64,000 bases of DNA from Kappaphycus alvarezii (taxonomy: Eukaryota > Rhodophyta > Florideophyceae > Gigartinales > Solieriaceae): NCBI GenBank assembly GCA_002205965.3, contig NADL03000053.1:124001-188000 (forward strand), given 5' to 3'. The notes under the pieces were generated by a model, which was not told the origin of the DNA, ran no database searches, and was given only the letters and a program-made list of their open reading frames with translations. Position 1 is the stretch's first letter; every line of letters begins with the position of its first letter. Below are positions 1 to 64,000 of the stretch, piece after piece. Both the position numbers and the translations under genes were made by a program.

Positions 1-53
1 CATCCAACCACACAACTACCCAAACCATTTACCCCACCCCCCACCCCTGTCCT

Positions 54-1272
54 ATGCTCCACATTCCCCCTCACCCCCCACCCAATCCCCACTCCTCCCC
101 CACACCACCACAACATCACCAACAACAACAACAACAACACCAACTCCCCATGCCCACCTTCCATCACCATGCCCCACACCTCACCCGCCCCGCTCCCCCT
201 CCCGCAACGACCTCTCTCAACCTCCCCCCACCCTCCACCTTTCAAAAAGCCCTTCGCGCCGTTCAAACAGAGCCCACCCTAACCCCACCCAAAAAGCACA
301 AAAAATCCACGCCCTTCTACGCAGAGCGACGTCGTCATTTCCTCCCCGACCAACCCCCTTGATCCACACACATTCCTTTCCCGGAAAAGGTGCACGACCA
401 GGATGTGATCACTACCACAAGAAATTGCTGGCTCAAGGCCAAATGCTGCTCCCGCTTCTATCGTGCCGTCGCTGTCATGACCACCATGATGGGACCATCA
501 GATGGACCGTCATGCTACCGAGGAGGTGGCTTGTGTCAAGTGTGGAGAGGTTCAGCCGTCGCCAGTCATTGTCGTGCTTGTGGTATTCGCTTTGCGAGGT
601 ATTTTTGTGAGCATTGTCGGTTTTATGATGATACGCCTGGCAAGCATATTTATCATTGCCATGGCTGTGGTATATGTCGTGGTGAAAGGGTTTGGGTATT
701 GATTATCATCATTGTGATATTGTCAGACTTGTGTGCCGATTCAGGATAAGCATACGCATCCGTGTCGTGCGCAGAGTTTGGATGTCAATTGTCCGATCTG
801 TACAGAGTACTTGAAGACGAGTACCGACCCGGTCGTCTTTATGAGGTGTGGACATGCGATTCACAAGGAGTGCTTTCGGAAACATATCGCACAAGCATAT
901 ACCTTGTCCCTTGTGTAAGAAGAGTCTCACAGACATGACCGACTACTTTAACGAGCTGGATGAAAAGATTGCCGCGAGGTGATACCGCCCGAATTTGCAC
1001 GCCGACGCTCCGCATCTTGTGCCGCGATTGCGACGAGCGATCCGTCGTCAAGTTTCATTTTGTGCATCAACAAGTGCGCCGGCTGTGGCAGTTATAATAC
1101 ACAGTTTATCGAGTATGTGCAAGAGGGCGGTGAAACTATGGAACCTAGTGTGCCGCCTGTTGGTACGATGATGCCGTGTACGGGTGGTGGTGCTAGTCCT
1201 TGTGTGGACAATGTGCATTGTGCGGGTGCGGGTGGTGCTCCGTGTATGGAGGAACGAGGTGAGCGTAGTTGA
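54..1272 (+). CDS. RCHY1: RCHY1/PIRH2-like CHY and RING zinc-finger E3 ubiquitin ligase, frame-disrupted as read
   Basis: RCHY1-family proteins are RING E3 ligases that transfer ubiquitin to substrates such as p53 in animals. The fingers appear in family order on the plus strand. The CHY finger has GCDHY at 401-415, CWLKAKCC at 426-449 and CRRCHDHH from 464. The CTCHY region has CRACG, YFCEHCRFYDD and HCHGCGICR at 570-690. The RING has CPICTEYL from 790, MRCGHAIHKECF from 841 and CKKSLTDM near 916. A C-terminal zinc ribbon has KCAGCGSYNTQF from 1072. The N-terminus is a Pro/His/Gln-rich tail with a CAA run at 117-137. The ATG at 54 is the first in frame, but the gene may begin before the window. 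The motifs lie in different frames: about nine one-base shifts are needed (near 359, 425, 463, 500, 555, 690, 700, 716, 905 and 980), most at short homopolymers. That fits sequence error or a young pseudogene. The family is certain; intactness is not. Confidence 0.85.
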
Positions 1273-2313
1273 TTGGTTTGAGCGAGATGAAAGAGTTTTT
1301 ATTTTTGAGGTGTGTGGCGGGGGTGTGGTGTGGTGTGGTGTAACAAGATGGATGTTTTGTAGTGTGTTGTAGAGTGTGGGAATGGGGTGTGAAGTGGGCG
1401 GGATTTCATTACTAACTTTACTTACTCTATGGTCGAGTAATGGAGACTTGTTCCAACGCGCCGGGTCGAGTAGGATGTATCCGGTGTGTGCCTAGCTTTT
1501 TTTTTTTTTTTTCGCGACGGCTGTATGTTGGGAGGCGGTGGTGGGTGGCAAGGTTACTCTAACAGTGCCGCACGGTACATGTCTCGGATAGGCACAGCTG
1601 CAATGCAATGGGTGACACATGGATGTGGTGTAGGAATTGTGTGGAGTGGGCTAAAGGTTGCGAGAGCGAGCACCTTGGGCATAGTGGAGACGGGGTCAGG
1701 TTGTGAGAAGTTATAATGATCACAGCAAAGCAGATGCGTTGGTGGATGGGAACGGGTGGCATTTGGACGCGAGGAATTACACGATGCAGATTGGCATTTT
1801 ATTGTTGCAAAAAAGATGACGCGACAAGATGCAAAAGCGATTTGTATTTGTAGACATGGTATTTTTTTGGCTGCGGATGTGGGCGTATGGTATCTGCTGG
1901 GAGGCGGCGGAGTGTTTGTTTCAATATTTTCGACAGACGGCACTAGACTTGAAAAAAAAAAAGAGATTGCTGGATTGATTCGGGGAAGACGTGGAGTTTC
2001 ATTGACGTACTTTTGCTCACGTTGAATTCAAACGACCTGGGTGCCCAATCAACAGGGAACACATAGAGGGGTAAGGGTTTGGACGACTGTCGAATTTGAG
2101 ACGGCCTACATAATTTGAAACATGAATCTTGGTTGGACAAAATGGACCGACCCTATACACTGGCCATTTTCTACATGGCTGCCGTGCGAGTGCTGCGGAA
2201 ACTTTGTTTCCACACGACGACACTGGTGCTGCGTCATACATACTGTATTGCGCACGCTGCCTGGCGCGAAATTTCAACAGCTCCACCTTTTTGGCGCGCA
2301 AGCACTGCTGCAC

Positions 2314-2337
2314 TACAGTACAGTACTGTACAGTACA
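2314..2337. repeat. GTAC-rich palindromic simple repeat
   Basis: An alternating run of TACAG/TACTG units that reads nearly the same on both strands. The same motif recurs near 3,967, 9,955, 45,598, 54,175, 57,091, 61,911 and 62,373. Confidence 0.8.
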
Positions 2338-3966
2338 TACAATACGGTATCATATAAAGTCAGACTGTCAAACGTCACTGCCGCAGCTTTTCAACCAAAT
2401 CATGTTCGACTGCGATACACACGGAACAATCCCAGTCCCTCCAGTCGCTTCACCACTCTCCTCACCCTCTAGCTTTTCGCACCATCATCACGTCGTCACC
2501 GTGGACATTATACAAAGCTTTGGTAGCAGCAAAAGCAGGAAACCAACTGTGTAGACTCGCTGTCCACCGCAGACAAGTACAGGCAGTAAGGCTCACCCAA
2601 ATAAAAAAAAAAAAACTCAATCTCTCAACCGTCTTGCCCCTTTCCACCCCCTTTCTCGTCGCTTGTCTCGCCCGTTGCTGATTCTCATGCACAACAACAA
2701 CAGGAATCGCGCACCGCAGGATGCCTTCCTTGCCGCGATAATATCCAAATCACGTAAAGTGCACCTGGACAGGTGGCCTTATTGTACCGCGTGCAATATT
2801 CCAGTCTCCAACCTCGGTTGCTTTGAAACAGACCAGGGTGCGAGACGGTGACGGTCGCGAGAGCGAGTCTAGTAGCGAAAAAGTCGCTTCCGCATGATTT
2901 GCTCAGCGGGGAAAGGTTTCATCTCTGGTGCTTGTACAGTACAGCATTGCACAGCAGGACATATCGCAAGGTTTTTGCCGTTTCTCCAGAGAAAAGGTTG
3001 TTTTTCCTTTTGCACCGTTGACGGTATACCACTTGATGGAAATAGATCTCCCCGGGTTGTTGACAATCTGGCCTAGAAAAGGCGCAAAGGGCCCCGGCAA
3101 AAAAATTGGTAGTAAATTATGTGTACATGTCCTGTATACCCTGCTACGTACGGTCTGGTTTCAAACCGTCCAGGCATCAGCGTGACCTGCCTCCCATCTC
3201 CACAGCGAAACATGAGAGCCGACCAGAACCGACTCGATTGTGGGCGGCGTTTATGCGTTGCAGCAATTGCAACACACTGTCGTTCCCAGATTCGCCTAGT
3301 CGCAAGTCGATGCCTCAGCCACAACCATCGCCTTGGTTTCCCACTCTTTTGCATACCGCCCAACTCGACAAGTGCAACACGGTTCCGCAGCAGCCCGGCT
3401 TGCAACATCTACTGTATAATATGCATATGACAACCAACGATTCACAACACCAAAACGCACACCCCATTTCTTCCCATGCCCTGACGAAATCCTAGACCAC
3501 TCATAATACCTATGCAACTGCAGCCATCTGTAGCGCGAAGAGTCTCCCCGCTCATACTCTGCGCAGGAAAAACGAGTTTGTTATCATCAATAAAACAAGG
3601 TGCTGTAGGCGGCGGCTGCAGCCTGTGGCACCCTGTGGCACAGACCGTTTTGCAGGGATCAAGCAAAGGCTATTCACTCTTTTGCAGCAACGCCTCGAGA
3701 TCAAACACCGCGTTCCTTTTGTCACGCGCTGGTTTCTGCTCGCAGGCCAAAAGTTGAGTGCAATGTCCATTGTTTTGCCTGTCAAGCCGTAATTAATGGC
3801 AGTCTGGGAAATGGCGAAAAGATGCTGAACCGTGTTTGTACACTAAGTCTATTGTACTGTACAGCACAGAAAGTTTGAAAACTCATTGGAGCTACCGGAG
3901 CTACAATACCACTTCAGTTTCGTGCGGAAAACAATTACGAAAAAGAGTTTATACCTCGCCCGTCCA

Positions 3967-4003
3967 TACTGTACTGTACAGTACTACAGTACAGTACAGT
4001 ACA
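3967..4003. repeat. GTAC-rich palindromic simple repeat
   Basis: A longer member of the same repeat class, with tandem ACTGT/ACAGT units that change phase in the middle, so each half can pair with the other. Confidence 0.8.
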
Positions 4004-6470
4004 AGGCAAGGGCAGGAAAGGGGCCCCAAACCATGCGCCAGCGCTCCCCCGCTGCTGCTCCCGTACGTTGCTGCCGTTTGAGTCGCTCCAAGTGCATTGA
4101 TGCAATGATGCAACTTGTTGGCCCATCCACCTGGCGACAGTCAAACGCTTACATGCACCCATGTCCTGTCCTGCCCTGCCCGTACAACATGTACAAGCCA
4201 AGCCGTCTTGCACAGCAGTATCAAATGTCCATCAACTCTCTGTCAAAACTCTCTCCAACCGGCCACCCCAACCCAGTACGTGCGCTGGTTTAAATCCCTT
4301 GTATACTGCTCCGGGTGCACGCCGATACTGCACCTCATCAGTGCATGACCGATGCTTCCTGCGGTAAAAATAGTATGTCACATCTCCGCTTGTCCGGTGC
4401 AAGGGACGTATTTTTGATCTGTTGCCACTGTCGATAGTGCAATATTCTCGCTTTGGAGCGATTGTGTCGTGTAGAATCGGTGACAATCAACCTTTCGCAC
4501 CATGCAAGGTGACAACGGGCTTTCACCGTCTACAAATGACACCCTCCGCTTTTTAGCTCCTCCAAACAGCCTGCACACATAATTTGCCAGTGTAATTGAC
4601 CGACGTCCAGTATTCTAGTCAGGAGTCCAGTGTGTATTGTTGGCACCAGAGGTGTAAATATCCCTCTGGTTTTTCCCCGCAAGCCCACACCGTAACGATT
4701 GTTGGCGATGCTGAGGTGTAGCCTTGCAATTCTGAAAATCCTTGTGAGCCGTCGGTGTAATGTCAACGTAGCTTTGCATGCACCATGTGATTCCGGTTAT
4801 CGAGCGAGTCATAGTATACATTCGGCAAGTCTCCACTCTTATCAAATTTACTTCTGTGCCCTCATAGGGCACCGATTTGGCGCAATTCCCGCATTCTCGT
4901 CTAACCCATCCTACTCCATCTGCCGCAAGCCCCTACCCACTCTACATGCATTCAACATTTGCATTCCGTTCACCGCTTCATTTCATGCGTTAAACACCCA
5001 CAGGCACAGAGACAAGAGCACCGTGAGCATCAGCATCAATAGTCGTTTTTCGTAATTCTCCACTTTCCTCTTCGACGGGTCCGGAAATCTGCAGAGATTC
5101 GTTGCTTTGATATCGGGGTAAGCTCCCTTGTTAAATAATCCCTCCCTGCAATGACGTATTCGCAACATAGTAAAGTCTAGTGCGGTTTAAAGAGCATGCA
5201 ATGTCTCGCAACTCGTGCTGCCACAGCAAGTACTGCGTGCTTGGCCGCTGGTGACTCTTGAGGAGTGGGTGCAGAGAGGGAAGATGCATCCTTGTTTAAC
5301 ACCGTTGTGCTCTCGTCCCCTATTGATCTAAGTGCTGCGTGGTGGTGTGCAGCATTTTTGGACTGCTCAAATGGAACTATTTCTTGCAGCTTTTGAAACG
5401 CTTCGGTATGAACGGCGGTTCTAGTGGGTTCTCTCTAGGTACAGTCTTTGGGAAATTGGTGTGCATCCGTACTGTACATTTACACTCGCAGCTTGGATTC
5501 TCCTCTTTACCGTTATTGAACCCTAAAGTTCTATCGCAGTAAAACTAATGTGCAATCAACTACCGGAATGTTGGCAAAGTTGGAAAAAAAAATCACAATC
5601 TCATGAAAGTAATGGTTAATTTCAACATGTGCCTCTTAAGAACTGTAGTATCAACTCAGGTGGCCGACGTCGGCTACCGATTAGCACTTGGCAAAATAGT
5701 CGGTTCCTGCGCTGGACTCCTGACACTAATGCCATAAAGTTATCCTCTACTCTCTATTGCCAATAGTGCTCTCAATTCCATGGGTCTATGATTGAATTCC
5801 GACCCTGATGGCCTTACATGCAACTATCAAAACAGTCTGAAATAGGCAACGACTACAGGACTTGACGGCAATAGTACTCACGGATACGTAGTACTCGCAG
5901 AATATTACATGTCAACGTTTAAGCATCAAGTTCTTCAATAATGCGTTCAAGCACAACCATCTTCATGCATCAGGCTAGACTAACATGGGGGTATCCACCC
6001 CGGAATCTGTACTTCAATACCCTTACATTTTAACAAAAACATCAGTACCTTGTCCGCGTTTGAACATAGACTACGTCAGCAAAGAAAAGATACTCTTGTA
6101 TAATATAGTCATCAGCGGACTTCACTACGTACTTTATATCATATCATGTGTCATTTGACGCTCCTGTCAGCAAACCTATGGCAGCAAACCTTAGAATCAA
6201 CGATTATTCTTTTTTCAATCAATGCGTTGAGTTTCTTGCTTTTCGACGCACAAACTTTGCGTCAATTCATACTTTACAGACGCTGATGCCACATAAAGAA
6301 ATGTTGTGGTACCGCAGTAAACCAACCCCACGTTTCCCACTTGCAATAAACTTGATCAGATTTCAGTGGGTGCGAGTATTCACTTTGTTAAAAATTACCA
6401 AGGGCAGGAAGGACGCCCCCTATTCAAACGAGAACGGATAAATCGCCCGACACATTCTACAGACCGGATA

Positions 6471-6508
6471 TATCTTCCAAGAGTAAAACACCCAAACCTT
6501 TTCCCTCC
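6471..6508 (+). repeat. LINE-B-type 3' tail, isolated
   Basis: The stretch reads ATCTTCCAAGAG, then TAAAACACCC and a C-rich end. It matches the tail at 47,411-47,447 almost word for word and the tails that follow LINE-B coding ends elsewhere. No coding remnant can be made out just upstream, so it is a very short 3' fragment or a heavily decayed copy. Confidence 0.55.
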
Positions 6509-6708
6509 ATTCTACAGTGCCACGACAAGCGCACATTCTCGTTTAATCGCAAATAAACTCTTTCGTCACTCGAAACTTTACAGCCTACATACATCGACCC
6601 ATAAGGAGCAAAGACATTTGGAATGGATCAGTGCTCCCTTTAATTTTGTTCCCATAATTCTGTTGTACCGTCTCTTCTTACAACAGATCCGCCCCCAGCG
6701 CATCCAGT

Positions 6709-7975
6709 CTATCCTCTGTGGCCTGCAGCATATCTCTGAACGCTTGCCGACTGTCCCTCTTGTTTGACAACCCTCAATGAGGTATCGATTTTTGCTTCTG
6801 TTTCGGAAATTATTTCAATCTCCACAGTTAATCTTTCATACATTACGGTTTGCCGCTCGTCCAAAACATTTAATCTCTCCTCCTTGACATCAAGTTTCGC
6901 AGTCACATCAGACAAACTGTCCTCTCTAGCTTGCAAGTTCAATTCACGTTGAGAAAGCCTGGCCTCCCGAGAAACCAGTCTGCCCACTTGAGCTGATAAT
7001 CGATCTATTCTTGCCTGACTAACAGATGCTCGATTCACAGCTGTTTCTTCTCTCCTGTCCAAAACTTCAATCTCTCTTTCAAGACGTTCCTCCTCACGCT
7101 CCAGCTCGCCACCTCCACCTCGTTTCCTGTAGAGGGGCTCGACAACCAGCTTCGACCAGTTCTAGCCGTTGTTGGTCAGCCCTAAATCATTTCGACTATT
7201 CTGAACTGTGCAAATCGATCACTGATCCTTTGCTCTCTTTCAGCCAGATTTTCCAGCTTTCGGTCCACCCTCTCTCGACTATCTGCAATATAATACCCCA
7301 GTCATTCAGGTCGTTTTCTCTCTGGGACAGTTGTTGTGCACGATCCGTGGGAGTACTTGCTGGAGGGGCGGGCGTTGGGGAAGGAACACTGTGGAGGGGG
7401 TGGTCCTGGGGGCTGCAGCCGCAGCTTTGTGGTGGTGACATCCCATCATGGCGAAGTCTTCTTAAATTCGCCCGATCCTCCCGCGATCTCTTCTACGCGC
7501 TCTCCTTCCTATGTTTGGATCAACTGTACTCGTGGTGGTCGTGGGGTTGTGGTTGTCACAGTACCAGTAGTAGTCACTGCGGTTGTCACAACCGGTGGCG
7601 CAACAGTTGTCGTTGAGGAAGTGTCAACTGGTTGTGCAGCATTGCCGCGGATGACGACGACGAACTTGTTGAGAGTTACCTTTTGTTGAGCTTGTGAAGC
7701 CGAAGATGGGTCTGGGGTCGAAGACGGAGTTTGTGATGGACTTGGTTTCGCAGATTTGGATGCTGTAGGAGATACGACAGGAGTCGGTGAGTAGGAAATG
7801 GTAGGCGAAGGAGTTGAACTTGGGGTCATTGAAGGCGAGGGCACCGCAGATGGAGATGGTTTGACCCAGTTCAATTTATCTTCGTGGGAAAAGAGTCGAG
7901 ACTGGCAGAGTAATTTCCGGTCCGTCCTCCGGGATCTGGAAGGTTACTTGTTCTGTATCAAAAATACCCCTCCAT
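6709..7975 (-). CDS. Ser/Thr/Pro-rich protein with a long coiled coil, function unknown
   Basis: I do not recognise the family. Read on the minus strand, the N-terminal third (7,874-7,509) is a low-complexity SPSPTPSSTP-type region followed by a Thr/Val run, as in mucin-like or cell-surface linkers. The C-terminal third (about 7,115-6,709) is a strongly charged heptad coiled coil with blocks such as LSQRELNLQAREDSL, KEERLNVLDERQ and ELEREEERLEREIEVL. The middle also reads as coil (RVDRKLENLAEREQRI) in a shifted frame. The suggested start is the ATG at 7,975, which would give EQVTFQIPEDGPEITLP before the Pro-rich part. The start is weak because one frame change lies just after it. At least four one-base shifts are needed overall, or small introns I could not place. 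No signal peptide or membrane segment is clear. It is probably a host gene because no mobile-element motif is present. Confidence 0.5.
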
Positions 7976-8726
7976 TGCCAATATTCAACTGGCGAAGAAG
8001 GGGTGAGTATTTTCAGAAGGTGGGGGCAGGGGAGGAGAAGCTAGACGATAAAACAGCGCTGATGCGATTGTGACGAGCGGACACGTTGGATTCTCATTGT
8101 AAAGGCTTTGTTTTTCCTTGTGCGGCTACCCATGTCAAGAAGATTGGTGTAGCCCTCTCCCGTTTTATGTTGATTCTGTCTCTTGAGCAACGGAAACTGG
8201 ACAGTTGCAGTGGGAACAACTCTCAGTGATCTGACACCAGCACGTATTGAAGTCGGATACGAAAAGCCAACGGCCCGCGCTCAACTCAACGCGATACATA
8301 CTAAATCTGACAAGTAATCGTGGAACATGTGAACATAATTCCTTTGACAAGCAAACTGTAAACTTCGAACCGCGTTTCTGGGATTGCAATCAGATTGAAT
8401 CAATGTTGGCCGTTGTACTTGTGCAGCCTGACCATAATGTCACTTTGCTAATTTGATCCAGTTATTCGCGATTCATTTCTCACGATAAAGGGCCCTGCAT
8501 TATTCGGGAACTATTGCGTGCATTATACGGGTAATTGTCGCGAGAATTCCAGTATACTCAGAGCAGTCGCAACAAGCTGCCTAGGGTTTTTGGTTTTCAT
8601 CAAATACACGGGATCGTCATTCGAGATAAGGCGTAAAGAGACAAAATGAGAAGTATAATAAACTGAAGCGTTGACTAATTCTCATCCATTGGAAAATTCA
8701 AGAATTCAATTTCTTATGTACAGAGA
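7976..8726. other. Stretch without a recognisable gene
   Basis: This could hold the promoter and first exon of the minus-strand coiled-coil gene that starts near 7,975, but I see no clear splice pair or conserved frame. Nothing else stands out. Confidence 0.4.
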
Positions 8727-8927
8727 AGTACTGGTCCCATCTCCACCCTCAGGATGGCAACTTAAGTTAAGAGGTGGTTTAAAACGGCAGACACAATAAT
8801 ATTTTGATGGCCTTTCCCCGCGAGATTCATGTGTCCAAAAGAGCCAGTCAAAATAAATTCCACCCTCTAAGATATTCCGGGCCACATCCGACCATATCTT
8901 TCAAACATTAAACACCCACATTCCCCC
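8727..8927 (+). mobile_element. Degraded LINE-B 3' end
   Basis: The segment opens with a match to the coding line that reads PISTLGGWHPDA in better copies (CCCATCTCCACCCTCAGGATGGCA) and closes with the shared tail ACCATATCTTTCAAACATTAAACACCCAC... The reading frame between them is gone. The last 60 bases form an inverted repeat with 9,531-9,600, because that element points the other way. Confidence 0.5.
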
Positions 8928-9530
8928 GATTCCAACTTCCGCTTGACGTAAATATCAGCAATTATATAGTCGCTGGGCCTCGGTAGGGAAAAGCATGTGA
9001 CCAGGAGGGCCAATCAAGTTTGGGTCGACATGGCGTCTATGAATCCGAAGACAACAGTAGTATTGCCAAGTAAGAAGTTTAATTTCGATCCAATAATTTG
9101 GCGGACCCTCACTCTACCTGTTGCACGGGCAGGTGTCTAAATGCAGTGAACCCAAGTGTCAGCCCTGAAATTGCACGAAAATGAGTATAGCACTAAGTCG
9201 CAACGCAGCCCAAAAAGTCAAGGGCCTTCTCACAATAATCAGCCAACGGACTAAGCCGGGGACTGCTTTTCGAAGAATTATGTGATTGATTTGAAGGCGC
9301 ACAGACTCAACGATAAAGTTTCACTTCATTACGCTCTACCCGTCTATATAATTTTGAGTTTTGTCCTATGCGGGCCTTGTATTGAAGTATTCAACTCCTA
9401 AAAAATAACAGTCGTGCGATGGAACGGGTTTCAAAGGTGCAAGGCATTCTTTTAAAGAGACACTCCGTATTGACATTAACCTCCAATGCGGCTTTATTGC
9501 TTGCTGGCCTCTCCTCTACCTGCTGATAGA

Positions 9531-10007
9531 GGGGGTAAATGTAGGGTGACTTAATATTTGAAAGATATGGTCGGTTGTGGCCCGGAAATATCTTACAGAG
9601 TGCCGAGTAATACCTCTTAAATTACCCTAAAAAGCTGGCTCAAAGCCCCCCAACAGACAGGCTGCGTTGGACATTACGGCGGCGGCAGCGTGCCTCTGAG
9701 TAAGTACCGCACGGACCTTACCATATGCCTCCATCGCCCTAACGGCCACGTTCCGCGCGACGTTGGTTAGCACCCTATAAGCGTCCGGGTGCCACCCTCC
9801 GAGAGTAGATATAGGAATAGGCACAAGCCTACTTCTCACGGAGATTGCAATAAAAGAATCATATCTTCTATGCTTCGCCGAGGCGGCGGCATTGAGCGAG
9901 GTGAGGTTAAAGGTTATAGAGTGAAGTGCCATCTGCGCCTGGCTCAATATTTCATGTACTGTACAGTACTGTAAATGCAAACTACTATCAAGTTGACTGG
10001 TCATCAA
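9531..10007 (-). mobile_element. LINE-B 3' end: last 126 codons of the nuclease domain plus 3' UTR
   Basis: On the minus strand an open frame from 10,007 to 9,627 carries the conserved C-terminal region: LTSLNAAASAKHRRYDSF, RLVPIPISTLGGWHPDAY, VLTNVARNVAVRAMEAYG and AAAAVMSNAACLLGG, then a stop. About 95 bases of 3' UTR follow, ending in the tail that reads CTTAATATTTGAAAG...GGGGG on the plus strand. LINEs with this end carry a restriction-like endonuclease after the reverse transcriptase. Here the element is cut off upstream, near the GTAC repeat at 9,955-9,972. This is the best-preserved frame of the lineage in the window. Confidence 0.75.
9955..9972. repeat. GTAC palindromic repeat inside the LINE-B end
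   Basis: Alternating TACTGT/ACAGTA units sit at the upstream edge of the minus-strand LINE-B remnant. They overlap its first codons as read, so they may mark the truncation point. Confidence 0.6.
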
Positions 10008-10160
10008 ACAGCTTTCTGTTACAGCAATTGAAACCCGCGAGTCCCCCAGCAGAAGAGATTGCTGATTATTAAGCGGGCAACGAATATGTCAACACTCCAG
10101 AGAGGGGACGACTTTGTCAACACCTCCCTGCCCTTTCTAACTTCCTTTGCACTGTACACT

Positions 10161-10208
10161 CTAACCGACCATATCTTTCAATTATTAAAGCACCCTACAT
10201 TCCCCCCC
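10161..10208 (+). repeat. Isolated LINE-B-type 3' tail
   Basis: CCGACCATATCTTTCAATTA, then TTAAAGCACCCTAC and a run of C. It is close to the tail at 8,886-8,927 and to the reverse complement of 9,531-9,575. No coding remnant is recognisable before it. Confidence 0.65.
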
Positions 10209-10552
10209 ATCTAAATGTCTGAGTGGTCCAGTTGGAGAGCACTATGCAAAAAACAAAGCGACAAACTCAGTCATTCTTTCCTTGTTGAGGATTCAGCGGT
10301 GCAGGATTGTCTGAAATAGAATAGAAATAGCTACATTTACATCTTGGCCGCCTCGTCTAGAAAGAAACCCGTCTATAATTCACGAGGGCAGCGCACGTGA
10401 ACACGTGCCTCTACGACGAAATTTCTCTCTACAGATGATACGTTTACATCATCCATTTCTGGATAGAATTGTGGTGTTGAATGATTGAAAAATAGGTTAG
10501 CCTATGTTCCAAAGTGCATCAAATAATTGGTCATCCATTTCGTGTTTGGTCA

Positions 10553-10686
10553 ACTGTAACAGTTTTCTAGCGTTTTGACGGCTTCCCCCAATCTTTTACA
10601 TTGTAAGCTTTTACCAATATCACGACAATCCTCAGGGAACAGCTGACCTCATTTTTCATGGATTAAAAACACCCCAAATTTCCCCC
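10553..10686 (+). repeat. LINE-B 3' UTR copy, matching 57,722-57,848
   Basis: About 130 bases beginning CAGTTTTCTAGCGTTTTGAC and ending in the ATTAAAAACACCCC... tail align with 57,722-57,848 in the same orientation, with scattered substitutions. In the second copy this block follows the LINE-B stop codon directly, which identifies it as 3' UTR. Just upstream (10,466-10,532) lies a degenerate minus-strand tail that is shared with 63,631-63,702. Confidence 0.7.
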
Positions 10687-12129
10687 ACTATCATGGTATC
10701 AGAAGAACTGATCTTATGTCATTTTCTTAAGGCCTGGGAGTGCCCACGTTGTGCAAATAACTGTAATCACATCCGTTAATACTAGATTTTTGCTGATCGA
10801 ACTCTACTGATTATTTGGTTTATTTCAAGTCTAGTCCACTCTCTGGTATGGTTTCTCTTATCATGTCTAATGCCAGTGCGGGGTGATACAATTTTTGGGA
10901 CATAAAATGTTTCAAATTCAAGAACTGGCATAATCCCCAATTTTTTTCATGTCTTCTGGGCCTTACTTTCGGCGGATTTATTCCTAGACCACCTCTGGTT
11001 CGTTTACTTTGTCGACGGTCTTGTACGTGCAACGTGCAGAGTCATTAGGACACCACTCAGTGGCCATTGGGAGGAAATACCTTCGGTTGGTACGGCACGT
11101 TTCCTTGATACGAAATCGTGTACTACCTGATATTACAGAGGTAGCGGATATTTTCTCTGCTTTCTTACCGTAAAGGCCCTGGGCAACAATCCCAATTTTT
11201 AATCTTCCAAGAATAGAAAGGCGATTGATTTGGTTCTTTAATTTTTGAAAAGTGCGGTTTCGGCTATCCCCCGGTGTATGTAGACATGTTCAGGATAATG
11301 GGTAATGTGAGTCATGTGCCTAAATGGCTGGCTCGAGCCTGTCAGCAGGCATTGATTCATTGGACATCAAAATATTTTGATGTAAACTGTTTACTCTAAG
11401 AAATATGGCAGCAGAAATGCTCTGATTCAAGCTCAATGGGTAGTGAATGAATCTGTTGGGTTTTTACTGGAAAGCGTTACATGGAACGCAATAGTTCGTT
11501 TTGAAAAGCTGTAAGAGAATAGCTGTGGAAGCAAGGGGAAGGTTTGGGTGTTTTACTCTTGGAAGATATATCCGATCTAACCGATGTTTTTTCCTGACAA
11601 CCACAATCGACTCAAAAAGGTATGCCCACACAGTAATAGGGAAGGAACTGCGCTCCCTAGGAGGCTACCTTCAGGCCAGAGGTGACATCATCTTTGTCGT
11701 CAGACGATTTCTGTTGAGATGCATATACAATCAACAGTCTCTTTATTTGAGCCTCTGTAAAAGCAGTGATATGTGCTTGTGAAGCCGAAAGAGCAATGGC
11801 GATTTACACCTGTCTCTTATCTTCCTTGGAAGCTTGTTCCTCCAATACAGTCTTATGCTTAAATATTTGTAGGAGCACGTACATTGCCGATTATGAAGGT
11901 AGGGGCAATACGTCAGATTGCGCTGGTACCATCGTTCTTTACTGATTAGTGCACTAACGTCTGCGAAGAACGTTGACTGGCTGCCTTTGGTGATGAGACG
12001 CCAATGGAGCAAGTTTTACTGATTGATGATTGCCCATGGTTTCGTTGGCATCAACACAGGAAAAGGGTAGTCAAATAGTCCCGTAGACAATTAATTCTGC
12101 TCGTATCTTAAACAACTAAAACCGCGACA
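10687..12129. other. Stretch without a recognisable gene
   Basis: Moderately AT-rich. An open frame at 11,501-11,782 (93 residues) contains TTTIDSKRYAHTVIGKELRS. This resembles TTIIDSKGHSNIVLGAELQD, read on the minus strand at about 12,570-12,505. The two may be remnants of one repeated sequence, which I do not recognise. Confidence 0.4.
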
Positions 12130-12520
12130 TGGCCTCCACCGTTGAAGACCAGACATCCAGCAATGGGAAGCAACAGTGGGATTGACTTCTTTGATGTCAC
12201 CTTCCTCTATCCCCTCGCTCCCTTCAACAGCAGAGTGAGGACTTTCAGCCCGATGTCCTCTCTGAATGCGGCCCGAACTGCGGAACATAAAATATACCAT
12301 TCTTTATATAGCGATCTCGACCAGAGGTAGGCTCGTACCATTGACAATACCCACTTGTGGAGGTTGTCACCCGGACGCATGCGCGATGCTAAATGACGTG
12401 GCAAGGAATGTGGCCATGAGGGAAATAGAGACGTACAAAAAGGTTCAGGTGGTTTCCCCCTGTCATGTCCAATGCGGCCTGCTTAATGGCTGGCCTTATG
12501 GTCGCCTTTTGTAAAGCGTC
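12130..12520 (+). mobile_element. LINE-B 3' end with nuclease-domain remnant
   Basis: Plus-strand frames give TRHPAMGSNSGIDFFDVTF followed by YPLAPFNSRVRTF and SLNAARTAEH. This aligns with RPDIQAMGSNGGTDFFDVT at 46,540, so it includes the Asp-Val-Thr part of the restriction-like nuclease. After a frame change come a GGCHPDA block and the C-terminal VQCGLLNGW. Compared with 9,627-10,007 it is more decayed. The C-rich tail was not found, so the 3' UTR has been lost or has diverged. Confidence 0.65.
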
Positions 12521-13000
12521 CTGTAGCTCTGCCCCTAGTACTATATTAGAATGTCCTTTTGAGTCTATTATAGTTGTCTGGAGTACTTTGGAATGCATCA
12601 ATTTCTAATCTATTTTCTATTCTTACTAACCCCGAATTTCGCCGAATTTCAACTCAACTATTACGAAGCTTCATCAACGTTTCGCCGCTTTCGGCGGCCG
12701 CCCCTTGAGACATGTCGTTAGGTGCTGGTGCGGCCATTTCCGCCCGTCGAGCCCACTTCCCCTTCAGATCAACCTACCGCGACCGCTGCGCTCTCGCTGC
12801 ATCGCGCTCGTAAATAGCAATGTCGACAGTACTGTCACATAATAAATGTCATGAAATGCTCTCAAGCTAATAATAGGAACGAGAATGACTAGAAAGAATA
12901 TATCTATTCGATTAATAATATCGATGTGCCATCCTCGTAGCCAACACATTTTTACTGTATGGCATTAGATAACAGGTGTCCGCTGCAGGATCCGACTATA
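12521..13000. other. Stretch without a recognisable gene
   Basis: The first 80 bases carry the minus-strand TTIIDSKGHSNIVLGAELQ frame noted under 10,687-12,129. The rest shows nothing I can name and ends at the LINE-A 3' boundary. Confidence 0.4.
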
Positions 13001-13025
13001 TTGCTAGCTAAGAGCTAACAGGATG

Positions 13026-14665
13026 TTACACGTCGTCCACGTGCAGCGACATGCGCGAAAAAATAGCTTGCGCAACTGACGACCAGATAGTGCAACTGAT
13101 GCGGCTCAACACGCGCGTGCGAATCACTCCGACAGGAGTGCTGAACTTCTCCGCGATACGCGGCAGAAGACCCTCTATGAAGAGGAAGGTGGCAGGAGAA
13201 GGTGACCCCAGAGAATCAAACGCCAGCGGTTGGAACTCGAAATTGGGGGCCTGGGTCGGGTTGTCTGAGGGCGGTGGCAGACGCCGCGAAAGTTTTCGCT
13301 CCAGGTCCGTAACCTTGTTGCGGTGAGCGATGGCAGCGGCACCGCCCATTTCGCGGGTGGCCCTCGATCTTACGTTGTCCTTGAACGGAGAGACGATGGT
13401 GACATCACAGGCAATGGGGCGGACCGCGTTGCCGTCGGGGGCAACCGGTGGGTGGACAAGGATGTCAGCGGGTCGTAGTTCAGTTCCTGGGACGAGGAGT
13501 GGGACCTCCAACTGGCAGTCTAAGCCTGCTGCGCGGGCGATACGGCCGGCGATGACGTTGCGTAACGAGTCATGCCGGTGTTTGCGACCGAATCCAGAGG
13601 GGCACAGGTCGACTGCGTGATCTCCCAAGCTGTCCATCGGGCGTTTACAATGCTCGCAGTTCCGGGAAGCGAGTCGTCATAAACAGACAGCCCGAGGAAA
13701 CGTCGTATCATGATCTTCCAGTGTACGGCAGACACTTCCGTGTCGGCGGAGGGATGTGCGAACAGGAAGGCGGCGCCAGGGCCTTTGCGGAATGCGAGGC
13801 CGCGGATCCGGTCCCGCGCTGCGGCGGCGGTGTGGTCATCGGGATTCGGGCAGCGAGCCCATACCTCGTCGGCCCAGTGTACCTTGGCCCGAGCCTCCTG
13901 CTGCACACCCTTTAGGTAGGTTTGGACGCGGGTGTGCGCTGCAGATAGGGGAAGCGGGTCAAAGGAGCCCAGGTCAACGGAGTATGGAAGGCCGGGGATG
14001 CGGAGCACAAACTCGTGCATAGGGATGGCGGCTTGGCGAAGGAAAAAATTCTTGTCGTGGCGGCAGCGGATTCCGTGAGGGCGGTGGAGCGCGGCCCGAT
14101 GTGAGTCCCAGTCCTGACGCGAGCAGGTGCCGCGTCGATGAGGCTTGAGGCAACAGCACCATGAAGGAATGGCTCGAGTAGCGTGAAGCCGAGACCACCA
14201 TGTCGGAAGGGCAAGGTAGCCTGGGACCACGCTTTATCGGTCAGCGTGACTCCATGAAGCTCCGAGAAAAACGAACGTTGCTGGGTGTCGAAAGCCTCGG
14301 CAGCCGGACGGGCGTCCATCGGCTCAGCGAGCTTGAAAGCGTGCTCCACGAGGCAGGCCGACGCGCACAGGCGGTGCATGTGGAAGCGGGCCCGAGGGTC
14401 GTCAACCTTGCGCAGCAACTCGAGGGTGCGGCGGCAAGTGTCGGTCTTGCCTGCAGGAACGCTTGAGTGAACCGGCGGTTGCCTATTGGAGTCCCAGTAG
14501 TTCAAACCCGTCGGAGGAGCACTCTGCAAGGCGGAACTCGCGGAGGAACGCCTCGCGTTCTGGCCGCGGACAGTTGGCCAGAAAACGCGTGCTTTGCGGC
14601 GTTGAGGTGCAGGCTGTATGAGGGTCCCTCGTCGCGAAGAAAGTGATAGGGTAAATCGTCGGAGA
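13026..14665 (-). pseudogene. LINE-A ORF2, 3' part: RT thumb, zinc finger and restriction-like nuclease
   Basis: Read on the minus strand from 14,665: REAFLREFRLAECSSDGFEL, RRTLELLRKVDDPRARFHMH, then FRHGGLGFTLLEPFLHGA, VQQEARAKVHWADEVW and RIRGLAFRKGPGAAFLFAHP. The nuclease region (13,640-13,029) has NCEHCKRPMDSLGDHA, RKHRHDSLRN, LRPADILVHPP and IACDVTIVSPF. These match the CCHC, Arg-His-Asp/Asn, Pro-x-Asp and Asp-Val-Thr boxes of the endonuclease in R2-like and NeSL-like LINEs. The final 203 codons are one open frame ending HVDDV-stop. Frame changes separate the blocks (near 14,520, 14,230, 13,910 and 13,640). It is likely dead, but its nuclease domain is well kept. Confidence 0.8.
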
Positions 14666-16107
14666 AGAGATATTCAGAACCAAATACACCAAGAAGGATG
14701 TGTTGCAAGCGACAAAAGTGCTGCCGTGGTATAGTTGAACGAATAAAAAGGAGTGCATATGGAAGAGAGTTGAGAGGTCTACAAGCAAGTATGAAAGGGG
14801 CAGGGTCTACCACTGATGCTCTGTTGAGCAGCGTAGGAAAAGGGTCTCTTGGGTCTGAAGTTGACTCTCAACTCCCTACTACTCAGGACTTGGCTTGAAG
14901 TTGTCTGCTAACTTGCTTGACCTTCTCCATGAGGAAGCAGTGTACTCAGCTTATACAGACTTTTGCTATCCCTAAAGGCCGAGCAAAACTACAGAAGGTA
15001 CCAGGAAATGCATACAAACAGTTTGTGTGGATGATATACTCTAAACAAAAGATACTTAAGAAACTAACAATCAATGAGGTCCTCTTATTTCCCATTCTCT
15101 AAATCAGATCCAAAGAACTCCTCTAAAATATCCATCCTGTCCAAGCAGTCCCAACAAATATCTGCGAACGGCTCATAGCTCTCTATTCCATCCTGGGAGA
15201 TATCTAAACTACTAAAGATATCTCCATCCGGTTCCAGCGTCGGCACGACTTGTTCCATACTCTCCAGTCCAGGCCCCACCAGTCCAACACTTTCGATGCC
15301 CTCTGTTCCCTCATCCACCTCGTCCTCGTCCTCTTCATCGTCCTATTCCTCCTCCTCCTCCTCCTTTTCTTCGTCATCCTCCTCTTCCTCCCCATCCTTC
15401 TCCTGAGTCTCGTACACTAGCTCAGGGGCTAGCCATTCCTCGAAGGACTCCCCGCTCTCCTCCTCAAATTTCTCAGTCTCATCCTCACTTACCTCCCTCG
15501 CCTCTTCTTCTATGAAGAGGCGGCGAACGAACTCGATGATTGTCTTCTTAGTTTGCCGCCGGATGTAGTCGTGGGCATCGGTTGGCCCGTAGGCGGCGAG
15601 ACGGAGGCCATTGATGGGACGGGAAGGGCGATTTTTGGAGATAGGGACAGAGGGGCGATTTGACGTCATATTTCTGGAAAAGGGGTGAGCTTGGTGGCGG
15701 ATGTTGACAGAAAGGGTAATCAGCTTATCAAATTGTTGGTGGTAGGAGTGATGCTTCAGCGACAATGCTATAGAACTTTAAATAGGGGCATTTCTTTGGT
15801 AATCATCATGGTCTTGGTCAAAAAAAGGTGATACTGCGGCCTTGGACTTGCATGAATTCGGGGGCATCATAAAATCTCCGTGATAAAATATCGGAACTGA
15901 ATTTGGGAGGCGAAGTGACCACGAATTGAAAGGCGTCTCTTTGAAGGGGGAGGACCAAATATTCAAACATAAAATAGAAAATGGAGTTGTACAGTGAATT
16001 TGGATTCAGAAAGGAAAAAGATATTCAGAATTTTTTGGGGAAGACAAAGGTAGGACGATTGGTAAATGAAGATTTCAAGATGCGAAGAGGACCTTTTTCG
16101 TTCCGAC
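14666..16107. mobile_element. AT-rich insert splitting LINE-A between RT motif YADD and the thumb
   Basis: LINE-A homology stops near 16,107, just after YADDGTLMG (YADD codons at 16,157-16,168), and resumes near 14,665; the other LINE-A copy runs straight through. The insert differs in base use and carries an acidic minus-strand reading frame. The 7-mer TCTTCGC (minus-strand reading) occurs near both edges, about 16,090 and 14,635, and could be a target duplication. GATATTCAGAA also occurs inside both ends in the same orientation. No transposase is recognised, so it is a non-autonomous element, a captured gene fragment or filler DNA. Confidence 0.6.
15085..15669 (-). pseudogene. Acidic protein gene inside the insert, one in-frame stop
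   Basis: I do not recognise this protein. From the ATG at 15,669 the frame gives a basic start (SNRPSVPISKNRPSRPIN), a conserved-looking block (AAYGPTDAHDYIRRQTKK, then IIEFVRRLF), a long Glu/Asp stretch, and an acidic, hydrophobic-spiced C-terminus (DICWDCLDRMDILEEF) ending at 15,085. A single in-frame TAG at 15,344-15,346 lies in the GAG-repeat part; the frame resumes unchanged after it, giving about 195 codons in all. An alternative upstream start exists at 15,765. The acidic tail with spaced bulky residues resembles activation-domain or histone-chaperone-like regions, but this is only composition. It could be cargo of the insert or a retained host fragment. Confidence 0.4.
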
Positions 16108-17482
16108 AGTAAGCGGAGCGCTTTTCGGAGCTCGGAGAGAGACCCATCAGCGTCCCGTCGTCGGCATACCAGTGGTTCATGACTACACCTGTCTCTGCGG
16201 CATCCGGCGGATGAGCGGCTGGATCGTTAGGGAGAACAGGAGCATGCTGGCCGGGTCGCCTTGTTGGGTCCCTTGTGCACTTTGTATTATGGTTCTGTGA
16301 CGGTTCGGCACCATCAGTTGCGGCTGCGTGCGGCCGTATATCATATTGACGAACCGGGCAAGGCCCGGTGCTAGCGAGGGCAATCGGTCCAACATTGACT
16401 GGCGATCAACGAGATTGAAGGCGTTGTGCGCGTCAACAAGGACCGTGGCAGTGTCGCAGCGGCGGGAGAACCGACGGAGCAGCGTGCGCGTGTCGTGGAC
16501 GATTGCGTCCATTCCAGCCCTGATCCCGTTTGCCAATTGGAACGGGGCTAGGAAGGCGCGAGTATCGTCGATTGCAGCTGGGAGCAGCGTCTTCGTGACC
16601 AGACGACGGAGTACTGACCCGACGGCGATGGGCCGGATCTTGCCAGGCTTTGGCTGGATGGGCAGCAGCGTAGCGGCAGCTACAAGCGGCAGTACAGAGC
16701 ACGGCAGGTCGCCCTTGGCGATCCGCGTGACGAGCTGGGTGAGGACCCCTTGCCCGTGACTCCGGCTTCTGGGCTGATTGGTGTCTTGACTAGGAGGTGA
16801 AACCAACGCGACGGCGTGCGGTCAGGGCCAGCAGACGTATCACGAGAGATACGGCGGGCTGCTAACTCGACGGCATCCGGTGTGACAGCTGGAGGAGGTG
16901 GGAGGCTGTCAGCCGGCAGCGGTGCGATAGGGCACCGCGGCTGTGGGTGTAGGGTGCGAAGCGATTGGATGGTCCGCGGGTCGTTGACATCCGCCAGCGG
17001 TGCGTTGTGAAGGGACCGCATAGCCTTGGCGTAGCGGGCATCGGCGCACAGCACTTGCGCGCGGCGTGCTCGGCGCGTGCTGCTGGACGCAGGCAAGGGG
17101 CGGTGCTGCTCGGTCCACTCAGTTCGGGCGTGGTGTGCCTGCATCGCTTCTGACCAAAGGGCGGCCCACTCGTTGGTGGTATGAGCCCGCCGAATGCGAG
17201 AACTCAGCGCTTCACGTTGGCCCTTCGGATGCTGCCAACCGTCCTCACCGCGGAGGGTCCGACGCATGACCGCGTGGGGAGCATGTGGAGGTGGAGGAAA
17301 GCGCGGTACGTTGCGTCGTCGCCGCGAGCATTCGCCGCGGCACGGACCAGCTTGATAAACAAGAGGATGAAGGGCTTGAGGCATGGGAACGGGATGTCCT
17401 GAAAGATGTCGGCTTCGCGGTATGGGGTGCGAAGAACCTCTTCAGGGGTGGGAAGGGCAGATTGATTGTGGGTCTCTTCCAT
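16108..17482 (-). pseudogene. LINE-A ORF2, 5' part: N-terminal region and reverse transcriptase palm
   Basis: The minus-strand start at 17,482 gives MEETHNQSALPTPEEVLRTP; the plus copy has MESPIPS...LDVLRTPYREADIFQD at 51,078. Next come LCADARYAKAMRSLHNAPL and SAGPDRTPSRWFHLLV. The RT blocks are KPGKIRPIAVGSVLRRLVTK, LVDAHNAFNLVDRQSML, GTQQGDPASMLLFSLT and, after a frame change, HWYADDGTLMG (YADD codons 16,157-16,168). The catalytic aspartates are intact in the sense that all three motifs are readable. Frame changes occur near 17,250, 16,780 and 16,190. The region breaks off at the insert. Confidence 0.85.
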
Positions 17483-17509
17483 ATGGGTTGGTGGCAGTCG
17501 GGGGGTGGC

Positions 17510-18757
17510 TTACTGAGGTACCGCCGTGTTCCCCAAACCGGTGGGCGGGGAGGGTGCGGAGGCCTCTTGGGTGACGTTGTGTGCGGGCGGCGGGGCTGTC
17601 GGGGAAACGGCTGGGACGTAGACCATGGCATCAGTCCCAGCTGGCTTCGAAGCGGTCGGCGGCGCAACCGGCGATGCTGTCAGTGCCGCGGTGTCGGGTT
17701 GCGGACGGTGGAGGGCGACGTGCGGGCCACGGCAATTTCTCGCGATGATTCGGAGGTTTGCCGTTTGGCAGGGGTCGTTGAGCGGGATCGGCCGCGGGGC
17801 CGTGGGGTGGGCTTGTTGGTGGGCTTCTTTGGTGGCAGCACAAGGAAGCCTTAGTGGCCGAAGGGCCGGCAGGCGGTGTGGGCGCGGGCGGTGTTGGGCG
17901 GCGGCGGTCGGAGAGGCGGCGGTGTTGGTCGGAAAAGAGGCTTCCATAGGGACGACAGGGGTGGGGTCGGTGGGGTCGGTGGGGTCGGCGGCGGGGGAAC
18001 GTTAGTGGCTTAGGCGGTGTGCGGGGCCTGGCGGCGGTCTGCCAGGGCCTGTCGAAGGGCCTTGCGGGCATCATCGAGGGCATTGCGGAGTGCTTCACGT
18101 GATTCGAGTGGAGCACCTTGCGGCTTGAGGCGCCCGGGCTCATGATAGCACGGCTCTCTTTCGCAAGGAAGGCCGCGGCACCTTCTGCTGCCCGCACGGA
18201 CAGTTCGAAAGCGACTTTGGCCGGGGACGGAGGGTGATTTGAAGGGCGCTGACAGTGTGTCGAAGGTTGGCAAGGATGCGCCAGAAGCGGGGGGCGGAAG
18301 GTTTCGGGATGAAAACGTATGTCCACGGTCCGAAATGCGGCAAGATGACGTGAGAGGGCATGCGAAGGTCGATGTCGCCAGCGGCTCGGCACAGGGCTCG
18401 CTGTGCTTGCTCGTAGGAGCGGAAGGCGTGGCGGGGATCGACGGAAGGGGCGATGCCGATGGCAAGCACCTCCATTGGCGGGGTGGGAGAGACCCTGTGC
18501 GGGGGCAGAGGGTCTGGACCGGTCCGATCGGCGCGACAATGCGCTCGGCCAGTTGGTGGCGGGGATCAGATCGGCGGGTGGGGTCCGAGGCGATGATGTG
18601 GGCTTCAGCCAAGGACAAGGCAGACTCGGGCAGGGGTGAGATGGCTTCGAGGTCAGGGATGGCCGTCTCAGGGGAAGTTGGACGAGTCTGGCTCGTGCGG
18701 GAGCAGGGGCGTTCACCGACGCCGCTGCCGCAACTGACGCATACGTAGCTGGCGGCA
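17510..18757 (-). pseudogene. LINE-A ORF1-like low-complexity region
   Basis: The likely start is the ATG at 18,757 (MPPATYASVAAAASVNAPAP), which follows a CAA/AAC repeat at 18,770-18,800. The region is very rich in Pro, Ala, Arg and Ser, and several frames stay open because of the GC-rich composition. The stretch RHAFRSYEQAQRALCRAAG, with ILPHFGPWTYVFIPKPSAPR (about 18,450-18,290), looks most like folded protein. I cannot assign a known ORF1 domain (no clear RRM or CCHC). First frames of many LINEs encode RNA-binding chaperones; that role is inferred from position only. Confidence 0.45.
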
Positions 18758-18860
18758 TGCTGATGTTGCTGTTGATGTTGTTATCGTTGTTGTTGTTGTT
18801 GTTGTGCGGGAGGTTGAAATGAATGGAATGGATTTGGCCAATATGTAAGTGTATCAAAAT

Positions 18861-21800
18861 CTCTCTTAGTATTTCCCAATAGCTTGGCGTTCACTGAAAT
18901 TAATCACTTCCAGCGCATCATAATTTATTGAAAACCCCATAAATTTATCACTGTCAAGTAAAATGAAAATATCTTGCAAATTTCGATACTATAGTATAGG
19001 TAGTCCCCTATCCTGATTTTTCGTGTGCATGTGTATTGCACATCAGATTGATCTGGCTTAAGCCAAGCTCGACAGAGAAATATTCTGTACCCTTGTCCTT
19101 TGTTCAGAGTCAACATCGGAGTCGCTATTAATTGGGGGGGCCTATTGGGCAGGTACTCTAGATTTCAATACTGCTTGCCAGCTAAGTTAGAAATATACAG
19201 AACGAAGCCGCAACTAAGATCAGTATCAGCCAGGTAATAAGTATCCAGGTTAGAGATGAGTTACGTCAACACATGGGGCTATGGTTGGCTGTCACATTCG
19301 AAAATTTCAGGTCCAAGTTGGGGCCCGAGTGGTTCGGACCACGTGCCATGAGGACCACTCGGGTGATTGTACAGTAACATGATCAACGGTGGTTCACAAT
19401 TCACAAGAATGCCATCAATGTATATTACGGTAACTGCTGCTAGCCTTGGACCGACTTATCCGAAATTGGATCATAAAAAGACCACAAAAATCAGCTCTGC
19501 CAGCGGAAGTACAGTATGAGTACCAACTGCACTGCACATGATCGGAATACGCTAAACAAAAAGTGGCTTATCGGTAACTGCGTGACATATTTTCTACTTT
19601 TCTTTCATATTCTACATCTACAGTATACAGGAATAGATGAAACAGGAATTTAACTGAGAATAGAGAAAGAACGTGGTCATGGTATAGAATAATACGAATA
19701 ATACACAATTATTCTTTGTCATTATGCTTGATGAGAGCACTATCGGTACCCTTAAAAACTCTTCCTCCGTCTATTTTCGTTTGAACTTTATTATGAAATT
19801 TTCGTGATCTGTATTTTCATATTTCTTGTAGTAGTATGACTAAATATGTCCTAGTTGTCTTTTGAAATATTTGGCCAATATTTCAGATTAATTTTATACT
19901 AAATCAGGATATTCACTCGATCAGATTTCAGAGTGAAAATTAGTCAAAGAACAGATCTTTTATAGCGCATATTACACCCTTCAATCTTCTATACCAGATA
20001 TTACGCCTTCAGAAGTGTGTACTTACTGCGTTTTGAAACAAATTAAAGGCTTGAGAAGTTATTTCCATTTGTGAATGCAGAGCAGGATATTTCTCAATCA
20101 AGTATTGCAATCTAATTCGAATTATTCAGTATGAAGGTTTACTAGTGAATTAGGAACTTATGGAAGCTATTGATCTCGAACTTCAACAATCTAAAATTTA
20201 GAAAGGTCAGTGCTTAGATAAATCATAGATGTACAAGATCAAACTATTTTCAGCCAACGTGCTTTAATCGAGTTTATAAATAATTTAGAACTCGGATAAA
20301 CTGCGCTTCTAATATTATTGTGGTACATCTTCGCCCAGCATCGTCTTAGTACACATTCATTTGTTCAAAGTAAAATCATGGGAGTATTTTTTTATGTACT
20401 TTTTAGACTTTAAATCATTCTTTCTGCAAATGTGAGTAATAAATAAAGTCTTTCTGGATGCATACCTCCGTATAATGGACCCAATGGCTGATGCTAGTGT
20501 GAAGGCTGTCGGATATACAAAAAGAAAATTCCTACCATATTGAGTGTCGTACAGATTTATTGTATCAAGATTCATATGATGGTTTATGTAGCAGTATGCT
20601 CACAGAGTGCAATCGACCAGCCCAAGTTTATATCTTTTGAGAGGAAAATCAATTTTTACGTATTATAGGATGGTTTTTTGTTTCTGCGAGAACAAAAACA
20701 ATAAAAGTATCATAATCAATCAATATTTTACTAATTTACAATTATAAATAGACGATCATCTTGCTCTTAAACATTATTTACGATCCTTAACGTATGAATA
20801 AGCTTCTTAGTAATATTTATACCGATATAAGTAAAGGAAAGGTTATTTGTGGAAACTGTTTCGGAATTTGGGATTTAAATACAAGGGAAGTAATATTTCC
20901 CTACTTTCACTTGAGAGAGTGACTGAGCTAATTAATTTTCTTTCGAGATTTAAGAGAGTATCGCAACAAAAAACCGACTTTTTTCGAACTTCTGTTCATC
21001 GCAACGTTTTTTTCTTGTGCACTATATTATATTGTCTGTCATAAACCTAAACACCTGCAGAAAATTAGCTCTATTTGGGGTAATTTTATATCCGTGTAGT
21101 GACGATTGCCTATTATTGTCTGCCCTTGTTATTGTCCATATCTCGACCCAAAAAATGAACCAACAGTTCTTATAACGGGTAAGCGTCTGTATGAGTAGAA
21201 CCATTTCTCATATCGTAAATTTTTATTTTGGCGAAACAGACTAGTAAAGTGGAAACGGTCCCTATTTTCGTTTGAATGGTAATGATAATCGCACGTACTC
21301 TTCTATACTTAAGGGGAGTCAATTTGTATTTCTTTAGCTTTCGTGCAGAATTGATACTTTAAGTGTAACAAAATCCATTACAGAAGAGAGAAGAATGCGC
21401 AAAGAAGAATACTACTACTCACTCAATGAACTATTGTTTGGGGATCTTACTATAAGAAGTGATGCTGTCTACATCCAAGGAGAAAATCACTGGAATCATC
21501 GACGCACTTTTCGTGCGAGACTTGCTAGTCTCGCCAATAAGCGCGCGGTTTAGTTAGTCGAATCTATCAAGAAAACCGGCCATAATGAAAATTTTGTTAC
21601 AAAGAGTACATCTTTTGATATAATAAATGAGTTGTCGAGAGCTCATTGAATAATTATAAAGAAAAAAATAGAGGAGAGATGACTAATCAGTCGAATAATT
21701 CAAGTTGTACGTGGCGGAAGGTTTCAAAAACCTTGGCAGTGTAGCCAGCCTTGAACTACGACCAATATTTCTAAATCATTTAACAACCACAAGTATTTAT

Positions 21801-24800
21801 CTCCCTTGCCCTATAATCTAAAGAAACTCACCCTATAGGGGCACAATTAAGTCGAAGCAAGGGAGGAAAATAAGTTCTATGGTATCAAGGTTCATTCCGG
21901 TTTTGCCTAACGAAGCGCCAGGGAACGGAGCATTTGTAGCATACTGTGACCATGTCGATATTTCACCTGAAATTATCCGCAGTTGCATTGTAAAAGTCGT
22001 TTTTACACGGAAAAGCTACCCTCAATTGGTATGGATGATATAGAGCTCACATTGGTTATTTGCCTTTCTTTTTAGAATATGCCTCCCTCAGGGTTAAATT
22101 CACTTACCGATGGGCTGGTTGGACATGAATCGTATAATTGTATATTTTTTTAAACCTATCGAAAATATATGTGCACCCCTCACATAGATTACGGTTTAAT
22201 ATTAAAGGGACTTTCTGTGATGTTGTTTTCCAATGGGAACAAATGCCATGCTATATACTCAATAAAAATTCTACTGTTACCAAAATGTACATAATTTTCT
22301 GGCTCAGATATAATATTTAATTACTGCATACGGGTCAATTCCAATTCAGTAGATGAAACGACCATTAAAGTCCTAGAAAAGCTAACCAAAGAATGTAAGA
22401 GCTTCAAAATACATGCACAGTAACAAATACAGTTCAAGTACGCAAGAGATAGTAACTTGCCAACAATGAAGGTCAAAATCTCCTGTCTCAACTGAATATG
22501 TGTAGCCTGTTCTCAAAATATGTTCAATCGACGTCTACCGCAGATTACCTGATATGAATCGGTAAGATACAGAGAAAAGTACATTTATAGAGAAATTTAA
22601 TCAAAAGCCAACTTAGTACTCATAAAAAATCCCATATTTCCATGGAAGGACTCAATTACATGGAGTTCTTCTGAAGGCATCATAATACTATTCGAGCTGC
22701 TTAAAATGTAATAACGAAACCTTAAAACAGGCAGAATCCGAGGCCGTTCTGAACACTTCAGTCGAATATGTTAAATAACCAGATAAATATGATGAATTAG
22801 TCCCTACACTACTTATCTAAACTTCAGCCTCTTACTGATAACAATTGAGCAAAGAACGGCATTATTTTACAATGCAAATTTCCTTAAGGAAGCAGGTGCG
22901 ACCACGAAAAGTCAATGCGCTAGCAGAAAATAAGAGGTAAGTTCAATCTTGGAACTGACCTAATATTACAGAAAAGCAAAGAAAACCTATCAGATAACAT
23001 GTCTTGGCTCATCGTTCAAAGTTAGATAAATAGTATGGCCCAAATGTATTGATATATTTAAATTGAAAGATATGTACTGCATTAGCACCAAATATTTCCG
23101 CTGCGGCACGGACAACTGTCCTAAAGCGCTTCTCTCAGCCATCTAATTGACCTAATTCTATAATAAACGATGACACCGCCTCCCGCATACACATTGCTCG
23201 CTCGAAGTCTTTGTGGATATGATACAAAAGAATTTTGATCGAACATTCTCGGTGTTTCTAGAGGATAATGATCTTGCTTTGACGCTCGTTAAGCCAAGCA
23301 ATGCGGCCTTTTGATTTACTTTTCCGTTGACGTAAAATTTACATTAAAAAAGGGTAAATCTCTTCAAATTGGGCTGCAGGTATCTATAATGGACGAAAGT
23401 GTAATTGTAGACATATTCCACTGTATTAAATTCAAAAAAAGGCGATCTAATAGCAGCGTTTGGGCCTCAGAAGTATTGGCTATTGTGCATGGTTCCTTTG
23501 CTTAAACAAACATGAGGTAGTCTCCTAGTCAGGTAATTAAAGATGTTACCCCACTTTTTATCTCTACATGTTCAAAAATTATATATGAGAGTATGGTGAA
23601 AATTGACAGCACTACTGAGAAGAGGCTTTTAAGAAGGTTGTATGAGCGACGCCAGAGAAATGAGATTTATTGGAATCCAATATCAAAAAATGCAGGTGAT
23701 GCGTTAGAGCAGCTGAAGCATCGCAGGACCTACGAATTTTGATGACTACGAATCAGATAGAATGAACAACTGATGTGCAAGCAAAGCTCAACCCATATCT
23801 ACCGATTGCGTATAAATAAAATTTTTATGAATTAACATGGTTCAATGAATAAATTTGAATTTACTTTGAGGATCAAAATCCCATTTTCATTGTAAATGAG
23901 AATGAAGCACTTTAAAAGATTAAATAAAGCCCCCAAGGGTATCCATAGAAACTTTTATTCCTATTTTTGCCTTCTCTACTCCCGATCCGAATATATTTGT
24001 CCTATTGTCTAATTGTAATTGGTGAATTTTCGAAAAATTATGCGCATTTACTAGTCTTTGTTTTTGTGAAAATATTTATGCAACTCTATCACTAATTTCC
24101 ACCTATAAAGCCACATTTTCAAGTAGATATGACAGTTTTCCCAATTTCACGTGGATAAACAGTATATATATAATGAAAAGGTAAACTCTAAAACTGATAT
24201 CACTTTATCTCGATGAATGTTTTGTGTGGAGTTTTATAAGTAATGAATAAATATCTTAATAGTATTTTCATATTTTTTGTCCTTTTTTTCGAGAAAAAGA
24301 AAAAACATTTACACTCGTCGACTTGTAATTGAAACTGCGCCTAGGAACACGTCCTTACAACCAATTACCCATTAAAAAATTCAAAAAATTCATTTCAAAT
24401 CGCCCCGCAGTTATGCACGTGTATACGTGGATGTTTCTTGTACCGAAAACCACTATAAAGGAATTAATTTTGAAGAATTTTTAGAGCCTAGAGCTCACAT
24501 GGGTATACAATTTTATTGAAACATAAAGTCTTTCAAAGTAGAATAACAGAGGGCACAACCTGGCACAATAATAATGCTGATATAAGATGCTTGGAGGTCG
24601 CGAATAGTAAATAGATAGCATTTTTGACGCCAATATAAGGGCATAAAAGTTTTATGCGGAACCAATCACGTAAGAAAATATTGATAGATAGCACTTGTTT
24701 TTTAAATAATTGCAGACGGCAAGAGGGTTTATAAGAACATCACGATGTTAATTGAAATGTAGGATTCGATGAAGCATATTGAAGCGCTGTTAACGCTGAA

Positions 24801-27800
24801 AACAGGTACTGAAATTTGAAACTGGGCCAAAGTCAGATAAAAGGAAAAATACTGAAACACTGAAAAAAGTTTTAAAGTTACTCCAAGCAGTCCTGGAGTT
24901 ATTGATATACATATAAATATATGATTTGAGTAAATTTTGAATTTTAAAAAGTTCTATGTGTATCCTTAGACACGGAGATATTGGATAAATCAATTACATA
25001 TCGGCAATAATCTAGCTTGTATGTAGTTATTTGAATCACTAAACTAGGGGAAGCAATTTACAATATATGCCAATTGTGAAGTGATTCCAAGTGCGAGCGA
25101 ATTGATTATATTATTCGTTAGATATTTTCAACGTAGCTATTAATTATAAAAAGCATAGAAAAAACGTCCTAATAATGTTAGTTCTTTTATGAAAACGGCA
25201 GAAAATATAGTTCAGATGATTTTTAGTACCGAAATTCATGGCATAATGTTCCCGAGCTGTTTCACTTTCGAGATTATTTCGATAGTTGCAAAAATTACAT
25301 GCATATTATTATCAGAATCTGATATAAGACTCGAGTACGGCATGTGTGATGCGTGGAAATTTTAGATACAGAAAAATAAAAAGATAACGCAAGATTTATA
25401 CTGCTTTCTCGCAGGTACTTGAAACATGATTTCTTTATAATATCTTTTGAATACCTGAGGAGACTTGACTAGAGCCAATAAAGCTACAATAGTTGCGACC
25501 TAAATCTTACATGACATAATATGCGTATTAAGAGTTTCGTAAGGGAGTAGAAAAAATAGAACCATGTAATAATGTGAGAAAATAAGATGATGCTCTTTAA
25601 AATGTGATTAAAGTGACCAAAATTGTTAATTTCGACAGAAAATTTGCAGAAAGTGATAATATCAGGCTGACCAACTATTATTCCGAATGTAACATCTCAA
25701 AAGAAATATTAAAAAAAGAAACAAAAATTAAAATCAAGTGGTGAAGACTATTTAAGGTAGGAGGATGTACTACGAAATCATCTTGTGCATTCTTAATTGA
25801 GAAAACATACGAATAAGTAATCATTTCATAGGGGAAAGTAATGTATTGAGCGAAGCTATCAACACTAAATATATCACGTCTAACTCTTGACTTTCAGATC
25901 ATGAAATTTATACTTTCATTAACTCAAAATGTTCTTTGATTTGAGCTTACAAAAAGGTGGTGTAAATATACAAAATCGTTAGTATTCTTGCGCCAAAATC
26001 TTAACAATATAATACCATTCATTCTGGAGTACAAACGATCTACCATTTTGGCTTGTTCACTTAGAGATAGTTGCCACAAATTAGGTCCCTGATCCTTTGG
26101 CAACAATAGTAGCGGTAAAAAACGAGGCTATTTCGATTCTTTGATAGTTCATTCATCCATTAAACCGTAAGTAACTACGAGCTATGTTTTTTACCATCCT
26201 CTCGACCTTGGTGCGTAGATTGGTAAAGATTTTTTTTTGTTCGAAAATTACACAAAGATTACATTTATCAAGCCAAGAGGCGTCAAAGTGGATGTTACTT
26301 AAGCGATAAATAACTTAAATAATAAAAAATAGAAGCCCTGACTCAATCAATTTGAGGATACATGTAACGAATACTTGGGACTAATTGATGGCTTGAATAA
26401 TTTAAAACCCAACTGAATGGACCGCTACAGGACTTCTTTGTGCCAGTAATGTAATGTTTTAGAAAAAGAGTACTTTCTATTAATATGGAATAACATAACA
26501 GCATAATTTACAAATTTTTCATTAAATAGTACCACTTTAGCACTGCTACATGTTCATGTCAGCGAGAAGTTTTTCATTTTTGATGGATATAGTAAAATGA
26601 AAATAATTGTACTACGAAATAAATTTTGCAAATCATTGATTGAAAAATCTATATAATAATTGAATAAAATTTTGATAGTTGCAGTTACACATTCTAAGCC
26701 CTTTCGGGGCTATCATATATTTTTTGGGCTAACATATAAAAACCACACTTAATTCACATTATTCACAGTGATATGATGTATTTAGGTTCCGACCGAACAA
26801 AACTACACACTATAATAATTAATAGAACTTCTAAACTGATATTCTCAATTAAATGTAGCAACTTTATACCACCAAATCTCAGCAGTGATTTCAAAAGTCT
26901 TAGTTCCATGGACAGAAAGCGTGTTGGGACAAATTGACCAGAACAAGTTCTAGAGCTAGGGTCAAAATCCCAAATCATTTAAAAAGGTAGACTATTGTAT
27001 TCATCACTTAATTGGAAGTACCAAAAACACTACAGGAAAAATGAAACCAAAAATGTGGTATTTACAAGTCTTCCGTCTCTAAGTCGTTAAAATGTAGAAT
27101 GAAGTTCATGAACAGTTTCAGAAAGCGTGGTTGGCATAGAAAGTAATTCAAGATAAGAGATCATAGATTTTAAAAATTTAATTAGGGGTCTTCGACTGTC
27201 GCAAGGATTAGTTAGTTACTGAAATTTCCAACAACAAAGTAAAAGATATAATTTCGTTTAAAATTATGAGACTGACCTTTATTGAGTGGAAGCTTGAAGG
27301 GAAAGAAGAGAGAGTGGATGGGTTAATCCTGCATCCTTTGAAAAAGATGGGATTAAAAGTGGCGAAAAATTTTCAGCAAATGTAGATAATCTCAATTATT
27401 ACGTCCAAAAGGTGGTGACGGGAAAGACAACAGGCAATAATATAGCTAATCCAAAGAGAAGCTTCACGCAAGAGCTACTCTCTCCAGTAAAAAGGCCAGT
27501 TAGAGGCCAAGTTATTGATCACCATATTTGTGAAAAACTAGCTTTAGCAGATGCAACGTCTTAACAACTGCGGAATCGGCTAGTAACCGTAGAGTAATAG
27601 AAAAAAATATACCTCACGTTTTATGCCTTCCGTGTGAAAATCGAGCTGATAATAAAGGTGATGAGCACCAGAGTAGGAATATGACAGTAAATATGGAAGC
27701 AAAGGCATATATTGGCAGGTTTCTATCGACCTAGACCTATATGACAATCAATATCGACTAAGTTAAAATTCTTATATACATAGAAATAAATTAATACGTA

Positions 27801-28944
27801 CAGCGGCACAGCAGCTCAAGGTTCCGGTAGCAAAGTTTGGTTCCCATAAATGCCAAATATACATATGAAGGCCCGTTTGAAGGCCCGTTTTAAGATTAAA
27901 GACCTACATATACTGGATATGTAACTCAGTGACCACAATTTATTTGTTAAACACGGACTTCATTAGAGAATAAAAATATCGAAAACCATTGACAGTCTTC
28001 ATAAGCTATTTTAGTAGGACTAAAAAAGCTCCCTCTTTGCGTTTCAGTTGCCCAAAAGAAACACAAGGTTAAAAATGCACTTACCTCTGAAAAAGAAAGA
28101 ACATTTTCAGTACGCTTGTGTGAAGAGTTTACCTTCGGTATTTTTTTTATTATGTTGACGACAATATCCAAACATAAATGAAAAAGAAATAGTTTACCTT
28201 TCAGTTGTCAGGAAAAAGAGAAATTGTAAAATATCATAAATCATCAATTAGTAATTATAGAAGAAGTCTCCTTTGGAGAATAAATAGGAATAAGTAGAGA
28301 TTTTATGACTAAAGAACTTCATGGATAAAAACTTGCGTGCAAAAGATGCAAAGAAATCGGTTTTTTAGAGTAAAAGGATTAAAAGACAAAATATTACCCA
28401 GCACATGACCAATTAAGGCACAATAAAGTATGTCATTAGTACTTCCTATGGTTTTAAATGTCCATATTTCCAGACTTGGTAGTAATCTTTACATATAAAG
28501 GAGAGTAATCTGTAATGACAGAAATATAGTAACAAAAGGATACTTTTTTGCAACTATTTTACGCTACTTACAAGTCTTTTGTTGTATGTATTGGTTGAGA
28601 TTCCTCGAGGAAAACTTGTTTTGTGAATTTAGGGAAATATACACAAAAATTGAGGCAGTTTCATATCTAGCGGTGAAATTGCTGACAAGTTTCTAGGCCA
28701 GTACTGTAACATTATTATCTTCAAAGAATAAAGAAGTTCACTTTTTTTAGCCGAAAGTATTTTTAAAATAAAGAAACGAGTCGAAAAAGCAATAAGTGAC
28801 CTCAAACCCTTAAAAGTCTTTGAAATTGTATTTCTAGGTGATAATTTTGTGCTTTTGGAAGAAATAGACACCTCTACTTATGATTGAGTGTAAGAATGTA
28901 TATAACTGTCTTCTTTCTTCTTCTTCTGTATCATACAGCTAGCA
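18861..28944. other. AT-rich stretch, essentially gene-free
   Basis: Base composition changes abruptly at the LINE-A edge to strongly AT-rich and stays so to about 40.7 kb. No conserved protein family, rRNA, tRNA or organelle gene is visible. The one small frame with ordinary residue balance is 21,395-21,553 (53 residues, MRKEEYYYSLNELLFGDL...). It resumes in the same frame beyond its stop to about 21,650 and may be a decayed gene I cannot name. A short tandem duplication of GAAGGCCCGTTT lies near 27,868. Confidence 0.5.
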
Positions 28945-29110
28945 TCATTCCAAACGATGCATATGAAACCTCGCGCGAATGCTATCCTTCTTAACCAACT
29001 TTTGCAGAGCTTGGATTTCCCAACTGATGATACGTCCGTGGGTCCCTATTATTTTCATTTGGTGCAGATAGGGTATGAGGAGGAGTAAAGAATAAATTTT
29101 GAGTATCCCT
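28945..29110 (-). mobile_element. LINE fragment (RT thumb region) in the AT-rich island
   Basis: A minus-strand frame ends WEIQALQKLVKKDSIRARFH followed by MHRL. The ARFHMHRL box is identical to the one in both LINE-A copies (KVDDPRARFHMHRL at about 14,400; RVQDPRARFHMHRL at about 52,740), and the spacing of the preceding Leu/Lys heptad also fits. Only this short piece is recognisable. It shows that the AT-rich island contains the same LINE lineage, heavily shifted to AT. Confidence 0.5.
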
Positions 29111-30288
29111 AACTGCAAGATTTTTCTAAAGGTTATGAGCATTCCATAGGCTACTACTATCTGTTCCACTCGTAAGAAGTTTTAATTCAAAATATTGTCA
29201 GGCATGAATATGCTCCCTTCAAAGAGATTAGTTCAAGAATTTTCTCCCTAAAAGCAAGATAATCTTCCCGAAACTTAACTTTTCTGATTGAGATACAGAA
29301 AACATAAGAATGCCGGGGACTCTTTTTCTGGTGCACAAGGAGCGGAATCATCTATGATTGTATAAATTAATTATCCGTTCATTCAAAATTATATTTGTAC
29401 AAAAGAAGGTTTATGGGAAGAAGAATAATTATGAAGCACCTCTACGGTCGGTAAAAATTAAAAATTATGACTCGTTACACCGAAACGCTTCGAAAATCAT
29501 GCCGAAGACTTAATTTTGCCTCAATCGGGTTTCGGGTAAAATATTTAGTTTTAATCGTAATTATCGCCTTTGGAAAAGTCTCTGTGATTTGTAAAGAAGA
29601 GCAAGACAGGGAACATATAAAATCTTTTGGGAAGCCGTACGGGACTATTAATTTGTGGGAATATACATTTAGGGAAACAAACTCCCACAAAGCGAGGCTC
29701 GGTCAAGTGTTTTCCTTTTATTGGTTTGGTACTCCTGAAGAATACGTCGTCGGAAATATAAGTTCAAGTTCTAATTGACGGCCGTCATCAAAAAATAATT
29801 CCAAGCCAACATGATAGAAACAGCAATTAGAATCCCTGTGAGTACAGAAAGCAAGCTACACTCCCTTAAAATCAAAAGATGGGCGAAAAGTTTATCATCT
29901 CAGTTAATTTCATCCTGTTTCGACGATGAGTGGCTCGTTTCGTAGTATCAACTTTTCCATACTTAGATAACTGAGAAAACATAAGAATGTACTATATTTC
30001 AAGTTCCTTTGGTCTCCACCAGATTTAGAATCGTTCCCTTTAATCAGTGTAGTTTTATCTTTGCTATTCTGATAATGGCTTCACATAACTCGATGACTAT
30101 TCCTAAGGAAAATACCAGAAACGTCAAAACTCCTCTAGATCTCCTAAAAACCTAAAAGATACCCCGAAATTTCAATTTCCGGCCCTTAGTAGTCGTCCAC
30201 TCTACTATTCCTCTCTTAGTCCCTCTTAGGAGACAATAAATTCCATCGAACCCTCCTTCTTATTGACAGCATACCCACGTCCACCAAG
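29111..30288. other. AT-rich stretch without a recognisable gene
   Basis: An open frame at 29,467-29,778 (103 residues, with one hydrophobic segment VKYLVLIVIIAFGKVSVI) has no family I know and could be chance. Nothing else is supported. Confidence 0.4.
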
Positions 30289-33200
30289 TTGTTGTTTACT
30301 TTGCTCCCCATTTTCCTTTGTGCCTATTTTTCTTGCCTATCCTGGTTTCTCTATTCCCCATGTCTTCACACGTCATCCATTCATCTTTTCTCATTAAATA
30401 GAGCTTTAAAATCACTAAAACGTTTTTACTCACGAGTGTCCTTGCGCAACGAAAATGAGCGTAATTTCGTCGATTCAACTCCTGACTACACATCTGACGC
30501 AATCACCGTAGGAAACCGTTTTTTGCTTCTTTCGCTAATACTTGAAACCTATATTCCTGTTTGGAAGTTAAATAACTCAAATGCCTATATTTACAGAAAA
30601 TTCAGTTCATTTTTCCAAAATTATAACAGTATTGAGGTTAGAAAACTCGACAACATTTCCGAGAATATTGCCTCCGTTATTTTCCATTGCCCAGAACTAG
30701 ACGCCTTTATCAAACAGATCAATTCATCATTTTCGAACTAATCAGTATTTTCAGCCCCTCTCTCACTATATCCCTCTCGTTCAACTGAAAACAGGAATGA
30801 TAGTCAAAAATGGACCGAAAAATGTCGCAGCGTTTCAGTGGGGCCTCTACGATGAAAAACGGCACTGAAAAACTATATTCCTTGGTTAATTAACATCAGT
30901 ACGCTGCTCAAGGTTTCCTCTTATCCCAGTAAATGAACATAAATTTACTTCATCTTTGGTTTAGAGATGATATTCTTGCTTGCTATCAAAACAACACAGG
31001 TCACTTTCCCATATTTCGGCACAGAAATATCTACAACAGAGAAGCTTTTCGATCCAATCTCACTTCAAAATCAATTCGACCCATTCCTTCGAAACTTACA
31101 CATTGAAGACCGCCTCATGTCATTCTCTTGCTTTCGGTGGCTCTAAAGAAGTTAACTTCGACTATTTTCAATGTGAGCCAGATAGGTCCCGCCATAGGTG
31201 AGTTGAACCAAAAATAAATTGCTGCGCGGATCATTCGGAGGATTCTCATGGCCGACGCACTTCCTCACGCGCGCAACAAACTATGAGGTGAAGTATTAAG
31301 ATCTACCCTCAAAACTGCAAGGTGCAATTTGAACTGAGGAAGAAACATGAATTGTACGCAATCGCCGCCCCAGTCTCATTGTATCATTCTCCTCATACCT
31401 AGATTCAGGGCGGGCCATGTACTCTCTATCACTTACTCAAACTATTTACTCAGGAAAAAACTCATCCAGTCTTAATCCACGTCCATCCGACTTGAATTAC
31501 TTCCCAAACCCCTTCACAATGCTGGAACTACGGCAAAATTCTTTTCCTGAACAAATCTCGTTACTCCCAAAATATCAAAAAATAGCCCAACGTCAGTTCC
31601 GTCATCTCCATGACCAGGATTTCCATCCCTCCACCCAAAATATATGTGATTTCACAGCTATTACTCACCGTGTCAAGGCGACTGCTGAAACAAAACAAGA
31701 TCTTCAACAAAACCACCGATTTGTGCAAAAATTGTCAGCATCTCTCACCAAGGCCCCGAACATTCAAATTCTGTTCCCTGGTGAAATCTTCTTCAAATGG
31801 GAGATACATCTCCGTAAATCTTGATTCCCCTTCTCAAAAATACCTCGAGACCACCACTCCGCTTTGTTTACCTAAGTATTTTTTTCGGCAGCTCGTTTCC
31901 AACAAGAAGAATCAGTTGAAGACAGTAGATCCCTTTTTCTTCGATTTCTTCCATAATTTACATAGCCTATCCTGAAGCTTTTCAAACTACCCAAGGCTAC
32001 TTCTTCATAACGGCTTTCATTCAAGAAAACACTTCAGGGTGAGGTACAAAACTTGATATTTCAGGGTTTGAAAGAAGTAATTTTTCTAGGGCCAGCGAAA
32101 AATACCTCTAAAAACTGCGCAAATAATGTACCCCAAAAAGTCCATTAAATACCCAAAAACAGACACTCATATCGTTATTTGTCTTTGCATCAAAGCTATG
32201 AACGACAATGTGAAAGGTGAATAGTCTTATACCCTCACTGCTTGTCTTCTGTACCCTTCTTGGTCCCTTTGCGTCAATAATTCCCTCATAAATCAGCCAA
32301 AAACAAATGAGCGCCTTATTATTTGCTACGGCAGACCCAAGGACATTTATCTCCTATTTATGCAATCAAAAAGACCTTATGCTCAACTTTTCTTTCTCTT
32401 CTTCCGTTAAACTTGAACCAGGCCAAGAGGTACTAGTTTATCGTGAAAATGCATATTAAATGGCGTTGACCCTAAAAACTTTCAATTATCGAAGAGAAGC
32501 AAGCTTTCGTCGATAAGTTTGGAACTGATACATATTTTTCAGTGTATTATCTTTGTCCAAACACAAGAAACCTGGGCGTCTTTTATTCGAGAGTGAAAAA
32601 ATCGCTGCAATCCTGTACTCATTTCAACAACCTTCATTAATACTTTAGATTCTCCGCGAAGTTTACTGTATACCTCCCGGGAACGCTCCATCCGAAATAT
32701 CCTGGCAGAAATATCCCAAATTTCTGGACGGCACATATACAAAAATACAAGGCCTCCTGTGACGCAAATACTGGACTACAATTTTGAATTCGGATCTTGC
32801 AAAGAACGCTAAGAATTTAAATGAACGATTCGTCCTGAACATCAAAACTGTCGAAAGAGGCTCACCTTTCTTCAAACCTCGATTACTCGAACAAGGTCAT
32901 TCTGACAAGGATAAAACCTAGTACTTTAAAATTGCACAAGATTGAGACAATATTCGACCTTGTCATCTCTTCACTCGCAAAAATTCAAAAATGATACATT
33001 CGGAGTAACGATATCAGCAAGGCTTACTTTCAGTCTCCGGTAGGTCTTTATAAATAAATAATTAAGATTCCCTTGAATCTGACTAAAAGATGAAAAGATT
33101 CCAAAAAATACTTAAGCCCTCGGACAATATCCGGGTGCAGGAGATCACTGGAATCTTAAAATGGCTGCAAAATTTGGCGAAGATCTTACAAATTTGACGT

Positions 33201-33960
33201 TCTTGAGTGAAATGGATCAGCTTTTCTCATTTAATTCTGATAGCATAATAGTACTGATATTTTCTACGTTGATGATATATTTATCTTTTTGAATGGCGTA
33301 TCCCTTAGCCTTTCACAGTGTGCTTGCGAAATTTAGTTCAAGAGATCTCCAGTTCGACAATATCACATTTGCTGGTGTTTGTATCTCTACCATGGCCAAT
33401 AATATCTTCCTCACCCAAAGCCCATACGTTTCTACGCATTCCCTCATTTCTCAAGGGTTTTCATTTCAGTATTACCTCTCTCCTCTTCTAAGACTTGCTT
33501 GACCATTAAAAAGCCCTCATATATTTTTTGATGTCTCCTTGGCCGCTCAGGTTGATGAATATAAATTTAGTTCAGAAATTTGTCAAATTTGAAGAAAAAT
33601 TGACACACGCCTTCAGGAAAAAACGATTACATCTCTACCGTTCTTCTCCTTTGATTTAGGCACTCTCAACGTGTGAATGCGTACTCAGAAGCAGCTTTCT
33701 CAAACAAATGTTACTTCAAATCTCAGCTAGAGATTATTATTCTCCTCATGGATACCAGAGACAATTTCTGTATACTCCATCTCTCAAGCAAAAAAAACAT
33801 CAAGTTATCCCCTTAGTGCTCTTGGCTGAAGCTCTCGCCTTCGCAGATATATTTCTTCCTTACACGTCGAATGGCTTTCCATCCATTTCATCTCCGAGTC
33901 ATTCCATTGATTATGTTTACGTTCCCGAATTTACTACTAGAATTTATAGCTAAATGCTCT
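30289..33960 (+). mobile_element. Ty1/copia LTR retrotransposon fossil (gag to RNase H), broken
   Basis: A plus-strand copia-type element in family order. A gag-like frame comes first (from 30,289). A protease-like FSSYLDSG lies near 31,395, and an integrase zinc region with CKNCQHLSPRP near 31,720. The RT follows, with a GHSDKDK box near 32,900, YVDDIFIF near 33,265 and an ITFAGV-type thumb, then RNase H with a SQLEIIILL-type box near 33,725. The wording of these boxes is that of fungal Ty1/copia elements. It is clearly broken, with well over ten breaks and AT-shifted codons, so it looks old. I could not find its terminal repeats. Confidence 0.75.
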
Positions 33961-36813
33961 TGTAATACCTAAATATGACTCAAGATAGACTTCTCGGCAC
34001 TCAAAGATTCGTAAGATCGCAATAGTATTTCCAATCTTGAGTTTCGTGCGCACAGCTGACAGCTCAGCTCACGCTTTCACCAAGGTAAATCGCTGTCCCT
34101 CTTTTGAATGCAATTGTTGAGAATCGCACTCGTCCACTTTAAATTAGACCATGGTTCATAAGTCAATCTCGACTCACTGCACCTCAAGAGTCTCACGGCT
34201 AGAACAACGGGGGATACTAATCATACTTTAGGTGACCTACTGTCCATTTGACTCCGATACAATAAGCTAATTACTGAAATAATGTGTTGGATGACATGAC
34301 CACCCACTCTTTACAAAGTCTCTAGTTAAAGGATTCAATTTCTTATTGTACTCGCCTTACAGGTAGCAATTCCTCTGTTAATCCTATCGGAGAAAAGTAT
34401 ACCTCCTATTGTAGTATATCTTTTTACATACTTCGCTAGGTATCAAAATTCAGATTTTACTCTGGGTCTCTGGCCCTCAATCCCCTACAGACCTCGTCCC
34501 GCCACTACTGTTCAATTTATTTTCCTCTTTGCTAGTCCACCTGAATCAAAAAAATGCCATGGTCCAGCGGAGTAGCGGCCTGAAAGAGCCATCAGTTGTA
34601 CAAAGTATGACCCAACCATTCAACTAAAAAAAATGTTTTAATTTATCCTGAAATGAGTCATTCCAACAATGCAAAGCTTTTTCCACATTCTTGTCGTCAA
34701 TTACATCAGCCACCACATTTTTTCCACTAGCAATATCTGGCCCGGCTTCAGTCCAGCAATTCTTCATAGCAACAATTCTTCATAGCAAACATAGGATTAT
34801 TTTGAAAATAGGATCTTGATAAAGCTACTGTGATGCGGCTAGAACTGCATAGTATCACACCTTATAATCAGAAAACCACAAAGGGCGGGCTAGTCACATT
34901 ATCCCCCCTTGTAATTACTAAAGCGAAAATAATATTTGGATGATTAGTTTAGCTACTCTCTATTTTTCTCGCTGTATCGCCAGGGATTTTCTCGACCATT
35001 TCTCAAAATGGGCACAATTATTCGCTATCATCAGCGTTCAGTCTTCCAAAAAGCAATTTTTCTTTTCTGTTAAGGAGTAAACTACATTAACGATCATTTC
35101 TCCTCATTTTGTGTGAAATAATGTTAATGCGCTGGGAAACAATACCCAGAACATTTTCCTAGTACTGCTTTTCACGTTTTCTGCTCTTAATAGGATCGAA
35201 GCTGAACTTGGCGGCACTTGCTAACCCTGCCTTTATTCTATCGCGCAAAATACTTTAGCTACCCGCAGTTAATGCATATATTGTCTGTCAAATTCCATTA
35301 CATGTTTAGTTTCAACTTTTAGATTACTGTTATCCATTCAATAATATTTTAAGGGATAAATGAGAGATCTATGGGCGTAAAAAGACGATTATTGCAAGCT
35401 CGAGAGGGCGAGTAGCTACAAACTTCCCTTACTGTAGGGTGACATACCACGAAAAACGCAGTAAACCCCTCCAGATAGCAATGTCTTGACTGACTAAAGC
35501 GATACAACTTGCGTCGCCTTCGAATAATGAACTTGAATGGCTAAGTCAGCCAATGAGTGGTATCTTTTGCCCTCCAGATCGAACAAAAACTTGCATTTCA
35601 CGATAACGATAGCAAAAATACTCCAAATAACCGATGGAGTCACCCATGAGCCCAAGATACCGCACAACTCTCCAGTGTCCTCTGAAAAAATCACCGGATT
35701 GAAAAATTCGGCACTTCAAGCAACCAAACTGCTTATGTCACTCCCCCATTATAGACAATCTCTGGAAGATCGGCTTCCAAGAAGTAAACGCGAGACATTT
35801 CGCCCACCTCTTTCACTACAATCGCTAAATACGTAGAAAACATAAACTAAGCAGTCATAAATTTCGAAATGTATACTTAAGCTGGTGACGTAACAATAAA
35901 AAATTAAAATATTAAGGGTGGCGAAAGATAAACTTCGAAGACAACGTGGGGAATTAGGTCGGTTTTTGTACAAGCAGGAAAACAATATCTTTCCCGTCAC
36001 CCCAGAATCTTGTCGTTTCCAACCCACTATCCTTGCCCCTCCCCTACTCTTTCTGATGGTCACAACATTAACGTACTTTTTTAAAAATCATGACACTGTT
36101 CCCAAAGAGTGTAATAAAAGCTTTGTTTCACTTTGAGACTATCTAAGTTTGGGCACAAGACAGAGACGGCAGTATAATCATCTCAAGTTTTCCTCTTATT
36201 GATTTATTCTGCTGTGCCCATCCGACAAAATCTAAAGCTCAACCTGAGGACAAGCCAACAGTCAGAAACCTACGTCCAGGTACAAAAAGCTATGAGTCAT
36301 GATTCACCCCGATAAGCATAGTGGAAATTGATAGAAGGATGTCACTAGAGCCATTCATATTCTAGTCGGAGCCAAGTAACAGGCAGGGAACGAAAAACTT
36401 TAAGGAACTAGACGCAGGAGTCATAATTAACGCTTTCTTTGTTTAGATCGAGCCGTTGTTCTAGATTAGGTAGCTACCGAAAAGGAGAAGCTCCTAAAGT
36501 TTTGCTACAAGAGAGTGACAGAGATTGCACTGAAAGATGAAAGGGTCAGGATGACGCAGCAAAGCGAGGAGTAGGCACAATAAAACAGTCCAGAAAAGAA
36601 AACCTTCGAGAGGAAGCAGAAAGAAGGCATCACGGTAAAATTTTTCTGCAGAGACGGAACGAGCAAAAAAAATTTGCAGCTGAGGAGGCGGAAAAGCTTT
36701 TTCTTTTATTTATTTATGACGAATATGTAGAGAGAGGGGCGTCACTGGACATTGATTTTACGCCGCCCAACTCCAAAACGGAAGGGGGAGGCACCGAACA
36801 ATGATGTTAGCCC
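33961..36813. other. AT-rich stretch without a recognisable gene
   Basis: Frames at 35,537-35,836 and 35,918-36,136 show no known domain. A short tandem duplication (CAATTCTTCATAGCAA) lies near 34,757. The last few hundred bases become purine-rich ahead of the MULE transposase and may contain its terminal inverted repeat, which I could not delimit. Confidence 0.4.
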
Positions 36814-39505
36814 ATGGGGAGTGGAGAGGCACCAGACATTGGTATTGGTATAATTAAGGAAGGGGAAGCAAAGAAAATTACAGATGGTTCGATGGGGGTG
36901 CTAGTTCAAAAGAGGCGAAGGAAAAGAAATGAATGGGGAGGTGACATGGGAAAGGATGATGATAATGTGGGAAAGAAGAAGTTCCAGGGCAATATAGATG
37001 AATGAGTGGGGGAGGAAGAGCCTCAGATATTAATTTTGATGATATGGAAGAAGAAAAGTCTTCCGGTGATGAAAATAGTGGCAAAATGGGGGACAGAAGG
37101 GGAGGGGGAACCGAGACAGTGGCGAAGGCGGGTGGGAAAAGGGAGGGGAGACCTGTGATGAAGATATGGAAGATGATTATTCCCCGAGTACTGGAGGGGA
37201 AGGAAGGGACCTTGTGGAAATAGGATTGAGAATGAATGGTGGGAATTGGGTTGAAGACAGAGATTCAGACAGTGGAGAGGATATACGTGTCGAAAGGTCA
37301 GAATTAAATCCCAGTATCTATATGCCAATTCCCGATAATTTCCTAGCTGGTTTTACACAGGGAGCTGGAGGCGGGTTGTGGACAAGAGGGAATCTGTCCG
37401 ATATGATGTTGTCGGGGAGGAAACTGAGACGAGCAGAACAAAAACGTTTTTGCAAGAAACGGGCAATAATGAGGGTACAAGCCATATTGAAAGTTGAAAA
37501 ACTGTCAGATGTGACTTGGAAGCACAGAAGTTGCATACCAGTCCAATTGGAACCAGGCATCACCCTTAATGCGGGGTGGAGGTGTGAGCTGCTCATTCGC
37601 GTTCATATAGCTAACCTTGGCGTTCTTAATGATGTTAACGTTGAAAAAACTATTGAGAAAGTCGGAATGAAATGCCACAACGTTGGCTGTCCCGCAGCCA
37701 TCTGTTTTGACTGGCAGTCACTGGATGGAAGATGGAAATGAATTGTGTTTGTGAACACAAGAATGAATGTTTGGGGGAACAACTGGGGGGATCAAATGGA
37801 AATAGGACGAAGGTGATTTTCTGTCCTCCTGCATACATTGCAAAAAAAGTTTTGAGAGTCATACTGTATTATTTCAGTGAACATCCGTACGTCAAAACCT
37901 ACTATATCGCGGCTAATATTAGACTAAAGTATTTTACACGCGTCAACCTCCGAACTCCCAGTACCGTGCTGTTAGCAGGGAGATACAGCGATATATGTAT
38001 ATGTCCCGAACAGTTGACGTGGCTGCCTTGCCGGGATACGCACAACTACTGCAGAATGACGGGCACATTGTGAATATATATATCATAGATGGTTTCGAGA
38101 TGAAGCAGCAGCGTATCAAAGCTTCTCAGTTTATTGATGCGCAACTGAACCAATCCTCCAAGGTGGAGGTGGACTTCGATGAGGGATCTCTCCATTTGTC
38201 CGACATTTATGATTCCAGCAAACATTACGGTGGCTTCTTATTTGTTCCCAAAGTTGCAGGAGATTACTGCTCCATTTGTCGTGAGCCGTGTGGCGTGGAT
38301 ACAGCTCACTGCGAGGGAGTAGGCGGGCAGTCGTATGAGAAAATGTCTGAATTCGTTGGGTGTAATGCTCTGTACTATTATTTTTGCTCATTTCGTAGGT
38401 CCTGAGTGCCTAGAAACTTGGACAGTGGTCTTCAAATCATGCAAGTTAGTTCAAGTATTTAATATAGAGGCCAGGATGACTTTTTTTCATCAGGGAAATT
38501 CTATCGACAGTGCGTACAATAATGTCATGAGATTTGCAAAACTGTTTCTAGATGCGTTGCATGTACAGAAGAATCTTGCCCCAAGACTTCGTGCTGCTAA
38601 ACTATATAGTATAGGTCTATATAACAAATCACTCCATGCCCCTCTTAAATCTCAAGCTGATGACTACAGCACCCAATATTCGCGTACACAAGGATCCTAT
38701 CTAAGTATAGTTGCTCGCTCGGAATTTTACAGGGCATACTCAACACTGCAGGAATTAGTAATCACATCACAAGGAGCAGAGAGAAGAATATTGTCGGCTC
38801 TGAAGAATCAGTACGATGTTTAGAGCACTATAAAATGTTTTCAAGAGTTGTACTTACTATAAGAGTATCGTTTCTAAAAGGAAAAAACTGCGGCGCTAAC
38901 TTGCAAAGATCCCTTACTCCCGGGACTCAGGAGCATATAGCCGTACTTATTCAAAGCTCTTGCATATATCAGGGAAAAATCTGTTACGTCGAACATTGTT
39001 GAGTAGAATAATCAGAGAGATGCCACAGTTCGAAGTTCAGTTGATGGAACCGTTCTTCGACATGTTTGGGTCATTTCGAGTACCAGAACCCTCCTATTTG
39101 CTGCGGTTATTCACAGCGTGGCTCTGGGCTCCCTTGCTTGCATGGGACTGCTCTATTGTATGACAAGTATGGATCAGCGAATCTCTTCAAATATATTGCA
39201 CCCGGGCACCTACGTAATGAGTAGAGAGCCCGCGATCTTGATACTTTGATACCCATAACTCCTTACTTTGCCGTTGAAAATGTGAAGATAAAAGCAAAGA
39301 GGCATGTGGCTTAGGGGGAAAATTTATTGATTCCGAAGGCGCTTCCTCCTCCTCTTGAAAGGCCTGTGAAGGTCAAGGAAGAAAGAAGAGTAATTGGTAT
39401 GAGGAAGGACCTGGCGCTGCTAAACGCAGAGTCCATAGTTGTGTTTTATGCGGATGACAGGGGCACAATCAATCACAATGCCCCATGATGCGGGTTTATG
39501 AGTAG
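36814..39505 (+). pseudogene. MULE-type transposase with SWIM and CCHC zinc fingers, frame-disrupted
   Basis: MULE transposases are DDE enzymes that cut and paste Mutator-like DNA transposons. Read on the plus strand there is an acidic, Lys-rich N-terminus (36,814-37,300), then FDEGSLHLSDIYDSSKHYGG and FLFVPK near 38,180. First-Asp motif VDTAHCEGVGGQSY is at 38,295, followed by FAHFVGPECLETW near 38,390. The second motif is IDSAYNNVMRFAKLFLDALH, then VQKNL (38,502-38,577), and the last motif ITSQGAERRILSALKN is at 38,761. A SWIM finger reads CCGYSQRGSGLPCLH at 39,099-39,143, then LYDKYGSANLFKYIAPGHLR. A zinc knuckle CVLCG-x-QGHNQSQCP ends the protein near 39,475. Several frame changes and one stop inside the knuckle break it. 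The element's ends were not found. Confidence 0.75.
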
Positions 39506-40796
39506 GACAATACTCGTGGGCCTGTTATCGTTAAATGAATGTATTAGTCTCTTTGCTTGTAAAGTTCACCCTTTTGTTTGTGCCTTCTCAGTTTTGTCGT
39601 CCTTTCCTTTCATGTCCGTCGCCCAAGTTTTTGCGCAGTTTTCAAGGATTCGCTCTCCAAATACAAAAGTGATAGTTGTCGACATACGAGGCTATTATTT
39701 CACCCTAAATTCTGTTCATATATTTTTATTTATCCTTCAAAATTCACACTTACTGGTCTGTTGGCACGCAAATATCGCTTTATGCTACCGTCAACCCCAC
39801 CATATTTACAAAAGAATGAGTGCCACCCCCAAATAGTAAAACCTCAATAATTATTTTTAGTTTGTGCTCGAATCGGAGCTCTAGAATGTCACAATAGGTG
39901 AAAATGGTCTATGCTTCTTGTATAACTCTTTATTTGAGAGGATAAAATTTAAAATATGAAAACCATGACTCATTTTTTTCTGACAAAGAGACCAGGAAAT
40001 CACAAATCGAGCTTCACTCATATACCTGAGTCATTACCTTTAGCACTAAGCCTAAATAGTCTTCACCACTCAGTGAGTGTAGTGAACCCTCACATACAGG
40101 GTTACATCGGCCAGTTATCAGGATTATTCCGAGGTGATAAGAAGCCTGCTCAAACGCCTACTCATATTTTGAAAGTTGATACGTCTGTAGATCAACTTTC
40201 AAGTCCATTATGCGCCTCATGCAGGGTCGAAGACACACTGTAGGGGCAAGTATTTCTCAGTGTGTCTGGAGTCCTTCTGCAAAAATCCGGTACTCACCTC
40301 TGAGAATTCTTGGCCAAAACCAGAGTTCCTTGAGATTATGTACATACGAAGGGAGATTTTGCTGTACTGTCGTTATTGATATTATGCAACACTCACCACA
40401 ACAGCCAGTTCGCTTTGCTATGCAATAATCTCACTCGGACAGCTCGACACCCATTTATTAAGCCTCGTCTGCATTATAAAAAGGACAAGACCAGACAGTG
40501 GGACTATAACAGCCGCAGGTGGCACTGAATATTTCGAATTGGGTTTTATTGCCAATGATCAATGTAGGTGAGGTTGAGCTAGGGACCAAGGGGACGAGGC
40601 CTACTTTGCGTAGCCAACTTATCTATTTCAGTAAAAGAACCCCCACGAAACCGTCTTTGCGTAGCGATTGATATACCCATGACAACTGTCTTTGTTTAGG
40701 CCTTGATTTAGTTTACTATCTGTTTTATCTAGTGTAAAAGCTAGATGCGGCTCCACATAGAGTCCCGTTTCTTCTCACAATTATTTTGCTTGGAAG
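39506..40796. other. Stretch without a recognisable gene
   Basis: A hydrophobic frame at 39,498-39,836 is probably chance in AT-rich DNA. Base composition climbs back towards that of the flanks from about 40.5 kb. Nothing else can be named. Confidence 0.4.
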
Positions 40797-40818
40797 GTGA
40801 CATCGCACCACGCATGCG

Positions 40819-40885
40819 CGGTCCCGTTACCACGCTTTGCCCTGGTATTGCAAAGCCTCTAGGTTTGCGAATAATTTCGTCTCCC
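40819..40885. repeat. LTR-like repeat, downstream copy
   Basis: About 67 bases (ACCACGCTTTGCCCTGGTAT, then TGCAAAGCCTCTAGGTTTGCG and on) match 43,893-43,960 in the same orientation. The two flank the copia fossil about 3.07 kb apart. Similarity fades on both sides, so only part of each LTR is conserved. Confidence 0.7.
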
Positions 40886-43864
40886 TGTCAGGATGAATGG
40901 TATTACATCAACGTCATCAAGCCGAGAACGGACAAGGTCAAAATTGATTTATTCATATGCATTATGATCACGTTATGACATCGTCACCAAAAATGTGTCT
41001 CGTTTCGATTATGCTGTTGACCCGTCATAGAAATTGCCGCCGTCAAGCATGCAAGCCCGTAGCCGCACGTGCAAGAACATTGCTGAGGCTTTCATGATGC
41101 TGGACTAAACCCGGACGGAATTACTGATGGCGCCGGTTCGTATCCACGGAAATTTGGCATAGTCAATTTGGGAACCTTGTGTTTTAGTCTACCCAAACGG
41201 AATAGCATTTAATCTAGGGCAGTAGGCAAAGACTCTACCGATCGGGGCAATCAACGACCGAGTAAACTCTGTCTTCGGGATCCAGGGTTTACTCTGCTTC
41301 GGGTCGGAATCTTCTGTAGATTAATGTTCCGAATCGGGTAATGGTACAGGTACGTAATATTTTTCCATTGTTTCTGGCCCTAATTCTCCACTTCCGCCAC
41401 GGAACAAACTGATTCCTGGTAATTAGTCCTCGTAGGCACGGACGTGCTTCGTCCGTGCGATTCCCGTATCTGTGAGAATTGAATAAATTCCTCCACCACA
41501 ATAGCCTAAGCTTAGGCCCTCCTTTAACCTTATGCCAAAAGTAGGAATATTTTCCATCACCGGTCGGTACAACATACGACATTCGAACGGTCTGATATGC
41601 TCCAAATCGGAGGACTGGTGCCTGTAGAAGGTGTCGAAAGGCAATTTTCCAGTCGACGAATGCACAAATAGATTCTTGCATTTGGAAACATTTGCTAAGG
41701 TATAATACCAATATCCGACTGGTATATACGCCTGCAACAATGCGAAACGTGATAGTGTGAATGCTATTCCATGACTCCGTTCGGACACTCCATTTTCAGG
41801 CCGGTTTGTGCGCTGTTGTCTCGGTGGTTTCGACCCCGTCAGCGCGTGACTTTCTTTGTGCCTTGTTGAACTCTTTCCCGCCATCAATATGAAGAGATGT
41901 AACAACCATTCCGGACTGTTTCTCAAACTTTTTAATGAAAGACAGTACTTCATCAGAAGCTTCACCCTTATTCATCATCGGAGCAGTGTACACAAATCTT
42001 GAGTATTCGTCCACGATGGTGACGAAATACTTGTGTCATGCTTTTGAGTCCGTTCGGATTTTACCCTTGACGTCTGCATTGAGGTGACCAATTGCCCTCG
42101 CGTTAGTCAGGCTAACCTGATACCGATTTCGGAATTTCGACTTGGTGCAAATGGTGCAACCCTTGGCAGTCGACTTCAACTTCGGTAAAATTCCGTTTCG
42201 GCTGTGTTTCTTGATTTGCGGTAAGTTGAGCCCATGGCCCGAGCGAAGATGCCATGCTATTGTCACATCAAAGGGTGTACCTTTTTAATCCGGCCGGGAG
42301 TCTTCCTTGGACTCCTCCTTTTCGAATCTTCTTGTCCGAGTTCGACCCCACTTTCATATTCGGAATATCTACAGCTTTCGAGCTCGACTACTTGTTCCGA
42401 GTCGGGGTCTCCTTTGCTATTGTCCGACATGGAGTCGACAAAATAGTCTGCCTCAGATTATTCGTTCGAATCTTGGTCATTGTCCGTAACGGTTTCTTGT
42501 GAGGCTTAGTGCTCCTTGGTAAGTGCCATCATTGCCCGTACGTATTCTTCTTCATGTTCCGCATTACTAATCGGAACGAATTCTTGCTTGTTTGAGATGT
42601 AGGACAACACATCATGGCCTTGTTCGGCATACCCGAGTACGGAGTGGTTGTCCTCGGTGTCAATCAGTAGAGCATTTTACGGCATGAAGAGGACACTGAT
42701 TCCCTTCTTCATCAGAGCCGGAACGGATAATAAACTCATTGCTGTGTCGGGAGCCACGAGTGTGATTGACAGTGAGACCTTCACTAGTCCTTCATCACTG
42801 TACCAATTTACCGTTCGGGTTCCCTTCTCATTGGCCACTACAGTGGAGGCATCGGCCAATGCGATCGACTACTCACATGCCTGTCAGTAGTAAAAACGAT
42901 CCCCGCACAGTGTCATGTGTAGTTTTGTACTTAAGTCTAAAAGCGTAATGACCGCTTTCCTTGTCGGCTTAGCCATAGCGGCACACTACTTGTTTCTTCC
43001 CCCTTTGTTCCGTTTCAAGTATTGACCTTCGGCAGATTCACTGTCTGAGGCTTTATTCTCGTCTTCTCTGTTCCCCTTCTTGCCTCACTTTCGGCTTACG
43101 AGTCGGTTGTTGGAGTTCTGCGGATTGATTCAGCAATCCGCACGCGTGTGTCCCGTACAGTTGCAATAGGTGCATTTCACATTTGCTGCCTTTGCTTGAG
43201 TGATTTCCGTATCTGTCTTTAGCGCTTTACATTCTTCAATATGTCTCCCGGCTACAGTTTCCCACTTGATGTCATTCTCGCTAGAGTCTTGATTGCTGCC
43301 GTCACGGGGGCGAGCTCGGGGACTTCGATGGATGCAACGAGTATCCCGACGGTGAGGGTTTCGTCGAGCTTGGCATCCATGTTCCGGAGCTCCTCGATGA
43401 TGCCAGCCATCTTATCGATGTGCTTGGCCATGTCAGACTTCTTGATCTTTTACCGGACGGATACCAACTCGGAGATCTTTGTAATCCTCGACGCTGTTGA
43501 GGTTTAGCGATAACGGGCGTCGAGCTTTTCCATCGTCTCTTTGGGCTTTCCTGTAATCGTTCGGACGACACGCAGAGCGTGGTCACTGAGGGCTAGCATA
43601 ATAATGTTGCTGACATTACGCTGATGCTCGGTGAGCTTGGCGTTCTGCTTAGAGGTCCCAGTAGCGGTTTCTTCAGCGAATACATCAGACAACTCCTTGC
43701 TGTAACATGCGGCTTCCACACGAATTTCCCACAAACCGTAATCGGACTTGTCGTCAAGAGGGTATATGCGGAGCTTGTCCTGGTCCGACATGTTGAACGA
43801 GACCGGTCGGCAATCTATATTATTGAATCATTGGTTGAATGATGGATGGCAGAGCTAAACGAGA

Positions 43865-43879
43865 GCTGGGCCCATAACC
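43865..43879 (-). promoter_or_regulatory. Primer-binding site of the copia element (half initiator tRNA-Met type)
   Basis: The minus-strand 15-mer GGTTATGGGCCCAGC is complementary to the anticodon stem-loop of eukaryotic initiator tRNA-Met. It lies directly next to the end of the presumed 5' LTR (TCTGACA) and about 75 bases before the gag ATG, exactly where a copia primer site is expected. Confidence 0.8.
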
Positions 43880-43892
43880 TGTCAGAGAAAAC

Positions 43893-43960
43893 GGGGTCGG
43901 TCACCACGCTCTGCCCTGGTATTGCACAAGCCTCCAGGTTTGCGAATCACCTCGTCTCCC
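43893..43960. repeat. LTR-like repeat, upstream copy next to the primer site
   Basis: ACCACGCTCTGCCCTGGTAT, then TGCACAAGCCTCCAGG and on. It is the partner of 40,819-40,885 and lies just above the primer-binding site in element orientation, as a 5' LTR should. Confidence 0.7.
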
Positions 43961-44049
43961 GTGGTGATCGAGACCCGACGGCTGCTCTGTACACCAGAGA
44001 GAGTGGGAGACTTTTACTGACGCATGAACATATCAGGACTACAGAATTA

Positions 44050-44400
44050 CGGTTCAGGGCGGTGTAGCTTCCTGCGAATAACGGCAGTAGCAGTACGTTG
44101 TTGGACCATGGAACTGAGAACGAGTAACAGGCGTTGTCGTTTGGCAACAGGACTCGTCCATTTCCGGGAGTCGATGTACTTTCAAATGCGATGCAACCCA
44201 GCCTCGGTCCCAGGACCAACAGAGCCGTACATATCGAAACGCATCGGGTACAAATCCATATCAAGATCTTTGCAAAGGGCACGATACTTGTCGTTCTTGG
44301 TAGCTTCAGCTTGAGAGAGAATAGCGGTGGTATCGAAGACTGCGGAACGATTGTAGGGCGCGGAATGCACTAGCGGCAGCCCCTGACCACCTCCGGCAAC
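44050..44400 (-). mobile_element. LINE-C 3' end: nuclease-domain C-terminus
   Basis: A minus-strand frame gives ILSQAEATKNDKYRALCKDL, then LYPMRFDMYGSVGPGTEAGL and HRI. After a frame change comes LLLVLSSMVQQRTATAVIR. The pattern AEATKxxKYxxLCxDLDMDxYPMxFDMYG is the post-nuclease tail seen at the end of restriction-like-nuclease LINEs, and it differs in wording from LINE-A and LINE-B, so I treat it as a third lineage. Only this end is present. It adjoins the copia LTR remnant below and another LINE end above. Confidence 0.6.
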
Positions 44401-44602
44401 GAATCTCGTCGCCCATATGGTCTAGCCTTGCAACATCGATTCTAGCGTTTATTCCCAATTCGGGCAGCGACGAACTTCAGCTATCTTAGCTTTCACTGTC
44501 AGCTAGGTTTTTGAGCCCTTCATTGAACATAAAGTAAAGATGATTACTGTACACTGATATACCCGGAAAACGGAGGCTCTGTGGAAATAAGTCATTCCGT
44601 CA

Positions 44603-45420
44603 TCAAGATTCGCCTAAAACTCCTTCCAGCAGACAATTGGCTTCATTCTGGACGCGTCTCCCCGAGTGACGGGCGAACAGTGTTTGCCGCCCCTCTCCGA
44701 TCGGAACAGCTGCACATGCGGCAATGCCGGTCGCAATCCGGTTCGCGAGGTCCCGAGAAGTCGGGTGCTTGCCCCCCTCCTGGAGAGTGGAAGTGCAGTG
44801 AAGTGATGCCAGGACCATTTGAACGTTTCAACTCGCAAAGCGAGCGTCCTTGCCAAGGCAAGTATGGCTAAGAGTCTTGAGTGGGCATCGCGCCAGGGAA
44901 GAGAGGCGGGCGGGGGTCAAGGGATGGAAGGCGGTTACGTCATAATAGACTGTGCCCCCATTCTCTCCAAGCGCCTTGACGTCCGGGCTAAGTGCATCGC
45001 AGCGCTTTTTGGGTTTGAAGACAGGATTCCGGGCGGCTTTAGAGAGATCTGCAGCAAAAAACCCTGTTTGCGAGTCATGCCGCCACCCGCGGGCGGGTCC
45101 GTAAGCAAAGCACAGCGCGTGGTCACCGTACTGATCCATAAAAGTGGTGCATCCCCACTTGTGGCATTTTGAAGCGGTAGGAAACAATGGCACCCTGCAA
45201 TGGAACTGCAACCACGTCTTGAAAATGCGGTCCGAGATGTAGGTACTCAAGACTAGAACGGATTGGCATGAAAGCATCCACTGACAGCAAAGCTCGGAAT
45301 GCCACGGTCCTCTCATCCCCTTTGCATGGCATCAAAAGCTTTTCCTTTAACTGCGCGAGCAAGTTCCCTTTTCCCAAACTGCTGCATTGAGTCGATACCC
45401 CCGAACTGGACAACCTTCTC
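44603..45420 (-). mobile_element. LINE 3' end with a nearly complete restriction-like nuclease domain
   Basis: On the minus strand an open frame of 162 codons (45,316-44,828) reads ISDRIFKTWLQFHCRVPLFP, then CHKWGCTTFMDQYGDHALC, a GWRHDSQ box, SPDVKALGENGG and VYYDVTAFHPLTP. These are the Cys/His finger, the Arg-His-Asp box, the Pro-Asp box and the Asp-Val-Thr box of LINE nucleases. The frame continues after a shift with SLHFHSPGGG and RRVQNEANCLL to about 44,603. Upstream, GDERTVAFRALLSVDA (about 45,330) belongs to the same protein. No reverse transcriptase is present. It is related to LINE-B (RPDIQAMGSNGG in the same place) but distinct. Confidence 0.7.
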
Positions 45421-45535
45421 GGGTGCCACTTCTGTCTTCCATTCGTCATACGCCCGAACTGTAGATGTGTAGGATTGAAGGGAAGTGGTAGGTAGGACAA
45501 GGAGACGGGTAGAACGCTGGGCAACGTGAGTTCAT

Positions 45536-45631
45536 GTACAGTACTGTAACAGATACATAAGATGTTTGATACCCAGTCAACTTGTAGTAGTGTGCATGTA
45601 CAGTACTGTACTGTACTGTACTGTACAGTAT
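45536..45631. repeat. GTAC palindromic repeats
   Basis: Two clusters, 45,536-45,549 and 45,595-45,631; the second has about five TACTG units in a row ending in its own reverse complement. They lie between two LINE ends. Confidence 0.8.
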
Positions 45632-45710
45632 ATGATGTAATGGATGTAGTTGGCAACCTAAAAGGAAACCTCAAGGCCACCCAACAGACAGGCACATCCG
45701 GCACAAATTT

Positions 45711-45762
45711 ACTGGGTACCGACCCACATATCTACCACAGTAAATTAACCCCCCATTTCAAA
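45711..45762 (+). repeat. Dispersed direct repeat, copy 1
   Basis: TGGGTACCGACCCACATATC, then TACCACAGTAAATTAACCCC and CCATTTCA, nearly identical to 47,603-47,651. Its C-rich end resembles the LINE 3' tails. Confidence 0.75.
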
Positions 45763-45766
45763 AAAC

Positions 45767-45905
45767 AGACAGGCTGATTGGACATAACTTTTGCGGCGTG
45801 CCTTAAGAGTCAGCGCGGCCCGGATCTTGCCTTATGTTTCCATGGCCCTGACAGCCACGTTTCTGGCAATGTCGGTAAGCACGGCATATGCGTTCGGGTT
45901 ACCAT
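45767..45905 (-). mobile_element. LINE-B fragment, antisense
   Basis: The plus strand reads ACAGACAGGCTGATTGGACA and continues through GCCATGT-like codons to GCGTTCGGGT. It aligns base by base with 9,655-9,790, so on the minus strand it is the GWHPDA-to-MSNAACL part of the LINE-B end. The frame is broken and the tail is missing. Confidence 0.6.
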
Positions 45906-45939
45906 TACAGTACAGTAACTGAGTCCCCGTCTTTCCCTT

Positions 45940-47028
45940 TTGACAATGAGTTGCTATAGTTGTTACAGCAGCGCAATATGCTCAGAAGGAATGAGAAAGG
46001 GGATTAGGCTCTGGACCACTGGACAGTACGAACCCCTGTGGGATGAGGCCCTGCAACTACCATGCTCCCGATCGTCAACAAGAATGAAACCCGCAGATCA
46101 GAAACAAGCAATCATGAGCAGGTGTCTGAAGCTCGCCGAGGAGGTAGGCTACGGAAAAGCAGCTCAAGCGCTACAAGCAATCAGAGACTTACCACCAACG
46201 CAGGCCGTCTCCGATGCCCTTCGTGCTTAGCACTCGCAACAGAATCCCGACACTGACAACGCGCAATTCTCACACACGCCGAACTCCAACCATTCAATAG
46301 GGTAAGACGAGAGGAGATTACCCGTGCAGTCAGACACTTCAAACCATGCTCTGCCCCAGGCGGTCCAGGATTCCGCCCCTGATATTAACAAGAGCTACTT
46401 CGTAACTCTTAAATTTACGTGTGTGGGCACCGAACCAGACGACACGACCATCAAGTCGTCCTCCTCGCACAAGACCTGCAGAAGCCAGCCCGTCATCCGG
46501 CCATCGAGCAGCGACAGGGGCTTCACCGCACGAGGCCGGATATCCAGGCAATGGGTAGCAACGGAGGAACGGACTTTTTTGACGTTACGTTCGTCAATCC
46601 TCTTGCGCCCCCAATAGGTGAGTGCGTACTTTCAACCCACTTACCTCCATCAACGCAGCCATCTCCGCCAAACGAAGAAGGTATGAACCTCTGCTCGCGA
46701 CGGCTGCTAGAGGAAGGCTTGTGCTTATCCCAATATCCACCCTTGAAGGCTGGCATCCAGACGCGTACGCGGTGCTAACTGATGTCGCCCGGAACGTGGC
46801 CGTTCGAGCGATAGAGACCTATGGGATGGTTAGAGCGGCACGCTAAAGGCACGCTGCCGCGGCCGTCATGTCTAACGCGACATGCCTGCTCGCTGGCATT
46901 GAGCCGGCCCTGTAAGGAAGGTCATGTAGTTACCCATCAGTGACGACTTATCCCGCATAACGCACTAGCGGCGTGGATATGACAGAGCACATCTTCCATG
47001 CATTAAAATAACCCAAAGATTTCCCCCT
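45940..47028 (+). mobile_element. LINE-B copy lacking the reverse transcriptase
   Basis: The plus-strand frame at 45,940-46,230 reads LWDEALQLPCSRSS and SRCLKLAEEVGYGKAAQALQ, the Lys/Ala-rich segment that precedes RT in such LINEs (compare LCADARYAKAMRSLHNAP in LINE-A). Within about 300 bases it passes to the nuclease end: RPDIQAMGSNGGTDFFDVT near 46,540, NPLTSINAAISAKRRRYEP, ISTLEGWHPDAYAVLTDVAR and a stop near 46,912. The 3' UTR and tail follow to 47,028. The whole RT domain is missing, so this copy can only have moved with help from another. Frame changes occur near 46,440 and 46,620. Confidence 0.7.
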
Positions 47029-47114
47029 TCGTTCCCCCTCCTCGTCTTCCCAGGGTGGCTTCTTGGACTACCTCCCGGAACTGGTTAATGTACTGGCCGC
47101 GGGGAAAGCGCCAA

Positions 47115-47158
47115 AATCCACGGAGCCATGGAATCTGGATTCCATGGCTCCGTGGATT
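47115..47158. repeat. Perfect 21-base inverted repeat (hairpin) with a 2-base loop
   Basis: AATCCACGGAGCCATGGAAT plus C, then TG, then the exact reverse complement. Both arms match at every base. It lies about 90 bases past the LINE-B tail at 47,028 and outside any gene I can name. Confidence 0.9.
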
Positions 47159-47410
47159 AGAACATTACGTCGCGACTTCGCTGTTGGAGAAACCTTAAGA
47201 ATATTGGTCAGTAGCTGCGTAATGACATGAGAACGGGGTCGAGCAGCATCATACTTCCAACCCGTGCAAGTGGGAATTGCGATTACCGCAGGAGCTGATA
47301 TTGTGGTAAAAAGTGTCCGAAGAATGGAGAAAAAGTTCGTAAAAAGCCCAAACGAGGCGCTCTCGTGCGTCGACTTGAATCCTTCCACTTATGCAGCCGT
47401 GCTTCATTTG

Positions 47411-47447
47411 CATCTTCCAAGAGTAAAACACTTAAACCTTTCCCCTT
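47411..47447 (+). repeat. Isolated LINE-B-type 3' tail
   Basis: ATCTTCCAAGAGTAAAACAC followed by TTAAACCTTTCCCC. It is the sister of 6,471-6,508. Confidence 0.6.
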
Positions 47448-47602
47448 TGCAGAGGTCACCAAACCCCACTTTCCTCAGTTGCTGGATGAGCAGTGTACTG
47501 CTACCACAAAGATCCAGCTTTCTTGTGGTCGTGGTATGAAATCATTCGCAGTGTCGTCGGCACCCAAAAAGCAGATCCGTTCGGTGGGTTATTATTTGAC
47601 AT

Positions 47603-47651
47603 GGGTACCAACCCACATATCTACCACAGTAAATTAACCCCCCATTTCACA
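47603..47651 (+). repeat. Dispersed direct repeat, copy 2
   Basis: Near-identical to 45,711-45,762; it has ACCAACCC where the first copy has ACCGACCC. Confidence 0.75.
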
Positions 47652-47926
47652 TTTTTTGACCTCGTCCTGCAACAAATGCGTATGAAGATCTGATAGAAAA
47701 AATGTAGTTTGGTTATTTAGGGTCTATTACTCAACAGCAGACAGCCTGATATCGTATCGAGGTCAATTGTTAAGTTTTACTCGCGAAGCCTTCAGCTTAT
47801 ATACTGACTTCTACGACCGTTAATTACTACAAGTACAATACAGTTGATTCAATAAACATAAATGGAATACAAAGTGAGTCAATAATTGTGTCCATGATTA
47901 TGATGTCCAACACCCTCCTGAATGTT

Positions 47927-47994
47927 AACTTGATCAGTTAGTTAGATCGATAATGGTAACATTTCCATTATCGATCTAACTAACTGATCAAGTT
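47927..47994. repeat. Perfect 30-base inverted repeat with an 8-base loop
   Basis: The left arm is 47,927-47,956, the loop TAACATTT, and the right arm 47,965-47,994, with every base paired. It lies about 90 bases beyond the RNase H end of the copia fossil at 48,085, so it may belong to that element's 3' region or be an independent foldback. Confidence 0.9.
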
Positions 47995-48084
47995 CGACAT
48001 GGCGCTAACGGAATGATGCTCTCCCAATTGGTTCCATATTTTGAAATTTTAGGTGGTCGCATGAAGTCGTGAATTTGGGACCTA

Positions 48085-50460
48085 AGAATGGCTTTGTTAG
48101 GCCGTCTGCTAGCATCTGCTCAGTTCTCACTTGACTGATTTCGACTGTCCCATTTTCGACGAGTTCCCGGACGTGGTGGATTCCGACGTCTATTTACTTG
48201 TTTCGCTTGAAGTTAGAAATGTTCGTAACTCAAACAAAGGATCTATCGATGTCTTTGCAGATCGTTGTCTTGGCAGAACTCCGCAAGGTGTTTTTGTGTA
48301 TATCCAAGTTATCAAGATAGATTTGTAAGCCACTGTACATCTTTTGCAACTGTTGAGAAGCTTATGCATTCAGCTCCTGTAGATGAGAGTGTTTCGAGCT
48401 TCTCCATGAAATTGGCGTGCCGCCAAAGAGTATGACACTTCCTTTACAGATTTGCGGTCAGCAACTCCTGCCCAATCTGAGTCAGCGTGTGCTGATAAAT
48501 TATGGGTGTCAGTAGATATGAGGAGGCTGTGTGATTTCGTCCCACAAAAGGTACTTGAACACTCTTTTGGCTGCGGTCCAATGTTTGGGCCGTGGTTCGC
48601 TCACGTGTCTGCTCAAGACTTTGACTTCGACCGCAATGTCGGGTCTTGTACGTGTGATTAGATATAAACGATTTCCAATCGCTTCCCAATAAGGAACTGT
48701 TTCCAGCTCCAGTGCCTTGGAAGCCATTCTAGTCTGCTTTGCAGTTAGAGCTTTGTAACTGCCTGGGTCCGTGATTGTTTTACTTGGCGAGACTTATGCA
48801 TAGAAAATGTCTCAAGAACTTTCTCGATGTATCCCTTTGTGACAAAAAAATTTTTGCCAGGGCTTTCGATCTTAACACCGAAAAAACTGCTCACTGGTCC
48901 TAATTTAGTTAGTTTGAAAGATAACTATAGTCCATTTTCCACATCCTTGAATGCTGTTTCTGATTTTGTGATGACAGTAGTGCCATCTACATATGCCAGA
49001 ATGATCGCTTTTGTACAATGTTGTTGCGAAATGCATTCACTTTCGGCATGCTTGAGTGGTTGGCAACCCATTCCGATGAGTTTGTCACGGAATAGATTGT
49101 ACCAAACTATACGGGCTTATTTTAAACCTTATATGCTCTTAATAAGACGGCATACAGATTTGGCTTGTCAAGATTTTCAAAGCCTCTTGGATGTTCCATA
49201 TAGATACGTTCCTTTAGTGTGCCATATAGGAAGGCGTTTTTGACATCAAAATGATGAATCATTGCTCCTTCAATTGCAGCGATACCCAATGCGAAGCGGA
49301 TGGTTATGAAGTCAATTACCGGGGAGAATATTTTGTCGTAATCAAACTAATTCTGTCGACATCCGAGAGCGACCAGCCTGGCTTTGTACTTATCGATTGT
49401 ATTGTTTGGATTTCGCTTGACCTTGAGAGCGTGCTTGCATGGTATTACATTCTCCCCCACTATTCTTGGTACGAGCTCCAATGTTACGCGCCAGCGCAAT
49501 TTCCGCAATTCCTTTTGAATCTCAATGTTCCATTCAGCCTTTTGTGGGGACTCCAAAGCTTCTTTGAGAGTCGGTTAATCAGAATTAGATCTTGAAGTAT
49601 CATTTGTCGATGATTTGATCAGTGCCAGAGCTCTATTCCAAATCATACACTTCTGCGTAAAGGCGCGGGATGGTAAGTCGGAATTTTTCAATCTTCTCAG
49701 GGCTCGGCTCCTTTGTTGTGTGATCATCATTTTCATTTTTAGTGTTATCATCATCAGAATCAGTATCGGTATCATCGAAGTCCTCGATGTAGTTTTCGCT
49801 GGTTCCTTCTTGGATTTCTTGCGGTTCAGAACTTTTATGAGTAAGGGACATATTATTTCCATCATCTTATGCAGGGTATCCAGGGAATACACTTTCGTCA
49901 CACTGCCAATGTCTTGTGCGGACTAGGTTCTTTGTTTTGGGTTTGAATACCCGTAGCACTGCGCCATTTCCTGAACCCATTAATATCATAGGTATATCTT
50001 TTGGATCAAGCTTCTTACGTTTCGTTGAGGTTACATGGACATATGCCCGGCATCCGAATGTCCTGAGTGTGCTTTGGTTCGGCGTCTTGCCGTGCAGCGC
50101 CTCATAAGCTGACGTTCCATTTAATGAGCTGTGTGGGTAAGAACACAGCGTAGAGCAAGGCATTCCCTCAGAAATGCTGGCTTAAATTTGCTTGGTGAGG
50201 AATTTCCTGGAATTCTTGTGTTAGAGTCCTGTTCATTCTCTCTACCAATCCATTCGACTCAGATTTTATGGTGCCGTCGTTGAGTGCATGATGCCTTCTT
50301 GTCGAAACAGTGCCTCAATCTTTCCGTTTACACATTCTGTACCGTTGTCAATGTGGATTCTCATAGTACTCTTCTTATATTGCTGTTTGAAGGGTTGTAG
50401 AAATGATTTGAACATATCGACTGTTTCGTTCTTTCGACTTTCGGCACCAAATATGCCCAT
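48085..50460 (-). mobile_element. Ty1/copia LTR retrotransposon fossil (integrase to RNase H), truncated
   Basis: A minus-strand copia-type pol. The integrase end reads KSTMRIHIDNGTECVNGKIE near 50,350, and LNGTSAYEALHGKTPNQSTL then FGCRAYVHV near 50,100. The RT opening has WRVTLELVPRI and YKARLVALG near 49,390. The RT/RNase H link reads YWEAIGNRLYLITRTRPDIA near 48,680. The canonical last box, EQMLADGLTKPF, lies near 48,110. The wording differs from the 41-44 kb copia element, so it is another family. It lacks gag and protease and stops at the LINE-A junction near 50,461. It is broken, with roughly ten breaks. No terminal repeats were identified. Confidence 0.8.
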
Positions 50461-53400
50461 ATCAACGATATCGCGGCCTTACGCCGCCAGCACAGACAGC
50501 CCCGGAAACACGGTGGCCAGAAGAACACGGTGGCCCCCACCAACGATAACCCCCGGCCCGTCAAGACGACCTCACAGCGGGACCTCCCGCCTTGGAGCCT
50601 ACAATTGCCGAGGCGGAGCGTTGACCTCCGCCCTCGCCCCCCGGCCCCGCCCAAGGCCGCCGCTTCCACCCCGCCGCCGTGTTTGCACCGGGGCCATCGG
50701 CAAACAGAAGTCCTCCCAGGTATCCACAGCCAAGGCCATCGCCCGCGTTGACCCTACAATGGTGTTCACAAGACCCGTGACCCCCGCCGGCGCCACCAAG
50801 CCCGCAACCCTGATGCCATTCCCGTCCCGCCCCTACTGTTTCCCCCGTGCCTACGCAGGCAATGGAGGAGGTGGCGCAGGCGGAACCTACGAACAAAGAA
50901 AAAGTTACCCCGCGCGTGCCCAGCAGGCCCCCAAACCTGCTGAGCCCTCGGGGCTTAATCATGCCATGGAGGAGGTGGTGCCAGCGGTTCCCCGCACAAG
51001 GACACCCCGACACAAGCAAAGCAAGCGGTTCCCCCGGCGGCGACCAGCGCTGAGGGACACTCATCATAACTCGTGCCATGGAGTCGCCGATCCCATCCGC
51101 AGCCTCCCCGTCATCTTTCCCTCTGCCGACCCCCTTGGATGTCCTACGCACGCCGTACCGTGAGGCGGACATCTTCCAGGACGTCCCCTCCGCATGTCTC
51201 CGCCAGTTCACCCTCCTCTTTATCAAGTTGGTCAAAGCCGCTGCTAATGCACGCGGTGACGCAGCTACACATCGCGCCTTTCTTCACCTCCATATGCTGC
51301 CCACCGCTGTCATGCGGCGCAGCCTTTGGGGTGAGGAAGGGTGGAGATCCGTCCAAGGTCAACGCTCCGCGCTCAGGGAACGGCTCCGGCGGGCCCACAC
51401 CGGCTCCCAATGGGGCGCCCTATGGGCTGATGCTGTCAACGCCCATCACCACCGGGCCGAGTGGATTATCGAACACTGCCCCAATGCTCGCACACCTGCT
51501 TCATCCGACAACGCCAAACGCTCCCGGAGCCGAAGCTCTCTGCGCTGACGCCCGCTACGGCAAGGCGATGCGGACCCTTCACAATGCCCCATGTGCCGAC
51601 GTTAACGCGCCTACCACCATCCAGCGTCTGCTTGACCTTCACCCGTCGCCGCCACAGCCCATCGCCCCGCTTCCCGAGGAAAGCCTCCCACCTCCTCCGC
51701 AACTCACTGAAGCCGCTGTGGCACAGTCCGCGCGTCGCATCCCGCGGGATACCACCGCGGGCCCGGACCGGACGCCCTCGAGGTGGTTCCACCTGCTCGT
51801 TAACACTGCTCTTAGCCCCGAGGCCGGTGTCACTGGCATCGGAGTTCTGACGAAGCTGGTCAACCGCATAGCAAAGGGAGACCTCCCCGATTCGGTTCTT
51901 CCCCTGCTCTCCGCAGCAACCCTCCTCCCCCTGCAGCCCAAGCCTGGGAAGATCCGTCCCATCGCGGTCGGCTCTGTCCTCCGGCGCCTGGTCACGAAGA
52001 CGCTGCTCCCGTCGGCTATTGACGACTCCCGTGCATTTCTGGCCCCCTTCCAAACTGCCAATGGCATCAAGGCAGGCATGGATGCGATCGTCCATGACGT
52101 TCGCACGATGTTGCGAAGGGTGTCGTCGGATCCAAACGTCGCCACCGTCCTCATTGATGCCCGGAACGCTTTCAACTGCGTCGATCGGCAAGCAATGCTC
52201 GACATGCTGCCAGCCCGTGCCCCACACTTGCCCGATTCGCAAACATGGTGTACGGTCGATCCCGACCACCGCTAATCGTCCCAAACCGGGAGAAGACGAT
52301 GCTTCTAGCGCCCAGGGAACCCAGCAAGGGGACCCTGCGAGTTGCTGTTGTTCTCGTTGACGATACAACCGCTCATCAGGCGGGTCGCCGACGAGGAGGG
52401 TATCATTTTAAATCAGTGGTACGCCGACGACGGTACAATCATGGGATCACTTGACGGCCTACGGCGAGCACTACGGTCCCTCGCGCTCTACGGTCCTTCA
52501 TTCGGTCTGTTTATCAACCCTCGCAAGACACGCATCTCCTGGCCGCACACTCCGCCAGCTGATCGCGCTGCTTTCCTGGCCGAGTTCCCGCTTGCAGAAT
52601 GCGCAGGCGATGGTTTCGAGCTCCTCGGGGCCCCGTTGGGTAACGCTGCTTTCACGAAAACATTCTTACGCAGCAAGATAGAGGGGTGCCGTCGCACCCT
52701 GGCGCTGCTGGAAAGGGTCCAAGACCCCAGGGCCCGCTTCCACATGCACCGCTTATGTGCATCCGCATGCCGGGTGCTTCACGCCTTTCGGCTTGCGGAC
52801 CCTCAGCATGCCGCGGAGCCTGCAAGGGAGTTCGACTCAGCAGCGAGCCGCTTACGCCACGCTCCATAAGGTCCCCCTCACCGACGACGCATGGGAACAA
52901 GCTTGTCTCCCCTCCGTCTCGGGGGCACGGGTTCTCAAGGATTGGCCCTGCACTGCACGCGGCTGTCGCCGCCAGCATTCTGGAAGCTGCCCCCGCCCGC
53001 CTACGCACCGCTGACTATGCAACACCCCGCTCCGTCGCCGTCCTTGGGAAACAGGCACGGGGTGACCGACATTCCTCGTCAACCAGGCACGCCGGCCCCT
53101 GCGCGATTTCGTCCGACAGATCCAAGATGACCCGTTTGCCACCGACCTAGGCCCCTTTGAACCCGCCTCCCTTGCCGCCATGCCCGTCAACCTGCAATCT
53201 CATCTAAATCGGGCGCAGCAAGAAGCCAGGGCAAAGGAGTTTTGGGAGGATGAACTATGGAAGAGAGTGCCACATCCTAGCTGCCACTCCGACACGTCCA
53301 CACGTCGCCGGATTCGAGGCTTGGCCTTCCGTAACACCGGTGCGGCGGCGTTCTTATGGGCCCACCCCACCACAGCGACGAAGGTGTCATCAGCACACTG

Positions 53401-54110
53401 GAGCATCATGCTGCGCAGGCACCTCGGTCTCCCAGTCTACACAGACTCGGTGCCATTGAAATGCCACCACTGCCAGCAGGACATGGATGTCCACGGTGAC
53501 CATGCCGCCGACCGCTGCGTCTCAGAGTTCGGGCGCATTCACCGCCACAACTCCGTTCGCAATGTGTTCGCGTGGCACGTGTTCCGCCGCCGGCCTTGAC
53601 TACGAGTTCGAAGCTGAGAATCTCCTCCCCGGGACGGACCAGGCCCGCTGACATTCTCCTCGTGCATCCCCCCGTGACACTGAAGCTGCCCTACCAGACC
53701 GACCCATTGCATGTGACGTCGCCGTCACGTCTCCGTTCAAGCAGACCTCCATCACCAAAGCGACGCAAGTCGCCGGTGGGGCTGCCGCCCTCATGCACCA
53801 TCGCAAGATCCAGGACCTACAGCACAAGCTGTCAAGGCGCCTGGTCCCCCCTCTCTGCCCTCCCGGGACCCAGGTTTCCGATTCCAACCTCTGGTCTTCG
53901 ACTCCCTCGGTGCCCCTTCTCCGGATACCGCATTATTTATCGAAGAGTTTGTGCCACGTGTAGCCACGAAATGCGACACCTGGACGCTACGATTCGCACA
54001 CGCATCTACCAGCGTATCAGTTGCACTTTGTGGCGTCGGTGGCTATGGCCATCATATCGCGGGCCCCACTGCACGTGACCGATGTGGTCCATCCAGTTAG
54101 CTCGTAACTG
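50461..54110 (+). mobile_element. LINE-A, plus-strand copy, 5'-truncated
   Basis: A GC-rich element of about 3.6 kb that starts abruptly inside the copia integrase. It contains the end of the Pro-rich first region (to about 51,070), then ORF2 with RT and nuclease, and ends with CATCCAGTTAGCTC near 54,090-54,104, matching the 3' end of the minus copy. Nothing of the copia gag side is found beyond 54,110, so either that flank was lost or the junction is not a simple insertion. A GTAC repeat follows at 54,175. Confidence 0.85.
51078..54078 (+). pseudogene. LINE-A ORF2: reverse transcriptase and restriction-like nuclease
   Basis: The ATG at 51,078 opens MESPIPSAASPSSFPLPTPL, followed by DVLRTPYREADIFQDV. 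After a frame change come LCADARYGKAMRTLHNAP and TAGPDRTPSRWFHLLV. The RT blocks are KPGKIRPIAVGSVLRRLVTK near 51,940, VLIDARNAFNCVDRQAML near 52,150, GTQQGDPAS near 52,317 and QWYADDGTIMG (YADD codons 52,420-52,431). The thumb has RVQDPRARFHMHRLCASAC. The C-terminal part has RIRGLAFRNTGAAAFLWAHP, CHHCQQDMDVHGDHAADRC, RIHRHNSVRN and TRPADILLVHPP. All motif residues are readable, so the fold is recognisable throughout. About six one-base frame changes (near 51,540, 52,240, 52,340, 52,860, 53,120 and 53,600) and loss of the Asp-Val-Thr frame make it inactive as read. Confidence 0.85.
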
Positions 54111-54775
54111 GATAAGTCGGTCAGTCGGTGTACACTCAAGGTAAGTAAAAAGAGTAAAAGATTCTCTTAGTTCTACTGTACTGTACTGTACTAAATGGAG
54201 ACCTCTAATTTAACTTTAAGTGGCCTGCTAAACAGACTCAACCCAGCACCGGCTAAACCGATGCCCGCGCCAACAGAAGGGAAGGAAGAAAATTGCACCA
54301 CCGAACACCTGCGGACCAAGGCGGTGGTAGCTTGAAAACTTCCTGTGTAAGCGCGATGCTTACAGAGAGCGGCGACGACGTCGACATGTGCTCCCGGTTT
54401 GCCGCCTCGGACACAACTAGGAGCACCACAGGACCCAGGACCCTCGCTTGCTGTCCAAAAGGACAGCCGGATTAAGTGCGGCAGGGTACGCTGAGCGTTA
54501 CAAAACTTGATTCAGGTAGAGAGCCCTCCTTACACGCCATTCCCAGTTCGAGGACCCACGTGCGCTGGGGGCGCGGGAAGACAGTCCACTTGAAAAGGAC
54601 ATGGCCAACGGCATTGCAGCGGAAACCCAATAAACGAAGAGCCGTCTGTAAGATGCACGAAGGAACGAGCGTCCGGCGCCGCGCCCATAGCAGCGCGGGC
54701 GCCGAGAGTGGCGGGATGAAGGTTGGAGAAAGCCAAGTGAAGCGGAGAGTGGGAACAAAGAACAAAATTTTCTTC
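54111..54775. other. Stretch without a recognisable gene
   Basis: It contains the GTAC repeat at 54,174-54,192. Frames on both strands (54,472-54,832) are mutual shadows without a known domain. The end leads into a LINE-B remnant. Confidence 0.4.
54174..54192. repeat. GTAC palindromic repeat
   Basis: A run of TACTG units about 70 bases past the LINE-A 3' end. Confidence 0.75.
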
Positions 54776-55081
54776 TGTACTGTACCCATTTCCACCCTTG
54801 GAGGCTGGCACCTGATGCCTATACGGTGCTAATCGACATCGCCCGGAGTGTAGCTGTGAGGGGGATGGAGACCTATAGAAAGGTCCGGGCAGTGCTTTCT
54901 CTCAATGGCACAACGCAACGGCCGTAATTTCCAACGTAGCGTGCCTGATGGCTGGGCTTGAGCCGGCATTGTAGAGGAGGTTACGGAGTACATATCACTA
55001 CTAACATCAGCTACCTGACGGAATATCTTGGGACACAGCCACTTGCATCTTTCAAATGTTAAGGAACCCAACCTTCCCCCC
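54776..55081 (+). mobile_element. LINE-B 3' end with tail
   Basis: The plus strand reads the ISTLGGW line, then VLIDIARSVAVRGMETYRKV in a shifted frame, and finally a stop near 54,975 after the ACLMAGLEPAL line. A 3' UTR of about 100 bases ends in CATCTTTCAAATGTTAAGGA and a C-run. It is 5'-truncated at about the same codon as several other copies. Confidence 0.7.
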
Positions 55082-55594
55082 TTCTAATGTAATTCCGGAA
55101 CTACTCAAAGGTTTAAGTACTCTCAGGAAGTAGAAAACAGAAGTTCTGACTTTTGACTTATGATGGCAAGTAGAAGTCCTGCTTGCCATTTCCGATTACA
55201 TGCCTGACTGCGCGCTTCGATGACTGATGCGTTTCAGACTAAAATTCCCGTTGCCGCCTATTAAACAAGCTCCCGTGCAGCAGCTTCGCTCCAATAATCA
55301 TCCCTCGGAAAATCCTTACAGACGTTGTCCACGTGGCTGGCACTCATGGAGCAATTATCCAATGCAGATAATCGTACGCGAGCCTTCCCAGCATCAATGA
55401 AACTACTGTACAAGACTCGAAAGGATGTGGCTACTGCGCCCTCTGTCCAGATCTGAAGACGTACATCCCGGCCAAACAGTTTTCTATCTGGCAACAGTAC
55501 TTCTGCCAGGTGCCTACATTCGCACCAGGGACCCCGTGCCCGAGACAATAATGCCCTGCATTTTGGGAAACACTCGGGTATCACCTTACGCATT

Positions 55595-55635
55595 CCAACC
55601 TATTTTTCAATCATTAAAACCCCCAATTTCCCCCC
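55595..55635 (+). repeat. Isolated LINE-B-type 3' tail
   Basis: AACCTATTTTTCAATCATTA followed by AAACCCCCAATTTCCCCCC. The reverse complement of its upstream half is present at 10,482-10,500 and 63,655-63,675, which shows these three belong to one tail subfamily. Confidence 0.7.
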
Positions 55636-55734
55636 TTACGCATTATCGGTACGGGAGGCTCATTAATTATCCGGCATGGCAACCAAGTTGCACTGTCACT
55701 TCATCACCACGCATGCCAGGTCCTGACTAATCCT

Positions 55735-56035
55735 AGTGCCGATATCCACTCTTGGCGGGTGGCACCCGGACGCATTCGCGTGCTGACAGACGTAGCTACG
55801 CCGCACGGCCCATGGAGACCTTCGGGCGGGGCGATCTGTCCTTATGCAAAGACACGCTGCGGCGACGCTTTCGGCCAACGCAGCATGCCTTACGGCTGGC
55901 CTCACACCAGCCCTGTGAGGTCGTACTTCATGATTCTGCCTCATTTTCAGACACTCTAAAACACAGATCTGTCCCCCAGTCTTCGGAAAATAGCCGTCCT
56001 GCATCCCTGATCAGTAAAACACCCAGTTTTCCCCT
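55735..56035 (+). mobile_element. LINE-B 3' end with two successive tails
   Basis: CCGATATCCACTCTTGGCGG and GTGGCACCCGGACGCATTCG are the ISTLGGWHPDA line. The frame then decays through a line ending in AACGCAGCATGCCTTACGGC. Two tail-like ends follow, at 55,941-55,978 and 56,001-56,035. The second tail may be the end of a separate small insertion or a tandem duplication of the 3' end. Confidence 0.6.
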
Positions 56036-56099
56036 TTGAGGAAGCGACCTCGCCAGCATGGCAAGGCATCCCGTCATAGAGCTCGACCTGCAACATTTC

Positions 56100-56470
56100 A
56101 TAGGACAAGGCCCGATATCAAAGCAACAGGAGCGACAGGTGACATGAACTATTTCGATATTACGTTGGTCAACTAAACTTCAACCCTCTCAATGGTCTTA
56201 ACGCGGCCATGTCAGACAATCACTGAGGGTACCAAGTTTCATTTCTGCATCGCCCGAGAGGGCCAGGCTCCTCCCCATTACAATCTCCACTATGAGAGGA
56301 ATGGAATCAGGAAGCTTTGTCCGTTGTCACGAAGCTGGTAAGAGCTGTCACAAATAGAGCCATGGAGCATTTCTCAAGGGCAAGACCAATTCTTTTGCGA
56401 CGGTGCGCCGCACTAGTGGTCCCCTCTAACGCAGCCTGTTTGTTGTCTGGCCTCCCACGTCTTTCTATAT
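56100..56470 (+). mobile_element. LINE-B 3' end with nuclease box
   Basis: The plus strand gives ARPDIKATGATGDMNYFDIT, then LVN, so the Pro-Asp and Asp-Ile-Thr nuclease boxes are present. After several shifts the SNAACLLSGL line ends near 56,465. No tail was found. Confidence 0.6.
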
Positions 56471-56740
56471 AGAATGATGACGTCTGCTATCTTCTTTTTA
56501 CACAACGCCTTCCTCACTAACACCTGTGGTTCTCAGCCTTCCGAGCTCTCACAGTAAACACGCCTCCTATTCTCAGCCATATACCGTAACATATCTGGTT
56601 CAAATTATATCTGTGCGTTACAGTGCCATGTGCGACTTTTCGGCTAAGATCTAGCCGGATGCCGCACGCCGGCCACAAGCAATGGGTGCGAGATACGTAG
56701 ACATCGCTCTGGACGACTGCATAACAATACTGAGGCACTG

Positions 56741-57080
56741 TCAAGTGCAAAGAATCGCACCGTCGGCAGTGAGGTATCGGTGAGCTATACGAGGGAAGAA
56801 TTCGTCCAGCAGTTGGGTGGTCTCTAGAGCGCAGGCACGCAGGGAGTCGAAGGCTATAGGGCAGAAATCGAAACCAGAATCGCTGTGTGGGCCGTCGGAA
56901 GGGGCGTCAGTCGATGTCTGAGATTGCATTCCAGGTCCTTGAGCTTATCCCACCAGGCGGCACGGCCCAACCAGCAGCTTGGGTGACCTTTGTTGTAGCG
57001 GTAGCCTTGAATAGCGAGACTACTCTAATAACATCGGCGGTGGAGCGGGGGCCGGTCATTGGCGGTAGTATATGTAATTG
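56741..57080 (-). mobile_element. LINE-A-like fragment (end of nuclease domain)
   Basis: On the minus strand, ADVIRVVSLFKATATTKVTQ, then AAG (57,060-57,000), parallels DVTIVSPFKDNVRSRATREM, then GGA, of LINE-A. The segment GFDFCPIAFDSLRACALETT, then LLDEFFPRIAHRY (56,890-56,770), parallels NFEFQPLAFDSLGSPSPATF, then LFIEGLLPRIAEK. It is a short and divergent piece. Confidence 0.6.
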
Positions 57081-57090
57081 GACCTTGTCA

Positions 57091-57118
57091 CAGTACATGT
57101 ACTGTACTGTACTGTAAT
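57091..57118. repeat. GTAC palindromic repeat
   Basis: ACATGTACTGTACTGTACTG at the upstream edge of the LINE-A-like fragment. Confidence 0.75.
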
Positions 57119-57399
57119 ATTTATCAATCAAGTACTTGAAAGAAATGGTCAGCTGTTTCCAGTGCTACATAAAGCAGTCGCGGATTGGCAGACGATATCT
57201 AACGAACATTCTGTTTATTGTACAACCAAAGTGATTTTAAAATAAATATCACCACACGTCTAAAGTGGTACAATACGCAGAATACTCATTAGGCACAGTT
57301 GATTGCTTACTACAGTACAATTGCTCGGCTCGATCAACTTCCCAAATCAGGAGCAAAAAGTCTTGCAATCGTTGTGCCGTGACGTTTGCTCCAGACAAA

Positions 57400-57848
57400 A
57401 CGGGCACTGGTATGGTTCGCCACAAGATCTACTCGAACAGGAGAATAAGGACTTTAAACCCGCTCACCTCGCTCAACGGAGCAGAACGGCGAAACACAGA
57501 AAATACGAGTCATCGCGTCTTCCGCCAAAGTATGATGGTCCCCGTCCCCATCTCTACCTCGGAGGATGGCACCCGGACGCTCACGCGTTGCTAACCGACT
57601 TTGCACGCAACGTCGCTACGAGGGCAAGGGAGACCTAAGCAAAGGTCAAACAAGTCCTAACGCAACGTCATGCTGCAGCGGCAGCGATGTCCAATGCGGC
57701 GTGCCTGTCGGCTGGCCTCTGGCCAGTTTTCTAGCGTTTTGACGGCTTCCGCAAATCCTTACAATCTAAGCTTTTGCCCATATCACGACATCTCTCAGGG
57801 AGCAGCAGACTTCAATTTTCATGGATTAAGAACGCCCCCAATTTCCCC
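57400..57848 (+). mobile_element. LINE-B 3' end with 3' UTR and tail
   Basis: Plus-strand frames read RRIRTLNPLTSLNGAERRNT, then VPIPISTSEDGTR and, shifted, GWHPDAHALLTDFARNVATR, the MLQRQRCPMRRACRLA line (out of frame) and a stop at 57,732. The 3' UTR (57,722-57,848) matches 10,553-10,686. Upstream, 57,120-57,400 shows nothing recognisable. Confidence 0.7.
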
Positions 57849-58542
57849 TGTATCAACGCCAATTAGCTGTCACAGGTGGTCTTCCATAGAGCGATGTCCG
57901 TCCTGTCCGAGTTCGGCGCACGCTGCTGACATGGCATATCTGGTTAGCTCCGAACTGTAATGCAAATTAAGTTGGTGAATCAAATGGATAAGGTAATACT
58001 CCATGAGTACATTACTTACAGTATCATACTTTACAGAGTGTGGCTTATTTTTGCGTCCCGCCAACCGATGCATTACAGCATTTTGGGCTCGCTGGCTTGG
58101 CCCCACGGAGGGGTTCGATATAGTACATATTGCTGCAGTGCAAAAGGCGATATAGTGCACCTAAAAGCTCGCCAAAGTTTGCGCCACCTACACGAAGAAC
58201 CATTCATACCTTTGCTGTAATGCTCTAGAATCCCTAGGATACCTTCTAAGGACGGGAACGAATGCTGGAATGGGTTCCGATTATGACACGTGTGAAATGT
58301 AATAGTACCGCGAGGATATAATGCATATGCTGTACAATGATTGTTTCTCCGTCGGTTGCAGTATGATCCATGAAACTGTATTCCTCCGTAACCCTTTCTC
58401 GTGACAGTTCTTAGCCTGCGCCACGTCGCGATTTTGTTATTACAGAGTAGGCGCTCCGTTCATGGCTGTTGTACGCACTGACCGTCTGGTATTCAGCAAG
58501 GGCTTTGCTGATGAGGCCTGCAAATGGAGGGGGAGTAATCAT
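57849..58542. other. Stretch without a recognisable gene; possible promoter of the membrane-protein gene
   Basis: No conserved frame is seen. It precedes the plus-strand membrane-protein gene and must contain its promoter if that gene is live, but I see no diagnostic element. Confidence 0.4.
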
Positions 58543-59993
58543 GTCAACTCTCTTTATAGAAATCCACTCCCTACTCTCACACCTTTATTCGAAACTCGGC
58601 CGCTGTAACGTTGCCGAGGTCACCCTTGGCAAACGTTTCTCCCACGTTTCCATCCGCAAACTCGTTTTCGCTACCCCCATCCCTTCTGCATGCGTTATGA
58701 TCCGCGACGGTCACCTCACGTACGAGTTCAGCGGGAACAATTGGCTTTTCGCAGAGTTTGAGAGCACCATTGGAAATGCCTTGGTCATCGCCGTCCTCTC
58801 CACCATCCTCTCTTATCAGGCTACCCCATAGTCTTCGATCTTCTCCTCTGGCCTCAAGGAGAAGAAACTCGCCCCAATCAACCTTTTTCAGGTTTTACTC
58901 CTGGTCCGTCGTTCTAGTCCTGTCTCCGTCGTTAACAGCCTCCTTCGCCGCGATTGGCTTACCGGCATTTACTTCAAAGGCTACCTTCCCGAGCGCTCTG
59001 AAATATCCCGGGACATACGGCCCATTCGCTACAGCATTACGGTCCGTTTGATAATCCTGCTCATAGCCGCTCCGTTAATCAATATCGTTGCTGTGGTGCT
59101 CACATTTGAAAACTCGATCGATGTTACATTTGCGCAAGCAAACTTTGGAGGTGCCGTGTTGGGTATAGTGTCAAACGACAATTCATCAGTCACGAGAATC
59201 AAAAACTTGACGGAACGCTGTGAGGCCTATCCCGATTCTCGCCCAGCAGGGAGATAATATTGAGGCCCATTTCTCCAGTTGCTTTAGTCTCAAGCCTCCT
59301 GCTGACCGAATGAATTCGCCGGAGCGGCTGACGAAACGCTTTGGTTTATGTGAGCATGTCAACTGGAGAGATATTGTTGTTGGATTTGAGGTAGGCAGTT
59401 TCATGTTGGAGTTCCGAAAGTCGCCACTCTGGATACTAAATCGGTAACAGCTGGGTTGCGGGCTGTTGTCGAGGTATCGAGGCGGAAAGAATGCTTGACA
59501 GCGCAGTAAGAGAAATTTCTGATTTATGTGAAGAAAGACCAGATCCGGACGATATTGAGGACAGGCGTGACGAAACTGCCGCAAGCATCGGGCAAGGTTT
59601 CATTGCTCTGAGAAGGTTTCCATGTCTATTTAATCAAGATGACATGGAGCGCTTCGGGAAATTCTCCTAAACATAGGGCAGCAAACAACTTTGGTGGATT
59701 CAGAGCGGCTTTTAATCGTTAATGGGAGCAGAAACCCAACAGGCTTTGAGGAATTCGACCTTTCCGACTTTATCGACGGCACATCAGAGGTGCTTTTGCA
59801 GAGGCGAAGGCGAACAGTGAGCTTGATTTTCATGGCTGGTCTTGCCGCAGTGTCGATAATTCTGAGGTTGTTCTTAGCGGTTATTCTTAATAATGACGTG
59901 CATGACGGGATCGAGCGGCTGATCAAGGAGCGGCTGGGAGTCAAGAATTGTCAATCGCTTCTGAAACATGGTAACTTCCGCGTCCAGTACTGA
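58543..59993 (+). CDS. Three-pass membrane protein of an unrecognised family, copy 1
   Basis: I know no name for this family. Read on the plus strand, the protein of about 480 residues has three hydrophobic segments. The first is GNALVIAVLSTILSYQA near 58,775. The second is VRLIILLIAAPLINIVAVVL near 59,045, followed by TFAQANFGGAVLGIVSN. The third, near the end, is VSLIFMAGLAAVSIILRLFL followed by AVILNNDVHDGIERLI. Between the second and third are Cys-containing and acidic stretches (MLDSAVREISDLCEERPDPD). Residue-level similarity to the minus-strand gene at 60,093-61,600 runs the whole length. The ATG at 58,543 is chosen because it precedes the conserved part; 58,469 is in the same frame. 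The frame shifts about three times (near 58,826, 59,230 and 59,650), by single bases or short unrecognised introns. Ends converge with the paralogue about 100 bases apart. Confidence 0.6.
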
Positions 59994-60092
59994 TTGTGCA
60001 GGTACAGCAATAAATTTTCACTACCACAATGTTTCGATGAGCGGCAGCGCACGAGCATGACTGCCTGACAGGCACGGCGGTTTGAAACTGTT

Positions 60093-61600
60093 CTATTTAC
60101 ATGAATCCCTATCCACTGAAAATCCCCGCGAGGTACACACAATCACACGAATCTTCGTCAGCCATCTTTTGACCCTCATAAACCTTTGTTTGTAATCTAT
60201 CACATCCTCTAGTGAGAGCATAGAGTCGTACGGAGGTACATTCAGAGTATCCTTCAGCAATAGCTCAATGCCCACGTGCAGGTCATTGTTAGTGAATCCC
60301 TCACAATGATGCGGATGACTAGAGAGATTGCCACGACGATGAGAAGCACGAGAAAGCTGACAAGACTTTCCGTCGTGTAAAGAAGAGATGGCCCTCTATG
60401 TTTGCTGCGGTTGCCATTGTTGATATCCACGACTTCAAAACGGTCTGTCTCGACAAAAGACACATTGAGAGACGCCTCTAGTAGTGCATCGAAACAAGGG
60501 ACTCATTGGAGAATGTACATTGAACGCTGCTTCCTACTGACCAATTTTGATCATCCGAGGCCGCGAATTCCAAGAGCCTATGTCACCCTCGCCAGTTGTG
60601 TCACTGTTTTGATCACGAGAATTATTTCTGCACGTATCGGACAGAAACTTGACGCTGTTATTGATAAGGCGCTCTCCTTCCACTTGCCTCATGACATTCC
60701 TTAACCGAAATCCGCCGTCGCTCGTCAGTACCTCTCCGTACAATACTGCATAACCGTGATTCTACTACTCACAAGATCCAATCTAAAGCTATTGGTGGGT
60801 GCATTTTCATCGGAATCATTCCTCGAAACTCTTAAAACAGTAGTACTTGAGTCTGGAGGTTCAGAGTGTTCGATGTGGTGGAAAACAAATTGTCCAAGCC
60901 AGTATTGCTGGTAATGGTGATGATAGCGTCGGCACAAAAAAAAAAACTTGGCATCAGCTGTATCTGTGTTCCGAAGCTTGGTGGAAACGCGACGGCAAAT
61001 CTTGCCATCAAAATCACTCGCCACCAACACATCATCCGCCGAAACTCCGACAGCGACGCCTCCAAAGGCGACGTCGGCAAATGTCAAACTGGAATCGACC
61101 TCGGAGGTGAGGATAATGGCAAGCAAATTTGCAACCGGAGCTGCAGCCAAAAAGACGCCGAATTTCAACAAGACGCTCAAGCGAGTGAACTTGGTAGACC
61201 TGTCCGACGATGCATTGCAGGCCTCGCGTGGGTTGCAGCGGGAAAAGTAGTTTGTGCAACCGAGGGAGGAAAGTATGGTACGAGGGGTGGAATCCTCAGC
61301 AATGAGAAGGATGGAAATGTCGGAAGCGAGTGTAGTGCCTTTGTGTTTGCAGCCGACGAGAATGTCAAAGGTGATGCCTGCGAGTTGATATGCGAGGATT
61401 GTGGCGAGAATGGCGGCGAGGATCTGGAGGATGGCTTGGTTGTTGGGTTGCCATGTTCGGAGTGGGTCGCGGACACTTTCGTATGTGATGGAGCCGTTTT
61501 CGATCATGGTTGGGGAAGAGGGGGAGGTGATGGTGGGAATGCGGGGAGCGCTGTGGCACAGTGATGAGGTGGAGGGGGGGGGTTGAGGAGAGTTTGACAT
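60093..61600 (-). CDS. Three-pass membrane protein of an unrecognised family, copy 2
   Basis: This is the paralogue of 58,543-59,993 on the opposite strand. From the ATG at 61,600 an open frame of about 220 good codons has a Pro/Ser-rich start, then IENGSITYESVRDPLRTW and segment one, ILQILAAILATILAYQLAGI, followed by TFDILVG. Segment two is FGVFLAAAPVANLLAIILT, followed by SLTFADVAFGGVAVGVSADD. The frame is lost at the 12-A run at 60,939-60,950 and regained as LINNSVKFLSDTCRNNSRDQ near 60,640, which aligns with LDSAVREISDLCEERPDPDD. Segment three is SFLVLLIVVAISLVIRIIV near 60,360, then HVGIELLLKDTLNVPPYDSM and a stop at 60,093. Topology and length match the sister copy. The role is unknown; a surface or organelle membrane protein is a guess from topology only. 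Confidence 0.65.
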
Positions 61601-61910
61601 TAAAGACGAGGTTGAGCGGTGACGTTTGAGTGGAGCGGTTGGTGAGAGGAGGAGGTTGGTTGAGGGGAGGTTGATGGTGTGGTTGGTGCATAGCGCGCTT
61701 GGTGTGGAGACGCCGGGGAATGAGGTGGGTCTGTGAAATCATTTGGCTTGCCTTATACACGAGTAGTTGAAGGGGTTTTCACAGGGATGGCCGAAAGAGG
61801 CTTGGTAATTCGCAGAGGTTTTTTTTTTATGTCGAGTTTAGGAAGGAGAGTCTCGTGACTCTTCAAGGGGATTCTTGGCTATAAACCAGCCTTTTACAAA
61901 CAGAAATTAA

Positions 61911-61934
61911 GTACTGTACAGTACAGTACTGTAA
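61911..61934. repeat. GTAC palindromic repeat
   Basis: TACTGTACAGTACAGTACTG, self-complementary, upstream of the minus-strand membrane-protein gene. Confidence 0.8.
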
Positions 61935-62372
61935 CTCTCTTTCACCTTTTTATATTCCAACACATTGCTGCTCCCCAGCGTGTGCTATGGTACTAAAAAG
62001 CATGTATTGGACAACATCCTTTACAAAACCAAGTACAGTATTGTACAGTATTCTACTCTTCAACACAGATCTTTCTCCATTCCTCCAAAAGCACGCCACA
62101 CACAACCCAGCCCACCTGCACATCCACCAAATCCCTCACCCCCGCAGCCGCAAACCAAACCATCCCAACCCACAGCACTCCCCATAATCCACACCATATC
62201 CACCCCGCAACCACCCTCACCCCTCGACACACTATACAACCCCCCCATTCACACCACGCCCGAGTAAACAACTCACCACAACCCAAAACCCAAAACACAG
62301 CCCAAAGCAACGATTCTCAAGCCCACCATCCCACGCTCCACAAATTCGGCAGGCGCCTTTGCACGAAACTCG

Positions 62373-62437
62373 ACTGTACTGCCAACGTACTGTACAGTGC
62401 TGTACTGTACAGGACACAGTACAGTACTGTACTGTAT
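62373..62437. repeat. GTAC palindromic repeat cluster
   Basis: Three to four TACTGTACAG units are separated by a few bases. This is the largest cluster in the window. Confidence 0.8.
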
Positions 62438-63630
62438 GCCAAAGGTAGAGTATGTCGCCATGCGTGCCCAGACAAGCTGAGGCATGCATGCATGCCGAAA
62501 TCACTAGACCTGGTCGACCTTTGCAAATCAGGCGCATGAGACGCGGGGATATTTTGCGGTTTGCACGGTGTAATTTGGGGCCACCGTGGTAAGTCGGGCG
62601 CCGCGGATTGCAATTCCATTGGGCGGATTCCAGGTTTGCAACTGTATAGGGAAATTGGGTATGCCGGATGTTGGTGTGGACGTGAACGTGTTTTTGTCGC
62701 TTTGGGCTTCGGGGGGGGTTGCAGTTGGTTTACTGTAAGGTTGGTGGGGTTGTATCGTAGTGGATTGGTGTTGCGCTGTCTGTTTCTGTGGCGTCGGAAT
62801 GCTACTGTATTATATCTACGGTTCGCATGAACTACTGTACTGTGCAAGTGTCATTTGTTCAAACTGGCCCACTATTCGTCCAACACTTGGCTCTAACCAC
62901 ATGTTCCACGTCGGCCACGTACAGGGGGGAGAAATTGGGGTGCTTCACAATGCCGTGCCGGACAGAATCCTCATAGCAATGGACGACTGCACGACACTTA
63001 TCCGCTGTTACCTCCGCCCATGAATCACACCCCGTCGAAATGCCAAATTCTTGCTTATTTTCATGTATGCAAGATGCGGTCGCTTGTAACTACGCCGCTG
63101 CAAGTGCGTTGCACGGCACAAGTCGTATCAGGGTAACAAAAGAGCTCCCCGTGCAGCGCACGCTCAATGCCGTCGAAAGTGTCGTGACGGCAGCCTACGC
63201 ATTTCATAAATTTGGCAACCCGTAAGCCAATTGCGCTCAAAACGTACAGCCATCGTTGCCGCCTGGGCAGCCGGGAGGGTGCGTGGGGGGGCGAGGAGGG
63301 TGCACCTGTACGTCCGCGACCCGGAATTCCGGGATCTGCTGCGGGGAGTGGCTTGTCGAACTGGCGCTCCAGTTGAGCAGCTTTGCTTGATGTGGTTTGC
63401 TGGGGCGCGGCCTAGGGAATTGCGCTCGACGAGGGTTGGGCAACCGTCGGCGGACTGGTCGTCCAGGTTGGCCTTCGGATGGGTGCGGTGTAAGAACTGG
63501 AGCGGTAACGAGTCTGAGAAAAGTGGTAGTCACACAGGTCGGCAGAGCGTGATGGCCTGGTCGGCATTGGAAACTACGGTGGCCGTGGAGGGCTGCGCCG
63601 AGGGAGAGGCTACTGTGGGGTATGACGAAA

Positions 63631-63702
63631 GGAGAAAAATTGGGGTGTTTTGATGATTGAAAAATAGGTTAGCCTATGTTCCAGAGCGCATCAACTAATT
63701 GG
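63631..63702 (-). repeat. LINE-B-type 3' tail, minus orientation, shared with 10,466-10,532
   Basis: ATGATTGAAAAATAGGTTAG, then CCTATGTTCCA and GCATCAA-TAATTGG, occur at both places in the same orientation. Here they are preceded by AAATTGGGGTGTTTT, the reverse complement of the common tail. Confidence 0.7.
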
Positions 63703-64000
63703 CACAAGTGGTCGGCATGGAGGAGCCAAAAGGACGAAAGGTAGTGCTGCGAATGCGACGCAGGTTGCCAGGGGCGCTGCCGTGCGTCGGGTCGGAATAG
63801 GTGCCCCTTAGGGCTGGCTTCTTGCTGCACCCTATCAAGCAGGGTTTTGGTTTTGATAGGTGAGCCAGTGAGACGTTCAGGGTCGAGAGGACTGAGGCCG
63901 AGCTGGGGAGAGTGGCCGGGAACGTTGGTCAGGGATACTACCAGTGGCCATGGCGTCTGCCCAAGCAGGAAGCGTTGATTCCTGAAGCGTTGATTCCTGA

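What the first reader, a model, noticed from the sequence alone, without database searches (positions are those of the whole stretch)
58543..61600. Convergent pair of paralogous three-pass membrane proteins of an unrecognised family
Two genes, tail to tail with only about 100 bases between, encode proteins that match along their whole length. They share three membrane segments at the same places, the FAxAxFGG(A/V)xxGVS block after the second and the (N/D)xxHxGIExL(I/L) block after the third. I know no described family with this layout. An inverted tandem pair suggests local duplication and perhaps a larger lineage-specific family. It is the best candidate here for something undescribed from the host itself.
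Basis: partly seen in the sequence, partly recalled or inferred. Interest (0 to 1): 0.7.

Follow-up and report, generated by a model that had tools for sequence, protein, structure and literature searches.

The report
Red-algal three-pass membrane protein family
Two neighbouring genes belong to an undescribed family of about ten membrane proteins in a red seaweed, probably with a sugar-decorated domain outside the cell; the family is real and kept by selection, but what it does is untested.

Summary
Gene 1 (58697-59993, +) and gene 2 (61507-60093, -) lie tail to tail, 99 bases apart, with three membrane segments and both motif blocks at matching places (E 3.9e-11 in a 336 Mb search). The setting was misread: the host is a red alga, not a fungus. 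The family has ten distinct loci here, three with intact single-frame genes of 462-472 codons. Four allelic pairs give dN/dS 0.16-0.26, so the family is maintained; the window pair gives 0.5. Pfam, NCBIfam, PDB, viral and prokaryotic collections gave no relative; other red algae could not be searched. The pair is not a recent local duplication: its two genes belong to two old subfamilies (p-AU 1e-4). Both window genes are interrupted in this assembly, but an identical copy of an intact member is interrupted too, by four indels and no substitution, so many breaks are probably assembly errors. Most likely: secretory-pathway proteins, N-terminus out, with a glycosylated ectodomain holding up to two disulfides between segments 2 and 3 and a conserved cytosolic tail. 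A recognition or adhesion role is inference only. A genuine but modest orphan family.

The parts
58697..59993 (+). gene 1 (subfamily B), three-pass membrane protein, reading frame interrupted
   Evidence: frameshift-aware alignment to intact paralogue C762_241: score 344, 133 of 406 residues identical, 5 events; stop codon 59991-59993
58757..58822 (+). gene 1 membrane segment 1
   Evidence: hydropathy peak 1.50, weak
59048..59104 (+). gene 1 membrane segment 2
   Evidence: hydropathy peak 2.83
59129..59179 (+). gene 1 FAQANFGGAVLGIVSND block, start of ectodomain
59219..59625 (+). gene 1 ectodomain part holding the four family cysteines (codons at 59219, 59280, 59527, 59623)
   Evidence: columns
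59832..59888 (+). gene 1 membrane segment 3
   Evidence: hydropathy peak 2.48
59889..59942 (+). gene 1 conserved tail block NNDVHDGIERLIKERLGV
   Evidence: tail block mean pairwise identity 41.9% over 10 loci
60093..61507 (-). gene 2 (subfamily A), three-pass membrane protein, reading frame interrupted
   Evidence: frameshift-aware alignment to intact paralogue C762_238: score 400, 140 of 428 residues identical, 6 events; terminal frame 60093-60395
61379..61435 (-). gene 2 membrane segment 1
   Evidence: hydropathy peak 2.04
61106..61162 (-). gene 2 membrane segment 2
   Evidence: hydropathy peak 2.16
61034..61081 (-). gene 2 FADVAFGGVAVGVSAD block, start of ectodomain
60517..60997 (-). gene 2 ectodomain part holding the four family cysteines (codons at 60997, 60936, 60632, 60519)
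   Evidence: columns
60305..60361 (-). gene 2 membrane segment 3
   Evidence: hydropathy peak 3.01
60237..60290 (-). gene 2 conserved tail block NNDLHVGIELLLKDTLNV

Best explanation
The pair are two old paralogues of a ten-locus family of single-frame proteins of about 465 residues in a red alga, which enter the secretory pathway. Predicted topology: short N-terminus outside, segment 1, basic cytosolic loop of about 65 residues, segment 2, an extracytoplasmic domain of about 230 residues with up to two disulfides and N-glycans, segment 3, and a cytosolic tail with the conserved NND(V/I)xxGIE block. Family membership and purifying selection are shown by sequence; the topology is inferred from sequence statistics (I put it near 0.75). 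The functional step, an ectodomain that binds a ligand, a neighbouring cell or a wall component while the conserved tail engages a cytosolic partner, is inference without a direct test, and the confidence below is for the whole statement.
For: Three intact members of 462, 472 and 467 codons share the layout. N-glycosylation sequons summed over 10 loci: ectodomain 40 against 19.2 expected, 0 of 500 shuffles reaching 40; N-terminal tail 4 against 1.6 (25 of 500); loop 1 3 against 3.1; conserved tail block 0 against 1.6; rest of tail 1 against 1.0. Cysteines 174 and 194 are both present in 9 of 10 loci and both absent in 1; cysteines 272 and 317 are both present in 7 of 10, both absent in 1 and single in 2, the two single rows lying in frame-disturbed stretches. 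K+R within 15 residues: 0-2 before and 1-4 after segment 1, 3-6 before and 0-2 after segment 2, which puts loop 1 in the cytosol. Selection between alleles: dN/dS 0.19, 0.16, 0.26, 0.20 for four pairs, Fisher p 1.6e-6 to 1.5e-4. Tail block and segments 1 and 2 are the best conserved parts, 38-42% mean pairwise identity, against 21.8% in the ectodomain.
Against: K+R before segment 3 is 2-5 and after it 0-2 in the 10 loci, against the positive-inside rule for this topology. In the three allelic pairs with one intact member the ectodomain changes no faster than the rest (20 of 691 against 20 of 708 residues), so no sign of an arms race; the other six pairs of that call show more ectodomain change (33 to 68 differing residues of 219-235), but their rows are frame-disturbed there. 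Seven of the 10 rows behind the sequon and cysteine counts are read across frame breaks. No ligand-binding or signalling domain was found. The structure prediction of the window protein was uninformative (mean pLDDT 36.3).
Confidence: 0.45

Rival explanations
1. Accessory or structural subunits of a secretory-pathway complex (transport, or building and sulfating of cell-wall galactans) rather than receptors.
For: Polytopic, probably glycosylated, under purifying selection, and without faster ectodomain change in the three allelic pairs with one intact member. That red seaweeds invest heavily in sulfated wall galactans is background (PMC8307928, passages seen).
Against: No catalytic or transporter domain over cut-off in Pfam or NCBIfam and none in PDB; only three membrane segments.
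Confidence: 0.25
2. The window copies are decayed relics (pseudogenes) of a family that works elsewhere in the genome. This does not exclude the best explanation for the family.
For: Five and six events in the window copies, 8 and 11 in their second copies on C76; dN/dS about 0.5 in both, weaker constraint than in the four pairs with dN/dS 0.16-0.26.
Against: C592 has 0 substitutions in 1398 bases against intact C509_1052 but 4 indels, so the assembly makes such indels. Between window and C76, substitutions are much fewer in the genes (3.2%, 5.4%) than in the outer flanks (8.8%, 11.9%), whereas indels are only somewhat fewer (11.6 and 15.5 per kb against 16.5 and 19.4; 25.2 in the short spacer). 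Synonymous excess is still there (p 0.036, 0.006).
Confidence: 0.3
3. Envelope-like gene of a mobile element or virus that spread through the genome.
For: The window holds two reverse-transcriptase elements, and several family loci carry similar short dispersed repeats in their flanks.
Against: Within the 1.5 kb flanks compared, divergent loci share only stretches of up to 257 bases at 68-93% identity; no relative confirmed in IMG/VR; nine of ten loci recur at matching places on a second contig.
Confidence: 0.04

Closest known systems
Nothing over a curated cut-off in Pfam-A or NCBIfam, nothing in PDB
   Same: best Pfam scores are below cut-off: PSDC E 0.0044 for one C-terminal fragment, Caa3_CtaG E 0.016 for one window fragment; best NCBIfam E 0.021; best PDB E 1.3 with a profile
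   Different: no match spans the three-segment layout
Taxon-restricted multicopy surface proteins in general (recalled, not tested)
   Same: several diverged copies, clustered loci, a probably glycosylated and cysteine-bonded outer domain
   Different: three passes with the outer domain between segments 2 and 3; no excess of ectodomain change in the three allelic pairs with one intact member

Membership tests
Caa3_CtaG (PF09678) | whole-protein score over the curated cut-off 27.7 | tested here: not met
   15.0 bits, E 0.016 for one gene 1 fragment
PSDC (PF12588) | whole-protein score over the curated cut-off 23.4 | tested here: not met
   17.6 bits, E 0.0044 for one C-terminal fragment of C827_531
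the new three-pass family | three membrane segments at about 28-48, 115-138, 373-396 | tested here: met
   three intact members and both window genes, segment 1 of gene 1 weak
the new three-pass family | tail block NND(V/I)xxGIE after segment 3 | tested here: met
   N402, G407, E409 in 10 of 10 loci; block in both window genes
the new three-pass family | paired ectodomain cysteines | tested here: met
   all four columns are Cys in both window genes
the new three-pass family | a working single open frame in the window copies | tested here: inconclusive
   frames interrupted, many breaks probably assembly indels
family restricted to red algae | present in other red algae, absent elsewhere | not testable with these tools
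   only viral and prokaryotic collections were scanned, no relative confirmed; no other red alga is held

The most novel reading that the evidence does not exclude
Subfamilies A and B are the two chains of one surface receptor peculiar to red algae: three gene clusters (window, C762, C53 309-377 kb) each hold at least one A and one B member, kept together since before the clusters were duplicated.
Probability: 0.1. Interest if true: 0.6.

Novelty: new member of a known kind. Interest (0 to 1): 0.34.

Why it matters
The ancestor of red algae lost about a quarter of its gene inventory (PMC6811547, start of abstract seen in the listing), and which proteins they use at the cell surface is little known (recalled). 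About ten loci of an unnamed, selected, probably glycosylated three-pass family are a concrete candidate set for tests of recognition or wall building in what is probably a farmed seaweed. The case also warns that frame breaks in this assembly should not be read as pseudogenes without a check.

Tried and rejected
Fungal host: rejected. Origin of the pair by local duplication of one into the other: rejected. Known family: none. Mobile unit: flanks of divergent loci share only short repeats. Structure of a 260-residue window reading: mean pLDDT 36.3, so no fold search was run. Pairing of A and B as evidence of partnership: six genes fall into three mixed pairs in 6 of 15 possible pairings (my count, no call), so it is only suggestive. 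A weak hit on C137 (E 3.75) was dropped from the family count. Literature: sought such a family (7 and 2 papers listed, titles and abstract starts seen; none is about it by title or abstract start, and only PMC12115072 was searched further, passages). sought the genome paper; none of the listed papers was it (0 papers). The library lacks most subscription journals and all preprints. PMC10817344 (passages) says a K. alvarezii assembly without published annotation exists; no passage seen gave its size, so the match to about 336 Mb is recalled.

Full report
What is there. Gene 1 runs 58697-59993 on the + strand and gene 2 61507-60093 on the - strand, 99 bases apart. Both carry three hydrophobic segments at the same residues, the FGG block after segment 2 and the NNDxHxGIE block after segment 3. 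Segment 1 of gene 1 is weak and a few borderline stretches appear in both ectodomains at the low threshold used there; the three intact relatives show only the three segments at a stricter one. The similarity is real: gene 2's open frame finds gene 1 with E 3.9e-11 in the whole genome and a gene 1 frame finds gene 2 with E 1.6e-6, although the two are only 22% identical.

Host. The window is part of a 336.0 Mb assembly of 884 contigs. It does not look fungal: no Chitin_synth_2 match, while 4 of 14 control genomes ring (a six-frame search blind to introns). There are 22 matches to chlorophyll-binding LHC proteins; for one of them the second-best PDB chain is of entries 7y5e and 7y7a (that these are from a red alga is recalled). 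The assembly holds 17 matches to the phycobilisome linker family. The OAAH lectin domain PF17882 has 36 matches; PMC11766507 (passages seen) reports it from Kappaphycus, Eucheuma and Solieria. I infer a red alga of the Solieriaceae, perhaps Kappaphycus alvarezii, whose assembly I recall as near 336 Mb. Single-exon genes are common in red seaweeds (64% in Asparagopsis, 88% in Chondrus; PMC12115072, passages seen), as in the intact members here.

Family. Four protein searches together give ten distinct loci; the tool calls its counts lower bounds, and one weak hit on C137 (E 3.75) is left out. Nine of the ten are seen on a second contig as well, probably the other haplotype: window gene 1 and gene 2 (C76, collinear with window 56339-63360 apart from an insertion); C53 at 309, 337 and 377 kb (C827 at 556, 531 and 498 kb, inverted order, 86-89% identical); C762 at 238 and 241 kb (C701); C509 at 1052 kb (C714, and an identical copy on C592) and 1069 kb (C714). 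C53 at 293 kb was seen once. Six of the ten lie within about 195 kb of C53. Three members are single intact frames of 462, 472 and 467 codons. The 17 other copies examined have at least one break each.

Broken or badly assembled? C592 against C509_1052 shows 0 substitutions in 1398 bases but 4 indels that break the frame, which is what assembly error looks like. In the window pair against C76, substitutions are 3.2% and 5.4% in the genes against 8.8% and 11.9% in the outer flanks and 8.3% in the spacer; indels are 11.6 and 15.5 per kb in the genes against 16.5, 19.4 and 25.2; 35 of 36 gene indels are not multiples of three. Substitutions are thus cut by more than half in the genes, indels by about a quarter. 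dN/dS is 0.51 and 0.50 for the window genes (synonymous excess p 0.036 and 0.006). For comparison: 0.19 and 0.16 (C701/C762), 0.26 and 0.20 (C714/C509), 0.21-0.32 in five comparisons within the C53/C827 309-type group, and 0.59 for C827_498 against C53_377. So the family is maintained by selection; the window genes and the 377 kb gene show weaker constraint, and whether the window genes are intact in the plant cannot be settled from this assembly.

Topology. Sequons are enriched in the ectodomain (40 against 19.2 expected, 0 of 500 shuffles as high), less clearly in the N-terminal tail (4 against 1.6, 25 of 500), and not in loop 1 or the tail. Cysteines 174/194 come and go together in 10 of 10 loci (9 both, 1 neither). 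Cysteines 272/317 do so in 8 of 10 (7 both, 1 neither), the two single rows lying where the frame is disturbed. Loop 1 is basic at both ends. Against this topology, basic residues precede segment 3.

Evolution of the pair. The tree used 12 of the 20 rows: the ten loci and the two C76 copies. Gene 2 groups with C762_238 and C827_498 (support 98/97), gene 1 with the C53 309-type genes (84/86) and then C762_241 (92/93). Holding the two window genes and their C76 copies as one clade costs 54.8 log-likelihood units, p-AU 9.65e-05. Two of nine inner forks are drawn open (under 80), and C509_1069 and C509_1052 sit on long branches. The two subfamilies are therefore older than the window pair as such. 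Three clusters each hold both kinds, which hints at partnership but is not statistically telling.

Comparison with the known. Nothing over a cut-off in Pfam or NCBIfam, nothing better than E 1.3 in PDB with a three-sequence profile, no relative confirmed among 62 pattern matches in IMG/VR or 40 in the prokaryotic genome collection. These two scans reach relatives through short conserved patterns and could miss distant ones. Other red algae, the obvious place for relatives, could not be searched.

Verdict. A genuine, unnamed, multi-copy three-pass membrane protein family of a red alga.

Noticed in passing
window 13026-17441 (-) and 51054-54078 (+): Two reverse-transcriptase elements in opposite orientation; RVT_1 scores below cut-off (E 5e-06 and 0.0072), spread over several frames.
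   Followed up: partly
window 40682-40877 (+): U2 spliceosomal RNA gene, 58.6 bits, model positions 1-192 of 192.
   Followed up: no
window 20001-36000: Long stretch of low G+C (0.31-0.40 in 2 kb steps) between flanks near 0.45-0.5.
   Followed up: no
window 57099-62436: Short GTAC-rich palindromic repeats such as GTACTGTACAGTACAGTACTGTA, 7 copies of one family in 57000-64000.
   Followed up: no
window 56717-56728 against C76: About 4.4 kb present on C76 and absent here, in otherwise collinear sequence.
   Followed up: no
G000 C592:2306035-2307433: Copy of C509_1052 with 0 substitutions and 4 indels in 1398 bases: evidence of indel errors in this assembly.
   Followed up: yes
G000 contigs C625 and C786: All 36 listed OAAH lectin domain (PF17882) matches lie on these two contigs.
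   Followed up: no
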